A stretch of DNA of 50,355 nt, taken from NCBI GenBank assembly GCA_024407875.1, contig JAKSVT010000017.1, positions 1 through 50,355 on the forward strand, given 5' to 3'. Positions 1 to 50,355 of the stretch are shown here, piece after piece. Below the pieces are notes generated by a model, which was given only the letters and a program-made list of their open reading frames with translations, was not told the DNA's origin and ran no database searches. How positions within the stretch are numbered: position 1 is the stretch's first letter; each line of letters starts with the position of its first letter. The translations under genes were made by a program, and so were the position numbers. Source of the DNA: Alphaproteobacteria bacterium (lineage in GTDB: Bacteria > Pseudomonadota > Alphaproteobacteria > CAAGCB01 > CAG-977).

Positions 1-66
1 AATCAATCTTTGATTGATGATATAGTCCCTGATTCTACAAAAGCTAATTTCATTACTTTTCATTAA
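1..66 (+). CDS. 3' end of an unidentified CDS
   Basis: An open frame enters from the window edge and stops with TAA at 64-66, giving only about 21 residues that end in ANFITFH. It converges on the truncated hipA gene and stops 2 bases short of it. I recognise no family in so short a tail. Its abutment with the broken end of hipA makes it a candidate for the inserted sequence that truncated hipA. It could also be chance open frame. Confidence 0.25.
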   Translation, partial: NQSLIDDIVPDSTKANFITFH

Positions 67-68
67 AA

Positions 69-944
69 TTAGTAACTATTTCCTATTAAATAATTAAAGA
101 TTAAAAGTTTAATAAACTTGTATCCATCATTTAATTTTTGATTTGAATATTTATAAATAGCATTATAGATTTGAGAAATTTTAGGTCCTTTTTCTATTTG
201 ATATTTATTTTTGCTTAAATAACCTAACACTTGACAAAAATCTTCTTGATGAATTCTCTCAACTTTGTTGTTTATATATTTTCTATCATATCGTTCTATT
301 TCAAGGAATTTATTATTTTTGATAGTTTTTAGTTCAACATTTATAGCATCTTTAAAAATAGTTTTAGATAGTTTCATGCAAAATAATTCATTTTCAAGTA
401 GATTTTCGAAACGATCATTAGCTATCTTTATTATATGTGTAGTCGGATTATTTTCGTCAGATCTATAATATTTTCCGTCTATGCCTTTATGGAGAGCAAA
501 TTTTGACTGAACACCAGCTAATGATAATCTAGGGGCCTTTTTTAGACTTGTTAATAATGGGTTGTTTGGTAGTTCTTCTATTATCTTTGAAAGGGAATTT
601 TCATTTATCTCTATTAAAGGATTATCAATATTGTTTTGAGGTTCGTTTGTATATAGAGAAATGGCTCCTGCACAATCTCCCCCAATTTTGTTTAAAACAG
701 AAAAAGTGTTTCCTTTTGATATGCGAAATAAATTTATAATTAAATCTAAAGCATTTCCTTCTGGAGTTAAATTATCAAAAAAAGGTTCGGTGAATGTTTC
801 GTCATATTTGTCGCACGTTACAGGCATTCTAACAGAAATGGGGTAAGCATTTTCAGAATATTGGAATTCTAAATGGCCTAGATTATTTTCTGATAAAATG
901 CCAATAAGTTTTCCATAAAGATAAACATTTAATTTTCTATTCAT
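69..944 (-). CDS. hipA: HipA-like Ser/Thr kinase toxin, truncated at the catalytic loop
   Basis: HipA-family kinases phosphorylate glutamyl-tRNA synthetase or related targets and are neutralised by a HipB-type HTH partner. Residues 1-100 match the HipA N-terminal domain (VYLYGKLIGIL near the start, then a GGDCAGAISLY block near 90). The kinase P-loop region reads LSLAGVQSKFALHKG near residues 140-155. Complete HipA proteins are about 400-440 residues with a catalytic motif of the form GN(T/N)DAHxKN. This frame ends at 291 residues, right after FNYLIGNSY, so the catalytic Asp and everything after it are missing. Neither of the other frames downstream resumes HipA sequence, so this looks like a deletion or insertion junction rather than a single-base frameshift. 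It starts 3 bases after the hipB stop, in the usual BA operon order. It is probably an inactive remnant unless the missing part has been replaced. Confidence 0.8.
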   Translation of the reverse strand: MNRKLNVYLYGKLIGILSENNLGHLEFQYSENAYPISVRMPVTCDKYDETFTEPFFDNLTPEGNALDLIINLFRISKGNTFSVLNKIGGDCAGAISLYTNEPQNNIDNPLIEINENSLSKIIEELPNNPLLTSLKKAPRLSLAGVQSKFALHKGIDGKYYRSDENNPTTHIIKIANDRFENLLENELFCMKLSKTIFKDAINVELKTIKNNKFLEIERYDRKYINNKVERIHQEDFCQVLGYLSKNKYQIEKGPKISQIYNAIYKYSNQKLNDGYKFIKLLIFNYLIGNSY

Positions 945-947
945 GTG

Positions 948-1157
948 CTACTTTTTTTGCATTTCAATATTAATATCAAGCATCCAAGCTACATACAAAG
1001 CTTTCTCTAATTCAATAGTGGCTTTTCCTTTTTCTAGTTCTCCTATAAATCTAGGACCAACATTTGCCATAGCAGATAATTGAACTTGAGTAACTTTTAG
1101 TTCTTTTCGTCTTTGTTTGATGGCTTTACCAAAATCTTTTGAATTGAGTATTAACAT
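948..1157 (-). CDS. hipB: HipB-like XRE-family antitoxin/repressor
   Basis: A 69-residue Cro/C1-type helix-turn-helix protein. The core is FGKAIKQRRKELKVTQVQLS, followed by a recognition-helix segment (NVGPRFIGELEKG) and the ALYVAWMLDINIEM tail typical of short HipB-like proteins. HipB proteins bind HipA and repress the hipBA promoter. I chose the ATG at 1157 rather than the upstream in-frame start at 1211: an AGGA ribosome-binding site lies about 9 bases before it, and the HTH begins soon after. It lies just upstream of hipA, 3 bases apart. Inverted TTAC/GTAA repeats in the leader fit autoregulation. The antitoxin is intact although its toxin is truncated. Confidence 0.8.
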   Translation of the reverse strand: MLILNSKDFGKAIKQRRKELKVTQVQLSAMANVGPRFIGELEKGKATIELEKALYVAWMLDINIEMQKK

Positions 1158-1170
1158 TTTTTTTCTTCCT

Positions 1171-1278
1171 TTACGGTAATAATATAATGTTTTATTGCCG
1201 AAAACAAGCAAAATATTCCCGAAAGGTAATATTTTATAGAAATGTTATGTGTTTTTTATGAATTCTTACCGTACGGTA
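1171..1278 (-). promoter_or_regulatory. hipBA leader with candidate operators
   Basis: On the minus strand a -10-like TATATT (1186-1181) is followed at once by ATTACCGTAA (1180-1171), an interrupted inverted repeat TTAC-C-GTAA. A perfect 12-base palindrome, TACCGTACGGTA, lies at 1267-1278, touching the stop of the upstream gene. The two share the TACCGT core. HipB proteins bind spaced inverted repeats at their own promoter, so these are the natural candidates. The assignment is inference. Confidence 0.45.
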
Positions 1279-2142
1279 TTATTGATTAGATAATAAATCT
1301 AATTTTCGCCAGTTATATTGCTTCATGATATAACGTAGTTCATCAGGGTATTTCCAAGTTCTATTAGGGGCTTGTAAGAAATACATTGATGCAGAATAGC
1401 CGTTAAATGGCACACCTAATTCTCTATTGTTATATCTAACATGCCAAAAGGTATTAAACCATTTGTTTGTATTAACATATAATAAATGATCATTTACACT
1501 ATCTTGAAGCGTTTTATAAATTTTAATTTTATAATTTTCACCAGGTTTACGAGCTTCCTCTTTTAAAGGCTCAGCTGCTTCAATATCTTTATCGTAAGTT
1601 CTGGTATTAAATAAATTATTATAATGTCTTGAATAATAAGATGTTCCAAAATCTGAATCAATTGCTGCCATGGATAAAAATAAAGATGTAGGGATTGTTC
1701 CCATTTTATGCTTTAATTCCATAATAATTAAGTCATCGGTTCTGTTTTGATCTTCTACATCATATTTTTTTGCTAGATTTACATTTACGCTTTTTAATTC
1801 TTTTTGAATGTCTCTATTAGCTTTATAAATTAATGGTAATAAAATTTCTGTATATAAAGCAGGTCTTACATTGTCAAATTTTTCATCATTAAAATCTTTA
1901 GGTAAAGATTTAACATAAATATTAGGAATAACTAAATCTTTGTTATCAGGGTCTACACGATAATTCTTTTCTTTAAAAAAAGATATTAAGTCATCTGTTT
2001 TTTCAGCGTAGATTTCAATACCATCTATGACATAGTTAACGCTACAGCCTTTTTTAGAATTAATAAAATAAAACAAGACTACACATAAGGATAAAAATCC
2101 AATTATGCTAAACGTTATTTTTGTTTTTTTTGTAAAAGCCAT
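1279..2142 (-). CDS. Bax-like peptidoglycan glucosaminidase (GH73-type), membrane-anchored
   Basis: A 287-residue protein with one N-terminal membrane segment (about residues 9-27) and then a periplasmic part. Residues 90-180 resemble the glucosaminidase domain of E. coli Bax/FlgJ relatives: a PALYTEILLPLIYKAN helix, then IPTSLFLSMAAIDSDFGTSY and HYNNLFNT. The C-terminal half carries the SVNDHLLYVNTN and NGYSASMYFL blocks expected of Bax. These enzymes cleave the GlcNAc-MurNAc bond of peptidoglycan. Where family members have a catalytic Glu (AxxES), this protein has Asp162 (AAIDS). It ends immediately before the hipB leader and starts 7 bases after the end of the Sel1-repeat gene on the same strand, suggesting co-transcription. 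The fold assignment is good. Whether it is active is uncertain. Confidence 0.7.
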   Translation of the reverse strand: MAFTKKTKITFSIIGFLSLCVVLFYFINSKKGCSVNYVIDGIEIYAEKTDDLISFFKEKNYRVDPDNKDLVIPNIYVKSLPKDFNDEKFDNVRPALYTEILLPLIYKANRDIQKELKSVNVNLAKKYDVEDQNRTDDLIIMELKHKMGTIPTSLFLSMAAIDSDFGTSYYSRHYNNLFNTRTYDKDIEAAEPLKEEARKPGENYKIKIYKTLQDSVNDHLLYVNTNKWFNTFWHVRYNNRELGVPFNGYSASMYFLQAPNRTWKYPDELRYIMKQYNWRKLDLLSNQ

Positions 2143-2149
2143 TTATGAA

Positions 2150-2899
2150 TTATTTTTCTTTTGTTTCAGTATCTTCGTCAGCTTTTGCACGACGACGTCT
2201 GCCTTTTTTGCCTTCTTCATTCTTTTTGTTTTGTTCGGCAACTAATTGTTTTTGTGCATTTTCACGAGCTTTTTGGTCACGAATTAAAGCTTCAACTAAA
2301 GTATTTTCTTCTTTGTCTTTTTTTACTGTTTCAATTTTTTGAATCTTTGATAAATCAACATTAAAATCAGTAAATTGTTGATCAACTGAAGCTTCATACT
2401 TATCAACTTCAGCAGTTGCGTGTGAATTATATCTATCAATCAAGTCAATGGTTTCTCTAATCATAGGAATAGCCATTTCTAATTCTTCTGTTGCCATTTC
2501 TCTTTCTAATGCATCTCTTAATGGAACAGCATCTTTGTTTCCTAATAAAACAGCTGTTTGATACCATTTATAAGCAAAAACTTTGCTTGTTGCTACACCA
2601 TTACCAGCATCATATAACTTACCTAATTCAATTTGTGCACCAGTATGATTACGCATAGCTGCAGATGTAAAGCATTCAGCTGCTGCCATATAACCTTCTT
2701 CATTTTGATCTTCTAAAAGAAGTTTTCCACGAATGTATAAATCAGTCGGGTCTGTCATTTTTGCACAAACTGTAGTTGCTTGAATTAACTTATTTAATGT
2801 TGCTTCTGAACCATCTAAAAAATCAGATTGGGCTTTAGCTTTGTTGGAGCCAACAATTGTTAATGCAGATGCAAGTAAAAATAATGACTTAAACTTCAT
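2150..2899 (-). CDS. Secreted Sel1/TPR-like repeat protein
   Basis: A 249-residue protein with a cleavable Sec signal peptide (MKFKSLFLLASALTIVGS, cleavage after KAKAQ around residue 24). Residues 50-130 hold Sel1-like helical repeats: EEGYMAAAECFTSAAMRNHT, then AQIELGKLYDAGNGV and AYKWYQTAVLLGN. Sel1 repeats serve as protein-interaction scaffolds. The second half is helical and ends in a strongly charged, low-complexity tail (KKNEEGKKGRRRRAKADEDT) that may be disordered or bind peptidoglycan or nucleic acid. It lies just upstream of the Bax-like gene, 7 bases apart, which hints at a shared role in the cell envelope. I do not recognise a specific named protein. Confidence 0.65.
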   Translation of the reverse strand: MKFKSLFLLASALTIVGSNKAKAQSDFLDGSEATLNKLIQATTVCAKMTDPTDLYIRGKLLLEDQNEEGYMAAAECFTSAAMRNHTGAQIELGKLYDAGNGVATSKVFAYKWYQTAVLLGNKDAVPLRDALEREMATEELEMAIPMIRETIDLIDRYNSHATAEVDKYEASVDQQFTDFNVDLSKIQKIETVKKDKEENTLVEALIRDQKARENAQKQLVAEQNKKNEEGKKGRRRRAKADEDTETKEK

Positions 2900-2999
2900 T
2901 TTATTAATCTTTCAATTGCTTATAATAAACACTTATTAAAATATTTTATTCCAATTTTGTTTTTAAATGGTTAAAAAATATCAATTTAAAGTGTACTTT

Positions 3000-3016
3000 T
3001 TTACGATAATCGTAAA
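3000..3016. promoter_or_regulatory. 17-base perfect palindrome in a divergent intergenic region
   Basis: The 240-base gap between the Sel1-repeat gene and dsbD holds TTTACGATAATCGTAAA, with 8-base arms around a single central A. An extended -10-like TGCTATAAG (3087-3095) lies 45 bases upstream of the dsbD ATG. The palindrome sits between the two divergent genes, where an operator would act on either. No terminator-like T-tract geometry was found. Confidence 0.4.
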
Positions 3017-3139
3017 TTTTTCCAGATTTTTAAATAAATTTCAAGTGCGAGTACAAATAGTTTTTGTTTTTTTTAATGATATTTAATGCTATAAGTCTTA
3101 GTAGATACTTTAATTTTATTAGTTTGGACTAAGTTTTAA

Positions 3140-5020
3140 ATGAAGAAGTTTTTCATTTGTTTTTTTACCGTATTTTGTTTTTTATTTTCAAAAATAGCAT
3201 TAGCTGAAATTAGTGTTAGTGCTGATTTGTTGGCTTTAAGCCAAGTTTTTGTTCAAAACAACGAAATTCAATCTGAATTAGTAGTAGCTTTAAAACTTGA
3301 TGTTCCTAATAAATGGCATGTAAGTTGGAAAAATCCCGGAGATGCTGGTGAAAGTGTTGACTTAAGATTAGAAGAAAATTCAGATTTTGAAATTGTTTCA
3401 TCTAATTGGCCTACACCACAAAGAATAGTAACAGGTCCTTTTGTTTCTTATGGAATGGATAAAGAAGTAGGGATTGTTTACCACTTAAGACCAAAACATG
3501 ATTTAAAAGAAGGTATGTACTCAATAGATGGTACAGTTTCTTTAATGACTTGCGGTGAGGAATGCATTCCAATGCAATTGCCTGTATCTGCATTTATTAG
3601 AGTATCAAATACGGTTCCAGAAAAAATAAGAGAAAATGAAGAAGTTAAATCAATAATCAATAAACTTCCAAAAGAAGAATTTGATGATGTCTTTTATAAA
3701 GAGATGGAAAATACTTTTGAAGTATATTTGCCAAGTTTTAAAGGCATAAAAGAAGTTTATATGTATGTTGAAAATTTTGATGCGATTGACTATGCAGCTA
3801 AGCAAACTTTTAAAGTTAAAAATAAAGTAAATTTAAGTATTCAAAAAATTAAGGACGATTTTGTAAGTCCAGAAGATCTTAGAGGAACTGTCGTATATAA
3901 GTTTAATAATGGTGATGAAAAAGCTTATAATATAATTGCTAAAAAAGGCGAACTAAAAGAAGAAATTACAAAAGAAAATAGTGTAAAAAATGATAATAAT
4001 CAAAGTTTGATAATCGCTGTATTACTTGCTTTTATTGGTGGTATCTTATTGAATTTAATGCCGTGTGTTTTCCCTGTTTTGTTCTTAAAAGTTTATGCAA
4101 TTTTAAAGAATAAAGATAAGCCTAATGCAAAATTAGAATTTAGAAATAGCGCAATTTACTACACATTAGGTGTTGTTTTGTCGTTCTTTATAATGGGAAT
4201 AATTTTTATTGTATTACGTTCTAGTGGTCAAGCATTAGGTTGGGGTTTCCAAATGCAAAATCCTGTGTTCGTACTATCAATGGCTATTTTTATGGCAATA
4301 ATTGGCCTTGTTTTCCTTGATGTTATTAAAATCGGAAATAGTGTTTCAAGCATTGCTGGAGAAATGACAAGTAAGTTAGGAGATTTTGGAACAGGCGTTT
4401 TGGCTGTGTTCGTTGCAAGCCCTTGTTCAGCACCTTTTATGGGTGTTGCTTTAGGTTATGCCCTTTCTCATAGTGCTTTTTCTACTTTATCAGTAATGTG
4501 TGTAATGGGAGTGGGATTAGCTTTACCAGTATTATTGTTTGGCTTTGTTCCTAAAATGGCAGTTTTGCTTCCTAAACCAGGAAATTGGATGATTAGATTT
4601 AGACAAGCTTTAGCCTTAGTTATGTTCCTATGTAGTATGTGGTTAGGTTGGGTTTATAATTCATTACAAAATAAAAATATTAATGAATACAATATAAAAG
4701 AAAATAGTGAGATTAATGTTACAAGTAATGTTTCAAAACCTACCTTATATAAGTTTTCTGCAAAATGGTGCTTAACTTGTTTGTTAAATGAAAAAACAAC
4801 ATTTAAGTCAGATAAGGTTAGAAAATATTTAACTAAAAACAATATCGATTTAATAAGTATTGATTGGACCAATAAAAACGAAAAAATTGGTAAAATTATA
4901 GAATCATATGGTAGAGAAGGTGTTCCTTTATATGTTTTCTATAAATCTAATGGGGCTGAGCCTGTTGTTTTTGATGGGGTTTTGACACCAGATTTGTTGA
5001 TTAAAAAAATTACATATTAA
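3140..5020 (+). CDS. dsbD: DsbD/ScsB-family thiol:disulfide interchange protein
   Basis: A 626-residue inner-membrane protein that passes electrons from cytoplasmic thioredoxin to periplasmic thiols. It has a signal peptide (1-22, ending ALA) and a periplasmic N-terminal domain with a CGEEC pair (C138/C142). A polytopic membrane domain (about 289-505) carries the two conserved Cys, C309 in LLNLMPCVFPVLFLK and C429 in VASPCSAPFMG. The C-terminal thioredoxin-like domain has the WCLTC active site (543-547) and a GVPLYVFY cis-Pro loop. All three Cys pairs needed for the relay are present, so it should be functional. The long N-terminal domain is closer to ScsB-type proteins than to classical DsbD. 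It stands alone. In this genome its clients may include the highly Cys-rich secreted proteins encoded further along the window. Confidence 0.88.
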   Translation: MKKFFICFFTVFCFLFSKIALAEISVSADLLALSQVFVQNNEIQSELVVALKLDVPNKWHVSWKNPGDAGESVDLRLEENSDFEIVSSNWPTPQRIVTGPFVSYGMDKEVGIVYHLRPKHDLKEGMYSIDGTVSLMTCGEECIPMQLPVSAFIRVSNTVPEKIRENEEVKSIINKLPKEEFDDVFYKEMENTFEVYLPSFKGIKEVYMYVENFDAIDYAAKQTFKVKNKVNLSIQKIKDDFVSPEDLRGTVVYKFNNGDEKAYNIIAKKGELKEEITKENSVKNDNNQSLIIAVLLAFIGGILLNLMPCVFPVLFLKVYAILKNKDKPNAKLEFRNSAIYYTLGVVLSFFIMGIIFIVLRSSGQALGWGFQMQNPVFVLSMAIFMAIIGLVFLDVIKIGNSVSSIAGEMTSKLGDFGTGVLAVFVASPCSAPFMGVALGYALSHSAFSTLSVMCVMGVGLALPVLLFGFVPKMAVLLPKPGNWMIRFRQALALVMFLCSMWLGWVYNSLQNKNINEYNIKENSEINVTSNVSKPTLYKFSAKWCLTCLLNEKTTFKSDKVRKYLTKNNIDLISIDWTNKNEKIGKIIESYGREGVPLYVFYKSNGAEPVVFDGVLTPDLLIKKITY

Positions 5021-5123
5021 TTAGTTCTTTTAATTTAAATATTCTTTCGAAAAAGTAGATTTTGTTAGTTTTTGGTTGAATAAATCTAGTTAAAATATGT
5101 TTACATTGAAACGTTAATTATAC

Positions 5124-5152
5124 TTTACAATATGGCAAAATTATGTTATACA
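5124..5152 (+). promoter_or_regulatory. Promoter of the Panacea toxin-antitoxin operon
   Basis: TTTACA (5124-5129) and TATACA (5147-5152) are 17 bases apart. A TGT immediately before the -10 makes it an extended -10. It lies 27 bases upstream of the antitoxin ATG, which is preceded by the ribosome-binding site AAAGGA. Confidence 0.5.
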
Positions 5153-5178
5153 TATTAATGCATGTGAAAGGATGAAAA

Positions 5179-5952
5179 ATGTTTAATGTACTTAAAACAC
5201 TTCGTGAAAAAGAAAAAATATCTCAGGATGAATTGGCTGAAAAAATAGGCATTACTCGCCAAACATTAAGTAAATACGAAAAAGGGGAAAGCGATTTATC
5301 CCTTGAAATGATTAAAAAATTATCAAAATTTTTTGAAGTTGATTATTCTTGTTTTATTGATAATGAAATGCCTAAATTTCCTCAATACAATATTATAAAA
5401 AATGAAAAAAAAGAGCAAAAAGAAGAGGTACGTATAGATATTCCTCAAGAGAATATTAAAAAATTTAAGCAAGTTTTTTTGTATATATTAAATAAGATTG
5501 GGGCTAAGCCAAATGTTGGTCGAACTGTTATATATAAATTACTCTATTTTATAGATTTTGATTATTATGAATTGTACGAAGAACAGCTTATGGGTTTGAA
5601 ATATATAAAGAATACTTTTGGGCCTACTCCTGTTGATTTTGCAAAAATTATTGCGGATATGGAGCACGATGGTGAATTAGAAATAATAAAAACAAAATTT
5701 TTTAATAAAGATCAAACAAAGTATTTGCCTATAAAATATCCAGATTTGTCTTGTTTGTCTGCTCAGGAGTTAGAACATATTGATAGAGAAATTAATCGCT
5801 TGTCTGATAAAACAGGATCCGAATTATCTAAATTTTCTCATAAAGATATTCCATGGATTGGAGCCGAAATGGGTGAAATATTAGATTATGAAGCTGTTTT
5901 TTATAGGAATCAAGAAACCTCACTTCGGGAGTATGCAGAAGAAGATGATTAG
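5179..5952 (+). CDS. XRE-Panacea domain antitoxin (PanA-like)
   Basis: A 257-residue two-domain protein. Residues 1-65 form a Cro/C1-type HTH (LREKEKISQDELAEKIGITR, then LSKYEKGESDLS). A charged linker follows. Residues 95-235 match the Panacea/SocA-like domain (DUF4065): YILNKIGAKPNVGRTVIYKL, LLYFIDFDYYEL, a GLKYIKNTFGPTPVDF segment and the DKTGSELS-HKDIPW region near the end. Panacea domains are versatile antitoxin modules paired with many unrelated toxins, and the HTH usually provides autoregulation. The gene overlaps the downstream toxin frame by 8 bases, the arrangement of a translationally coupled toxin-antitoxin operon. The family assignment is strong. That it neutralises the adjacent toxin is inference from gene order. 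Confidence 0.82.
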   Translation: MFNVLKTLREKEKISQDELAEKIGITRQTLSKYEKGESDLSLEMIKKLSKFFEVDYSCFIDNEMPKFPQYNIIKNEKKEQKEEVRIDIPQENIKKFKQVFLYILNKIGAKPNVGRTVIYKLLYFIDFDYYELYEEQLMGLKYIKNTFGPTPVDFAKIIADMEHDGELEIIKTKFFNKDQTKYLPIKYPDLSCLSAQELEHIDREINRLSDKTGSELSKFSHKDIPWIGAEMGEILDYEAVFYRNQETSLREYAEEDD

Positions 5953-6313
5953 TTATGAGGCAACTCCTGAATTTGAAAAAGATTATAAATCTTTGTTGAA
6001 ACGTTTCAAAAGTTTAAATCAAGATTTTGAAATAATGAAAAAATATACGATAGAAACTTATTTTGAAAAGGGCGAACCTACTACAGCATTTGTACAAATT
6101 GAAGGCTTCTGTGATGAAAATTATTCATCAAATAAGGTTAGAAAATTTTCATGTCGAACATTAAAAGGAAGAGGAGCTGCTTCAGGAATAAGAGTTATAT
6201 TTGTCTGGCAAGAACTACTTAGAAAAATAACCTTTATAGAAATTTATTTTAAAGGTGATAAAGAAAATGAAAATCGTGAACGCTTAAAAAAATTTATTGA
6301 AACAATAAAATGA
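5945..6313 (+). CDS. RelE/HigB-like mRNA interferase toxin candidate
   Basis: A 122-residue basic protein. I chose the ATG at 5945, inside the end of the antitoxin gene, because MISYEATPEFEKDYKSLLKR is the normal start of RelE/ParE-superfamily toxins. Upstream in-frame starts only read antitoxin sequence. The C-terminal half has GRGAASGIRVIFVWQELLRK, then ITFIEIYFKGDKEN and a terminal helix, matching the beta-strand core of RelE-like toxins, where a basic residue on the strand contacts RNA. Such toxins cleave mRNA on the ribosome. The 8-base overlap with the Panacea antitoxin indicates a bicistronic toxin-antitoxin unit. A ParE-like gyrase poison is the alternative. The choice needs structural comparison. 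Confidence 0.72.
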   Translation: MISYEATPEFEKDYKSLLKRFKSLNQDFEIMKKYTIETYFEKGEPTTAFVQIEGFCDENYSSNKVRKFSCRTLKGRGAASGIRVIFVWQELLRKITFIEIYFKGDKENENRERLKKFIETIK

Positions 6314-6401
6314 AAGATAGTTTTAAATAATATATTTTTTAATAAATTTTCTAATAATTATTAAACACATATTTTTTTCCTGAAAATATTATAAAAAATC
6401 T

Positions 6402-6454
6402 TTTACTTTACCATAGAAAATGGAGTATAAGAGCACTTAATTATTCGAATAATT
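6402..6454 (+). promoter_or_regulatory. alaS promoter with 16-base palindrome near the start site
   Basis: TTTACT (6402-6407) and TATAAG (6426-6431) are 18 bases apart. Directly downstream is the perfect palindrome AATTATTCGAATAATT (6439-6454), at about +1 to +16. A run of T follows it, but the stem is AT-only, so a terminator is unlikely. Its placement fits a repressor or operator site. The distance to the alaS ATG is about 22 bases. Confidence 0.45.
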
Positions 6455-6476
6455 TTTTTAATATTTAGGTGACCTT

Positions 6477-9116
6477 ATGATTAAGACAGAAGAAATTCGC
6501 AAAACCTTCCTTGATTACTTTAAAAACAAGGATCATACAATCGTTCCAGCATCATCATTAGTTCCTCATAATGACCCAACTTTGATGTTTACAAACTCAG
6601 GAATGGTTCAATTTAAAAATGTGTTTACAGGATTAGAAAAACGTCCTTATGTTCGTGCTTGTTCAGATCAAAAGTGCGTTCGTGCTGGTGGTAAACATAA
6701 CGATTTAGATAACGTAGGATATACAGTTCGCCATCATACATTTTTTGAAATGCTTGGAAACTGGAGCTTTGGAGATTACTTTAAAGAAGAAGCTATTTCT
6801 TATGCTTGGGATGTTGTTACAAAAGAATTTGGTTTGTCTAAAGATAAATTAACAGCAACAGTATATCATACAGATGATGTTGCTTATAATTTATGGAAGA
6901 AAATTGCAGGTTTACCTGATGAACGTATTATCAGAATTCATACAAAAGATAACTTCTGGATGATGGGTGATACAGGCCCTTGTGGTCCTTGTTCAGAAAT
7001 TTTCTATGACCATGGCGAACATATTCAAGGTGGCCCTCCAGGGTCTCCTGATGAAGATGGTGATCGTTTTGTAGAAATTTGGAACTTGGTTTTCATGCAA
7101 AATGAAATGCATGAAGATGGCACATTAACAGATTTACCTCATCCATGTATTGATACGGGTATGGGCTTGGAACGTATGGCTGCTGTTTTATGTGGTACAA
7201 ATGATAACTATGAAACAGATATCTTAAAATCATTGATTGCTACAGCTAGTGGTACAGCTGGCGTAGAACCAAATGGTGTACATAAAACATCTTTACGTAT
7301 TATTGCTGACCATTTACGTTCTTCATCATTCTTAATCGCTGATGGTGTATTACCTTCAAACGAAGGACGTGGCTATGTTTTACGTCGTATTATGCGTCGT
7401 GCTATGCGCCATGCTCATTTAATGGGTTGCAAAGATCCTTTAATGTTCCAATTAGTTCCATCATTAGTTCGTTTAATGGGAGAAGCTTTCCCAGAAATCG
7501 TTCGTGCTGAAGCTTTAATTACAGAAACATTGAAGTTAGAAGAAACACGCTTTAAGGAAACTTTAGCTCGTGGTTTGAAATTGTTGGATGAACAAACCGA
7601 AAAAGTTGGTAATGGTGGTGTTTTAGACGGTGAAGTTGCATTTAAATTGTATGATACTTATGGCTTCCCATTAGACTTAACTCAAGATGCTTTACGTTCA
7701 AAGAATATTGTTGTTGATACAGTTGGCTTTGATAAAGCTATGGAAAAACAAAAAGAAATAGCTCGTGCTTCTTGGGCAGGTTCTGGTGAAGTTGCTACAG
7801 ATGCTATTTGGTTTGATGTTAAGGAAAAAGTTGGTGGTACAGAATTCTTAGGTTATACAGATACAAAAGCTCAAGGTTCTGTTACAGCTCTTGTTGTTGA
7901 CGGAAAACAAACAAATGTAGCTAAAAAAGGTGACAATGTTTGTGTAGTAGTTAACCAAACTCCTTTCTATGGTGAAATGGGTGGACAAGCAGGTGATACA
8001 GGCATTATTGAAAATCGTGCTAAAAATTTAAAGATTAAAGTTAACGATGCTCAAAAGAAAGTAGGCTCTTTAACAGTTCATGTTGGTGTTGTTGAAGAAG
8101 GTGAAATCAATGTTGGTGATGCAGTAGAATTAACTATTGATTTAGATCGTAGAAGAGCTATTGCACGTCATCACTCAGTAACACACTTGTTGCAAGCAGC
8201 TTTGCGTAAAATTGTTGGAAAGCATGTAGCACAAAAAGGTTCTTCTGTAGGACCAGATGCAATGCGTTTTGACTTTTCTCAACCACGTCCTTTAACAGCT
8301 GATGAAATTAGACAAGTTGAAGACGAAGTTAATAAAAATATTTTAAGAAATATGCCTGTTACAACAATTATTACAACTCCTCAAGCAGCTATCGAAGAAG
8401 GCGCTATGGCTTTGTTCGGTGAAAAGTATGGCGATGAAGTTAGAGTTGTTTCTATGGGCGATGAAGAAGAAAAAGTATCAGTTGAACTTTGCGGTGGTAC
8501 TCACGTTTTTCGTACAGGTGATATTGGTAGCTTTAGAATTTTATCAGAACAAGCATTAGCTGCAGGTGTTCGCCGTATTGAATCTGTTGCTGGTTTAGCT
8601 GCATTAAAATATGCTCGTGATACTGAAGCTATGTTTAGTGAAACAGCTAGCCAATTAAAGGCTTCTTACCAAGAAGTTCCTGAACGTGTTAAAACATTGA
8701 TGGAAGAAAAGAAAGACTTAACTAAACAAGTAAGTGAATTGCGTAAGAAAGTTGCTTTAGGCCAAGCTGGAAAAGACGAAGTAAAAGAAATTAATGGAGT
8801 AAAATTAATTTCTAAATCTTTAAATGACGTTCCTGCTAAAGATTTGCGTTCAATGGCTGAAGAATTAAAAGCAAAAGTTGTAGATGGTGTAGTTGCTTTA
8901 GCAGATGTTTGTGATGGCAAATTAACAGTTATTATTGCTGTTGCTGGCGATACAGTTAAGAAAGTTTCTGCTGTAGACTTGGTTAAAGTTGCTGGTAATG
9001 TTTGCAATGGTAAAGGTGGTGGCCGTCCTGATATGGCTCAAGCAGGATCTTCTGAAGTAGCAAAAGCTCAAGATGCTTTAAATGCTGTAGAAAATCACAT
9101 TAAAACTTTAGCATAA
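6477..9116 (+). CDS. alaS: Alanyl-tRNA synthetase
   Basis: A full-length (879-residue) class II alanyl-tRNA synthetase, which charges tRNA-Ala in the cytoplasm. Motif 2 reads [18 protein letters not shown] near residues 85-102. The motif 3 region is [10 protein letters not shown]. The editing domain has its zinc-site residues HHSVTHLL (about 563-568) and CGGTHV (about 671-676), which hydrolyse mischarged Ser- and Gly-tRNA-Ala. The C-Ala domain ends with [11 protein letters not shown], as in bacterial enzymes. The start fits the usual [15 protein letters not shown]. It heads the co-directional block that continues with alr 21 bases downstream, linking two alanine-using enzymes. Confidence 0.97.
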
Positions 9117-9137
9117 TAGAAAATAAGGCAAATTATT

Positions 9138-10220
9138 ATGACTTTATCTTTAGATCCAAAAGCTGTAGGTGCTTTTTTAACAGTTGATTTAAAAAGAATT
9201 GCTAAAAATTGGAAAGCTATTTCAAATAGAGTTTCTCCAAGTATTGCGGGCGCTGTTTTAAAGACTAATGCTTATGGCTTAGGATCTGAACAGGTTGGCA
9301 AAGCTTTATATGAAGAAGGCTGTCGTGATTTTTTTACAGCTTATTTACATGAAGCTGTTGCTTTAAGAAAGATTATGCCTGAAGCTAATATCTTTACCTT
9401 ACATGGTGCTTTAAATGGTACAATTGCAGGATTTATTGATAATAATATTACTCCTGTTTTAGCTACAATGAGCCAATTAAAAGAATGGAACCATTTTGGT
9501 GATGCAGAAAACTTTAAAGTTGATGTAGCTTTGCATGTTGATACAGGCATGACAAGACTTGGTTTAACTCAAGATTATATTGATTATATTGTAAATCATA
9601 GTGATGAATTTCAATATTTAAATGTTAAATTAGTTGTTTCTCATTTAGCTTGTGCTGACGAACCTGAAAAGTCAAAGTCTGATGAACAATTAGCTTTATT
9701 TAAATCAAAAACAGATCAATTACGTAAAGTGTTTGGAGATTTTAAGACATCATTATCAGCAAGTGATGGAATAAAATTATCTAATAAAGAATTTTATTGC
9801 GATTTAGTTCGTCCAGGTCTTTCTTTATATGATAATGCTATTTCCTTAGAGGCTAGAATTTTACAAATACAAACAGCAAAACCGGGCCAAACTATAGGCT
9901 ATGGAGCAACCAAAACTTTTACTAAAGAAACAAAAGTTGCAACTTTAGGTATAGGTTATGGTGATGGATATCCAAGAACTCTGGGAAATAAAGGTTTTGT
10001 AAGTATTGCTGGTAAATTGTGCCTAATTTTAGGGAAAATCTCTATGGACTTAACAACTGTTGATGTAAGTGAAATAGACGATAAAGATTTACAATCTTCA
10101 CCAACAGCTGAAATTTTTGGCCCTAATTTGCCAATTGATGATGTAGCAAAATGGGCAGGCACAATTTCTTATGAATTATTGACTAATTTATCAAATAGAT
10201 ATTACAGGATTTATCAATGA
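9138..10220 (+). CDS. alr: Alanine racemase
   Basis: A 360-residue PLP enzyme that interconverts L- and D-alanine for peptidoglycan synthesis. The PLP-binding Lys42 lies in AVLKTNAYGLG, and the opposite catalytic Tyr is near residue 255 in TIGYGATKTF. The C-terminal beta domain has GIGYGDGYPRTLGNKG and GKISMDLTTVDV. The length is typical. The ATG is preceded by an AAGGCA ribosome-binding site. The gene overlaps mlaE by 4 bases (ATGA), so the two are translationally coupled. The alr-mlaE-mlaF-radA order is seen in Alphaproteobacteria. Confidence 0.96.
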   Translation: MTLSLDPKAVGAFLTVDLKRIAKNWKAISNRVSPSIAGAVLKTNAYGLGSEQVGKALYEEGCRDFFTAYLHEAVALRKIMPEANIFTLHGALNGTIAGFIDNNITPVLATMSQLKEWNHFGDAENFKVDVALHVDTGMTRLGLTQDYIDYIVNHSDEFQYLNVKLVVSHLACADEPEKSKSDEQLALFKSKTDQLRKVFGDFKTSLSASDGIKLSNKEFYCDLVRPGLSLYDNAISLEARILQIQTAKPGQTIGYGATKTFTKETKVATLGIGYGDGYPRTLGNKGFVSIAGKLCLILGKISMDLTTVDVSEIDDKDLQSSPTAEIFGPNLPIDDVAKWAGTISYELLTNLSNRYYRIYQ

Positions 10221-10990
10221 ATATATTTACAAAAACAGGAAAAATGACCATAAATTTTTTCCGTTCAGTAGGTCAATTATCCATTTTTACTTTAAATACA
10301 ATTTCTCATATTGTTAGACCTCCTTTTTATTTTAAAGCTTTGTGGCAACAGATGATAGAAATAGGTTTTTATTCCTTGCCTGTTGTTGCTTTAACTACTT
10401 TATTTTCAGGTATGGTTATTGCTTTACAAAGTTATTCTGGATTATCTTCTCTTTCATCAGAAGGCGTTGTTGCTAGCGTTGTAGAACTTACAATTACTCG
10501 TGAACTAGGTCCGGTTTTAGCAGCATTAATGGTTGCTGGTAGAGTTGGTGCAGCAATGGCAGCAGAAATTGGAACAATGCGTGTAACAGAACAAATTGAT
10601 GCTTTAACTAGTTTGTCAACAAATCCTTTTAAATATCTAATTGTTCCTCGTGTTTTAGCTGGTATGCTTATGTTACCTTTGCTACTTTTAGTAGGTGATG
10701 TAATTGGTATTTATGGAGGCTATTTAATTAGTGTTTATAAATTAGATTTTAATGATACTAATTTTTTACGTAATACCTGGAATTTTATGCAAGCGATAGA
10801 TATTTATTCAGGTATGACTAAAGCTGCTGTTTTTGGATTTATTGTAACTTTGCTTGGTTGCTATAATGGTTTTAACTCAAAAGGTGGTGCTGAAGGTGTT
10901 GGTGCTGCTACGACAAATGCTGTCGTTGTTTCTTCAATTTTGATTTTAGTTAGCAATTATTGGTTGACTGAATTGTTTTTTGCTCGTTAA
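10217..10990 (+). CDS. mlaE: MlaE-like lipid ABC transporter permease
   Basis: A 257-residue inner-membrane permease of the MlaE/YrbE family, which moves phospholipids between the inner and outer membranes. An amphipathic interface helix at the N-terminus precedes about five membrane segments. The family signature is clear: ELTITRELGPVLAALMVAGR, followed by GAAMAAEIGTMRVTEQIDAL and LVVPRVLAG-like sequence (LIVPRVLAGMLM). It overlaps alr by 4 bases and is followed 24 bases later by its ATPase. No mlaD adaptor or mlaB follows, unlike the E. coli mla operon. Confidence 0.92.
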   Translation: MNIFTKTGKMTINFFRSVGQLSIFTLNTISHIVRPPFYFKALWQQMIEIGFYSLPVVALTTLFSGMVIALQSYSGLSSLSSEGVVASVVELTITRELGPVLAALMVAGRVGAAMAAEIGTMRVTEQIDALTSLSTNPFKYLIVPRVLAGMLMLPLLLLVGDVIGIYGGYLISVYKLDFNDTNFLRNTWNFMQAIDIYSGMTKAAVFGFIVTLLGCYNGFNSKGGAEGVGAATTNAVVVSSILILVSNYWLTELFFAR

Positions 10991-11014
10991 TATTAAAGCG
11001 TAAAGGATAAAATT

Positions 11015-11791
11015 ATGAATACAGAAAATAATGTTCCAAAAGTAGAGATGATTAACGTCCATAAAAAATTTGGATCTAAGGTAGTTTTAGATGGTGTTAG
11101 CCTTAAAGTTAATAAAGGTGAATCTTTAGTTATTATTGGTACATCAGGAACAGGAAAATCAGTAACAATTAAGTGTATTCAAGGTTTGTTATGTCCTGAT
11201 GAAGGTTCTATTAAGGTTGATGGAAAAGAAGTTACAACCATGAGTGAAGCTGAATTAGAAAGAATAAATGCTAAAACAGGCATGTTGTTCCAAGGTGCAG
11301 CTTTGTTTGACAGTTTATGTATTTGGGAAAACGTTGCTTTTGGTTTAATTCAAGGCAAAAAAATGAAACGTCCTGAAGCTCGTAAAATTGCTATTGAAAA
11401 ATTACGCCAAGTTGGTTTGTCTCCTGAAGTTGCAGGCTTATATCCTGATGAAGTTTCAGGTGGTATGAAAAAACGTATTGGTTTGGCAAGAGCAATTGCT
11501 ACTGAACCTGAATTGATATTCTTTGATGAACCTACAACAGGATTAGATCCAATTATGTCAGATGTTATTAATGACTTAATTCGTAGATGCGTTGATGATT
11601 TAGGTGCAACAGCTATTACAATTACACATGATATGTCTTCAGTTAGAAAAATTGCTGATAAAGTTGCTATGCTTCATAAAGGCAAAATAATTTGGTCTGG
11701 TACTGTTCAAGAAATGGAAACAACAAATGATCCATTTATTAAACAATTCATTAATGGTGTAAAGGATGGACCTATACAACCTACTGTTTAA
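11015..11791 (+). CDS. mlaF: MlaF-like lipid ABC transporter ATPase
   Basis: A 258-residue ABC ATPase that energises the MlaE permease. The Walker A is GTSGTGKSVTIK (about 43-54). The signature, VSGGMKKRIGLARAIA, has the GGM variant typical of MlaF. The Walker B and D-loop read ELIFFDEPTTGLDP, and the H-loop is ITITHDMSSVRKIADK. The catalytic Glu and switch His are present, so it should hydrolyse ATP. It follows mlaE by 24 bases and stops just before the radA ribosome-binding site. The C-terminal extension (about 20 residues, ending in DGPIQPTV) is usual for the family. Confidence 0.93.
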   Translation: MNTENNVPKVEMINVHKKFGSKVVLDGVSLKVNKGESLVIIGTSGTGKSVTIKCIQGLLCPDEGSIKVDGKEVTTMSEAELERINAKTGMLFQGAALFDSLCIWENVAFGLIQGKKMKRPEARKIAIEKLRQVGLSPEVAGLYPDEVSGGMKKRIGLARAIATEPELIFFDEPTTGLDPIMSDVINDLIRRCVDDLGATAITITHDMSSVRKIADKVAMLHKGKIIWSGTVQEMETTNDPFIKQFINGVKDGPIQPTV

Positions 11792-11806
11792 TAGGTGAGT
11801 TTAATT

Positions 11807-13222
11807 ATGGCAAAAAAAACTACTCAATACGCATGTCAAAGTTGTGGAGCTGTATATCCAAAATGGGCAGGTAAATGTGAAGCCTGCGGAAGTTGGAATA
11901 CTATTCAAGAAGAAGCTATTCAAAGTGCAACTATGCCTAAAAATACAACAGGCGGAGTTGGCGGACACCGTATTGAATTTGTTAGTTTAGATGGTGTAAG
12001 TGCTAATACTCTTAGATTAAAATCTGGTATTAGTGAATTAGATAGAGTTTGTGGTGGTGGATTAGTTGCAGGATCCGTTATTTTAATAGGTGGAGATCCT
12101 GGCATTGGTAAATCAACTTTATTGTTGCAAGCATCTTCTGCATTATCTCAAGCAAAAACTCCATCTGGAAAACCTGTAAGATGCATTTATATTTCAGGTG
12201 AAGAATCTGTTGATCAAGTAAGATTAAGAGCCTCAAGATTAGGTTTAAATCATGCAAATGTTGAATTAGCTTCAGCTCAAAATGTAAGAGATATTGTTGC
12301 TTCTTTAGATGTTAGTGAAAATATTCCAGATGTTGTTGTTATTGACTCTATTCAAACAATGTTTGTGGATACTTTAGATGCATCACCTGGTACAGTTTCT
12401 CAAGTTAAAGCTTCTGGTTTTGAATTAATTTCTCTTGCTAAAAAACGTGGATTTGCTTTGTTCTTAGTTGGACATGTAACAAAAGATGGATCTTTAGCAG
12501 GACCAAGAGTTTTAGAACATGCTGTTGATGCTGTTTTATATTTTGAAGGTGATAGAGGCCATCATTTTAGAATATTAAGATCTGTTAAAAACAGATTTGG
12601 TGCTACTGATGAAATCGGTGTTTTTGAAATGAATGAACAAGGTTTGGCTGAAGTTCCAAATCCTTCTGCTTTGTTCTTAGCTCAAAGATGCGGTAATGTT
12701 TCAGGCAATTGTGTTTTTGCAGGTATTGAAGGTTCAAGGCCTTTATTAGTAGAAATTCAAGTTTTGATTGCTGAAAATCCCGGCGGTAATCCTAGAAGAC
12801 AAGTAGTTGGATGGGATAATAATCGTTTAAATATGCTTCTTGCTGTTTTAGAAACACGTTGTGGCATAAGAGGATTTTCTATGAAAGACGTTTATTTAAA
12901 CGTTGCTGGTGGCATGAGATTAACAGAACCTGCTGTTGATTTAGCTGTTGCTGCTTCTTTATTATCTGCTTGTACAGGGATTCCTGTTCCAGCCGATGCT
13001 GTAATTTTTGGTGAAGTTGGCTTATCAGGAGAAGTAAGAGGGGTTCCTCAACCTGATTTAAGATTAAAAGAAGCAACAAAAATGGGATTCAAAAGAGTTT
13101 TAATGCCTCCTCATAGAAATATTAATAAAAAATCAGTAAATCTAACAGATAATGCTATAAAAGAAGTTGAAGTTGGCAATTTGAAAACTTTGGCAAGTAT
13201 TTTTGGAATAAATAACAAATAG
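11807..13222 (+). CDS. radA: DNA repair/recombination protein RadA
   Basis: A 471-residue RecA-like helicase that drives branch migration in homologous recombination. The zinc finger has C10/C13 and C24/C27 (CQSCG...CEACGSW). The Walker A is GGDPGIGKSTLLLQ (about 95-108). The RadA-specific KNRFG motif occurs in SVKNRFGATDEIGVFEM, and the C-terminal Lon-protease-like domain (about 300-471) is intact. An in-frame GTG at 11795 is rejected as the start because it lies inside the Shine-Dalgarno sequence AGGTGAG, 8 bases ahead of the ATG at 11807, and that ATG begins the conserved MAKKTTQYAC. Confidence 0.95.
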   Translation: MAKKTTQYACQSCGAVYPKWAGKCEACGSWNTIQEEAIQSATMPKNTTGGVGGHRIEFVSLDGVSANTLRLKSGISELDRVCGGGLVAGSVILIGGDPGIGKSTLLLQASSALSQAKTPSGKPVRCIYISGEESVDQVRLRASRLGLNHANVELASAQNVRDIVASLDVSENIPDVVVIDSIQTMFVDTLDASPGTVSQVKASGFELISLAKKRGFALFLVGHVTKDGSLAGPRVLEHAVDAVLYFEGDRGHHFRILRSVKNRFGATDEIGVFEMNEQGLAEVPNPSALFLAQRCGNVSGNCVFAGIEGSRPLLVEIQVLIAENPGGNPRRQVVGWDNNRLNMLLAVLETRCGIRGFSMKDVYLNVAGGMRLTEPAVDLAVAASLLSACTGIPVPADAVIFGEVGLSGEVRGVPQPDLRLKEATKMGFKRVLMPPHRNINKKSVNLTDNAIKEVEVGNLKTLASIFGINNK

Positions 13223-13231
13223 GATATTGTT

Positions 13232-14221
13232 ATGTACGGCGTTGATGTTTTTATATTAGCGGTTGTTTTACTTTCTGGTATATTATCATTTTCTCGTGGT
13301 TTTACAGGAGAAATGTTGGGCGTTGGAGCTTGGATTTTGTCTGGCGTAGTCGGCTTTTATGCAATGCCTATTTTAGAACCAATGGTATTAAAGTATGTTG
13401 ATAAGCCTATTTTAGCTAATCTTATTTCTATGACTATAGTTTCTATATTCGTTTTAGTTATCACAACTATAGTTTTTAATAAAATTACAGGAAAGATTAG
13501 AGATTCAAAATTAAATAGATTTGATAAATTTTTAGGATTTGTTTTTGGTGGTGTACGTGGTGTTATTATCCTTGTTTTGATTTATTTCTTAATCATGACA
13601 TTAGCTCCTAAAGACTTAGAAAAAATGCAAAAAGAAAGCAAATTGTTCGTTTATTTGGAACAAATTACAACAAGTGTTAAGAAGCAATTGCCAGAATCTT
13701 TGTTTGATAATCCTGCAAGAGGATTGGGTAAAAATAGCATTGAACAAGACCAATTAGATAAATTAATTGAAAAATTAAATAAAGATTCAAAATCTAAAAA
13801 AACTAATAAAAAGACAGATAAAAAAGCTGGAAAAGATAAACAAGCAGAAAAAACAAAATTAATTGATGCTGTAATGAAAGGTGAAAAGTTTAATCCAAAA
13901 GATTATAGCAAAGAAGACCTTGAAGAATTATTTGATCAATTAGAAGAAAATGAAGATATTAAGATGGGATTAGATGCTATCAAAGAAAAATTAAATAGTT
14001 CTAATATCAACGATATCTTAGATGGTAATAAAGAAAAAATTTATGAGACTTTAGGCATTAGCGAAGAAGATGTCAAAAATGGATTAGAAAACTTAGAACC
14101 TTCTATGTTTGAAAAATTAAATAATCCTAAAGTTGAAACTAAAAAATCTAAAGGCGATTCAGGTTATAATAAAAAAGAACGTGATGAACTAGAACAATTA
14201 ATTATGCAGTCAGAAGAATAA
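13232..14221 (+). CDS. cvpA: CvpA-family membrane protein with long charged C-terminal tail
   Basis: A 329-residue protein. Residues 1-125 form the CvpA domain with four membrane segments; the first block is DVFILAVVLLSGILSFSRGF, then a GVRGVIILVLIYFL segment. CvpA was named from colicin V production and is linked to envelope homeostasis. The remaining 200 residues are a Lys/Glu/Asp-rich, low-complexity cytoplasmic tail (KDSKSKKTNKKTDKKAGKDK), much longer than in E. coli CvpA (about 160 residues in total). It sits 9 bases after radA, the usual place in Alphaproteobacteria, but tsaB follows it where purF is common. Confidence 0.85.
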   Translation: MYGVDVFILAVVLLSGILSFSRGFTGEMLGVGAWILSGVVGFYAMPILEPMVLKYVDKPILANLISMTIVSIFVLVITTIVFNKITGKIRDSKLNRFDKFLGFVFGGVRGVIILVLIYFLIMTLAPKDLEKMQKESKLFVYLEQITTSVKKQLPESLFDNPARGLGKNSIEQDQLDKLIEKLNKDSKSKKTNKKTDKKAGKDKQAEKTKLIDAVMKGEKFNPKDYSKEDLEELFDQLEENEDIKMGLDAIKEKLNSSNINDILDGNKEKIYETLGISEEDVKNGLENLEPSMFEKLNNPKVETKKSKGDSGYNKKERDELEQLIMQSEE

Positions 14222-14231
14222 GGCAATAATT

Positions 14232-14831
14232 ATGATTTTAGGAATAGATTGTGCTCACGAGATTTGCTCTGTAGCTTTAGTAAAAGATGGAAAATTATTA
14301 TCTGAATTTAAACAAAATATGCCTCGTGGACAAGCTGAAGCATTGTTTCCTATTATAAACGGAATGCTTAAAGATAATAATGTTAGCTATAAAGATATTG
14401 ACAAAGTTGTTGTCTGCGTTGGGCCCGGTTCTTTTACAGGTGTAAGAGTAGCTATTTCTTCTGCAAATGGTATTGGTTTAGCTGCTAATATAGATGTAGT
14501 TGGTGTTTCTATTTTGGAATGTTTGGGAGATAAAACAAAGGATAATGCTGTTGTTTTATTAGATACAAAACGTCAAGACTATTATTGTGCTGAATTTAAA
14601 GATGGCAAAATGGTTAATGAAGGTTTTGTCGCAAATGATGAAGATGTAGAAAGATACAGACAAAAAGGATATAAATTTTACGGTAATGCAGATGTTGAAG
14701 ACATTATAAATACTGTTATGCCAACAGCATCAGATATGATCGAATTTATAAATAAATACCCAGAAAAACAAGTTGCACCAGTTCCTTTGTATATGAGACC
14801 TGCAGAGGTAAGTTTACCATGCCAAAAATAG
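14232..14831 (+). CDS. tsaB: tRNA threonylcarbamoyladenosine protein TsaB
   Basis: A 199-residue ASKHA-fold protein that with TsaD and TsaE makes t6A37 on ANN-decoding tRNAs. The N-terminal MILGIDCAHEICSVALVKDG and the VVCVGPGSFTGVRVA motif are diagnostic. TsaB is a non-catalytic partner of TsaD. tsaD and tsaE are not in this window. The stop lies inside the start of rimI (13-base overlap), giving the familiar tsaB-rimI coupling. Confidence 0.93.
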   Translation: MILGIDCAHEICSVALVKDGKLLSEFKQNMPRGQAEALFPIINGMLKDNNVSYKDIDKVVVCVGPGSFTGVRVAISSANGIGLAANIDVVGVSILECLGDKTKDNAVVLLDTKRQDYYCAEFKDGKMVNEGFVANDEDVERYRQKGYKFYGNADVEDIINTVMPTASDMIEFINKYPEKQVAPVPLYMRPAEVSLPCQK

Positions 14832-15283
14832 AAGTTGTTGGGGCTGAAAGTGCAGATATATTTGCTGATTTACATTCTAAGTGCTTTAAAAAAGCTTGGA
14901 ATGAATCAATGATGAGGCAAACTTTGTTGTTGCCAGGTTCTGTAGGCTTTATTGCTTATGATGAAAAAACAATGATGCCTGTTGGTTTTATAATATATGC
15001 TTATACAACATCTCAAGATAATACAGGCACAGCAGATATAATAACAGTAGGTGTTATTCCTGAATATAGAGGAAAAGGTTTTTCTGATTTATTGTTTAAC
15101 AACTCTTTTGTGATTTTAAAATCATTTGGAGTAGGGGAAGTATTTTTAGAAGTTGCTGTAGATAATGCTCATGCCTTAAATCTATATCGTAGAACAGGAT
15201 TTGAACAAGTCGGAAAAAGACCTCAATATTACGTTAGAGGCAATGAAAAGATAGACGCATTAGTCTTCAAATATTCTCTATAA
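14819..15283 (+). CDS. rimI: RimI-like GNAT N-acetyltransferase
   Basis: A 154-residue GNAT protein, RimI-like by context: RimI acetylates the N-terminal alanine of ribosomal protein S18 and is usually adjacent to tsaB. The acetyl-CoA binding motif is ITVGVIPEYRGKGFSDLL (about residues 79-96; RxxGxG/A form R-G-K-G). It is followed by EVAVDNAHALNLYRRTGFEQ, the conserved NxxAxxLYxxxGF block. It overlaps tsaB by 13 bases. It carries no signal peptide. The enzyme class is certain. The substrate is inferred from its neighbours. Confidence 0.88.
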   Translation: MPKIEVVGAESADIFADLHSKCFKKAWNESMMRQTLLLPGSVGFIAYDEKTMMPVGFIIYAYTTSQDNTGTADIITVGVIPEYRGKGFSDLLFNNSFVILKSFGVGEVFLEVAVDNAHALNLYRRTGFEQVGKRPQYYVRGNEKIDALVFKYSL

Positions 15284-15355
15284 AAGTTTTTTAGTTTGAA
15301 AAAAGAGAATTTTTGTTTTAATTTTTCTATAAATTAAAAAGGTAGGGAATTAAAA

Positions 15356-16465
15356 ATGTCAAATATAAATTTAGTAGTTGGTGCAGGCTTTTCAGGGGCA
15401 ACAATTGCTCGTAAAATTGCAGAAGACTTAAATGAAAAGGTTGTAGTAATTGATTGTAAAGATCATATTGCTGGTAATGCTTATGACTATAGAGATGAAA
15501 ATGGAATAATGATTCATAAATATGGGTCTCATATTTTTCATACAAATTTAGAAAATGTTTGGCAATTTTTAAGTAGGTTTACTTCATTTAATACATATAT
15601 GCATAAAGTAATTGCATTGATTGATGGTATTGAAACAACAATTCCATTTAATTTAAGAACACTTTATGATGTTTTTCCAGAGACTTTAGCAGTTCGTTTA
15701 GAACAAAAATTATTGGCTCAATTTGAATATAATAAAAAAGTTCCAATTTTAGAATTCCAAAAACAAGACGATGCTGATTTAAAATTCTTGGCTAATTATG
15801 TATATGAAAAAGTTTTCTTGCATTATACAACTAAACAATGGGGGTTAGATCCAACAAAGGTTGATGGTGCTGTAACAGCAAGAGTACCGGTTTATATTAG
15901 TTGTGATGAAAGATATTTTACAGATAAATACCAAGGTATTCCTTTAGAAGGATATACAAAGACTGTAGAAAAGATGTTAAATCATCCAAATATTGAAGTT
16001 AAATTAAATACACCATTTGAAAAATCAATGGTTGATCAATATAAACGTGTTATTTATACAGGATCAGTAGATCAATTCTTTGATTATAAGTTTGGAGAAC
16101 TTCCATATAGAAGTGTTTACTTTAAAATGGAAACGTTTGATAAGCCATATTATCAATCAAATTCAGTTGTAAATTATCCATGTAATTATGATTTTACACG
16201 TATTCATGAATATAAATATTACTTAGATGATCAAACAGATAAAACAGTAATTGCTAAAGAATATTCAACTAATTATGAACGTGGAAAGAATGAGCCTTTC
16301 TATCCAATAGCAAGTGAAGCAAATTCAAATTTGTATGCAAAATATAAAGCAGAAGCAGATAAATTGAATAATGTTTATTTCTTAGGTCGTTTAGGTGAAT
16401 ATAAATATTACGATATGGATAAAGCTGTAGGTAGAGCTTTAGATCTTTTTGAAGCGTTAAAATAA
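15356..16465 (+). CDS. glf: UDP-galactopyranose mutase
   Basis: A 369-residue FAD enzyme that converts UDP-galactopyranose to UDP-galactofuranose, a surface-glycan precursor. The Rossmann FAD motif GAGFSGATIARKIAEDL comes near the N-terminus, followed by AGNAYDYRDENGIMIHKYGS and HIFHT, the substrate-side signature. The YTGSVDQFFDYKFGELPYRS block and the C-terminal GRLGEYKYYDMDKAVGRAL block are both present. The length is standard. The ribosome-binding site is AGGTAGGGA, about 9 bases upstream. No galactofuranosyltransferase or other glycan gene is beside it, so it acts as a stand-alone precursor enzyme. It is followed by a probable terminator. Confidence 0.95.
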   Translation: MSNINLVVGAGFSGATIARKIAEDLNEKVVVIDCKDHIAGNAYDYRDENGIMIHKYGSHIFHTNLENVWQFLSRFTSFNTYMHKVIALIDGIETTIPFNLRTLYDVFPETLAVRLEQKLLAQFEYNKKVPILEFQKQDDADLKFLANYVYEKVFLHYTTKQWGLDPTKVDGAVTARVPVYISCDERYFTDKYQGIPLEGYTKTVEKMLNHPNIEVKLNTPFEKSMVDQYKRVIYTGSVDQFFDYKFGELPYRSVYFKMETFDKPYYQSNSVVNYPCNYDFTRIHEYKYYLDDQTDKTVIAKEYSTNYERGKNEPFYPIASEANSNLYAKYKAEADKLNNVYFLGRLGEYKYYDMDKAVGRALDLFEALK

Positions 16466-16495
16466 AATATTGATGTAAATTAGATAAGAACAATT

Positions 16496-16522
16496 AACTA
16501 AAGTAGCTTTGTTATTTTTTTT
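16496..16522 (+). terminator. Probable rho-independent terminator after glf
   Basis: AAC-(bulged T)-AAAG pairs with CTTTGTT around a 3-base TAG loop, then A and a run of eight T. The stem is short and AT-rich with one bulge, so confidence is moderate. Confidence 0.4.
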
Positions 16523-16565
16523 GTTGAAAATAGACTAGGGATTTTTTTAATTGCTAGAATAATTC

Positions 16566-16592
16566 TTGATTTCATTTGTATAGTCCTATAAT
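16566..16592 (+). promoter_or_regulatory. Promoter of the SMI1/KNR4-like gene
   Basis: A perfect TATAAT (16587-16592) has TTGATT (16566-16571) upstream at a short 15-base spacing. It lies 37 bases before the chosen ATG. Confidence 0.4.
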
Positions 16593-16628
16593 ATATTGAA
16601 ATTAAAGCTAATATTTAAGGATACAAAA

Positions 16629-17069
16629 ATGATTGCTGATATTATTGAAAAATTAAAAGATGAACCTGCTGCAATGATTGTTCGTGCAGCTTCATCAAAA
16701 GATTTAGCTCAATGTCAAAAAGACATGGCAGAAATTCAATTAGCCCCTATTCCACAAGGATATATTGATTTCTTGCGTAATGTAAATGGCTTTGCTTTTA
16801 ACGGCATTGAATTCTATTCAACAGATAATGTTACAGATCCAGAAAGTGATTATACTTTGATTGATGTTGTAACAGCTAATGAAGACTTTGCTGAATACAA
16901 TGAAGATTTAGCTCATTGCGTATTGTTAGGTCGTGCAGATGATGATTTGTATGTATACAATACACAAACACAAAAATATGAAGTTTTAGATTTTACTGGT
17001 CACGATTCGATGGAAGAATTTGATAATTTTGATCAAATGTTCGTATCAGTTGTAACACCAAGAATATAA
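16629..17069 (+). CDS. SMI1/KNR4 (SUKH)-like small protein
   Basis: A 146-residue acidic cytoplasmic protein. An upstream TTG at 16596 is in frame, but the ATG at 16629 has an AAGGA ribosome-binding site at a good distance and gives a normal start (MIADIIEKLKDEPA). The pattern LAPIPQGYIDFLRNVNGFAF followed by NGIEFYSTDN matches the SMI1/KNR4 (YrhA-like) fold. A later LLGRADDDLYVYNTQTQKYE strand pair matches the same fold. SUKH proteins include immunity proteins against polymorphic toxins and regulatory scaffolds. No toxin gene lies beside it, so immunity is only a possibility. It sits between glf and queA, 19 bases before queA. Confidence 0.6.
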   Translation: MIADIIEKLKDEPAAMIVRAASSKDLAQCQKDMAEIQLAPIPQGYIDFLRNVNGFAFNGIEFYSTDNVTDPESDYTLIDVVTANEDFAEYNEDLAHCVLLGRADDDLYVYNTQTQKYEVLDFTGHDSMEEFDNFDQMFVSVVTPRI

Positions 17070-17088
17070 TTTATTAAGCTGTATTAAA

Positions 17089-18159
17089 GTGTTAGTATCA
17101 GATTTTAATTTTGATTTGCCAAAAGAGCGAATTGCATCGCAGCCTATGGAACCTCGTGAGGCTGCGAATTTGTTGCATGTGGTTAGCGATAAAAATTTAA
17201 AGTTGGAAGATTTGCATATTTCAGATTTTCCAAATTTGTTAAGAGAAGATGATTTTTTAGTATTTAATGATACTAAAGTTATTCCTGCTAGATTGTTTGG
17301 TTTAAGAGGCAAAGCTGCTATTGAAGCTACTTTGTTTAAGTCCTTTGGAATTAATAAATGGGAAGCTTTAATTAAAAATTCTCGTAGATTGCACGAAAAC
17401 GATATAATTGATTTCTTGCCTCCAAATGATCCAAATGCTGTTCCTTTACAAGCAAAAGTTATAGGTAAAAAGGAAACAGGGCAAACATTATTAGAATTTA
17501 TAGCTGATCCAAGTGAATTGTTTTCTTTGTTAGAAAAATATGGCGTTATGCCATTACCCCCTTATATTCATAGAGAAAAAACGGAATACGGAGAAGATAA
17601 GAAAAACTATCAAACTGTCTATGCTAAAAATCCAGGTGCTGTTGCTGCTCCTACAGCAGGTTTGCATTTTACAAATAACATTTTGCAAAAAATTGCTGAT
17701 AGAGGAATTGATAATGCAAAAGTTACATTGCATGTTGGCGGTGGAACTTTTTTACCTGTAAAAGTTGAAGATACAAAAGATCATATTATGCATGCTGAAA
17801 TGGGTATAGTTTCTCAAGAAGTATGCGATAAATTAAATGAGGTTCGTTCTCAAGGACGTAGAATTGTTGCTATCGGAACTACAGCATTAAGATTGTTAGA
17901 AAGTTCTGCAGATGAAAAACGTATTTTCCATCCTTATCATCAAGAAACTTCTATATTTATTACACCAGGATATACATTCAAAGGTATAGATGCTTTATTT
18001 ACAAATTTCCATTTGCCATGCTCTACATTGTTTATGTTGGTTTGTGCATTTTGTGGAACTGATGAAATGAAAAAAGCATATCAACATGCAATTGAAAAAG
18101 AATATAGATTTTTCTCATATGGTGATGCTTGTTTCTTAGAGAACGAAAAATCTAAATAA
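17089..18159 (+). CDS. queA: tRNA preQ1(34) S-adenosylmethionine ribosyltransferase-isomerase
   Basis: A 356-residue enzyme that transfers and isomerises the ribose of SAM onto preQ1 at the tRNA wobble base, giving epoxyqueuosine. The first residues MLVSDFNFDLP align with the family N-terminus MRVTDFxFxLP, so the GTG at 17089 is the true start although its ribosome-binding site is weak. Conserved blocks are FNDTKVIPARLFGLRGKAA, PGAVAAPTAGLHFT, THVGxGTF-like VTLHVGGGTFLPV, and the C-terminal FHLPCSTLFMLVCAFCG. No other queuosine gene is nearby. Confidence 0.95.
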   Translation: MLVSDFNFDLPKERIASQPMEPREAANLLHVVSDKNLKLEDLHISDFPNLLREDDFLVFNDTKVIPARLFGLRGKAAIEATLFKSFGINKWEALIKNSRRLHENDIIDFLPPNDPNAVPLQAKVIGKKETGQTLLEFIADPSELFSLLEKYGVMPLPPYIHREKTEYGEDKKNYQTVYAKNPGAVAAPTAGLHFTNNILQKIADRGIDNAKVTLHVGGGTFLPVKVEDTKDHIMHAEMGIVSQEVCDKLNEVRSQGRRIVAIGTTALRLLESSADEKRIFHPYHQETSIFITPGYTFKGIDALFTNFHLPCSTLFMLVCAFCGTDEMKKAYQHAIEKEYRFFSYGDACFLENEKSK

Positions 18160-18181
18160 GCTTTTTATTAATAGGTTTGAA

Positions 18182-19471
18182 ATGTTAGCCCAATATTTTT
18201 TATTAATAGTATCGGTTGTTATTTTGTGCTTTCAATGGATTGGTATTTTATTATCCGATATTCAAAAGAAAAAGCCTTTGCCTGAAATAGTATCGGATAT
18301 TTATGATGCTGATAGATATAAGAAATTTATTGAGTATAATAGTGCTAAGAAAAAACTAAAATTAGTTACATCAATTAGTTGTCTACTTGTTGATATGATT
18401 GTTATATTTTCTCCTTTTTTCTCTTTAATGGAAAAAAATTATAATTATTCTGTTTATAGAACAACAATTTATACGACTTTGATTTTGATAACGTTGTCTT
18501 TAATTATTAAATTGCCGTTTGATTATTATGATACATTTAAGTTAGAGGCAAAATTTGAATTAAATAAAAAAACTTTACGTGAATTTATTAAAGACTTTTT
18601 GGTTGAAGGAATATTTGGCTTAGTTGTAAGTGTAGCTCTTTTTGCTTTGTTCGTATATGTCGGTGAAAATATGCAAAAATGGACTAATAATTACCAAGTT
18701 TCTATGTCTAAAGCATGGATTATAAGCTTAAGTATAGCTAGCGTATTGGGTTTAATTTATGCCTTATTGATGTTCTTATCTTATGGAATTTTCCATTTGT
18801 TATATAAATTCACTCCTTTAGAAGAAGGCGAATTAAGAACCAAGATTTTAGGCTTGTTAGATGGTTCTAAAAAGAAAGTTAAATATATAAACGTTTATAA
18901 TGAATCAAAAAAATCAGTTAAGAAAAACGCTTTCTTATTAAAGCTATTTTGGCATAGAGAATTTGGTATTGCTGATAATTTTATAACAGGAAATGCTCAA
19001 AGAGAATTATTAGGTGTGTTATCTCATGAAGTAGGACACTTAAAGCATAAGAAGAATTTGCTTAATTATTTAACATATATTTTTGTTGCTTTATGTATTG
19101 TTGCTCTTGCTTATATTATTTATTCACCAAAGTTGTTGTTATCAATAAGCCAATGGAGCAGAGCATCATTTAATTTAAGTATTAATAATTACTATGTTTT
19201 GTTTTTAATAGCTGAAAGTATTATCACTCCTATATTATTTTCTTTAATGATTTTTCAAAACTATCGTTCAAGACAAGAAGAATATGAAGCTGATAGAGAA
19301 AGCGTTAAAAATGGATATGGTGTAGAAATGATTGAACTTTTCAAAAGCATATGCAAAGAAGAGTTAGTAGATGTAAATCCACATCCGATTAATGAGTTCG
19401 TTAAATATGATCATCCAGGAATGGTAAATAGATTAACCGCCATTAAAAACGGAATTAATCCAGCTTCTTGA
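18182..19471 (+). CDS. M48-family membrane metalloprotease (Ste24/CAAX protease-like)
   Basis: A 429-residue polytopic membrane protein. The N-terminal region (IYDADRYKKFIEYNSAKKKL near residue 40) and several membrane helices match the Ste24-type N-terminal domain. The zinc motif HEVGH is at about residues 282-286, inside LLGVLSHEVGHLKHKK. The third ligand Glu is in EEYEADRESV near 367. Bacterial relatives act in membrane-protein quality control. The last 39 bases overlap the end of the convergent anmK gene. Confidence 0.88.
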   Translation: MLAQYFLLIVSVVILCFQWIGILLSDIQKKKPLPEIVSDIYDADRYKKFIEYNSAKKKLKLVTSISCLLVDMIVIFSPFFSLMEKNYNYSVYRTTIYTTLILITLSLIIKLPFDYYDTFKLEAKFELNKKTLREFIKDFLVEGIFGLVVSVALFALFVYVGENMQKWTNNYQVSMSKAWIISLSIASVLGLIYALLMFLSYGIFHLLYKFTPLEEGELRTKILGLLDGSKKKVKYINVYNESKKSVKKNAFLLKLFWHREFGIADNFITGNAQRELLGVLSHEVGHLKHKKNLLNYLTYIFVALCIVALAYIIYSPKLLLSISQWSRASFNLSINNYYVLFLIAESIITPILFSLMIFQNYRSRQEEYEADRESVKNGYGVEMIELFKSICKEELVDVNPHPINEFVKYDHPGMVNRLTAIKNGINPAS

Positions 19472-20752
19472 AACAATTAAAGGATCTTTTTGAGGATCGT
19501 TTAAATATTTTTGAATCTCAAATTCTTTATTTTTGTTTGGCAAAACATATATGCCAGCAATAGTAGGTGATTTTGCACCTGTAATTTTATTATTAGTAAA
19601 AGGAATTTGATTAATTTTACAGTAAGCTAAATCAGCAAAAATTCTTGCTTCCATATATTTACCTGAATAGCCATATTTTTCACTATCACAAACAATAATA
19701 TTATTCTGAAGCCTTTTATAAATTCTATCAAAAATCTCTTTATGCTCTTCTAAAATAGGCATTTCTTTTTTGTTTAATAAATTTATAAAATCATTTTCAC
19801 AAATAGGGTTTTTCCAACCTCCTCCAAACGTTAAATATGTAGAAGGTAAGTCTGATTTTATAAAATCAAGAGATAAGAAAATTGAATAAACAGCTAAATA
19901 TTCAACTGTTCTAACGGCATCATGAATTTCAGGAATGCTGTCCGGTAATTTATACCAAGTAGGATCAGAAGATCTTGGAGGATTTACTAAATAAAAGTTC
20001 TTATTATCTTTTGTTTTTGCACAAGTATTAAATAAAACTCTTAAAAAATCTAAATCTATTTTTCCTTTCTTCCCAAATTCACCATTAAAATCACAGTCTT
20101 GATCAATATATTTACGCATTAACATATCAGTAAAGTGATTAAATGGGCCTATATCAAAACCTAAAACTTCATCTTTGTTTATATAGGTAATATTCCCTGT
20201 ATTTCCTGCGTTAATAAAAGAAACAGGACCAAAGATTTTTTTTGATAAATCTTTTGAAATATGGGCATTATGCATAGGAGCTAAAGGAGCCCCTTCACCT
20301 CCATTTAAAATATCATCGGATCTAAAATCATAAATTACGGGAATATTTGTTTCATTTGCTAATTTTAAAGCATCAAAAACTTGTAAAGAATATGGCTTTT
20401 TATCTTTGGATATAGAAGGAGGTAAGTGATCACATGTTTGGCCATGAAGACCAATAGCAATAACTTCATCGGCATTAGTTTTCGATTTTGAAAGTAAATC
20501 TTTTACAACTTTTATATTTGCTTTTGTTAGTTCATCAACAATGTTTTGAAGTAAAGCACTTTGTTTATAATTTTTACAATCAAAAGTATTATCTTTGAGC
20601 ATTTGTCTGAATTTTAAAACGTTTTCTTTATAAGATTTATCAAGATTAATACTTGTGCCAATTATATCTACAATTTTGTCATTTGAAAATTCAGTTAAAA
20701 CAGCATCTGCGCCATCTAATGAATTACCCGTCATAATGCCGATAGTTTTCAT
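19433..20752 (-). CDS. anmK: Anhydro-N-acetylmuramic acid kinase
   Basis: A 439-residue sugar kinase that phosphorylates and opens 1,6-anhydroMurNAc during cell-wall recycling. The ATP-binding N-terminus IGIMTGNSLDGADAVLTEF corresponds to the family GxMSGTSLDG motif. GLHGQT, then DFRSDDILNGGEGAPLAP with the catalytic Asp, and GFDIGPFN follow. It is longer than E. coli AnmK (about 370) and more divergent; the extra length is spread through the first third and the C-terminal part. It is convergent with the M48 protease, and their 3' ends overlap by 39 bases. Recycling partners such as murQ or ampG are not in the window. Confidence 0.88.
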   Translation of the reverse strand: MKTIGIMTGNSLDGADAVLTEFSNDKIVDIIGTSINLDKSYKENVLKFRQMLKDNTFDCKNYKQSALLQNIVDELTKANIKVVKDLLSKSKTNADEVIAIGLHGQTCDHLPPSISKDKKPYSLQVFDALKLANETNIPVIYDFRSDDILNGGEGAPLAPMHNAHISKDLSKKIFGPVSFINAGNTGNITYINKDEVLGFDIGPFNHFTDMLMRKYIDQDCDFNGEFGKKGKIDLDFLRVLFNTCAKTKDNKNFYLVNPPRSSDPTWYKLPDSIPEIHDAVRTVEYLAVYSIFLSLDFIKSDLPSTYLTFGGGWKNPICENDFINLLNKKEMPILEEHKEIFDRIYKRLQNNIIVCDSEKYGYSGKYMEARIFADLAYCKINQIPFTNNKITGAKSPTIAGIYVLPNKNKEFEIQKYLNDPQKDPLIVSRSWINSVFNGG

Positions 20753-20853
20753 TTGTTAGCGCTCCTTTTTTATAAAAAATAAATTGTTTTTTTAGGCATA
20801 AATGTTATATCATAAGCTACACTTAGAATAAAGATAAATTAAGGAGTTTTATA

Positions 20854-21351
20854 ATGGAAGAAAAAAATATTGATGCATCAGAATTTTTGAAAAATGGAAT
20901 GATGTATTTAAGACAAATGTTTCCAGAAATTACTGATGCAATGAGCGAAAAAGAATTAAGAAATAAATTAATTGATCAAGCCGAATTTATCTTAGATAGA
21001 GGCTTTGAAACTCAAGCTGAAGTTATGATGATTGTCGATTTGTTATGGCGTTTGCCTGAAGATGCATTAGAAAATCCAAATTTCGATTGGTTAAAAGAAA
21101 TCTTAAACGACAAGAATATGAATGGCAAAGAAAAAATCCATGCAATTCAAGTAGCTGCAGTTATGAGAATGAATGCAGAAAATCATATTGATGATGCTCA
21201 TGGAGAAGAATGCTGTTGTCATCATGAGGACGATGAAGAATGTTGCTGCCACCATGAAGATGGTGAAAAATGTCATTGTCATCATGATAAAAAAGATGAA
21301 GATTGCAAAAAAGGTAAGAAAAAAAGAAGTTGCTGCCATAAGGATAAATAA
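20854..21351 (+). CDS. Small protein with Cys/His-rich, probably metal-binding tail
   Basis: A 165-residue cytoplasmic protein. Residues 1-110 form a helical, mostly acidic domain (SEFLKNGMMYLRQMFPEITD, then FETQAEVMMIVDLLWRLPED) that I do not recognise. Residues 116-165 are a strikingly repetitive tail with three CCCHH/CHCHH units separated by acidic residues (ECCCHHEDDE, ECCCHHEDGE, KCHCHHDKKD), then C151 and CC160-161. Such clusters bind soft or borderline metals (Zn, Ni, Cu), as in His/Cys-rich tails of metallochaperones and of Helicobacter HspA or Hpn. The ribosome-binding site AAGGAG is strong. Its stop is 2 bases before the TTG start of the ankyrin-repeat gene, so the two are probably co-translated. 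No signal peptide is seen. Confidence 0.72.
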   Translation: MEEKNIDASEFLKNGMMYLRQMFPEITDAMSEKELRNKLIDQAEFILDRGFETQAEVMMIVDLLWRLPEDALENPNFDWLKEILNDKNMNGKEKIHAIQVAAVMRMNAENHIDDAHGEECCCHHEDDEECCCHHEDGEKCHCHHDKKDEDCKKGKKKRSCCHKDK

Positions 21352-21353
21352 TT

Positions 21354-23192
21354 TTGCTAAAAAAAATCTTCCATTTTTGTTTGTTTGCTTTATGTGTAAT
21401 TCTTTATGCAAGTGGTGCTTGTGCTCAAGTGCAGTTAGCTCCACCTGTTTTTGTTGCAGTGCGTGAAAAAACTTCGTTAAACGAAATAGAAAATTTATTA
21501 CGTTCAAGAAAAGATTTGCGCTATAAAGATAATAATGGTGATACGGTTTTAACATTAGCTGTTAAAAACAAATTAGATTGGAATATTATTAAGTTTTTAG
21601 TAAATTCTGGTGCTGATTTGCGTGAAAAGAATAATGATGGCAATACAGCACTTATGCTTTCTATTCTCGCAGAATATCCTGATGAAAATATTTTAAAATT
21701 AATCGATACAAAAAAAGCTATTAATAATAGAAATAAAAATGAAGATACGGCTTTGTTGTTTGCCTTAAAAGCTAATTCTAGTGAAGCTATAATTGATGCT
21801 TTAATTGATGCTGGTGCGGGTGTTAATATTAAAAATAAAGCAGGAGAAACACCTTTAATTATTGCTATGACAAATAAATATAAGGAAAGTGTTGTAGATA
21901 AGCTTTTAAAAGCAGGTGTTGATTTAAATGTTAAAAATACAGATGGTAAAACGGCATTATTTCTAGCAATAGAACAAGGTAAAGATTATTCATTTATTCG
22001 TAAAGTTTCTGACAAAAATATTGGCATAAATTCAAAAGATCAGTTCAAAAAAACTCCTTTGATGCTTGCTTTAGAAAAAAAATATGATCAAGCGGTTATT
22101 GAATATTTAGTTGATATTGAAAGTGGATTAATTGATCAGGATATTTATGGAAATATTCCTGCTATGATTGCTATAGAAAAAGATTATGATGCTAATATTA
22201 TTAGAAAATTAATTGATAAATCTAAGCAATCTTTAACAATGAGAAATTCTAATGGTGAAACTGTACTTTCTTTAGCTGTAGACAAAAAAAAAGATAATGA
22301 TTTTCTTAAATTTTTAATTGATTCAGGATCTGATGTTAATAATAAAAATAATAATGGTGAAATACCTTTAATTAAAATAATTAATAGAGATTATTCAGAA
22401 TTTAGAATAGTTGAATTGTTGGTTGAACAAGGTTCAATAATTGAAACACCAGATTCTAAAGGTAATACGGCAGTTCATTATGCTGCTCAGTTAAATCATC
22501 TCAAAATTTTAAAGTACTTACTTAAAAAAGGTTCTTTCAGTAATCTTAGAAATAATAGTGGTGAAACACCATTATATATGGCTTTAAGTAATACAATTCA
22601 TTATGGTGTAATTAAGAGTTTAATTGAAGCTGGTGCTGATCCTAGTTTTGTTAGATTTGATGGTTTAACACCATTAGTTATTGCTTTGAGAAATCATGCA
22701 AAATACGAAATTATTAAATTGATAATGGATGCGGCTCCATATAGTGTTAATGTTTCTGTTCCTCAAAAAGCTTTAGATTCAGATAGAATAGACACAACTA
22801 CTATGTATAAAGGCGCTATAATTAAATATATTGATGTTGGTGCTGGTGAATACGATAAGAATTTTATGTTGTATGATACTTATACAAATAGTTGGGATGA
22901 ACCTGTTCTTTTAGTAGCAATTAAATCAAAAGCTCCTTTAGAGGTTATGGATTTACTGGTTAAAGCAATAAATGCTGATATTAATGTAGTAGATAAACAA
23001 GGCAAGTCTTTATTGCATTATGCTTGTTTTGTATATGGCAATAACAACAAAATTATTAAACTTCTATTAGATAATAGAATTGATTTTAGTATGAAGGATA
23101 AAAATGGCTTTACAGCAAGAACTTATTGTGAAAAGTTTTATCCAACATTTAAAGAAAATATAAAAATGCTTTTGAAAGCAGAAGAGCGATAA
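21354..23192 (+). CDS. Secreted ankyrin-repeat protein
   Basis: A 612-residue protein starting at TTG. AGGA at 21341 supports this start, and only this start gives a full signal peptide (LKKIFHFCLFALCVILYASG, cleavage near ACAQ). The mature part is a long array of about 33-residue ankyrin repeats from residue 50 to the end. Typical units are NGDTVLTLAVKNKLDWNIIK and SKGNTAVHYAAQLNHLKILK, each with a GADVN-like turn. Ankyrin arrays bind other proteins; in host-associated bacteria they may be effectors, but periplasmic ankyrin proteins also serve in stress protection. It follows the Cys/His-tail gene by 2 bases and precedes the ABC exporter by 4, so it belongs to the same operon. Confidence 0.85.
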   Translation: MLKKIFHFCLFALCVILYASGACAQVQLAPPVFVAVREKTSLNEIENLLRSRKDLRYKDNNGDTVLTLAVKNKLDWNIIKFLVNSGADLREKNNDGNTALMLSILAEYPDENILKLIDTKKAINNRNKNEDTALLFALKANSSEAIIDALIDAGAGVNIKNKAGETPLIIAMTNKYKESVVDKLLKAGVDLNVKNTDGKTALFLAIEQGKDYSFIRKVSDKNIGINSKDQFKKTPLMLALEKKYDQAVIEYLVDIESGLIDQDIYGNIPAMIAIEKDYDANIIRKLIDKSKQSLTMRNSNGETVLSLAVDKKKDNDFLKFLIDSGSDVNNKNNNGEIPLIKIINRDYSEFRIVELLVEQGSIIETPDSKGNTAVHYAAQLNHLKILKYLLKKGSFSNLRNNSGETPLYMALSNTIHYGVIKSLIEAGADPSFVRFDGLTPLVIALRNHAKYEIIKLIMDAAPYSVNVSVPQKALDSDRIDTTTMYKGAIIKYIDVGAGEYDKNFMLYDTYTNSWDEPVLLVAIKSKAPLEVMDLLVKAINADINVVDKQGKSLLHYACFVYGNNNKIIKLLLDNRIDFSMKDKNGFTARTYCEKFYPTFKENIKMLLKAEER

Positions 23193-23196
23193 TACT

Positions 23197-24930
23197 ATGA
23201 AAACCAAAGGATTTCTTAGTCTTTTTGCTTTTTTAGGCAAGTATAAAAAGTATGCTTGTTTGTCTCCTTTGTTTGTTATTGGTGAAGTTGCTTGCGAAAT
23301 TGTAATTCCAGTTATACTTGGGAAAATCTTAGATGAAAGTATGAAAAATGGTTTCTCTTCTTATGTAAAAGAAAGTGGAATCTTATTGGTAATTCTTTGC
23401 TTGATTGCTTTAGTCCTTGGATCATTAGCAGGAAGATGTTCTGCAGTTGCGGGTGCAGGATTTGCAAAAAATCTAAGATTAAAATGCTTTTCAAAAGTTC
23501 AAGATTTTTCTTTCGGAAATATTGATAAAATTTCTGTTCCTTCCATTATTACAAGACTTACATCTGATGTTACAATGGTACAAAATGTATTTATATTGCT
23601 CATTAGATCCTTAATTCGTTCGCCTATGATGATTGTAGGCTCGATTATTATGGCATTAAAAATTAATGTTGAATTAGCTTATATTTTTTTGGCTATTGTT
23701 CCAGTTTATGGATTTTGCATGTTTTATTTATCAAAGATAGCAAATCCTTTATTTTTGAAATTGATGGAAAAATATGATGGCTTAAATTCAGCATTACAGG
23801 AAATTTTAATTGCAATTAGAGTTGTTAAATCTTTTTCTAGAGAAGATTTTGAAAATAAAAAATTCGAAAGAACAGTTTTAGATTTAAAATCAGCACAAGT
23901 TAAAGCTGAAGGGGCAATGACATTAAGTGAACCTTTAATGTATTTTTGTCTTCAAGCCTGTTTGCTTTTGGTTCTGTTTTTTGGTGGAAAAATGGTCTTA
24001 AATGAGACTTTAACACCAGGTGAATTAATATGTTTTATTACATATATTAGTAATATTTTGTTGGCAATGGGAATGCTGTCAATGTTATTGATAGCTTTCT
24101 TTAGAACGAAAGTTTGTGCTAAGCGTATTAATGATGTTTTAGATGAAGAAATTCTAATTAAAGAAAATAAAAATTCAAATTTAACAATGAAAGATAATTC
24201 AATTGAGTTTGAAAATGTTAATTTTGGATTTGTTAATGATAGATGTGTTCTAAAAAATCTTAATTTTAAAATTAATTCAGGTGAGACTATAGGAATTTTG
24301 GGACAAACAGGATCAGGTAAATCTGCTTTAGTTATGCTTATTCCAAGACTTTATGATATTTTATCTGGAAAAATTAAGATTGGTGGCAATGATATTAAAG
24401 ATTATTCTTTAAGATATTTAAGATCTAACGTTTCTATGGTTTTACAAAATAATACGTTGTTTTCTGGAACTGTTGAGGAGAATTTGCGTTGGGGCAATAT
24501 TAATGCAAGTAAAGAAGAAATAAATAAGGTTTGTGAAATCGCTTGTGTTAATGAATTTATATCTAAAATGCCAAATGGATTAGATACTGAACTAGGAGAA
24601 GGTGGAGTAAATTTATCTGGTGGTCAAAAACAACGTTTATGTATTGCTAGAGCTTTGCTTAAAAAACCAAAAATTATAATTTTTGATGATTCAACAAGCG
24701 CTGTTGATACTGCAACTGATAGAAAAATTCGTTCTGGTTTAAAGGATTATATGCCGGATACAACTAAAATTATTATTGCTCAAAGAATTATTTCTGTAAT
24801 GAATGCTGATAGAATTATTTTAGTTAAAAATGGCGAAATTGTCGCATTCGATACGCCTGACAATTTATTAAATTCAAATGAATTATATTCAGATATATAT
24901 AAAACACAAATGGGAGGCATAAATGGCTAA
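23197..24930 (+). CDS. Heterodimeric ABC exporter, degenerate-site subunit
   Basis: A 577-residue half-transporter with six membrane helices (1-310) and a nucleotide-binding domain. The Walker A is GQTGSGKSALVML near 369, and the signature is canonical (NLSGGQKQRLCIARAL). The residue after the Walker B Asp is Asp rather than Glu (IIIFDDSTSAVD near 493), and the switch His is Gln (IIIAQRIISV near 526). These are the hallmarks of the degenerate half of exporters such as TM287/288 or LmrCD. It overlaps the next gene by 8 bases. The substrate could be lipid, drug or peptide and cannot be told from sequence. Confidence 0.9.
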   Translation: MKTKGFLSLFAFLGKYKKYACLSPLFVIGEVACEIVIPVILGKILDESMKNGFSSYVKESGILLVILCLIALVLGSLAGRCSAVAGAGFAKNLRLKCFSKVQDFSFGNIDKISVPSIITRLTSDVTMVQNVFILLIRSLIRSPMMIVGSIIMALKINVELAYIFLAIVPVYGFCMFYLSKIANPLFLKLMEKYDGLNSALQEILIAIRVVKSFSREDFENKKFERTVLDLKSAQVKAEGAMTLSEPLMYFCLQACLLLVLFFGGKMVLNETLTPGELICFITYISNILLAMGMLSMLLIAFFRTKVCAKRINDVLDEEILIKENKNSNLTMKDNSIEFENVNFGFVNDRCVLKNLNFKINSGETIGILGQTGSGKSALVMLIPRLYDILSGKIKIGGNDIKDYSLRYLRSNVSMVLQNNTLFSGTVEENLRWGNINASKEEINKVCEIACVNEFISKMPNGLDTELGEGGVNLSGGQKQRLCIARALLKKPKIIIFDDSTSAVDTATDRKIRSGLKDYMPDTTKIIIAQRIISVMNADRIILVKNGEIVAFDTPDNLLNSNELYSDIYKTQMGGING

Positions 24931-26821
24931 ATTTAAAGCGCCTCGTATTTGTACCAGAAATCAACCAGGTGAAAAACCAAAAGAATTTAGAAAGACATTT
25001 AAACGTTTGTGCTTTTACTTGATGAAAGTAAAGTGGACTTTGTTTGCTGTTATATTGACATCTATTATTGGTAGTTTTTCCGGGCTAATAATGATGGGAA
25101 TGCAAAAGCCTCTTATTAATAATTGTTTGCTTCCTTTTATAAAAGTTAGAAATCCTGATTTGACGAAGTTTTATAATTATATTTATATAATGGTAGCTTT
25201 GTTAATTATTGGCATAATTTGTGCGTTTTTGCAGGCAAAATTACGTATTAAAGTTGTGACATATGTTATGGCAAAAATTAGAACAGATATGTTCGCAAAG
25301 ATAGAAAGTTTAAGCTTAAGATTTTTTGATACTCACCAAAATGGTGAAATTATGAGCTTTTTTACTAATGATGTTGATACTTTACTTGCTTTACATGCTT
25401 TGCCACAGTTTATCTTATCTGTTTTAACAATATTTTTTGTTTTAACAGCGTTAATTATTATGTCTCCAATTTTGACACTTGCTGTTGTTGTTATATTGAT
25501 TTTAATGTATTTAGTTATAAAAGTGCTGTCTAAACTAAGTAGAAAATTTTATAAAAAGCAACAGGAAAATTTAAGTAAAGTTAATGGTTATGTAGAAGAA
25601 ATTGCTGCAGGAGCAAAGATTGTTAAAGTCTTTTGCCATGAAGATGAAGTTAAATCAGAATTTACTAAAAAATGTGAAGATTTAAACAATGTAGCAGCAA
25701 AAGCTGTTACATGTTCTAATATTTTGATGCCTATAGTTGGTAATTTATCTTATTTGTTAGTAATAATAATAGGATTATTGGGATCTTATTTGTTAGTAAT
25801 TGGAAAAATGGATTTAGGTTCTCTTGCCGTATTTATCCATTTTACAAGAATGTTAACAAGACCTATTGGCATGATTTCTATGCAATATAATGAAATGTTA
25901 TCAGCTTTGGCAGGGTCAGAAAGAATATTTAATTTTATTGATGAACCTGTTGTTGAAGATAAAGGCTATGTTACGCTTGTAAATGCTTCAACTGATAATG
26001 AAGGTAATATCATTGAAGTTAAAGAAAATAATAATCAATGGGCTTGGAAACATTGTCATAGTGATGGATCAATTACTTATACTAAGTTAGCAGGCAATAT
26101 TGTTTTTGAAAATGTTAATTTTGGATATGTGCCAGAAAAACAGGTTTTGTTTGATTTTAATTTAGAAGCAAAAGCAGGAAGTAAAATTGCTCTAGTCGGA
26201 CCAACAGGTGCTGGAAAGACAACTATTACAAATTTAATTAATAAATTTTATTTATTAGATGATGGAAAAATAAGATACGACGGAATAAATATAAGTAAAA
26301 TTAAAAGAAAAGATTTGCGTAAATCTATGTCTATGGTTCTTCAAGATACTCATTTGTTTACAGCCAGTGTAAAAGAAAATATTAGATATGGTAACTTAGA
26401 TGCAAGTGATGAAGATATAAAAAATGTAGCCAAGATGGCTTGTGCTGATACTTTTATTGAAAAATTACCAAATGGATATGACACAATATTAACATCTGAT
26501 GGAAGCAATTTAAGTCAAGGCCAAAAGCAATTAATTTCTATTGCGAGAGCTATGTTATCAAATCCGCCTGTTCTTGTTTTAGATGAAGCTACATCTTGTG
26601 TTGATACAACAACAGAAAAATTGATTGAAAAAGCTATGGATAATTTAATGAAGGGAAGAACAGTTTTCATAATTGCACATAGATTATCAACAGTTCGCAA
26701 TGCTGATAAAATTGTTGTAATTGAGGGCGGAAAAATAGTAGAAGAAGGAAATCATGAAGAACTTATGATGTTAAGAAAAAAATATTATTCTCTATATACT
26801 GGTGCATTTGAATTAGATTAA
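24923..26821 (+). CDS. Heterodimeric ABC exporter, catalytic subunit (Firmicutes-type)
   Basis: A 632-residue half-transporter pairing with the preceding subunit. Its Walker A is GPTGAGKTTITNLINKFY (near 425), the catalytic Glu is present (VLVLDEATSCVDT near 549), and the switch His is in IIAHRLSTVRNADK. The signature is the variant NLSQGQKQLISIARA. Together with the upstream subunit, this gives one active and one degenerate ATP site. An insertion of about 45 residues between the membrane and ATPase domains (about 345-390) contains YVTLVNAS and WAWKHCHSDGSITYTKL. This insertion and the C-terminal YTGAFELD are, from memory, characteristic of exporters of Lachnospiraceae and other Firmicutes, which suggests horizontal acquisition. 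Confidence 0.9.
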   Translation: MAKFKAPRICTRNQPGEKPKEFRKTFKRLCFYLMKVKWTLFAVILTSIIGSFSGLIMMGMQKPLINNCLLPFIKVRNPDLTKFYNYIYIMVALLIIGIICAFLQAKLRIKVVTYVMAKIRTDMFAKIESLSLRFFDTHQNGEIMSFFTNDVDTLLALHALPQFILSVLTIFFVLTALIIMSPILTLAVVVILILMYLVIKVLSKLSRKFYKKQQENLSKVNGYVEEIAAGAKIVKVFCHEDEVKSEFTKKCEDLNNVAAKAVTCSNILMPIVGNLSYLLVIIIGLLGSYLLVIGKMDLGSLAVFIHFTRMLTRPIGMISMQYNEMLSALAGSERIFNFIDEPVVEDKGYVTLVNASTDNEGNIIEVKENNNQWAWKHCHSDGSITYTKLAGNIVFENVNFGYVPEKQVLFDFNLEAKAGSKIALVGPTGAGKTTITNLINKFYLLDDGKIRYDGINISKIKRKDLRKSMSMVLQDTHLFTASVKENIRYGNLDASDEDIKNVAKMACADTFIEKLPNGYDTILTSDGSNLSQGQKQLISIARAMLSNPPVLVLDEATSCVDTTTEKLIEKAMDNLMKGRTVFIIAHRLSTVRNADKIVVIEGGKIVEEGNHEELMMLRKKYYSLYTGAFELD

Positions 26822-26832
26822 GGGTTAAAACT

Positions 26833-27477
26833 ATGGAAGATAATGCAAATTCTAGCGTTAAATATTGTGAAAAGTGTGATAAACCAATAGATATTTGTGT
26901 ATGTAGCAATGAAGAAAAAGCAAAAAATAAGGTGTTTGTTTTAATCTTACAACATCCTCAAGAGCAAGATAAGCTTTTAGGTACAGCAAAAATATTAACT
27001 GATAGATTAGAAAATTCTCAATTAGTTGTAGCTTTATCAAGACCTGGATTAAAATCTATTTTGAAAAAAGATGTAGATCCTAAAAAATGGGGTGTTCTAT
27101 ATTTAGGAGCACAAAAAGAAAAACCTATAGCATCCGGCTTATACGCATTAGATAAAAATGGTATGATTTGTCCTAATAAAGATGAAATTTTAAAGAGCTT
27201 AGAAGGAATAATTTTGCTTGATGGTTCTTGGGATCAAGCTAAGAAATTATGGTGGAGAAATCCATGGCTATTAAAGGTTAGAAGATTGGTTTTAGTTCCT
27301 GAAAAGAAATCTATGTACGGTAAGTTAAGAAAAGAACCACGTCATGAAAGTGTTTCAACTTTAGAAGCAACGGCTATGTGTCTAACTGCTTTAGGTGAAG
27401 ATAAATCAATAGAAGAAATGCTGTTGAATTCGTTTGGAAAAATGCTTGAAAAATATAAAGCTCATATTGCTAAGTAA
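26833..27477 (+). CDS. DTW-domain tRNA-uridine aminocarboxypropyltransferase
   Basis: A 214-residue protein of the DTW family (TapT-like), which adds the 3-amino-3-carboxypropyl group of SAM to uridine in tRNA (acp3U). The N-terminal zinc motif CEKCDKPIDICVC is present. VLILQHPQEQDKLLGTAKIL and LLDGSWDQAKKLW (near residue 129, the DxxW signature) are both family landmarks. RHESVSTLEATAMCL lies near the end. It follows the ABC exporter by 11 bases and is the last gene of this run. The family function is established for E. coli TapT. The target base here is inferred. Confidence 0.88.
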   Translation: MEDNANSSVKYCEKCDKPIDICVCSNEEKAKNKVFVLILQHPQEQDKLLGTAKILTDRLENSQLVVALSRPGLKSILKKDVDPKKWGVLYLGAQKEKPIASGLYALDKNGMICPNKDEILKSLEGIILLDGSWDQAKKLWWRNPWLLKVRRLVLVPEKKSMYGKLRKEPRHESVSTLEATAMCLTALGEDKSIEEMLLNSFGKMLEKYKAHIAK

Positions 27478-27513
27478 ACTCTAAGCATTGAACGTATTTT
27501 AAAATTGTATTAT

Positions 27514-27587
27514 ACGACAAAAGCTGTCGTAAAATCGAGAAAATCGTCAAAAAAAATGGTTGACAATTTTATATATAAGAATAAATT
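27514..27587 (+). promoter_or_regulatory. Near-consensus promoter with upstream inverted repeat
   Basis: TTGACA (27560-27565) is a perfect -35, followed after 16 bases by TAAATT (27582-27587). Upstream, TACGACA-AAAGC-TGTCGTA (27513-27531) is a 7-base inverted repeat that lacks a T-tract, so it is more likely an operator than a terminator. The 177-base gap also includes a 67-base leader before the ATP-grasp ATG. Confidence 0.55.
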
Positions 27588-27654
27588 GATTTTATCCCGA
27601 AAAGACTAAGGGAAAGAATATATATTTTAAAACTAAAAACATTGGAGTTCTTAA

Positions 27655-28839
27655 ATGAATTTCGTATTTATTTCACCGCATTTTCCATCACATTATGCGA
27701 ATTTTGCGGACCGCCTACACAAAATGGGCGTAAATGTATTAGGAATCGCTGATGCTTCATATGATTCCTTAGCTCCAGGATTAAAAGAATCATTAACAGA
27801 ATATTATCGTGTAAACGATATGGAAAACTACGACGAAGTAATGCGTGCAGTAGCATATTTTACACATAAATATGGAAAGATTGATGTTCTTGAATCATTC
27901 AACGAATATTGGTTGGAATTGGATGCTAAATTACGTACAGATTTCAATATTGAAGGAACAAAGTATCCAGAAGTATTAGAAAGCAAACGTAAATATTTGA
28001 TGAAAAGTCATTTTGAAAAAGCAGGAGTTCCATCTGCACGTTGCCACTTAGTTACAACACGTGAAGAAGGTGCAAAATTTGTTGCTGAAGTTGGATATCC
28101 TGTATTCGTAAAACCTGATATCGGTGTTGGTGCATATGCTTCTTACAAAATTAAGAATGAAGAAGAATTTAATGCATTTTACGATAATTATCCATCTGTT
28201 CCATATGTTATGGAAGAATTCGTTGATGGATTAATCGTAACATTCGATGGTATTTGTGATTATAATAATGAACCTATTTTTATTACAAATCACGTATTCC
28301 CAGACAATGTTGCTGACACTGTAAATAACAAAACAGACTTATTCTATTTCTCAAATCGTGTAATCGATCCAAAGTTAATGGAAGCTGGTAAAGCTGTTGT
28401 TAAATCATTTAATACAAAAGCTAGATTCTTCCATTTTGAGTTCTTCAAATTAAATAGCGCTAAAAAAGGCTTGGGTAAGAAGGGCGATTATGTAGCTTTG
28501 GAAGTTAATATGCGTCCACCTGGTGGTTGCATGCCTGAATTGATGAACTATGAACATGATACAGACGTATATCAAATTTACGCTGATATGATTGTTCATA
28601 ATAAGTTGTATCAATCAACAGAAAAGAAATATGTAGGTATTTATTGCGGTCGTAATGATGCTTATAACTATGTTCATACTCATGAAGAAATTTGTGAAAA
28701 ATATGGTTATAACTTAATGATGTCAACACGTGTTGACGAAATCTTTAGTGCAGTAATGGGCAATACAATGTACTTGTTACGTGCAGAAGATCAAAAGACT
28801 GCAGAAGAAATAGCTAAGTTTATTCAGGAAAAATGCTAA
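27655..28839 (+). CDS. ATP-grasp carboxylate ligase of unknown substrate
   Basis: A 394-residue cytoplasmic enzyme with the ATP-grasp fold. Residues 110-160 show MKSHFEKAGVPSARCHLVTT followed by YPVFVKPDIGVGAY, the ATP-binding lobe. EEFVDGLIVTFDG follows, and the metal-binding ALEVNMRPPGGCMPELM lies near 280-296. ATP-grasp ligases activate a carboxylate as acyl-phosphate and join it to an amine or thiol. The substrate is unknown. The gene uses the near-consensus promoter upstream and overlaps the following esterase gene (TAATG), implying a two-enzyme pathway: ligation plus hydrolysis or transfer. Codon choice looks like that of a well-expressed gene. Confidence 0.82.
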   Translation: MNFVFISPHFPSHYANFADRLHKMGVNVLGIADASYDSLAPGLKESLTEYYRVNDMENYDEVMRAVAYFTHKYGKIDVLESFNEYWLELDAKLRTDFNIEGTKYPEVLESKRKYLMKSHFEKAGVPSARCHLVTTREEGAKFVAEVGYPVFVKPDIGVGAYASYKIKNEEEFNAFYDNYPSVPYVMEEFVDGLIVTFDGICDYNNEPIFITNHVFPDNVADTVNNKTDLFYFSNRVIDPKLMEAGKAVVKSFNTKARFFHFEFFKLNSAKKGLGKKGDYVALEVNMRPPGGCMPELMNYEHDTDVYQIYADMIVHNKLYQSTEKKYVGIYCGRNDAYNYVHTHEEICEKYGYNLMMSTRVDEIFSAVMGNTMYLLRAEDQKTAEEIAKFIQEKC

Positions 28840-29588
28840 TGAACGTAGAATATATTAAGGATTATAGTCCATCTCTTGGCCGTGATATGAAATTAAAAGT
28901 ATTCGGTCATGCAGGTAAACCAGCTATTGTTTTCCCATCACAATGCGGACGCTTCTACGAATATGAAGATTTCGGTATGATTAATGCCGCTCGTGATTTC
29001 ATTGAAGCAGGAAAAATTCAATTTTTCTGTATTGATGGTCTCGATTGGGAAACTTTTGTAAATGGTGGATGGCCAGGCGATCGTTTGTATCGTTTTGAAC
29101 AATATTTTAACTATGTAACAGAGGAAGTTGTTCCTTGGGCATTAGATTATAATGCTTATTGTTCAAATTATCGTTCAGGTGGTTGTTTAGCAACAGGTTG
29201 TTCTATGGGTGCTTTGCATTCAGCAAACTTCTTCTTCCGTCGTCCAGATATCTTTGATGCTGTTTTAGCTCAAAGTGGATTATATAGTTGCCGTTCATTC
29301 TTCGGGCGTGATTGCCGAGAAGATGGTGTATATTTCAATTCACCAATTGAATATTTACCAAACATGAATGATGAAGATACATTGAACCTTTATCGTCGTG
29401 CAAATATCATAATTTCCAACGGACAAGGCGCATGGGAACATGAATGTTTAAGAGATACTCGTAAATTACAAAGTATCTTAGAATATAAAGGTGTTCCTGC
29501 TTGGTTTGATTATTGGGGTCATGATATGCCACATGATTGGCCAACATGGCGTAAACAATTGCCGTATTTCTTAGGACACTTGTTATAA
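28839..29588 (+). CDS. Alpha/beta-hydrolase of the esterase-D-like family, partner of ATP-grasp
   Basis: A 249-residue cytoplasmic hydrolase. The start at 28839 (overlapping the upstream TAA as TAATG) is preferred over an ATG two codons earlier. The nucleophile elbow is ATGCSMGALHSANFFFRRP (GxSxG, Ser near residue 120), and the catalytic His is expected in YWGHDMPHDWPTWRKQ near the C-terminus. The sequence belongs with uncharacterised COG4947-like esterases. Its tight coupling to an ATP-grasp ligase gene suggests the two enzymes act on the same small molecule. There is no signal peptide. A tRNA gene follows 6 bases after the stop. Confidence 0.82.
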   Translation: MNVEYIKDYSPSLGRDMKLKVFGHAGKPAIVFPSQCGRFYEYEDFGMINAARDFIEAGKIQFFCIDGLDWETFVNGGWPGDRLYRFEQYFNYVTEEVVPWALDYNAYCSNYRSGGCLATGCSMGALHSANFFFRRPDIFDAVLAQSGLYSCRSFFGRDCREDGVYFNSPIEYLPNMNDEDTLNLYRRANIIISNGQGAWEHECLRDTRKLQSILEYKGVPAWFDYWGHDMPHDWPTWRKQLPYFLGHLL

Positions 29589-29594
29589 TTTACA

Positions 29595-29671
29595 GTCTCC
29601 GTAGCTCAACCGGATAGAGCGCAAGTTTCCTAAACTTGAGGCTGTGAGTTCGATTCTCGCCGGGGACACCA
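29595..29671 (+). tRNA. tRNA-Arg (anticodon CCU)
   Basis: A complete cloverleaf of 77 bases including encoded CCA. The acceptor stem GTCTCCG pairs with CGGGGAC (one T-G wobble). The D stem is GCTC/GAGC. The anticodon stem CAAGT/ACTTG closes a seven-base loop TTCCTAA with CCT at the centre. The T arm GTGAG-TTCGATT-CTCGC is standard. It reads AGG codons. It begins 6 bases after the esterase stop and may be processed from the same transcript. Confidence 0.93.
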
Positions 29672-29717
29672 ACTCATACCTTAAAGCTTATTTGGTTTGA
29701 TTTGGATAGTAATATTG

Positions 29718-29770
29718 ATGCTCTAAACAAGCAATTTAGTGATTGTGAGTTTAGAGCATTTTTATTTTTT
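29718..29770 (+). terminator. Rho-independent terminator after tRNA-Arg
   Basis: ATGCTCTAAAC (29718-29728) pairs perfectly with GTTTAGAGCAT (29749-29759), and an inner CAAT/ATTG pair extends the hairpin. TTTTTATTTTTTT follows. Confidence 0.8.
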
Positions 29771-29786
29771 TGCGAATTTGTCAGAG

Positions 29787-29829
29787 AATTTCGAGATTTG
29801 TTTGACTCGAAATTTTTTTTGTCTATAAT
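29787..29829 (+). promoter_or_regulatory. Second hairpin overlapping the promoter of the HAD phosphatase gene
   Basis: AATTTCGAG (29787-29795) pairs with CTCGAAATT (29806-29814) around a 10-base loop and is followed by eight T. A -35-like TTGACT (29803-29808) lies inside its loop and right arm, and TATAAT (29824-29829) follows at a 15-base spacing. It may be a back-up terminator, an operator, or both. Confidence 0.45.
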
Positions 29830-29859
29830 TATAGAAAAAATTAAGGAAGGTTTTTTGCT

Positions 29860-30987
29860 ATGGATAGTAAATCTCGTCAAAATTTATTTAACTTACTAAG
29901 AAATGCTTCAAGAGAACCTATTTCTGTATTTACAGATTTAGATATGACTTCTTGTGAAGAGGGTAATAAGAAATTTGCTGAGCAAAATAAGGAAACTATG
30001 GGTGTTGATAAATGCTATATGAATCCTGATATTGCTCAATCTTTAACAAAATTACCTGAATATGGTTGTGATTATTATATAGTAACCGGAAGACATTGGT
30101 CTGATTTTCGTGAAAATGATCTAACAGGAGAAAAAATACCAGACGGAGCTTTTCATGATTTGTTAGGTGGAGCTAAAGCTTTTGAAAATGCAAATGTTGT
30201 TGCAGGACATGGGCGTTTAGTTGTTGAAGAAGGAAAGACAAAGGTTTTACATCGTAGTAATGCTACAGATGAAGAAGTTTTAAAAGAACAAAAATTTGAA
30301 CGTTATATTGGTGAAAATGTTCTTAAACTTAAAAAAGAATTGTTTGAAAAATGGCCTGAAAGTAAAGGCGTTATTTTAGCTGAATATAAAAAGCACTTAT
30401 CGTATATTAATGTTTCAGAATATCAAAAATTAGATCCTAAAGCTGGCGAAGCTATGGCTAAATTTGTTGATAAGAAAATGCAATCTTTTATGAATGATGA
30501 AAATGCTCCAGAAAATCCAAATGGTGCTTTAATGTATTGTGTCGAGCCTACTGGATCAATGGAAGTTAGATCAAAAAATCAAAGTAAACGTAACGGATTA
30601 GAACAATCAGGATTTTTACAAAAAGCCTATGATAGAGGTGGATTAGTTTTAGTTATGGGTGATAGTTTAGGAAAGAACGGAACAGATAGAGATATGGTTT
30701 CTTGTGTTCGTGATTTCTTTAATGAACGTGGTGCTGGCGATAGAGTTGTTGTTATGCATGTTCAAAATAGTCCAGAAAAAAAACTTACTGATGTAAAGGA
30801 TCCATGTTATCCAGATATAGCTTTTGAAAATGTAGATGAATTAGGCAAAGCTTTAAAATTAATTTCTGGCCAAGCTAAAGTTCGTTATGATTGTAGAGAT
30901 GTTTTAGCTCAAGAACCTCCAAAGCCTAAGAAGAGAACCTCATTAACATATTGGTCTCAATTAAATAATCCAAGAGGCTCTAGATAG
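29860..30987 (+). CDS. HAD-superfamily phosphatase, OtsB (trehalose-6-phosphate phosphatase)-like
   Basis: A 375-residue cytoplasmic protein with the four HAD motifs in OtsB-like form. Motif I is FTDLDMTSCEE (Asp26 nucleophile, Asp28). Motif II is IVTGRHWSDF. The Lys motif lies in SMEVRSKNQSKRNGLEQSG, and motif IV is VLVMGDSLGKNGTDRDMV. The last resembles the GDDxTDxxMF motif of trehalose-phosphate phosphatases. It is longer than typical OtsB (about 260), the extra part being a cap-like segment around residues 130-230 and a basic, Pro-rich tail. No OtsA synthase is nearby, so the substrate is open. The ribosome-binding site AAGGAAGG is strong. Confidence 0.72.
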   Translation: MDSKSRQNLFNLLRNASREPISVFTDLDMTSCEEGNKKFAEQNKETMGVDKCYMNPDIAQSLTKLPEYGCDYYIVTGRHWSDFRENDLTGEKIPDGAFHDLLGGAKAFENANVVAGHGRLVVEEGKTKVLHRSNATDEEVLKEQKFERYIGENVLKLKKELFEKWPESKGVILAEYKKHLSYINVSEYQKLDPKAGEAMAKFVDKKMQSFMNDENAPENPNGALMYCVEPTGSMEVRSKNQSKRNGLEQSGFLQKAYDRGGLVLVMGDSLGKNGTDRDMVSCVRDFFNERGAGDRVVVMHVQNSPEKKLTDVKDPCYPDIAFENVDELGKALKLISGQAKVRYDCRDVLAQEPPKPKKRTSLTYWSQLNNPRGSR

Positions 30988-30994
30988 TTTATAA

Positions 30995-31501
30995 ATGGAA
31001 TTTCTTATTGTTTTTGTAATATTTTTAATTTTTGTAGCACCACTCTTAATTGCTAGTAAAAGAGGTCTTACAAAGAAACAAAGATTTATAATTTTTGTTT
31101 TGTCTGTTTTCCCGCCTTTTTATATACTAGCATTGGCATTATCATTATTTATAAATGAAGATTTTTCTTTTAAAAAAATTGAGATTTTTTTTAATAAAGC
31201 AAAAGAAATTAATAATGATAAAAATTTATCTTCAAAAGAAAAACAAGAAATTTTGTTAAGAGAAATAAAAGAATTTATAAATCCTGCTTTCTTTAAATTC
31301 CTTTTGGGACATTATGTCAATCATAAGAGGATTACTAAAGTAGATTATTATAATTCTAAAAGTGATGATTCATATTCTAAATATGAGGATTTTGATGAAA
31401 GTACGAGCGCTGTTGAACGTCCTAAAACTTCATCAAATGTATTATTAATCATATTCATTATATTGGTAATAATAGGTGTATATTTTATTTGTTTCAAATA
31501 A
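30995..31501 (+). CDS. Small membrane protein of unknown function
   Basis: A 168-residue protein with membrane segments at about 2-20, 31-52 and 148-167. Between them is a charged cytoplasmic or periplasmic region rich in Lys, Asp and Ser (NNDKNLSSKEKQEILLREIK, then YYNSKSDDSYSKYEDFDE). I recognise no family. It starts 7 bases after the HAD phosphatase gene and is probably co-transcribed with it. It ends 30 bases from the convergent DUF4143 ATPase gene. Confidence 0.55.
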   Translation: MEFLIVFVIFLIFVAPLLIASKRGLTKKQRFIIFVLSVFPPFYILALALSLFINEDFSFKKIEIFFNKAKEINNDKNLSSKEKQEILLREIKEFINPAFFKFLLGHYVNHKRITKVDYYNSKSDDSYSKYEDFDESTSAVERPKTSSNVLLIIFIILVIIGVYFICFK

Positions 31502-31531
31502 TTTTGAATAAGCTAAATTTTTGCTGAATTG

Positions 31532-32734
31532 CTATATATAACTAATTGGGATTATATACACATCTTTATTTAAAGGAATAAATTTATCGCTTAAGCATAA
31601 AATTGCTCCTACACCTTTTTTCTTTTCATCTATTAATTTAAAATTTTTTGCCATTGACAAATTAGGTGTTGCTGTTTGTTTAATTTCGATCGGATAAACC
31701 TTTCCATTTTCTTCTAAAACAACATCTATTTCGTTTTTATTACTTGTTCTTAAATAGTAAATATTTGGCGTTCTCCCATTGTGAATATAACTTTTTATAA
31801 TTTCAGATACCGCATAAGTTTCTATAAAAGCTCCACTTAAATAACTATTCATAAGCATTTCAGTATCATTTATGCCACATAAATATGAGCATAGTCCTGT
31901 ATCCATAAAATATATTTTAGGAGATTTGGTTAATCGTTTATTGATATTGTTTTCAAAATATGGCTGTAAGAGATAAATTATTCCTAATGTTTGTAATATC
32001 CCTATCCAAGCTTTTGCAGTGTTTGGAGCAATATCTGCATCTTTTGCTATATCAGCATAATTTAATACCTGAGATGTTCTACTAGCTAATATTTTTATAA
32101 ATCTTGTAAATATTGTTTCGTCTTCTAATTTAATAATGTCTTTTATGTCTCTTAACAAATATGTATCTTTGTATGATTTATAATAAAGTTCACGATTTGT
32201 TAAACCATCAAACAATTGAGGGTATGATCCTTTAATAATATTTTTAAAAATTTCTTTTGCTGTAAATGTTTGTCTTTTAGTTTGTAAATCAATATCAGGA
32301 ATAAAAGCTGGTCTTGTTGCATTTTTAAGCTTTTCTGCTTGAGATAATCCTTGTAAATCTAATACAGCAACTCTTCCAGCAAGACTTTCTGAGACATTTT
32401 TCATTAAACTAAATTTATGTGAACCTGTAAGCCAGAACAAACCTTTTTCACTAGAATTATCTACAATTTTTTTTATGTATGAAAATAATTCAGGAGCTTT
32501 TTGTACCTCATCTATTAATAAAGGAGGTGTATAAATTTGAAAAAATAAATTTGGATCATTTTTAGCTAAAGACAATATATCAATATCATCCAAGCTTATT
32601 TTTTTTCGATTTTGTTCTATTATGTTATCAAATAAAGTAGATTTGCCAACTTGTCTTGGTCCTGTTAACATAACAACTTTAAAAGTCTTGGTTGCTTCTT
32701 TTACAATGTTTGAAATAGTTCGTTCATAATACAT
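31532..32734 (-). CDS. AAA ATPase with DUF4143 domain
   Basis: A 400-residue protein of a widespread accessory family. The Walker A is TGPRQVGKST (residues 24-33), the Walker B is LLIDEVQKAPELF, and sensor-1 is LTGSHKFSLM. The C-terminal DUF4143 domain carries the IYFMDTGLCSYL segment and NEIDVVLEENGKVYPIEIKQ, which resembles a PD-(D/E)xK nuclease core. A winged-helix segment around residues 215-245 (LNYADIAKDADIAPNTAKAW) lies between them. The cellular role of the family is not established; it is common in mobile and variable regions. It is divergent from the AlbA_2 regulator gene. Confidence 0.82.
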   Translation of the reverse strand: MYYERTISNIVKEATKTFKVVMLTGPRQVGKSTLFDNIIEQNRKKISLDDIDILSLAKNDPNLFFQIYTPPLLIDEVQKAPELFSYIKKIVDNSSEKGLFWLTGSHKFSLMKNVSESLAGRVAVLDLQGLSQAEKLKNATRPAFIPDIDLQTKRQTFTAKEIFKNIIKGSYPQLFDGLTNRELYYKSYKDTYLLRDIKDIIKLEDETIFTRFIKILASRTSQVLNYADIAKDADIAPNTAKAWIGILQTLGIIYLLQPYFENNINKRLTKSPKIYFMDTGLCSYLCGINDTEMLMNSYLSGAFIETYAVSEIIKSYIHNGRTPNIYYLRTSNKNEIDVVLEENGKVYPIEIKQTATPNLSMAKNFKLIDEKKKGVGAILCLSDKFIPLNKDVYIIPISYI

Positions 32735-32796
32735 GGATTTGTTTCTCCTTTAAATAAGGATTTTATTATATTGTAAACAAAAATTCAATATGTTTT

Positions 32797-32821
32797 ATGC
32801 AAATATGCAATGATATTGCAT
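32797..32821. promoter_or_regulatory. Three ATGCAA elements between divergent accessory genes
   Basis: ATGCAA occurs at 32797-32802 and 32805-32810 as a direct repeat 8 bases apart. An inverted TTGCAT at 32816-32821 makes ATGCAA-TGATA-TTGCAT a dyad. The 143-base gap holds the promoters of both divergent genes, so a binding site for the adjacent HTH regulator is likely. Confidence 0.4.
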
Positions 32822-32877
32822 TTTTACATAAAAAATTGTTTTAGATATAGTTATTTTTTAAAAAAAGGAAAAATAAT

Positions 32878-34197
32878 ATGAATTTAGGTTTTGAATCAGA
32901 AACTATAGAATTTAAAGAGAGTTTGTCACAACTCGATAAAGGAATAAAATCTTTATCAGCAATGCTGAATAAACAAGGTTATGGATATGTATATTTTGGG
33001 GTTTGTGATAATGGTGATGTAAAAGGTATAGATGTTGGAAAAAAATCTCTTCAAGATGTTAGAAATAGAATTAAAGATTTAATTTCACCACAAGCTCTAG
33101 TTAAAATAGAAGAATGCTCAGATGAACAAAAGAAATATATTAAGGTTTTTGTTCAAGGAAATGACATTCCTTATTCTTGTGATGGGAGATATTATATTAG
33201 AAATGTATCATCTGATGAACAAGCTTCAAACGAAATTTTGAGAAAAATGCTTGCTAATAGTGAAGCAGATATTATTCGTCAAATTGATAGTGAAAATCAA
33301 AATCTCACATTTCATCAATTCTTTTTAATTTTAACGAATAATTCTATACATCCAAAGAATACAATTGAGTTTTATAAAAGTTATGGACTAATAAATAAAT
33401 TAGGTAAGTTTAATTTAATGGCTTATTTGTTGTCAGATCAAAATGAAATTGCTTTAAAAATTGTTCATTTTAAAGGTAATGATAAATCCATAATGCAGGA
33501 AAGAACAGATTATTCAAAGCAAACATTACTACAATCTGTTTATGAAGTTTTATCTTATTTTAAATCAATTTGTATAAATAAAGTAGAATTAAAAGAAGGA
33601 AAAAGAGAAGAAATACCATTGTTTGAATTTGAAGCTTTTAGAGAAGCTTGGATTAATGCTTGTGTACATAATAATTGGGCTGAAAAAATACCTCCTTCAG
33701 TATATATTTTTGATGATAGAATAGAAGTTGTATCATATGGTGGTTTGCCATATGGCTTGACTTTAGACGGTTTCTTTAAAGGCACAAGTATTCCTGTAAA
33801 TAAAGGATTGTTGACAATATTTATTGCTAATAGATTTGCAGAACAAAGCGTTCATGGTGTTCCTATTATAGTTTCTAAATATGGAAAAACTTCATTTGAA
33901 TTTAATGATGGCATTTTAAAAGTTATTATTCCATTTGCTTTTGAAAGAGAAAGCGTTAAAGTTAGAAAAAATCTTGAAAAAGCACAATCAAAACTTACTA
34001 AAAACCAAAAAGATGTTTATGAATGTTTAAAAAAAAATCAAAAAATTAAGCTAATTGATGTTTCAAAAGAATTAGGCTTAAGTTTAGCTGGTGTAAAAAA
34101 GATTGTTCAAAAATTGCAGCAACTTGAAATGATAGAACATACTGGTTCTAAAAAAGATGGATTATGGAAAACAGTAGACTTTAAAAGTCTACTTTAA
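32878..34197 (+). CDS. AlbA_2/HATPase_c_4 putative transcriptional regulator
   Basis: A 439-residue cytoplasmic protein of the AlbA_2 (Schlafen-like) family. Residues 5-100 form the AlbA_2 domain (FESETIEFKES, then YGYVYFGVCDNGDVKGIDVG). Residues 240-350 form the HATPase_c_4 domain (EAFREAWINACVHNNWAEK and IEVVSYGGLPYGL). The C-terminus (about 375-435) is a winged helix (TKNQKDVYECLKKNQKIKLI, then GLSLAGVKKIVQKLQQL). The family is annotated as regulators or DNA/RNA-binding proteins, often in accessory or defence-associated regions. It is preceded by an AAAAGGAAAA ribosome-binding site, and its 3' end is built into a large inverted repeat. Confidence 0.83.
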   Translation: MNLGFESETIEFKESLSQLDKGIKSLSAMLNKQGYGYVYFGVCDNGDVKGIDVGKKSLQDVRNRIKDLISPQALVKIEECSDEQKKYIKVFVQGNDIPYSCDGRYYIRNVSSDEQASNEILRKMLANSEADIIRQIDSENQNLTFHQFFLILTNNSIHPKNTIEFYKSYGLINKLGKFNLMAYLLSDQNEIALKIVHFKGNDKSIMQERTDYSKQTLLQSVYEVLSYFKSICINKVELKEGKREEIPLFEFEAFREAWINACVHNNWAEKIPPSVYIFDDRIEVVSYGGLPYGLTLDGFFKGTSIPVNKGLLTIFIANRFAEQSVHGVPIIVSKYGKTSFEFNDGILKVIIPFAFERESVKVRKNLEKAQSKLTKNQKDVYECLKKNQKIKLIDVSKELGLSLAGVKKIVQKLQQLEMIEHTGSKKDGLWKTVDFKSLL

Positions 34198-34219
34198 GTA
34201 TACTTTAAAGTAGACTTTT
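34173..34219. terminator. Nested inverted repeats, probable bidirectional terminator
   Basis: Fifteen-base perfect arms (34183-34197 and 34205-34219) flank a 7-base loop, with T/A runs at both outer ends. The left arm covers the last codons and stop of the AlbA_2 gene. A second, competing hairpin forms from AGTAGACTT (34173-34181) and AAGTCTACT (34185-34193). The structure lies between two convergent genes. Confidence 0.6.
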
Positions 34220-34231
34220 AAATAACAAATA

Positions 34232-35254
34232 TTAATCAGCAATATCAGGAGCTGTGATATTTCCGCCGTCTTTTAATAATTTGTTCATTCCACGATTTAA
34301 ACGAAGTGGAGATTTTTTACCAATTCCACGTTCAATAATTTCGCCATAATTGCCCATTGTTGCAATAGTTCTACTTAACCAATTCTTATCAACACCTAAA
34401 GATGATGCGATTTTTTCATTGTTAGATAATAACGCGATTACTTGAGGATCTTTACTGTTTTCAAAATCTTCAATATTTTGTGCAGTAATTCCTTCTTCTT
34501 CAGCTGTGATTAATCCATTAATAAGCCATTGAATAATTTTAAATAATTCAGTATCAGCAGAAGAAATTACAGGACCTGTTTCATAAGTTCTTACAATTTC
34601 AGGTAAGACAACTAAATCAATTTCTTTAGGAGCTTTTTTAAAGTAGTTAGAATGTAAAATTTCTAAAGTTGAGATAAATAAATCACATCTATGTAAGAAT
34701 AATAAATCTTTCGCTCTTTCCATAGTTTGAATTTGCATAGGATGTAAATCCAAATTATGCTTTTTACTAAAATCCATTAAAGCTTTAATCATAAAATCAT
34801 CATTTAATACGCAAACTTTAGATCCTTGGTAATCACGCATTGAAGTGCTGTTTTCTTTATAATGAGCTAAAAATGCTAAAGCTGAATTATAAAATGGGCG
34901 AGGAAACATTAAGCCTCCAGTGATTTGACGTTTGGCTGTCCAATAATTTCCACCTAGTAAAACATCAATTTTGTTTTGTTTAAGCATATTATCACCCACG
35001 CCATAGTTTGCAGGGATTAATTCAATGGCAAAAGGATTTCCTATAATTGCAGTTGAAATAGCTTTACAAATTTCAGCATCAATACCAATTAAATCTTCTT
35101 TTGTTTTTTCAACATATGCATTTGCTAAAGTGTTAACACCACATTTAATTGTTCCTGATTGCTTAATACGTTCAACAACAGACCCAGCTGAGGCATTTTG
35201 AATGTATGATAAAGATAAAAGAACAGAAAAAACAAAAGAGAATAAAAGTTTCAT
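34232..35254 (-). CDS. Family 3 extracellular solute-binding protein (amino acid type)
   Basis: A 340-residue periplasmic binding protein. I chose the start at 35254 because it begins a clean signal peptide (MKLLFSFVFSVLLSLSYIQN, cleavage near ASAG). The longer frame to 35311 puts a hydrophobic non-signal segment in front. The mature protein starts with VVERIKQSGTIKCGVNT and has GIDAEICKAISTAI, the family 3 binding-protein pattern seen in general amino-acid transporters such as AapJ. No permease or ATPase gene is beside it, so it must work with a transporter encoded elsewhere. It faces the AlbA_2 gene across the nested hairpin. Confidence 0.83.
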   Translation of the reverse strand: MKLLFSFVFSVLLSLSYIQNASAGSVVERIKQSGTIKCGVNTLANAYVEKTKEDLIGIDAEICKAISTAIIGNPFAIELIPANYGVGDNMLKQNKIDVLLGGNYWTAKRQITGGLMFPRPFYNSALAFLAHYKENSTSMRDYQGSKVCVLNDDFMIKALMDFSKKHNLDLHPMQIQTMERAKDLLFLHRCDLFISTLEILHSNYFKKAPKEIDLVVLPEIVRTYETGPVISSADTELFKIIQWLINGLITAEEEGITAQNIEDFENSKDPQVIALLSNNEKIASSLGVDKNWLSRTIATMGNYGEIIERGIGKKSPLRLNRGMNKLLKDGGNITAPDIAD

Positions 35255-35357
35255 ATAAATACGCTTTACAATAAAATAAAAAAAGATATATCCTAAATCC
35301 ATAATATACATTGTTTGTTTTTAAAAAAATATTAAAAATTTGAAAATGAGAAATTTA

Positions 35358-36023
35358 ATGATTAAAAAGCTTTTATTTTTATTTTCTTTAATTGTTTTTC
35401 CTTGTAAGTTTGCTCTTTGCCAAGTCCAAACTCCAGAAAATTGGTTGGAAACAAAGGGACATGATTTAATTAAAGTCTTAAGCTGTCAAGATCGTAAAAG
35501 CCGTTATGAACAAACAATGCAAATTGCTAAAACTTCTTTTCATGAAAATGAGTTGTCAAAATTAGCATTAGGAAGATTATGGAATAAATTAGATGCTTCT
35601 CAACAAAAAAGATATCAAAGTCTTTTCTTTGATTATTTTGTATCAGAATATACCAATAATCCTCTTCCTGTAGGTAATATTGAATTCACAATTACAGACA
35701 AAATAGTTGATAAGGATATTTTATTAGCTGTTAATGTTAAAACAGATTTAGCTTTAAAAATAAAAAATGATAATAATAAAAAGCTTAGTATAGATGTTGT
35801 TTTTGCTTTAAGACGTGATGGTAATTCCTACTATATTAGAGATGTTCAAGTTGAAGGAGAAAGTATGCTTTTGTTTGTAAGGGGCAAAATTATGGAACTT
35901 TACAACAATAGTTATCAAGACCCAGATACATTATTGAATAAAATGCAAAATAGAATTTATGACACTACACATTCATTTAGAGAAGTTGAAAAAGTATCCG
36001 AATTTCTCGGTGAAATCCAATAA
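35358..36023 (+). CDS. mlaC: MlaC-like periplasmic phospholipid-binding protein
   Basis: A 221-residue protein with a signal peptide (MIKKLLFLFSLIVFPCKFAL). Several in-frame starts lie between 35340 and 35358; the last gives the best signal peptide. ELSKLALGRLWNKLDASQQK, then RYQSLFFDYFVSEYTNN, is the core of the MlaC/Ttg2D family, where MlaC shuttles phospholipids between the MlaFEDB complex and the outer membrane. The strand NSYYIRDVQVEGESML is the matching C-terminal block. It is far (about 23 kb) from mlaE and mlaF in this window, and diverges from the binding-protein gene across about 100 bases. Confidence 0.78.
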   Translation: MIKKLLFLFSLIVFPCKFALCQVQTPENWLETKGHDLIKVLSCQDRKSRYEQTMQIAKTSFHENELSKLALGRLWNKLDASQQKRYQSLFFDYFVSEYTNNPLPVGNIEFTITDKIVDKDILLAVNVKTDLALKIKNDNNKKLSIDVVFALRRDGNSYYIRDVQVEGESMLLFVRGKIMELYNNSYQDPDTLLNKMQNRIYDTTHSFREVEKVSEFLGEIQ

Positions 36024-36167
36024 GATTTATATAATTTAAAAATCCAAAAATATAAGAACTGTCAAATACTTAAGGCTTAAAAAAATCCTTTCTTATTGAT
36101 TTTGTTGTAAAAAAATGGTAAAACTAGATTCGAAATAGATGTTTGATTTTTTTTAGAAAGCAATATT

Positions 36168-36728
36168 TTGGATAGTAGAATAGCTTTTTATGGAGAAACA
36201 TTGCCACAAAAAATAAAACGTTACACCAAAATTGGTTTATGGTGGAGCGTGTTTTGCGTTAACGTTAGTGGATTGGTTTTTTTAGCTGGTAGATTATTTA
36301 AGATATGGACTAATCAAGCATTTACTCTTCCTAGAGAATATTTTGAAAAGTTTCCAAATGAACCTGAATTCGCATCAATGACAATTGCTAAGGAGCAGTT
36401 GTGGTTTGCTGTCGGTTCTATGACTTTTTTATATTTGATTGGTGGATATTTGTGCTATGATTTTTTAATTAAGCCAAAAAAGATAAAAATAAATCTAATT
36501 TCTTTATTTGTAATTGCATTTATTTGGATGACAGGGGAAGCTATATTTTTATCGTGTCCTGCATTAGATAAAGCTATAACTATTCAATCGTGTCAAACAA
36601 CTAAAATTTCTAAGAAATCTAAAAAGACTTATTCTTGGAATAAAGAAAATCATTATTGTAATTTGTTAGATGCTGAAAAAGAACGTATGCGCATTTATAT
36701 GAGACAAAAGAGAAAGAATGAATCATAG
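36168..36728 (+). CDS. Membrane protein of unknown function
   Basis: A 186-residue protein starting at TTG. No ATG gives the full first helix. Membrane segments are at about 24-43, 78-97 and 107-124. The first periplasmic loop (about 44-76) is acidic and aromatic (PREYFEKFPNEPEFASM). The C-terminal part is Lys-rich with a few Cys (SCPALDKAITIQSCQ). I recognise no family. It is flanked by the MlaC-like gene and by a terminator before the tolC-like operon. Confidence 0.5.
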   Translation: MDSRIAFYGETLPQKIKRYTKIGLWWSVFCVNVSGLVFLAGRLFKIWTNQAFTLPREYFEKFPNEPEFASMTIAKEQLWFAVGSMTFLYLIGGYLCYDFLIKPKKIKINLISLFVIAFIWMTGEAIFLSCPALDKAITIQSCQTTKISKKSKKTYSWNKENHYCNLLDAEKERMRIYMRQKRKNES

Positions 36729-36760
36729 TTGTGCGATTTATTGTGTTTATTTATATAGGG

Positions 36761-36790
36761 CTTTGGTTTTATAATGACCAAAGTTTTTTT
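36761..36790 (+). terminator. Rho-independent terminator
   Basis: CTTTGGT (36761-36767) pairs with ACCAAAG (36777-36783) around a 9-base loop and is followed by TTTTTTT. It separates the unknown membrane-protein gene from the pump operon. Confidence 0.75.
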
Positions 36791-36809
36791 ATTCTAGAAA
36801 TATGAATGA

Positions 36810-36838
36810 TTGATATTCGTTAATATTTATGATATATA
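36810..36838 (+). promoter_or_regulatory. Promoter of the TolC-MacAB-like operon
   Basis: TTGATA (36810-36815) and TATATA (36833-36838) are 17 bases apart. A TGA before the -10 makes it an extended -10. It lies 66 bases upstream of the operon's first ATG. Confidence 0.55.
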
Positions 36839-36903
36839 CAAACATGCACTTTAGTTTAGGGTGTATCGATTAAATATTTAATTAAATTATAGATGGAAAC
36901 AAT

Positions 36904-38412
36904 ATGAAAAGATTGTTTTTAGGTTTGATAATGCTGATGCCAAGCGTTGCGTTAGCGAGTTCAGATCCTTTAGGAACTGAAGATAAGGTGTTGAAGCCGA
37001 TGCCTTTAGCTCAATGTAATGTTGATGAAATGCAGACTTTATCATTGTCAGATGTTATTAACTTAACACTTTGTAGAAATCCAAAATCAAAACAAACATA
37101 TTTTGCTGCTATGGCTGCAGCTGCAGATTTAGGAGCTGCAAAATCAGGATATTATCCAAAATTGGATTTTGATGCTGATGTAAATGTTAGATCAACAAAG
37201 GTTGATTCAGGAAATTATGATAATTCTTCTACAGGAAGAGTTGGATTATCTTTAAATTGGTTGTTATATGATTTTGGTGCGAGATCAGCTAATAAGAAAA
37301 GCACAATGTATGCTTTAGATGCGGCAATGAGAACTCATTCTGATTCATTGCAAGACTTGATTTTTGAAGCAGCTTCTGCTTATTTCAAAATTTTTGAGTC
37401 AAGAACTGAAGCAAAAAATGCACAAGAAACAGTTGTTCATGCAAAAGAAGCAAGTAATGCAACATATAAGCGTTATCAATTAGGATTGTCAGCTTTTTCT
37501 GATAAATTACAAGCAGACACAACATTAGCTCAAGCAGAGTTAAAATTAACAAAAGCAAAAGAAGCTGAAGTTGTTGCTATGAGCAATTTAGCAATGTTGA
37601 TGGATTTACATCCAACAACTGTATTAAAAGTTAAGGAACCTGATTCATCTATAGATATTTCTGTAATTGATCCTTATGAGGTTTTGTTGGAATCTGCTTT
37701 AAAAAATCGTGCAGATATCAAGGCTTCAAAAGCACAAGTTGCACAATCAAAAGCAATTTTAGATCAACGTAAGGCAAATGATACAGCAACAATTAATTTA
37801 AATGCGGGAACTTCTGCACAAGATAATTTCTTACGTCCACCAGAAAATAAAGTTTATACAAGTCAAGCAGGTATTAATTTGAATGTTCCTATTTTTACAG
37901 GATTTAATAATACTTATAAAATTAGACAAGCTGAACACAATGTAAATAGAGCTGTTGCTAGCTTGAAGACATTAGAAAATCAAGTTGAAAAGAAATTATG
38001 GGAAACATATCAATCTTATTTAACTAGTGAAAAATCATATCAAGCATCATTAGTAATGTTGACTTCTGCTACACAAAACCAAAATGTTGCAATTGGTGCG
38101 TATAAAGCAGGTAGAGGAGACATTTTAAGCGTATTAGAAGCTAATGAAAAAATGGCAGATGCTTTAACAAGTAAAACAAATGCTTATTATGATTTAATTA
38201 TTTCTAAAATCAATTTAATAAGACAAGCAGGCAGATATGATCCATTTAATGAAAGTGGAAATTATTTGTTAGCTGAAAAACAAGCACAACAAAATGTTGT
38301 AATACCAGAACAAATTGTTGAAACTGATCAAGCTTATGTTGCAAAAGAAACTAATCAACAAGAAACTTCTGAAGAAAATAACCAAACACCACAGCAAGAG
38401 GTAGGTGAATAA
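36904..38412 (+). CDS. TolC-family outer-membrane channel protein
   Basis: A 502-residue outer-membrane factor. The signal peptide is MKRLFLGLIMLMPSVALA. Two helical repeats follow, each starting with the TolC pattern: LSLSDVINLTLCRNPKSKQ (near 47) and PYEVLLESALKNRADIKASK (near 258). GYYPKLDFDADVNVRS and VYTSQAGINLNVPIFTGFNN give the beta-barrel strands. The tail of about 60 residues is rich in Gln, Glu and Asn and looks disordered. It overlaps the next gene by one base and is the exit channel of the pump encoded by the four-gene operon. Confidence 0.9.
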   Translation: MKRLFLGLIMLMPSVALASSDPLGTEDKVLKPMPLAQCNVDEMQTLSLSDVINLTLCRNPKSKQTYFAAMAAAADLGAAKSGYYPKLDFDADVNVRSTKVDSGNYDNSSTGRVGLSLNWLLYDFGARSANKKSTMYALDAAMRTHSDSLQDLIFEAASAYFKIFESRTEAKNAQETVVHAKEASNATYKRYQLGLSAFSDKLQADTTLAQAELKLTKAKEAEVVAMSNLAMLMDLHPTTVLKVKEPDSSIDISVIDPYEVLLESALKNRADIKASKAQVAQSKAILDQRKANDTATINLNAGTSAQDNFLRPPENKVYTSQAGINLNVPIFTGFNNTYKIRQAEHNVNRAVASLKTLENQVEKKLWETYQSYLTSEKSYQASLVMLTSATQNQNVAIGAYKAGRGDILSVLEANEKMADALTSKTNAYYDLIISKINLIRQAGRYDPFNESGNYLLAEKQAQQNVVIPEQIVETDQAYVAKETNQQETSEENNQTPQQEVGE

Positions 38413-39563
38413 TGAAAAAATTTTTAGTATTTTTATTAATCGTAATTATTGCATTGGGAGCTTTTTGGTTTATAAAAAGTAAAAATGGAAGTGAACGTGT
38501 CGTTTATGATTACGATAAAGCTCATTATGGTAATATCGAAATCGAAGTTACAGCATCTGGTACAATACAACCTGTGAATGTTGTTTCTGTAGGTACACAA
38601 GTTTCTGGTACAATTGAACATATTTATGTGGATTATAATTCAGTTGTTGAACAAGGACAATTAATTGCTGAATTAGATCCTTTTACTTTAGATGAAAGTT
38701 TAAAAGAATCTGAAGCAACCTTAAAAGAAACTATTGCTAAATTGAAACAAGCAAAAGTTGATGAAAGAAGAAATGCTGAATTATATAAATCAAATTATAT
38801 TTCAAAGCATGAATGGGAAGAAACACAGATTTCTTTAGTTTCTGCAGAAGCTAGTTATAAAAGAGCTTTAGCAGAATTAAATAAAGCAAAGAAAAATAGA
38901 GGTTATGCTCAGATTTTATCACCAGTTTCAGGTACTGTTATTACAAAAGCTGTTGAAGAAGGACAAACCGTTGCTTCTAGCTTTAATACTCCAGAATTAT
39001 TCAAAATTGCTGAAGATTTAAAAAAGATGCAAATTGAAGCTTCTGTTTCTGAAGCTGATATTGGATCTATAAAAGTTGGAATGCCTGTTGAATTTACAGT
39101 AGATACATATACATCTGATATATTCTTTGGAAGAGTTTCACAAATACGTTTGCAACCAAAAGAAGATTCAAATGTTGTTATGTATACAGTTATCATTTCA
39201 ATCTCTAATGATGATTTACGTTTAATGCCTGGTATGACAGCTTATGTTTCAATCAAAGTTGAAAATAAGGAAAATGTTTTAAGAATTAAAAATCTTGCAT
39301 TCCAATATAGACCAGTTGTTGCAGGCGAACGTAGTAAAAATGTTTCAAATGCTGAAAAAGCAAAAATTAAAGCTGAAAGACAAAGTTTAAAACCAAATGA
39401 ATCTTTCTTATATAAAGAAATAGATAATAAACCTTTCAAAATTAAAGTTGTAAAAGGCATTCAAAATTTGGTTTATACAGAAATTCTTGAAGGCTTAAAA
39501 GATGGTGACAAAGTAATTGTTGAAGATTTAACTACTAAAGTTAAAACAAAACGGAGCCATTAA
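38412..39563 (+). CDS. macA: MacA-like periplasmic adaptor (membrane fusion protein)
   Basis: A 383-residue inner-membrane-anchored adaptor joining a MacB-type ABC protein to a TolC channel. One N-terminal membrane segment (4-22) is followed by a lipoyl half-motif (TASGTIQPVNVVSVGTQVSG, then TIEHIYVDYNSVVEQGQLIA). An alpha-hairpin with SLVSAEASYKRALAELNKAK and the second lipoyl half RGYAQILSPVSGTVITKAVE come next. The beta-barrel and membrane-proximal domains complete the protein. An unusual Lys-rich insertion (VSNAEKAKIKAERQSLK) occurs near 315-335. It overlaps both neighbours by one base. Confidence 0.92.
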   Translation: MKKFLVFLLIVIIALGAFWFIKSKNGSERVVYDYDKAHYGNIEIEVTASGTIQPVNVVSVGTQVSGTIEHIYVDYNSVVEQGQLIAELDPFTLDESLKESEATLKETIAKLKQAKVDERRNAELYKSNYISKHEWEETQISLVSAEASYKRALAELNKAKKNRGYAQILSPVSGTVITKAVEEGQTVASSFNTPELFKIAEDLKKMQIEASVSEADIGSIKVGMPVEFTVDTYTSDIFFGRVSQIRLQPKEDSNVVMYTVIISISNDDLRLMPGMTAYVSIKVENKENVLRIKNLAFQYRPVVAGERSKNVSNAEKAKIKAERQSLKPNESFLYKEIDNKPFKIKVVKGIQNLVYTEILEGLKDGDKVIVEDLTTKVKTKRSH

Positions 39564-40282
39564 TGAGTGTAATATCTATCCAAAACGTTTGCAAAACGTA
39601 TGTCATGTCAGCAGGCATGAGCCAGGATGTTTTAAAAAATGTTAATTTAAATGTAGAAAAGGGCGAGTTTGTTGCCATTATGGGACCTTCTGGTGCAGGA
39701 AAGTCTACATTTATGAATATTTTAGGATGTTTAGATAGAGCTTCTTCTGGTAATTACTATTTATCAGGAAAAAATGTTTCTAAAATGAATGATAATGATT
39801 TGGCTCGTGTTAGAAACAAAATGATAGGTTTCGTATTTCAAGGCTTTAATCTTTTGATGCGTAGAAGCATTTTGGATAATGTTTCTCTTCCTATGATTTA
39901 TGATAAAGATGGGCGCGATCCAAGAGTTCGTAGAGCTAGAGCAGAAAAATTGTTGGATATGGTTGGATTAACAGGGTTTATTGATCGCTTTCCAAATCAA
40001 ATTTCGGGAGGTATGCAACAACGTGTTGCAATTGCTAGAGCTTTAGTTAACGATCCTGAAATGATTTTAGCTGATGAACCTACAGGAAACTTAGATACAA
40101 AGACAAGTAATGAAATTATGGATTTTCTTGTTAAATTAAATAGAGAACAGGGAATTACTATAGTATTAGTTACTCATGAGCCTGATATTGCCTGTTATGC
40201 AAAAAGATTGGTTCGTGTTGTTGATGGCCAAATTGCCTATGATGGTGATGTAAAGCAATATATGGAGAATAACAAGGCATGA
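39563..40282 (+). CDS. MacB-type ABC transporter ATPase (separate polypeptide)
   Basis: A 239-residue ABC ATPase. The Walker A is [19 protein letters not shown]. The Q-loop [19 protein letters not shown] and the signature [19 protein letters not shown] are typical of the MacB/LolD group. The Walker B reads [15 protein letters not shown], and the H-loop is [15 protein letters not shown]. All catalytic residues are present. In E. coli MacB this domain is fused to the permease; here it is a separate gene, overlapping the permease gene by 4 bases. It powers export with MacA and TolC. Confidence 0.92.
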
Positions 40283-41493
40283 TAAAATTAATTTTACAAG
40301 AAGCCTGTTTATCCATTGCAGGCAATAAATTACGTTCTTTTTTAACAACTTTAGGTATTATTATCGGTGTTTGTGCTGTTGTTATGATGGTTGCAGCAGG
40401 ACAAACTGTTCAAAGAATTATTCAAGAAAGATTTGTTTCTTTAGGTGCAAACTTATTGATTATTCGTTCGGAAAGACCAAAAGCAAATGTTAAAATATCT
40501 GGCCCAACTACTTCAATTACCTTAGAAGATGCTAATAGTCTAAAACGTTTACGTGGTATTGAAACGGTTGCTCCTGTATTAAGTGCAAATGCTCAAGCTA
40601 TTCGTGGACCTAATAACTGGAATGTTTCTGTTATTGGATCAACACCAGATTTTATGAAAACACAAAATTGGGAAATAAATTTAGGACGTATGATTGACAA
40701 ACAAGATATTAGAAAGGGAACTTCTAATGTTGTAATTGGTCAAGAAGTCGTAGATGAACTTTTTAAAGATGAAGATCCAATTGGTAAAATTTTCCGTGTT
40801 GGAAAAAATCAGTTTACAATTGTAGGAACTTTGAAAGCAAAAGGTACTTCTTCTAGTGCAGCTAATCAAGATGCTTCTGTCATTATGCCTTTATTAACAG
40901 TACAACGTAGATTTAATAGATATGCAAAATTAAATGCTTTAAATCACATAGCTGTTAAGTTCGTTGAGACAGAAGACTTAAATATTGTTGAACAAAGAAT
41001 TACACGCCATCTAAGAGCTCGTCATAAAATTAAAGATGAAGATCCTGATGATTTTAGAATTTTTAATGTGGCAGAATTTGTTGAAAATATTAGATTGATT
41101 GGTAGAGTTTTATCAATTCTTTTGGCAGCAATAGCTAGTATATCTTTGGTTGTTGGTGCCATTGGTATTGTTAATATGATGTTAGTATCTGTAACAGAAA
41201 GAACGAGAGAAATAGGTATTCGTAAGGCTTTGGGTGCTCCTAATTTATGGATTATGATGCAATTTTTGATTGAAGCAGTTCTGATTTCAATGATTGGTGG
41301 TGTTGTTGGATTAGGTTTAGGCATTGGCTTGTCTCAAGTAGCCGGAAAAATCTATAATGTAGAAGTTCCATTTAGCTTATGGCCAGTTGTACTATCATTT
41401 TCAGTAGCATTTTTTGTTGGTGTTATTTCAGGTGTATTTCCAGCATATAAAGCAATGAAATTAGATCCAATTGAAGCTTTAAGATATCAATAA
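40279..41493 (+). CDS. MacB-type ABC transporter permease (FtsX-like)
   Basis: A 404-residue permease. It has the MacB layout: an N-terminal membrane helix (NKLRSFLTTLGIIIGVCAVV), a large periplasmic domain (about 40-275), then three helices with the conserved VGAIGIVNMMLVSVTERTRE and IGIRKALGAPNLWIMMQFL. The C-terminus reads GVFPAYKAMKLDPIEALRYQ. MacB is a mechanotransmission pump that moves periplasmic substrates through TolC, including macrolides and a disulfide-bonded heat-stable enterotoxin in E. coli. It closes the operon and is followed by a terminator. Confidence 0.92.
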   Translation: MIKLILQEACLSIAGNKLRSFLTTLGIIIGVCAVVMMVAAGQTVQRIIQERFVSLGANLLIIRSERPKANVKISGPTTSITLEDANSLKRLRGIETVAPVLSANAQAIRGPNNWNVSVIGSTPDFMKTQNWEINLGRMIDKQDIRKGTSNVVIGQEVVDELFKDEDPIGKIFRVGKNQFTIVGTLKAKGTSSSAANQDASVIMPLLTVQRRFNRYAKLNALNHIAVKFVETEDLNIVEQRITRHLRARHKIKDEDPDDFRIFNVAEFVENIRLIGRVLSILLAAIASISLVVGAIGIVNMMLVSVTERTREIGIRKALGAPNLWIMMQFLIEAVLISMIGGVVGLGLGIGLSQVAGKIYNVEVPFSLWPVVLSFSVAFFVGVISGVFPAYKAMKLDPIEALRYQ

Positions 41494-41518
41494 TATTTTA
41501 TGTTTGTAATTAATTTTA

Positions 41519-41554
41519 CAAAGCAGCCCATTTGATAAAATTTGGGCTGTTTTT
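41519..41554 (+). terminator. Rho-independent terminator of the pump operon
   Basis: CAGCCCA (41524-41530) pairs with TGGGCTG (41543-41549), with flanking A/T pairs extending the stem, and TTTTT follows. It separates the pump operon from the Cys-rich locus. Confidence 0.8.
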
Positions 41555-41576
41555 GCTTATTTTTGTGAAAAATTAT

Positions 41577-41602
41577 ACATAATTTCGCCACAATTATAGA
41601 AT
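41577..41602 (+). promoter_or_regulatory. Shared upstream block, probable promoter of Cys-rich pair 1
   Basis: ACATAATTTCGCCA (41577-41590), then TAGAAT at 41597-41602, recurs with one mismatch at 48104-48117 upstream of the fifth Cys-rich gene, also followed by TAGAAT. It lies between the terminator and the first Cys-rich ATG and probably includes the promoter. Confidence 0.45.
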
Positions 41603-41641
41603 AAAGTTAAAATAGATAATTATGTTTTAAGGTTTAGTGCT

Positions 41642-43579
41642 ATGAAAAAGATATTTTGTGTATTAATTTTGTTTTTTACGAATATTATTTCAACAAATGA
41701 AGCTAACGCTCTTGCTACAACATCATGTTCTTTGACTATGGCTCAATGTAATGCATGTTGTAGAGGAGGTTGTATGATTGCATATAATGATGCAAATGGT
41801 AATCCTTGTGCTGAATGTGCAGGTGGTGGATGTGGTGTGGATCCTATTATGGGATTTGATGATACTGGATTTGGTGATGATCCTACTCCTCCTAGTGGTG
41901 GCGGCTCAGGTGGTAGCTCAGGTGGTGGATCTGGCGGTGGCTCAAGTAGCGGATCTTCTTGCGGATCATATGAGATAAGAATTCCTGGAGGAACAACATG
42001 TTTATATACAGGTCAAGCTTATTCAGGTTCAACATGTTGTAGGTGTACTACATCTACTTGTTGTCATATGTATGGTACAGCTTGTAATAATTGTACATCA
42101 GGTTATTGCCAAGGATGTTCTGCTGGATATAAATATATAAGTTCAGGAAAATATTGTGAAAGATGTCCTGCAGGAACTTATTCTAACTCAGGTGCTACAT
42201 CGTGTACACCTTGTCCAGTAGGTAAATATTCAACTTCAGCAGGATCATCTTCATGTACATCCTGTCCTAGTGGACAAACAACAGATTCTACAGGTTCAAC
42301 AAGTTCTTCTCAATGCCATGTGATAGCATGTAATGTTGCACATTGTTCTACTTGCGAACAAGGTTTATCAAATTCTTGTCAAACTTGTCAAAGTGGATAT
42401 TATAAGTATTCTGCAGGTTCTAGTTCTTCAGGATCTGCTGGTAATAGATGGGGATGTAAGGCTTGTTCTGAAATTGCTGTAAGCCATGGAACATGTACAG
42501 CTTGTTCAGCTACGGGATCTTGTACAGCAGTATCATGCGATTCAGGATATCATGCTTCAGGAACTTCTTGTGTAGCAGATGGCGTAAGTTGTCCATCAGA
42601 TTTCTTCTTGAGTAGTAGTTGTCCAACAGGTTGTCCAACACTTGCAACTGGTTGTGCGTTCTGTCAAACTTCAGGAACAGGATCAGGTAGTTCTGGATCA
42701 AGTTCATTCTATTACTGTACATCATGTAAAGATGGCTATAGATTAGGTACTAAAGGAAATTGTATAGCTATAGTGCCTATAGATCATTGTCTTGCTGATG
42801 ATGGACATGGTAAATGTGTTCGTTGTGAAGATGGATATTATGCAAGTGATGATCAAACACAATGTTTGTCTTGTATTGCAAAACATGGCAATTGTTGTAT
42901 GGAATGCACTAAGAACTCATGTAATGTTTACGGAAACCAAAATGGTTATATGATGCAAGGAAGCTCTTGTGTTGTAGAAACAGATGGCTGTGAAAGAGAT
43001 TCTAGCGTAACATCATGTTATAGAGGCTGGAAATGTAATGGTAAAATTACAAATGAAAATTATTCCGGATTCTCAAAAAGATGTGAAAATTTCAAAGTAT
43101 TTAGTAGTGCTTATGGACATGCAAATATAGGTTATTGTACGACATGTAAGCCAAATTATAAGCTTAATTCATGTAATGATTGTGAATGGGATGGTTGTCC
43201 TGCAGGTAAATATACTGTTGTAGGATCAGGAAATAATCCTAATACATGTCAAACATGTTCGGGTTCAACATATCAACCAAATAATAAATATTCTGGTTCA
43301 AGTTGTACTCCATGTCCAGCAGGAACATCTCCTAATGCGGAACATACAGCTTGCGTTTCTTCAGCATGTAATGAAGTAGCAAACGCTTTTGAATGCGCGA
43401 CTGTATGTGAAGATGGAATATGCTGTGATAATAAGGATGAATTCGGAAAATGTATTGGTCCAGATTGTTATCCAGGATATGTATACAACACGTTAACTGG
43501 ACAATGTGATAAACAAGACGATCCATGTCCAGCAAATTACACACAACAAGGCTGTTGTTGTGTACCTAGCGAAAATTAA
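41642..43579 (+). CDS. Large secreted cysteine-rich protein 1 (ephrin-receptor-like repeats)
   Basis: A 645-residue secreted protein with 83 Cys, one of them in the signal peptide (1-24, ending ANALA). Residues 30-65 are a Cys cluster, and 82-106 a Gly/Ser linker. From about 172 to 230 there are GCC2/GCC3 (ephrin-receptor-like) units: CPAGTYSNSGATSCTPCPVG, then KYSTSAGSSSCTSCPSG. Further CxxC-rich modules follow, with a repeated SGY/DGY turn (YYCTSCKDGYRLGTKGNC). The last 70 residues form a domain shared with the second large protein, ending in TQQGCCCVP. The spacing pattern indicates extensive disulfide bonding in the periplasm or outside the cell. No membrane anchor or lipobox is seen. The gene is followed 18 bases later by the small Cys-rich partner. 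The function is unknown; adhesion or a protective coat is possible. Confidence 0.85.
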   Translation: MKKIFCVLILFFTNIISTNEANALATTSCSLTMAQCNACCRGGCMIAYNDANGNPCAECAGGGCGVDPIMGFDDTGFGDDPTPPSGGGSGGSSGGGSGGGSSSGSSCGSYEIRIPGGTTCLYTGQAYSGSTCCRCTTSTCCHMYGTACNNCTSGYCQGCSAGYKYISSGKYCERCPAGTYSNSGATSCTPCPVGKYSTSAGSSSCTSCPSGQTTDSTGSTSSSQCHVIACNVAHCSTCEQGLSNSCQTCQSGYYKYSAGSSSSGSAGNRWGCKACSEIAVSHGTCTACSATGSCTAVSCDSGYHASGTSCVADGVSCPSDFFLSSSCPTGCPTLATGCAFCQTSGTGSGSSGSSSFYYCTSCKDGYRLGTKGNCIAIVPIDHCLADDGHGKCVRCEDGYYASDDQTQCLSCIAKHGNCCMECTKNSCNVYGNQNGYMMQGSSCVVETDGCERDSSVTSCYRGWKCNGKITNENYSGFSKRCENFKVFSSAYGHANIGYCTTCKPNYKLNSCNDCEWDGCPAGKYTVVGSGNNPNTCQTCSGSTYQPNNKYSGSSCTPCPAGTSPNAEHTACVSSACNEVANAFECATVCEDGICCDNKDEFGKCIGPDCYPGYVYNTLTGQCDKQDDPCPANYTQQGCCCVPSEN

Positions 43580-43597
43580 TTCTAGGGAGGAAAGAAA

Positions 43598-44413
43598 ATG
43601 AAAAAACTATTTTATATTTTTGTTTTAGTATTTTGCTTAATTTCTCTAGATGCTCAAGCAAAGACTTGTAAGTTAGGTAGAAATTGTAATGAAACAGGCT
43701 CAAGAGGTGGAGATAGTTCAAGAGCTTCAGCTGGATGTAAATCTGATGCCGATTGTGAAGGATCTGTTTGTAATTTAACTACTCATAGATGTGTTTCAAA
43801 ATGTGATCCAAAAGTATTTACACAATCATGCTCAGGAGATACTCCAACTTGTGTTATCGTAGATGGAACCGCTAAATGTGGTTGTACGGAAGATAGCCAA
43901 TGTAAAGGAACTTATAAACACTGTTCATCACAACATCAATGTGTTGAATGTGTAGCTGATGATCAATGCCCTTCAAATGAAAAATGTAGCTCAATTTCAA
44001 ATAAGTGTGAACCAATTGTTTGCGAAGTTGAAAATTGTAGCGAATGTGTAATTGGAGATGGAACAGCTTGCCAAACATGTGCTGAAGGCTTTAAATTAGA
44101 AGATGGCCAATGTTTACATTGTGATGTTTCAAATATGGAAGGCCTACTTGATCATGGCGTATGTAATTCTTGCACATATTACTCAGGTGATGCAATTTGT
44201 ACATCAGGAACATGTGATGAAGGATATGAATTTAATTCCTCAACGGGACGTTGTGAAAAACAAGAATGTGTAGGTAATGAGGTTTATATCGAAGGTGTTG
44301 GATGTACGGAAGACTATTGTCAGGGATTAACAGGAATATGTGTTCAAGGCCAAACATCAACATATTATTGGACTAATAATACCTCTAAAAAGGCATGTTG
44401 TTGTGAAAAATAA
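43598..44413 (+). CDS. Small secreted cysteine-rich protein 1
   Basis: A 271-residue secreted protein with 38 Cys, 37 after the signal peptide (MKKLFYIFVLVFCLISLDAQ, cleavage near AKT). The early block AGCKSDADCEGSVCNLTTHR and the SQHQCVECVADDQCPSNEKC block resemble Dickkopf- or WAP-like Cys spacing. CEVENCSECVIGDGTACQTC is an EGF/TNFR-like module. The protein ends with CTEDYC, YYWTNNTSKKACCC and EK. The ribosome-binding site GGGAGG is very strong. It is coupled to the large protein upstream and is a clear paralogue of the gene at 47087. I know no characterised relative. Confidence 0.82.
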   Translation: MKKLFYIFVLVFCLISLDAQAKTCKLGRNCNETGSRGGDSSRASAGCKSDADCEGSVCNLTTHRCVSKCDPKVFTQSCSGDTPTCVIVDGTAKCGCTEDSQCKGTYKHCSSQHQCVECVADDQCPSNEKCSSISNKCEPIVCEVENCSECVIGDGTACQTCAEGFKLEDGQCLHCDVSNMEGLLDHGVCNSCTYYSGDAICTSGTCDEGYEFNSSTGRCEKQECVGNEVYIEGVGCTEDYCQGLTGICVQGQTSTYYWTNNTSKKACCCEK

Positions 44414-44505
44414 GGATATTTAAATTTTTAATTCTTGATTAAAAAGGGAAATTTGTTTAAAATTTTTTAAAATTATGATAAGAGACTTATCCAAAATAGC
44501 ATTAG

Positions 44506-44525
44506 TATAATATCATTAATGATAT
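44506..44525 (+). promoter_or_regulatory. Promoter -10 with overlapping 16-base palindrome, Cys-rich pair 2
   Basis: TATAAT (44506-44511) has no good -35. ATATCATTAATGATAT (44510-44525), a perfect palindrome, overlaps its end. The gap (144 bases) has no clear terminator after pair 1. The ribosome-binding site is GAGGAG. Confidence 0.45.
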
Positions 44526-44557
44526 GTGACGAAAGCTTGATAACGAGGAGATAGGAC

Positions 44558-47068
44558 ATGAAAAATGCACTAGTGTTTATATTAACTATATTAGCTTTTA
44601 CTTCAAAGGCTTATAGTAGCATGGATCCTTATGGTGATTGTCAATCAGAAACAAACTATCAATATCAATATACCACGGGATATTGTAGATCTTTTGCGAC
44701 AAAACCTTATAGATCTGTAACAGGTACTACAGAATATTGTAATGTGGGTTGTGTAAGTGCAGCTCCTGGTTATTATTTGGTAGCTTTAAAAGGTTCATAC
44801 AAAAGAGAAGAGGCTTGTCCTAAAGGATATTACTGTACAGGTGGAACTGCTGATAAACAAGCTTGTCCTGCAGGCAAGACAACAAATGATGTTAGAGCAT
44901 ATGCTGTAGAGCAATGTAATGTTTCTACATCTAGTACTACGCCAACTGCAAGCGTTTGTGTTGAAGAGTATGTAACAGAAGTAGATAAATCTGTATCTTT
45001 GGCATCTGGATATAAATGTGAAGGATATTCAACAAGTAATGGTAATTCATCTCATACTGAATCAGGCGGTTGTGTGGCTGGTAAATTTAAAGCTTATAAT
45101 CATCATGGAACAAATTGCTTTAGATGTTTAGAATGTAAAATGGGATATGAACATACAAGGTTTAATGGATGTATTTTTACTAGATGTCCTGCAAATTACT
45201 ATGCAAAGCAACAAGGTGCAGGTAAGCAATGTATAGCTTGTCCAGCAGGAACAACAAGTCCTGCAGGGTCAACAAAAGCTGCAGATTGTGTAGCACCTAT
45301 AGCTTATGCATGTACTGTAGAACATGGCCATGGTACTCCAGATTCTCAAGGACGTTGTGCGTCTTTAGTTTGTGATAGTGGTTATTATCCAATTGGTGGC
45401 GGTGGTAGTTGTGGCTCAACAGGTCAGCAATATAGTGCATCAGCATGTATTCCAGAATCATGTAGATCTTCAGGTGGAACAGTAACCCCTTCAGTTCCAA
45501 GTGGTCCAAGTAAATGTACATTAGCAAATGGTACATGCTCAGGACAAGCATATAACGGATCTTCAGGTTGTACATGTCAATCAGGTTCATGTAATTCTGG
45601 CTATGACAAGAAGATGGTTTATAAAGACAATTCTATGTTCTCAGGAAGTAGCTTTTATTGTCAGCAACAATTAGTAGCATGTTATGAAGGATTTACATGC
45701 TGTGGTAATGGTTGTGCAGAATGTACAAGTGCTAATGAAAAAAGTAATCGTCAATGCATTTTCTGTGCTCAAGACTATTATTTATCTACATCATTATATG
45801 GATTCGGGGATAATAATGGATGTACGAAATGTCCAACGGGTACACATTCATCTGTAGGATCTGTTGGAATAGATTCTTGTAAGTATACATCTTGTCCAAA
45901 AGGCAAACTGTTAAGTGATGGAAAATGTTTAGATTGTCCGGTTGGTACATATCAGCCAAACGATAATTCAACAGCTAAACTTTGTATAAGTTGTCCAATT
46001 GGATATTCGACTAGTGATGTTGGTACAACAGCTTTAATTGATTGTGTGCCAGAAGTCCCTAATTGTCCAGAAGGTGCAACAACAGCATATAGTTCTTTAT
46101 TAGTTGAAAATTGTGCTGATGTTGCGTTATGTAGACAAGGTCGAGATGATAGATATTATTGTAGAAATTGTAACTCAGGATATGTTTTGCAAAATGGTAC
46201 TTGTGTTAGAATAACAACATCATGTCAAGCAGGATATTTCTTGCCAGATCCAAGAGCAGGATGTCAAATTTGTCCAAAGAATGCATATTGTCCTCAAGGA
46301 GCTATAACTCCTACACCATGTCCAAGTGGATATGTTACAGAAACAACAGGAAGTAAGTCTGTTTCAGATTGTAAGGCATTAAATGCTTGTCCAGGAGGTA
46401 CTTCTTCAATAAAAACATATACAAGTTGTCCAGATGAATGTTCAAATTGTATGGAATGTTTGGCTAATGGAACAAAGAAATATATGTGTACAGCATGTAG
46501 AGTAGGAGCAACATGGGTTGCATCTTATCAAGAATGTTTACAAATGACATGTCCATCTGGTTATAAGATTGTACACGCAAGTTCAATTGCAAATTGTCAA
46601 AACTCAGGAATGTGTTGGGATAATGGACCTGCCATGTTCTGTAGATCATGTGATAATGGCTATACATTAAATGCTAATGGTTTATGTGATAGAAATGGAT
46701 GTGCAAAAGGTTATTACCAAGGTTCAAGTAATATTTGTACAAAGTGTCAAGTTGGATATGTTCAACCTGATGATAATTCATTTGCAACAAGTTGTACAAA
46801 ATGTGCAACAGGCTTGACATCAAATTCTGATTTTACAGCTTGTGTTCCAGCAACATGTTCACATGTTCCAAATTCATATGAATGCCATTCATTCTGTGAA
46901 AATGGTAAGTGCTGTGATAATAAGGATTCAGCAGGAAATTGTGTAGGTCCAATTTGTTATCCAGGTTATGAATTAAACAGATCAACAGGTTTGTGTGAAA
47001 AAGTAATTAATCCATGTCCAACAGATTATACACAGCAAGGTTGTTGCTGTGTTCCAAAAGCTAACTAA
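44558..47068 (+). CDS. Large secreted cysteine-rich protein 2
   Basis: An 836-residue secreted protein with Cys throughout (about one residue in nine). The signal peptide is MKNALVFILTILAFTSKAYS. Ephrin-receptor-like units occur at several places (CIACPAGTTSPAGSTKAADC near 225, CLDCPVGTYQPNDNSTAKLC near 457, CTKCQVGYVQPDDNSFATSC near 727). Residues 611-710 are a distinct module of about 100 residues that recurs three times in the fifth protein; its second half also appears at 506-549. The last 70 residues match the end of large protein 1, with FCENGKCCDNKD and TDYTQQGCCCVP. It is followed 18 bases later by its small partner. No membrane anchor is seen. The function is unknown. Confidence 0.85.
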   Translation: MKNALVFILTILAFTSKAYSSMDPYGDCQSETNYQYQYTTGYCRSFATKPYRSVTGTTEYCNVGCVSAAPGYYLVALKGSYKREEACPKGYYCTGGTADKQACPAGKTTNDVRAYAVEQCNVSTSSTTPTASVCVEEYVTEVDKSVSLASGYKCEGYSTSNGNSSHTESGGCVAGKFKAYNHHGTNCFRCLECKMGYEHTRFNGCIFTRCPANYYAKQQGAGKQCIACPAGTTSPAGSTKAADCVAPIAYACTVEHGHGTPDSQGRCASLVCDSGYYPIGGGGSCGSTGQQYSASACIPESCRSSGGTVTPSVPSGPSKCTLANGTCSGQAYNGSSGCTCQSGSCNSGYDKKMVYKDNSMFSGSSFYCQQQLVACYEGFTCCGNGCAECTSANEKSNRQCIFCAQDYYLSTSLYGFGDNNGCTKCPTGTHSSVGSVGIDSCKYTSCPKGKLLSDGKCLDCPVGTYQPNDNSTAKLCISCPIGYSTSDVGTTALIDCVPEVPNCPEGATTAYSSLLVENCADVALCRQGRDDRYYCRNCNSGYVLQNGTCVRITTSCQAGYFLPDPRAGCQICPKNAYCPQGAITPTPCPSGYVTETTGSKSVSDCKALNACPGGTSSIKTYTSCPDECSNCMECLANGTKKYMCTACRVGATWVASYQECLQMTCPSGYKIVHASSIANCQNSGMCWDNGPAMFCRSCDNGYTLNANGLCDRNGCAKGYYQGSSNICTKCQVGYVQPDDNSFATSCTKCATGLTSNSDFTACVPATCSHVPNSYECHSFCENGKCCDNKDSAGNCVGPICYPGYELNRSTGLCEKVINPCPTDYTQQGCCCVPKAN

Positions 47069-47086
47069 TTCTAGGGAGATAAGAAA

Positions 47087-48064
47087 ATGAAAAAACTATT
47101 TTATATTTATGTTTTGATGTTTTGTTTAATCTCTTTAGATGTTCATGCTGCCGCTTGTAAATTGGGTAGAGACTGTGGTGGTGAATCTTCTGGAGTGGGA
47201 AGAAGTTTAAGAGCGAACGCAGGATGTGATTCTGATGCTGACTGCGAAGGGTCTATTTGTGATACTAAAACACGTAGATGCGTTTCTCCTTGTGATCCAA
47301 AAGTATTTAAACAAACATGTACAGGCGATACACCAAGATGTGTCGTTGTAGATGGTAAAGCACAATGTGGTTGTACAGAAAACAATCAATGTAAAGGAAC
47401 ATATAAATATTGTTCTTCACAGCATGAATGTTCAGAATGTACAAAAGATGAACATTGTCCTGCTAACGAAAGATGTAATTCTGTTTCATTTAAGTGCGAA
47501 CCGATACCATGTGAAGTTGAAAATTGTACAGAATGTGTAATTGGAGATGGTACAAAATGTGCTACATGTGCAGAAAGCTTCAAGCTTGACAATGGACAAT
47601 GTACATCATGTGATGTTTCTGTAATTAAAGATTATTTTGAAAACGGAACATGTAACACTTGTTCGTATTCAGCAGGTGATGCTGTATGTACATCTGCAAC
47701 ATGTAATGTTGGTTATGAATTTAATTCAACAACAGGATTATGTGAAAAACAAATTTGTGTAGGAAACGAAGTGTTCATTGAAGGTGTTGGTTGTACAGAG
47801 GATTATTGTCAATCCCTAACAGGATTATGTGCTAAGGGTGATTCCATTAATTACTATTGGACAAACAATACAGAGAAAAAAGCATGTTGTTGTGAAACAG
47901 ATGCAACGTCTACTTCAGTAAGCACTGGTACACCGTCAGTATATTCGGGCAGTTCAAGTGGTGGAACAGGTGCTGGTGGAGGTGCCGGGAATAAAACTTG
48001 TATGGGAACTGATGGTAGGCTTGTAGCAAATTGTACGCCTAATAATGTGGTTTCTGCTAGATAA
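47087..48064 (+). CDS. Small secreted cysteine-rich protein 2 with C-terminal extension
   Basis: A 325-residue paralogue of the protein at 43598. The signal peptide (MKKLFYIYVLMFCLISLDVH) and the first 270 residues align almost without gaps and keep the Cys positions: CDSDADCEGSICDTKTRRC, CEVENCTECVIGDGTKCATC, TEDYCQSLTGLC and WTNNTEKKACCC. It then continues for about 55 residues that its paralogue lacks: a Ser/Thr/Gly-rich linker (STSVSTGTPSVYSGSSSG, GTGAGGGAG) and a final Cys pair in KTCMGTDGRLVANCTPNN. The extension may be a cell-surface spacer or a fused peptide. The junction with the upstream gene is copied from pair 1 at the nucleotide level. The ribosome-binding site is GGGAGA. Confidence 0.82.
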   Translation: MKKLFYIYVLMFCLISLDVHAAACKLGRDCGGESSGVGRSLRANAGCDSDADCEGSICDTKTRRCVSPCDPKVFKQTCTGDTPRCVVVDGKAQCGCTENNQCKGTYKYCSSQHECSECTKDEHCPANERCNSVSFKCEPIPCEVENCTECVIGDGTKCATCAESFKLDNGQCTSCDVSVIKDYFENGTCNTCSYSAGDAVCTSATCNVGYEFNSTTGLCEKQICVGNEVFIEGVGCTEDYCQSLTGLCAKGDSINYYWTNNTEKKACCCETDATSTSVSTGTPSVYSGSSSGGTGAGGGAGNKTCMGTDGRLVANCTPNNVVSAR

Positions 48065-48071
48065 ATTTTGA

Positions 48072-48102
48072 AAATAAGCGACTGTTAAAAAGTCGCTTAT
48101 TT
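48072..48102 (+). terminator. Hairpin terminator after Cys-rich pair 2
   Basis: AAATAAGCGACT (48072-48083) pairs perfectly with AGTCGCTTATTT (48091-48102) around a 7-base loop. The T-tract is short, but the stem is strong. Confidence 0.65.
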
Positions 48103-48103
48103 A

Positions 48104-48132
48104 ACATAATTTTGCCATTATTAGAATATAAT
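48104..48132 (+). promoter_or_regulatory. Shared upstream block, probable promoter of the fifth Cys-rich gene
   Basis: ACATAATTTTGCCA (48104-48117) repeats the block at 41577 with one change, followed by TAGAATATAAT (48122-48132), which contains a perfect TATAAT. The ribosome-binding site GGAGA lies at 48156-48160. Confidence 0.45.
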
Positions 48133-48166
48133 ATAAAATATAAGGATAATTTATCGGAGAAACGAT

Positions 48167-50355
48167 ATGAAAAAGATAATAAGCTTATTAATTTTATCAA
48201 TTGCTTTTGTTGGATTTTCAAGTGAAGCTTATGCAAGAGATTGTAAGCCTATGGATTCTGATAATTGTAATACGTATAATGGAACTGGAGGCTGTAGACA
48301 ATGGGTAGCATCGTCAGCTTCAGCTTGTTATACAAGGGATAAAAAAGGATGTGAATGTAAAGAAACTTATCCAGGATATTATATGTCCTCTGATTTAGAC
48401 ATTTTTGAATGTCCTATCGGATCATATTGTCCTGGTCATGTTGGGGCTGGTGGTAAAACTGATTGTACAGGTGGAAAGACGACATGTCAGTCCAAGAGTC
48501 AAAACTCAGCACAGTGCGTTTCACCGGCATCTTGTACGTCATCATCTACAGGAGATGCATGTGTAGCTTGGAAGGCTAATTATGATACATGTCCAGTAGA
48601 GGCTACATCATGTTCAACATGTAAATCAAATGGAAAAACACGTTATGTAGTTAATTCATGTAAACAAGGAACATCTTTACATGCAGGAGATTACACATGT
48701 CATCCAATAGATTGTGGTAGTCATACAACATTTACAAATTCATCAATAAGTAATTGTTCTTCAGTATCAGTTTGTTGGAAGAATAATGCGACAGCATGGT
48801 ATTGTAATCAATGTAATTCAGGTTATTTGTTAGTTGGTGGTGGCTGTGGAAAAGCTTGTGAAGCTGGATATTTCTTGCCATCTTATCAAGCAGGATGTCA
48901 AAATTGTCCTCAAAATGCTTACTGTCCAGCAAACTCAACATCTCCTACAAGTTGCAATACAGTTGGTCAAGGTTATGTAACTGATCATAATAAGGCAAAA
49001 ACAGCTTCAGAATGTCATAGTCCAAGTACTAATGGAACAACAACAAGTGAGGGATGCCCAACAGGAAATACAACAGTATTTTCTTCATGTCCAACACTTT
49101 GTAATTGTGCTGAATGTAATCAAAATGGAACTAAAAAGTATTATTGTACAAGCTGTAAAGATGGTGGATCATTTAGAACCTCAGACTATACTTGTCAAGA
49201 ACTCTCATGTCCATCAGGAAAAACATTAAGTTCTTCATCTTATATAGCAAATTGTGCTAAATCAACTAAATGCTTTAAAGATGGTACAGCTAAATACTAT
49301 TGTGATCAATGTAATAGCGGTTATACTTTAAATAGTAATGGAACATGTTCTGGAGGTTCTACATTACCTGCATGTCCAGGTCCTGATAGTGGAAAGCAAA
49401 TTTATGCAACATGTCCAACACCTTGTGCATCATGTACTAAGTGTGCAAGACAGGACAATGGTCAAACAAATTATTATTGTGCAAATTGTAAAGCAGGTGT
49501 TTCATTTACAGTTGAAACATATACATGTACACCAATTAATTGCCCATCTGGAGTTACAACAAGCACAAGTAGTACTATAGCAGGATGTTCATCAACAGGA
49601 GTATGTTGGGCAAATAATAATACAGCATATTATTGCAAAACATGTAATACAGGATATACATTAACTTCACAAGGAACATGTACTAAAGCTGAATGTACAA
49701 ATTTAGATGAAAAATTCTGTTTACCATTAAGTGGATCAGCAAATAGTGGTTGTGGAAACTATTATAATGCAACATCAACAGCAGGATGTTCAAAATGGTC
49801 TCAAGTTTCAGATTGTTGTAATACAAATCCAGGATGCCGTTGTACAGGACATGCACTTAAAGGATATTATTGGGATAAGAGTGTAACTCCATATCCAACA
49901 AAGTGTCCAGGCAATCAAACAACAGATGGTGAAGGAGCAACGAGTGTATCTCAATGTCATTCTATAGATTCATGTACTATAGCATCATCAAATTTCTGTT
50001 TGCCGTATTCTCCAGCAAATTCATGTAAGACATATAATGATGACGAACCTGGTTGTGTTTGGGAAAAATCTAATGATTGTTGTCAAGCAGGACTTCCAGG
50101 AGGATATGATAGTGGATGTCGTTGTACAAAAGTAAATCCAGGATATCACTGGACCAGTCAAGATAAAGCTAATGGAATTTCATTCCCAGTTTTATGTGAA
50201 GTAGGATACTATTGCTTAGGTGGAGATAATGATCATATGCCATGTCCAGAAGGAAAATATTCACCATCAGGAGCAAAATCAGAAGATGAATGTGTAGTAA
50301 ATTGTCCTACAGGACAATCACTAAAAGAAGGTAAATGTGTACCTGATCATGGAAC
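48167..50355 (+). CDS. Very large secreted cysteine-rich protein, 3' end outside the window
   Basis: An ATG at 48167 opens a frame with no stop through to the window end: 729 residues so far. The signal peptide is MKKIISLLILSIAFVGFSSE, cleavage near AYA. Two kinds of module alternate. Type 1 (about 139-227, 297-394, 403-505) ends with a pattern like CWKNNATAWYCNQCNSGY and recurs in the 836-residue protein. Type 2 (about 26-117, 510-597, 603-709) has a GC-x-C-rich start, a GYYW or GYHW turn and CPxGK. A unit CEAGYFLPSYQAGCQNCPQN also matches the 836-residue protein. No anchor is visible in the part seen. Reverse-strand open frames across it are a by-product of its codon use. Confidence 0.85.
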   Translation, partial: MKKIISLLILSIAFVGFSSEAYARDCKPMDSDNCNTYNGTGGCRQWVASSASACYTRDKKGCECKETYPGYYMSSDLDIFECPIGSYCPGHVGAGGKTDCTGGKTTCQSKSQNSAQCVSPASCTSSSTGDACVAWKANYDTCPVEATSCSTCKSNGKTRYVVNSCKQGTSLHAGDYTCHPIDCGSHTTFTNSSISNCSSVSVCWKNNATAWYCNQCNSGYLLVGGGCGKACEAGYFLPSYQAGCQNCPQNAYCPANSTSPTSCNTVGQGYVTDHNKAKTASECHSPSTNGTTTSEGCPTGNTTVFSSCPTLCNCAECNQNGTKKYYCTSCKDGGSFRTSDYTCQELSCPSGKTLSSSSYIANCAKSTKCFKDGTAKYYCDQCNSGYTLNSNGTCSGGSTLPACPGPDSGKQIYATCPTPCASCTKCARQDNGQTNYYCANCKAGVSFTVETYTCTPINCPSGVTTSTSSTIAGCSSTGVCWANNNTAYYCKTCNTGYTLTSQGTCTKAECTNLDEKFCLPLSGSANSGCGNYYNATSTAGCSKWSQVSDCCNTNPGCRCTGHALKGYYWDKSVTPYPTKCPGNQTTDGEGATSVSQCHSIDSCTIASSNFCLPYSPANSCKTYNDDEPGCVWEKSNDCCQAGLPGGYDSGCRCTKVNPGYHWTSQDKANGISFPVLCEVGYYCLGGDNDHMPCPEGKYSPSGAKSEDECVVNCPTGQSLKEGKCVPDHG

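Follow-up and report, generated by a model that had tools for sequence, protein, structure and literature searches.

Very cysteine-rich exported proteins are uncommon in bacteria; those of Chlamydia are the best known and are central to the rigidity of its envelope. The variant-specific surface proteins (VSPs) of Giardia form an exported, cysteine-rich multigene family with a variable body and a conserved C-terminal part, and their hallmark is a C-terminal transmembrane helix followed by CRGKA. In Chlamydia, the cysteine-rich OmcA and OmcB belong to an outer membrane complex that is heavily cross-linked by disulfides (PMC6752827). Here, we analysed a 50,355-nucleotide stretch of alphaproteobacterial DNA (the window). 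At its end, which is also the end of the contig, a two-gene unit encoding a large (A) and a small (B) cysteine-rich protein is present twice in full and once in truncated form. This A-B unit appears to be undescribed and probably builds disulfide-linked, fast-changing cell-surface proteins. Our literature search turned up no publication on proteins of this kind in these bacteria.

The repeats of the proteins A1 and A2 are like those of the Ephrin_rec_like/GCC2-GCC3 family (PF07699; Chlamydomonas mastigoneme Mst1, Elapor1, Eph receptors), but that family lacks the bacterial export, the paired operon, the KLGR motif, and the CCC terminus of the A-B unit. The unit shares with OmcA/OmcB the combination of a small and a large exported cysteine-rich protein and predicted intermolecular disulfides. 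In contrast to them, the large gene comes first, the family is multigene, variable, and mosaic, and A carries ephrin-type repeats; searches of Pfam and NCBIfam gave no match to a chlamydial cysteine-rich family at E <= 1. Like Giardia VSPs, the proteins form an exported multigene family very rich in cysteine, with a variable body and a conserved C-terminal part. However, the window holds a bacterial two-gene unit with a KLGR motif, its complete proteins have neither a transmembrane tail nor CRGKA, and none matches the VSP family in Pfam. Repeats of the PF07699 type also occur within the same class, in two other small-genome Alphaproteobacteria (G049 and G100), but these proteins lack KLGR, and the one in G100 joins its repeat to a pilin-like N-terminus and to a Hint domain.

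Two alternating families of cysteine-rich proteins

Reading the ORFs of the window gave five co-directional genes in the order A-B, A-B, A, with the last B off the contig. Family A holds the large proteins and family B the small ones:

41642..43579, plus strand: gene A1, 645 aa, Sec signal peptide, 12.9% Cys, Pfam PF07699 at E=1.5e-13
43598..44413, plus strand: gene B1, 271 aa, Sec signal peptide, 14.0% Cys, 18 bp after A1, no Pfam family
44558..47068, plus strand: gene A2, 836 aa, 10.9% Cys, PF07699 at E=8.7e-11, without its own copy of the promoter element
47087..48064, plus strand: gene B2, 325 aa, 12.3% Cys, 18 bp after A2, Gly/Ser-rich C-terminal extension
48167..50355, plus strand: gene A3, at least 729 aa, 11.2% Cys, cut by the contig end

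In both complete units, an exported cysteine-rich A is followed within less than 30 bp by a cysteine-rich B bearing AKxxKLGR. The partner of A3 is expected beyond the contig end, and the last 55 bases of the A3 stretch are common to the end of another contig of the same genome (C7).

The first-pass annotation had described five Sec-exported, cysteine-rich ORFs with bacterial signal peptides and ribosome-binding sites, and this observation holds. Against a background of 1.35% cysteine in the 36 other ORFs of the window, the excess in the five has a binomial log10 P of -25 to -52. Each of the five starts with a positively charged n-region followed by a hydrophobic core, with a plausible cleavage site, and the B genes have GGGAGG and GGGAGA as ribosome-binding sites. 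We regard the export of A and B as nearly certain, and their cysteines very probably lie in disulfides. The repeated CxxC pattern reported by the same annotation applies in part: it is enriched about twofold over shuffling in ORF 1 and 1.6-fold in ORF 3, but stands at the level expected from composition in the other three, and B proteins show no enrichment.

A single family of five was rejected in favour of two alternating families. As had been proposed, no single characterised family spans all five genes: in Pfam, a known domain (PF07699, Ephrin_rec_like) is matched by the A repeats alone, and NCBIfam and PHROGs gave no meaningful match. Neither B1 nor B2 matched a Pfam family, and no solved homologue of B was found.

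Transcription signals and distribution of the A-B unit

The following elements flank the genes:

41524..41554, plus strand: terminator-like hairpin with T-run (CAGCCCA...TGGGCTG TTTTT) between macB and A1, read from the sequence
41578..41595, plus strand: A-specific promoter element CATAATTTCGCCACAATT, 46 bp before A1, exact 18-bp pattern match
48073..48101, plus strand: hairpin AATAAGCGACT..AGTCGCTTATT after B2, read from the sequence
48105..48122, plus strand: A-specific promoter element CATAATTTTGCCATTATT, 44 bp before A3, 18-bp pattern match

All five exact copies of the 18-bp element in two whole genomes sit 44-52 bp upstream of A genes. A common promoter block had been suggested for the locus; it is present before ORFs 1 and 5 but absent before ORF 3. 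The hairpin after B2 is the probable end of an A1-B1-A2-B2 transcript, and the adjacent genes A and B are almost certainly co-transcribed.

We found 21 A-B pairs, with gaps of 4-29 bp, in 9 of the 12 genomes examined from the order, whose genomes are about 2 Mb. In the window genome, we saw about seven A genes, along with five B genes that are paired and three B-like ones that are solitary. The five genes first taken as one locus do form large/small pairs, but they belong to a dispersed multigene family whose unit is found across the order. The partnership of A and B is highly likely, and the association of the two families persists from species to species. A scan of the genome collection with B1 returned one weak, cysteine-driven match, in a deltaproteobacterial MAG and without KLGR.

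We considered whether the locus could be an assembly or contamination artefact, e.g., a eukaryotic fragment joined to a bacterial contig. The contig does end inside a cysteine-rich gene, and GC climbs from 30 to 36%. However, genes of this type lie beside bacterial genes on six contigs of the window genome (five besides the window contig) and in relatives of the same order, they have ribosome-binding sites and bacterial promoters, and the synteny of one member with an RNase D gene extends to all three genera. Because the genes recur in this way, an artefact is already refuted, and we give it a negligible probability; eukaryotic contamination or chimerism is ruled out on the same grounds. The earlier assignment of the genes to a bacterial genome was thus correct, and the assembly contains an alphaproteobacterial tmRNA. 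A phage or plasmid origin was also rejected, as no relative emerged when phages were searched with B1 and plasmids with A1 by tblastn, or from PHROGs or a scan of viral contigs with B1.

Repeats and mosaicism of the A proteins

Three regions of A1 and A2 were delimited:

42173..42316, plus strand: best Ephrin_rec_like (PF07699) repeat of A1, 56.6 bits, above the cut-off
43352..43576, plus strand: conserved C-terminal region of A1, ending in CPANYTQQGCCCVPSEN, aligned with A2 and the C20 A gene
46841..47065, plus strand: conserved C-terminal region of A2, ending in CPTDYTQQGCCCVPKAN, from the alignment

With the Pfam gathering score of 23.1, A1 (50.7 bits) and A2 (41.9 bits) are PF07699 proteins; in A3, single stretches reach 19.9 bits at most and the whole protein has no match. 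A1 matches the fibre protein Mst1 in sequence (3.7e-8); EphB2 and Elapor1 are further sequence matches, and weak fold matches point to EGF, furin-like, and TNFR modules; the structure model of A is poor (pLDDT 49). The C-terminal motif CPxxYTQQGCCCVP, first described as common to the locus, was confirmed in ORFs 1 and 3. At their C-termini, the complete window proteins read GCCCVPSEN, ACCCEK, GCCCVPKAN, and NNVVSAR.

Between the two complete window units, A bodies are 33% conserved, versus 69% for B (B1 and B2 are 69% identical). The size of A ranges from about 98 to 1610 aa across genomes, its number differs between species, and at least one A gene combines segments of its paralogues as a mosaic. 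The identity between contigs C7 and C13 may in part reflect an assembly join in a 372-base repeat. The co-divergence of A and B is significant within genus, not within genome.

The KLGR motif and the CCC module of the B proteins

Three features mark the B proteins of the window:

43658..43681, plus strand: AKTCKLGR motif of B1, residues 21-28, at the predicted signal-peptide cleavage site, profile match E=1.1e-18
44330..44410, plus strand: CCC module at the C-terminus of B1, a C-terminal hairpin in the structure model
47147..47170, plus strand: AAACKLGR motif of B2, motif and profile match

The AKxxKLGR motif usually lies at the signal-peptide cleavage site. It is present in all 12 genomes of the order and in none outside it in a 289-genome sample of the class; two apparent outside matches (G043 and G099) proved to be ordinary signal peptides that lack KLG. 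A role as a general export signal was not supported, as the KLGR proteins read were all cysteine-rich, with a cysteine filter used in part of the work.

The CCC module occurs in 20 of the 21 paired B proteins versus 1 of the 20 solitary KLGR proteins. The number of cysteines is even in 19/20 solitary proteins and odd in 14/21 paired ones (Fisher 5e-5), and across KLGR proteins parity tracks the number of CCC modules in 37 of 41, being odd only with an odd number of modules. This suggests that all cysteines of these proteins are paired save one per CCC module. The parity rule was found post hoc, and of three further complete proteins two fit it and one does not. Cysteine counts of A are even in 15/20. 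Since they are mostly even, parity does not point to a simple one-bond link between A and B, and a single A-B disulfide is not favoured as the source of the odd B counts.

A candidate disulfide-linked surface assembly and its alternatives

Our working model, to which we give about an even chance, is that the locus encodes lineage-specific, paired, disulfide-rich exported proteins that form a cross-linked, diversifying surface coat or adhesin family. The genome encodes a DsbA-like protein and a DsbD/CcdA-type (DsbD_TM) protein, and the cysteines would be oxidised in the periplasm. A would fold into small disulfide modules of the ephrin-receptor/TNFR type strung in a chain, i.e., a stiff variable stalk, and B into a shorter string of modules whose KLGR-marked N-terminus may be a sorting or docking signal. 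The CCC module of B would keep one cysteine for a bond to a second B or to an envelope protein, so that the A-B assembly would be cross-linked either internally or to the envelope and would be exposed at the cell surface. We judge an intermolecular bond through the CCC module to be evenly balanced, surface display to be somewhat probable, and an adhesive or coat role to fall slightly short of even chances. No anchor, outer-membrane domain, or exporter was identified for A or B, so their departure from the periplasm is unsupported. The A bodies may diversify by duplication and segment exchange, as do surface proteins selected by a host, predator, phage, or neighbour; that this variation serves evasion or binding specificity is a tentative suggestion.

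The first-pass annotation had offered a disulfide-linked coat or adhesin set, or a secretion system. The former is still the best guess, with indirect support from cysteine parity, although the role itself is conjectural; the latter was abandoned, as the five proteins have no channel or transport domain in Pfam and no translocation component is found among the cysteine-rich genes. Speculatively, the unit could be an undescribed, order-specific surface-display system with a dedicated promoter, a KLGR sorting signal, and an unpaired CCC cysteine through which a hypervariable, disulfide-built fibre or coat, recombining among paralogues, is covalently assembled, parallel to the variable coats of protozoa. 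An uncultured alphaproteobacterial order has multiplied a paired cysteine-rich module with its own promoter and N-terminal motif and, by prediction, a spare thiol. KLGR and CCC would both be new if they serve as a sorting signal and a covalent coupling device, respectively. The A and B proteins would be natural candidates for the contact of these bacteria with hosts, protists, or phages.

Instead of being displayed, A and B could remain periplasmic or lie beneath the outer membrane as a disulfide-cross-linked stiffening layer, as in Chlamydia. The co-encoded large/small pair, the predicted spare cysteine in B, the Dsb proteins, and the OmcA/OmcB precedent (PMC6752827) agree with this, but a structural layer should keep its size and sequence, whereas A varies in length and number and is mosaic, and Pfam gives no match to a chlamydial family; we consider such a layer unlikely. 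Far less plausible is that the proteins buffer metals or thiols, with cysteines binding metal as in metallothioneins rather than oxidised. The density of cysteines, the CxxC pairs, and the CCC runs would suit this role, but the compartment that receives the proteins is oxidising and has a DsbA-like protein, the even counts in solitary proteins fit disulfide pairing, the cysteine spacing matches disulfide repeats, and CxxC is at background in B.

Released A-B complexes could also act as effectors or decoys that mimic cysteine-rich extracellular modules of gut eukaryotes (protists or host). The A repeats have their best solved relatives in eukaryotes, the window encodes an ankyrin-repeat protein that hints at a host-associated life, and MacAB-TolC genes lie directly upstream. 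We hold this to be a little less probable than the stiffening layer: no catalytic domain was found, and PF07699-type repeats are short, cysteine-driven, and can arise without eukaryotic descent. The TolC, MacA, and MacB genes do not adjoin the units of relatives and, in the window, are set off from A1 by the terminator-like hairpin.

Two families of Cys-rich exported proteins

The first-pass annotation had described five consecutive Sec-exported proteins, and the five ORFs (41642-50355) are present as described, each with a typical Sec signal peptide at its start and with cysteine contents of 12.9, 14.0, 10.9, 12.3, and 11.2% for ORFs 1 to 5, against 1.35% in 36 other ORFs of the window. They fall into two families: ORFs 2 and 4 (B1 and B2, 69% identical) form a small family, B, distinct from the large family A of ORFs 1, 3, and 5 (A1, A2, and A3). 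B1 and B2 start 18 bp behind A1 and A2, with strong ribosome-binding sites. The repeated CxxC patterns are enriched over composition in ORFs 1 and 3 but not in ORFs 2, 4, and 5. A3 runs off the end of the window, which is the entire contig C9 of a 1.77 Mb assembly in 47 contigs. We placed this assembly in the Alphaproteobacteria because its tmRNA is alphaproteobacterial (E = 3.2e-71; Caulobacter was the sole control genome matched). The GC content is 36% in the Cys-rich region versus 30% before it, a rise that Cys-, Gly-, and Pro-rich coding could explain. Further copies lie on other contigs of the same genome:

C20: A (at least 1203 aa, cut)-B pair
C13: A (1610 aa)-B pair
C7: A (723 aa)-B pair, plus one cut A
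C20, C12, and C17: solitary B-like genes

The paired unit across the order

We sampled 12 genomes of the order, from three genera. The pairing of large and small genes proposed at first recurs as an A gene followed by a B gene at 4-29 bp in 21 pairs from nine genomes, including one pair whose A is cut by a contig end; a 22nd pair was found after this count. The sizes of A and B shift between lineages: A has 645-1610 aa and B 251-325 aa in the window's genome, and in another (G004) A can be 98-102 aa and B 252-572 aa. A profile built on the B N-termini (signal peptide and AKxxKLGR) from six of the order's genomes matched 9 of the 12 at E < 1e-5, and reading of sequence stretches revealed KLGR proteins in all 12. 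When run against 289 class genomes, it gave no KLG-bearing matches outside the order. One solitary B-like gene (a KLGR protein without an A partner) is a direct or close neighbour of an RNase D-type gene (PF01612 and HRDC) in G000, G001, G007, and G008, i.e., in all three genera, which points to vertical inheritance. This gene is conserved and single-copy, encodes about 200-240 aa with 20 cysteines, and is an ancestral member of the B family with a probable housekeeping role. Its loci are:

L033:5786-6457
L139:3248-3847
L136:5090-5809
L140:9300-9971

Sequence motifs and cysteine parity

Among 43 proteins selected on the core K-L-G, A stands at -4 in 37, position -3 holds K or R in 35, and R directly follows the G in 28. 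For most of them, the predicted signal-peptidase site marks the start of the motif, which lies about 12 residues further in within one group. A proteins have CP..GCCC, or something very like it, at the C-terminus, and CC falls within the last 20 residues in 17 of 19 (4 expected after shuffling).

If all cysteines are paired within an exported protein, their number must be even. We counted them in complete proteins after removal of the signal peptide, under a rule that was not fixed in advance: the number is even in 19 of 20 solitary KLGR proteins (16 of 17 when four orthologues are collapsed) and odd in 14 of 21 A-paired B proteins (Fisher 5e-5 versus solitary, same after clustering). Its parity agrees with that of the CCC-run count in 37 of 41 proteins; a CCC run occurs in 20 of 21 paired B proteins versus 1 of 20 solitary ones. 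Two of three complete proteins found later fit the rule and one does not. The simplest reading of these counts is that KLGR proteins would be fully oxidised, with one cysteine per CCC module left for a partner. Since A counts are mostly even (15/20), a second B or some other envelope protein is a likelier partner than A through a single bond. A solitary KLGR protein with an odd number (G005, L123:3458-4534), the exception to the rule, carries a unit of about 70 aa repeated four times in near-identical form (CGYGCTTGWDI..YLVNGTNYTCQTA).

Promoter element and transcript

The element CATAATTTYGMCAYWATT lies upstream of A1, A3, and the A genes C13 A and C7 A5. A scan of two whole genomes (3.77 Mb) gave five exact matches, 44-52 bp before these four genes and an A gene of G011 (C65); the other A gene of C7 is preceded by a one-mismatch copy. 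Two-mismatch matches number 16 and 19, compared with 5 and 7 when the reversed element serves as control, so most of the weaker ones are left unassigned. The promoter block thought to be shared is found at A1 and A3 but not at A2, which probably shares a transcript with A1-B1; there is one hairpin before A1 and one after B2. Two CATAATT half-sites, set 11 bp apart, overlap a -35-like TYGMCA; the element may serve as an activator site or be no more than an extended promoter. Weaker copies occur away from any Cys-rich gene at 5128-5145 (-) and 34334-34351 (+), with 2 and 1 mismatches.

Diversification of the A genes

Identity between A1 and A2 is 33% for the body and 62% for the last 60 residues, versus 69% between B1 and B2, so that the A bodies differ most between these units. 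Distances of A C-termini and B correlate at 0.36 (permutation 0.0065 within genus, 0.23 within genome). The first 300 nt of C7 A5 are 99.7% identical to C13 A, followed by 159 nt at 84% to A2 and 333 nt at 89% to A3; its final 55 nt are identical to A3. Three contigs of the genome terminate within A genes, and the final 55 bases of the C9 and C7 ends are identical, an overlap of the kind that repeats produce in assembly graphs. Part of the near-identity between C7 and C13 could be an assembly join; such a join could not explain the 84-89% blocks.

Relatives and possible role

Pfam detects PF07699-type (ephrin-receptor-like) repeats in A and nothing else, and no family was found for B in NCBIfam, PHROGs, or PDB. 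In sequence, A1 has matches to the mastigoneme protein Mst1, EphB2, and Elapor1. A poor structural model of A1 (pLDDT 49) matches thyroglobulin, mastigoneme, TNFR, and Eph modules, and a fair one of B1 (pLDDT 73) bears a weak resemblance to EGF, furin-like, and TNFR modules. PF07699 repeats also occur, without KLGR, in two more families of the class with small genomes. In one of them (G100, L089:3-1469), the protein combines an N-terminus resembling type IV pilins (GRSMVEMLGTLAIMGVL) with an ephrin-receptor-like Cys repeat and a Hint/pretoxin-HINT domain, an alternative mode of displaying this repeat. A 587-aa protein of a deltaproteobacterial MAG (NP119, L039:2564-4327; 13.3% Cys, lipoprotein-like start LLLVYGGCGATKC) shows a weak similarity to B1 that comes from its Cys spacing, and it lacks KLGR.

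Export of A and B by Sec follows from their signal peptides, and oxidation of their cysteines is likely because a DsbA-like and a DsbD_TM protein are encoded. A would then form a stiff chain of disulfide modules, and B a shorter chain that has a coupling cysteine and an end for docking or sorting. We infer surface display with an adhesive or protective role because the proteins vary, are encoded in many copies, and contain modules like those of fibres or receptors; the rival readings are that they build a uniform, chlamydia-like envelope network or are released as mimics. The PF07699 repeats of A are already known, and the paired unit, KLGR motif, CCC module, and promoter element had no match in the family libraries or literature searched. 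That the A-B unit is a system of its own, beyond known disulfide-rich surface proteins, seems to us possible, though less likely than not.

Other genes of the window

Immediately 5' of A1, on the same strand and separated by a terminator-like hairpin, lies a complete operon. A small ORF further upstream is non-exported by its look and possibly metal-binding; an ankyrin-repeat gene directly follows it.

36904-41493: TolC, MacA-type adaptor, ABC ATPase, and MacB-type permease
20854-21351: 165-aa ORF, 6.7% Cys, His/Cys/Lys-rich tail (HCHHDKKDEDCKKGKKKRSCCHKDK)
21354-23192: ankyrin-repeat protein

Follow-up and report, generated by a model that had tools for sequence, protein, structure and literature searches.

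Two type A–type B operons at the end of a contig

The window, the whole 50,355-nucleotide stretch analysed here, is the entire contig C9, part of a draft genome of 1.77 Mb. Between positions 41642 and 50355 it carries five open reading frames (ORFs) for Cys-rich proteins with signal peptides: LA1, SA1, LA2, SA2 and the open-ended LA3. Cysteine accounts for 10-14% of the residues of these proteins. The features of the locus are as follows.

3140-5020: DsbD-like protein
36904-41493: complete TolC-MacA-MacB operon, directly upstream of LA1 (assigned by Pfam)
41642..43579, + strand: LA1, large type A Cys-rich protein of 645 aa with a signal peptide and ephrin-receptor-like repeats (ORF; Pfam PF07699, E 1.5e-13)
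43466..43576, + strand: C-terminal module of LA1, C..GY...C...CP...GCCCVPSEN (alignments A6 and A8)
43553..43561, + strand: CCC codons of LA1; the protein ends GCCCVPSEN (CCC plus five residues)
43598..44413, + strand: SA1, type B Cys-rich protein of 271 aa, starting 18 nt after LA1 (ORF)
43670..43678, + strand: KLG motif of SA1, directly behind the signal peptide
44303..44410, + strand: C-terminal module of SA1, C-x4-C-x6-C-x2-G...CCCEK (alignments A4 and A7)
44396..44404, + strand: CCC codons of SA1; the protein ends ACCCEK (CCC plus two residues)
44558..47068, + strand: LA2, large type A Cys-rich protein of 836 aa (ORF; PF07699, E 8.7e-11)
46955..47065, + strand: C-terminal module of LA2, ending GCCCVPKAN (alignment A8; profile match E 1.8e-8)
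47042..47050, + strand: CCC codons of LA2; the protein ends GCCCVPKAN (CCC plus five residues)
47087..48064, + strand: SA2, type B Cys-rich protein of 325 aa with a Gly/Ser-rich C-terminal extension (ORF)
47159..47167, + strand: KLG motif of SA2
47792..47896, + strand: CCC module of SA2, non-terminal in this protein (alignments A4 and A7)
47885..47893, + strand: CCC codons of SA2, in ACCCETD
48167..50355, + strand: LA3, the fifth gene, assigned to type A from its N-terminus (lacking KLG), running off the contig end

LA1 and LA2 match the ephrin-receptor-like family PF07699 (Ephrin_rec_like) with 50.7 and 41.9 bits, above the curated cut-off of 23.1 bits, whereas SA1 and SA2, which are 69% identical, match no Pfam family at E 0.1; SA1 likewise matches no NCBIfam family above its cut-off. 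Apart from PF07699, the Pfam scan of the window proteins returned a sub-threshold NCD3G match and nothing else. The last 33 nt of LA3 recur at one other place only, where contig C7 ends, so that neither contig is extended by another.

The preliminary description placed a triple cysteine at or near the end of the four complete proteins. All four possess CCC, but in SA2 it occupies residues 267-269 of 325, 56 residues before the end, and is followed by the Gly/Ser-rich extension with two more cysteines; a truly terminal CCC is thus present in only three of the four. An aromatic residue and Gln, Asn or Thr precede CCC in the window proteins, a regularity that does not extend to the family, where an aromatic lies within 12 residues in 40 of 68 proteins.

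Paralogues occupy three further contigs of the same genome. On contig C20, the large protein ends QQGCCCVPIDDRDGV and the small one KEKHTCCCQPAN; on contig C13, a 1610-aa protein ends GLCCRYQVQGAAE and its small counterpart contains CDKGCCCSN followed by a tail; on contig C7, a 723-aa protein ends GEMCCELKE and the small protein has GKKCCCEF followed by a Gly-rich tail.

A shared C-terminal module in one bacterial order

Homologous loci were collected from 12 genomes of the order, representing a single family and three genera, fetched around ephrin-receptor-like matches and later around tail-profile matches. They comprise at least 29 operons with a gene for a Cys-rich A protein directly followed, after a gap of 3-29 nt, by a gene for a B protein, both products being secreted and bearing signal peptides; one pair in G010 has the reverse order. 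Of 48 B proteins, 41 have KLG shortly behind the signal peptide (31 of them as KLGR), against none of the 36 A proteins, a contrast that arises partly by construction, since B proteins were picked by a looser K-hydrophobic-[GWMF] pattern. Both window pairs, LA1-SA1 and LA2-SA2, display the features of the group: the A-then-B order, signal peptides, an A tail of the form CP...CC(C), and a B protein with a KLG start and a C..C..G..CCC tail.

Type A tails follow the pattern C..GY..C....CP...T.S.DGCCC (A8), the proteins usually ending CP...GCCC, and type B tails the pattern C-x3..5-C-x4..9-C-x2-G-x9..20-CCC (A4/A7), with six cysteines invariant in the first ten sequences and five invariant in all 24. 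An hhalign comparison matches the two tail profiles over their full length, from end to end (probability 88.6), and tails occur in 10 of the 12 genomes, which supports the earlier proposal that a common C-terminal element joins two otherwise different protein classes. Global identity hardly separates tails from bodies (0.39 versus 0.35 in A, 0.37 versus 0.34 in B), and the notion that tails are the better conserved part was dropped. The tail profiles match no entry in the PDB. AlphaFold2 models computed from SA1 or SA2 alone reach a mean pLDDT of 60 and about 50 at the C-terminus, and Foldseek searches with these low-confidence models returned nothing at E 0.001.

The placement of CCC was assessed in a set of 37 Cys-rich proteins with signal peptides, taken from loci that had been fetched before the CCC tail was used in any search. 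The last three cysteines are contiguous in 16 of the 37, a count reached in none of 2000 shuffles and compared with 0.55 expected, whereas the total number of CCC triplets is below that expected from composition (18 observed versus 33). Position, rather than abundance, is therefore the special feature. Several B proteins of G005-G009 carry the module twice, and it lies internally in G004 proteins and some G008 proteins, which makes it a repeatable disulfide module that is usually last rather than a unique terminal tag.

Tail-profile searches of related genomes find the B tail in 10 of the 12 genomes of the order, the shared element occurring in two of the three genera; one relative alone contains about 20 copies of the tail. 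Absence from orthologues, named in the preliminary description as grounds for abandoning the idea, was not encountered, but in some members CC or CYC takes the place of CCC or the cluster is missing. Outside the family, the B tail was found neither in a class-wide sample of 385 genomes nor in a phylum-wide sample of 398, and the class-wide A8 matches in G049, G277 and G291 lack a CCC end. A deltaproteobacterial metagenome-assembled genome (L065) gave one match of 28% identity, which was set aside; its Cys-rich frame has no CCC end. Searches of phages, plasmids and viral contigs yielded no relatives of SA1, and a literature search found no description of the CCC motif. The C-terminal module is real, conserved and common to paired secreted proteins, so far only in one order.

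Cysteine parity and the role of the triple cysteine

Cysteines were counted after removal of predicted signal peptides. Among B proteins, the total is odd in 22 of the 25 that contain a single CCC, in 0 of the 9 that contain two and in 4 of the 15 that contain none (Fisher p 5e-7, or 2e-4 once the sequences are clustered at 50% identity). These p values serve as guides because the proteins are related and the signal-peptide cleavage cut is heuristic. When the module is left out of the count, 33 of the 34 B proteins and 23 of the 27 A proteins have an even number of cysteines, and tandem modules bring B totals back to even. Of the three B exceptions, two contain an additional cysteine in the module, under a rule, set once the exceptions had been seen, that assigns to the module any extra cysteine at most 8 residues from CCC. 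Type A tails as a rule contain four cysteines and give even totals; A tails cut to CC with no compensating cysteine give odd totals in five of five cases.

With an even B body and a core module of five cysteines, one cysteine would lack an intrachain partner in most B proteins. Read most simply, these counts mean that the cysteines of the bodies pair among themselves and that, of the five in the B module, one is left over, which most likely serves an intermolecular disulfide, though it could stay a free thiol. The A tail being even, parity alone demands no partner for A, nor does it predict a simple 1:1 bond between A and B. CCC forms the second, closing part of a C-terminal Cys module common to both products of the operon, and quite possibly the B module supplies an intermolecular disulfide, a role that we advance tentatively. 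Following this scheme, A and B would leave the cytoplasm through Sec and become oxidised in the periplasm, with internal pairing of their bodies, and the B module would form two internal disulfides, leaving one CCC cysteine for a bond to a candidate partner such as the A protein, another B or another envelope protein. The tails would then act as junctions of a covalent surface complex.

A plain intrachain disulfide cap, in which CCC pairs with upstream cysteines of its own chain and stabilises the C-terminus with no intermolecular role, is a serious contender that we nevertheless consider doubtful. Three spaced cysteines precede CCC in many A and B tails, making six in all, the module can be repeated in tandem within one chain, and A tails keep totals even; against it stands the unpaired cysteine that an even body and a five-Cys core module would leave in most B chains. 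An intermolecular disulfide junction is thus, tentatively, the best-supported mechanism, with the intrachain cap as its main rival. That CCC is a by-product of very high cysteine content or of one recent duplication is highly improbable: at 10-14% Cys, CCC is expected by composition, and SA1 and SA2 are recent duplicates, but the position of CCC is far from chance, it recurs in other contigs, other genera and barely alignable bodies, and it is accompanied by a spacing pattern of five to six cysteines. Position and distribution together refute this reading.

Two further roles concern export and anchoring. MacAB-TolC of E. coli exports the periplasmic disulfide-bonded peptide STII (PMC5985334), and it is conceivable, though unlikely, that the tail is a recognition signal for outer-membrane export by such a pump. 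The complete TolC-MacA-MacB operon abuts LA1, a divergent A-B pair follows MacB in G003, and different bodies share the same tails. Opposing this, a Cys-rich neighbour accompanies MacAB in just 2 of 11 genomes with the pump and is missing in the other nine, which makes the linkage weak and led us to discard it as a conserved feature; G001 and G010 have MacAB but no CCC tails, some A and B proteins lack CCC, the motif is internal in SA2 and several others, and the large proteins are much bigger than the small peptides that MacAB is known to carry. Type II secretion was also set aside as an obvious route, as the single secretin locus of the genome resembles a type IVb pilus-type cluster and secretins occur in genomes lacking CCC tails. 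Acylation or anchoring was, with the intermolecular disulfide and the export tag, among the three roles offered in the preliminary description; an acylation or sortase-like anchoring site draws just on the terminal position and a possibly unpaired cysteine and is very unlikely. The tail region has no hydrophobic segment or helix (top 16-residue mean hydropathy 1.29, compared with about 1.8-2.6 in the signal peptides of the same proteins), and the window proteins match no NCBIfam sorting-signal family, which speaks against membership in the CTERM systems (PEP-CTERM, MYXO-CTERM and similar), where a transmembrane helix and a basic end come after the C-terminal motif.

Promoter tracts and comparison with known systems

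Operons of G002 and G006-G009 are preceded by poly-C or poly-G tracts of 12-18 nt, situated some 70-105 nt ahead of the first gene; those of G009 fall between -35-like and -10-like boxes. Across 586 kb, 15 of 17 runs of at least 10 C or G fall within 150 nt upstream of a Cys-rich gene, compared with 0.37 expected by area; the window and the paralogous loci of the same genome contain no such tract. Phase-variable surface proteins governed by promoter homopolymer tracts are known, for example, from Neisseria (PMC5320596). The homologous operons resemble this type of phase variation in their 12-18 nt C or G promoter tracts but differ in that the window has none and that switching is here putative. 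The tracts suggest surface-exposed, switchable proteins, and the proposed surface complex may accordingly be turned on and off under immune or phage pressure. A lineage-specific, phase-variable, multi-copy surface system, in which long A and small B proteins are joined or polymerised by intermolecular disulfides of their triple-Cys terminal modules, is a picture we offer with considerable doubt.

The chlamydial OmcA and OmcB are one small and one large protein. Like them, the A-B products are paired secreted Cys-rich proteins of unequal size, and they are a plausible functional analogue. OmcA and OmcB stabilise the envelope by extensive disulfide bonds (PMC3561449). In A-B operons, by contrast, the large gene precedes the small one, copies are numerous and cross-linking is a prediction for which Cys parity is the indirect evidence; the Pfam scan of the window proteins gave no match to other Cys-rich envelope families, and membership in the OmcA/OmcB group was rejected for lack of homology.

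Other resemblances are partial. Type A bodies, matching PF07699 above its cut-off, belong to the broad group of ephrin-receptor-like or TNFR-like repeats, whereas the type B proteins of the window fall outside every Pfam family; the repeats that match do not reach into the CCC tail. The Giardia variant-specific surface proteins (PF03302) are comparable in combining variable Cys-rich bodies with conserved termini, and one A protein of G008 has a weak match to them below cut-off (E 8.5e-6), but the A-B proteins are bacterial, end in CCC and have no C-terminal membrane segment. Eukaryotic C-terminal cystine-knot dimerisation domains are likewise conserved terminal Cys modules linking otherwise different secreted proteins; the A-B tail profiles differ in matching no solved structure.

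The A-B pairs form an apparently undescribed family of paired secreted Cys-rich proteins, for which parity predicts, in concrete terms, that every B chain with a single module has one cysteine bonded to a partner outside that chain. If this is true, these bacteria would possess a switchable surface structure held together by covalent links, for which the tails together with the KLG start would serve as search signatures.

Starts of the B proteins and secretion-related neighbours

Of 48 B proteins, the second secreted products of the A-B operons, 41 carry KLG(R) shortly after the signal peptide and no Cys-rich A protein does, a contrast that is partly by construction, B proteins being recognised by a looser K-hydrophobic-[GWMF] pattern. 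The TolC-MacA-MacB operon is present in 11/12 genomes of the family and adjoins Cys-rich genes in only two.

Features on the window
36904-41493, TolC-MacA-MacB operon
43670-43678, KLG motif
47159-47167, KLG motif

A type IVb pilus-like cluster in the window's own genome (L239, G000:C5:5000-22000), composed of a secretin, an ATPase and a platform protein, is adjoined by a VirB4/TraC-like ATPase, both as read by eye.

Upstream regions of the Cys-rich genes

A conserved 5' leader of ~120 nt, containing a terminator-like hairpin, precedes A genes in genomes G006-G008. It also holds a stem in which TCTGAACATCC would base-pair to GGATTGTTCAGA, the ribosome-site region; in some copies stem and ribosome-site region vary together. 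The leader, which has no match in Rfam, is a candidate regulatory RNA.

5' leader copies (locus:positions)
L077:4796-4925
L146:3289-3414
L154:709-838
L155:713-851
L162:572-698
L165:2935-3061
L173:1603-1730
L242:669-798

In G002, G006, G007, G008 and G009, the first Cys-rich gene of homologous operons is preceded, in its promoter region, by a poly-C/G tract 12-18 nt long (loci L066-L069, L071, L074-L076, L078, L079, L139, L140, L156, L159 and L161). These tracts are candidate phase-variation switches.

An AT-rich promoter element resembling TTTGCCATAATT / GCCACAATT is common to several large-gene upstream regions: those of LA1 and LA3 on the window and of the large genes of L026 and L027; it also occurs at L084.

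Arrangement and copy number

One locus (L157, G004:C25) carries four A-B pairs in a tandem array, with long B and mostly short A proteins, the opposite of the sizes on the window.

Many G007 and G008 contigs stop inside near-identical 3' ends encoding the triple-cysteine (CCC) motif (L143, L145, L148-L153, L163, L164 and L166-L168). The assemblies break at these ends, which suggest numerous recent copies or gene conversion.
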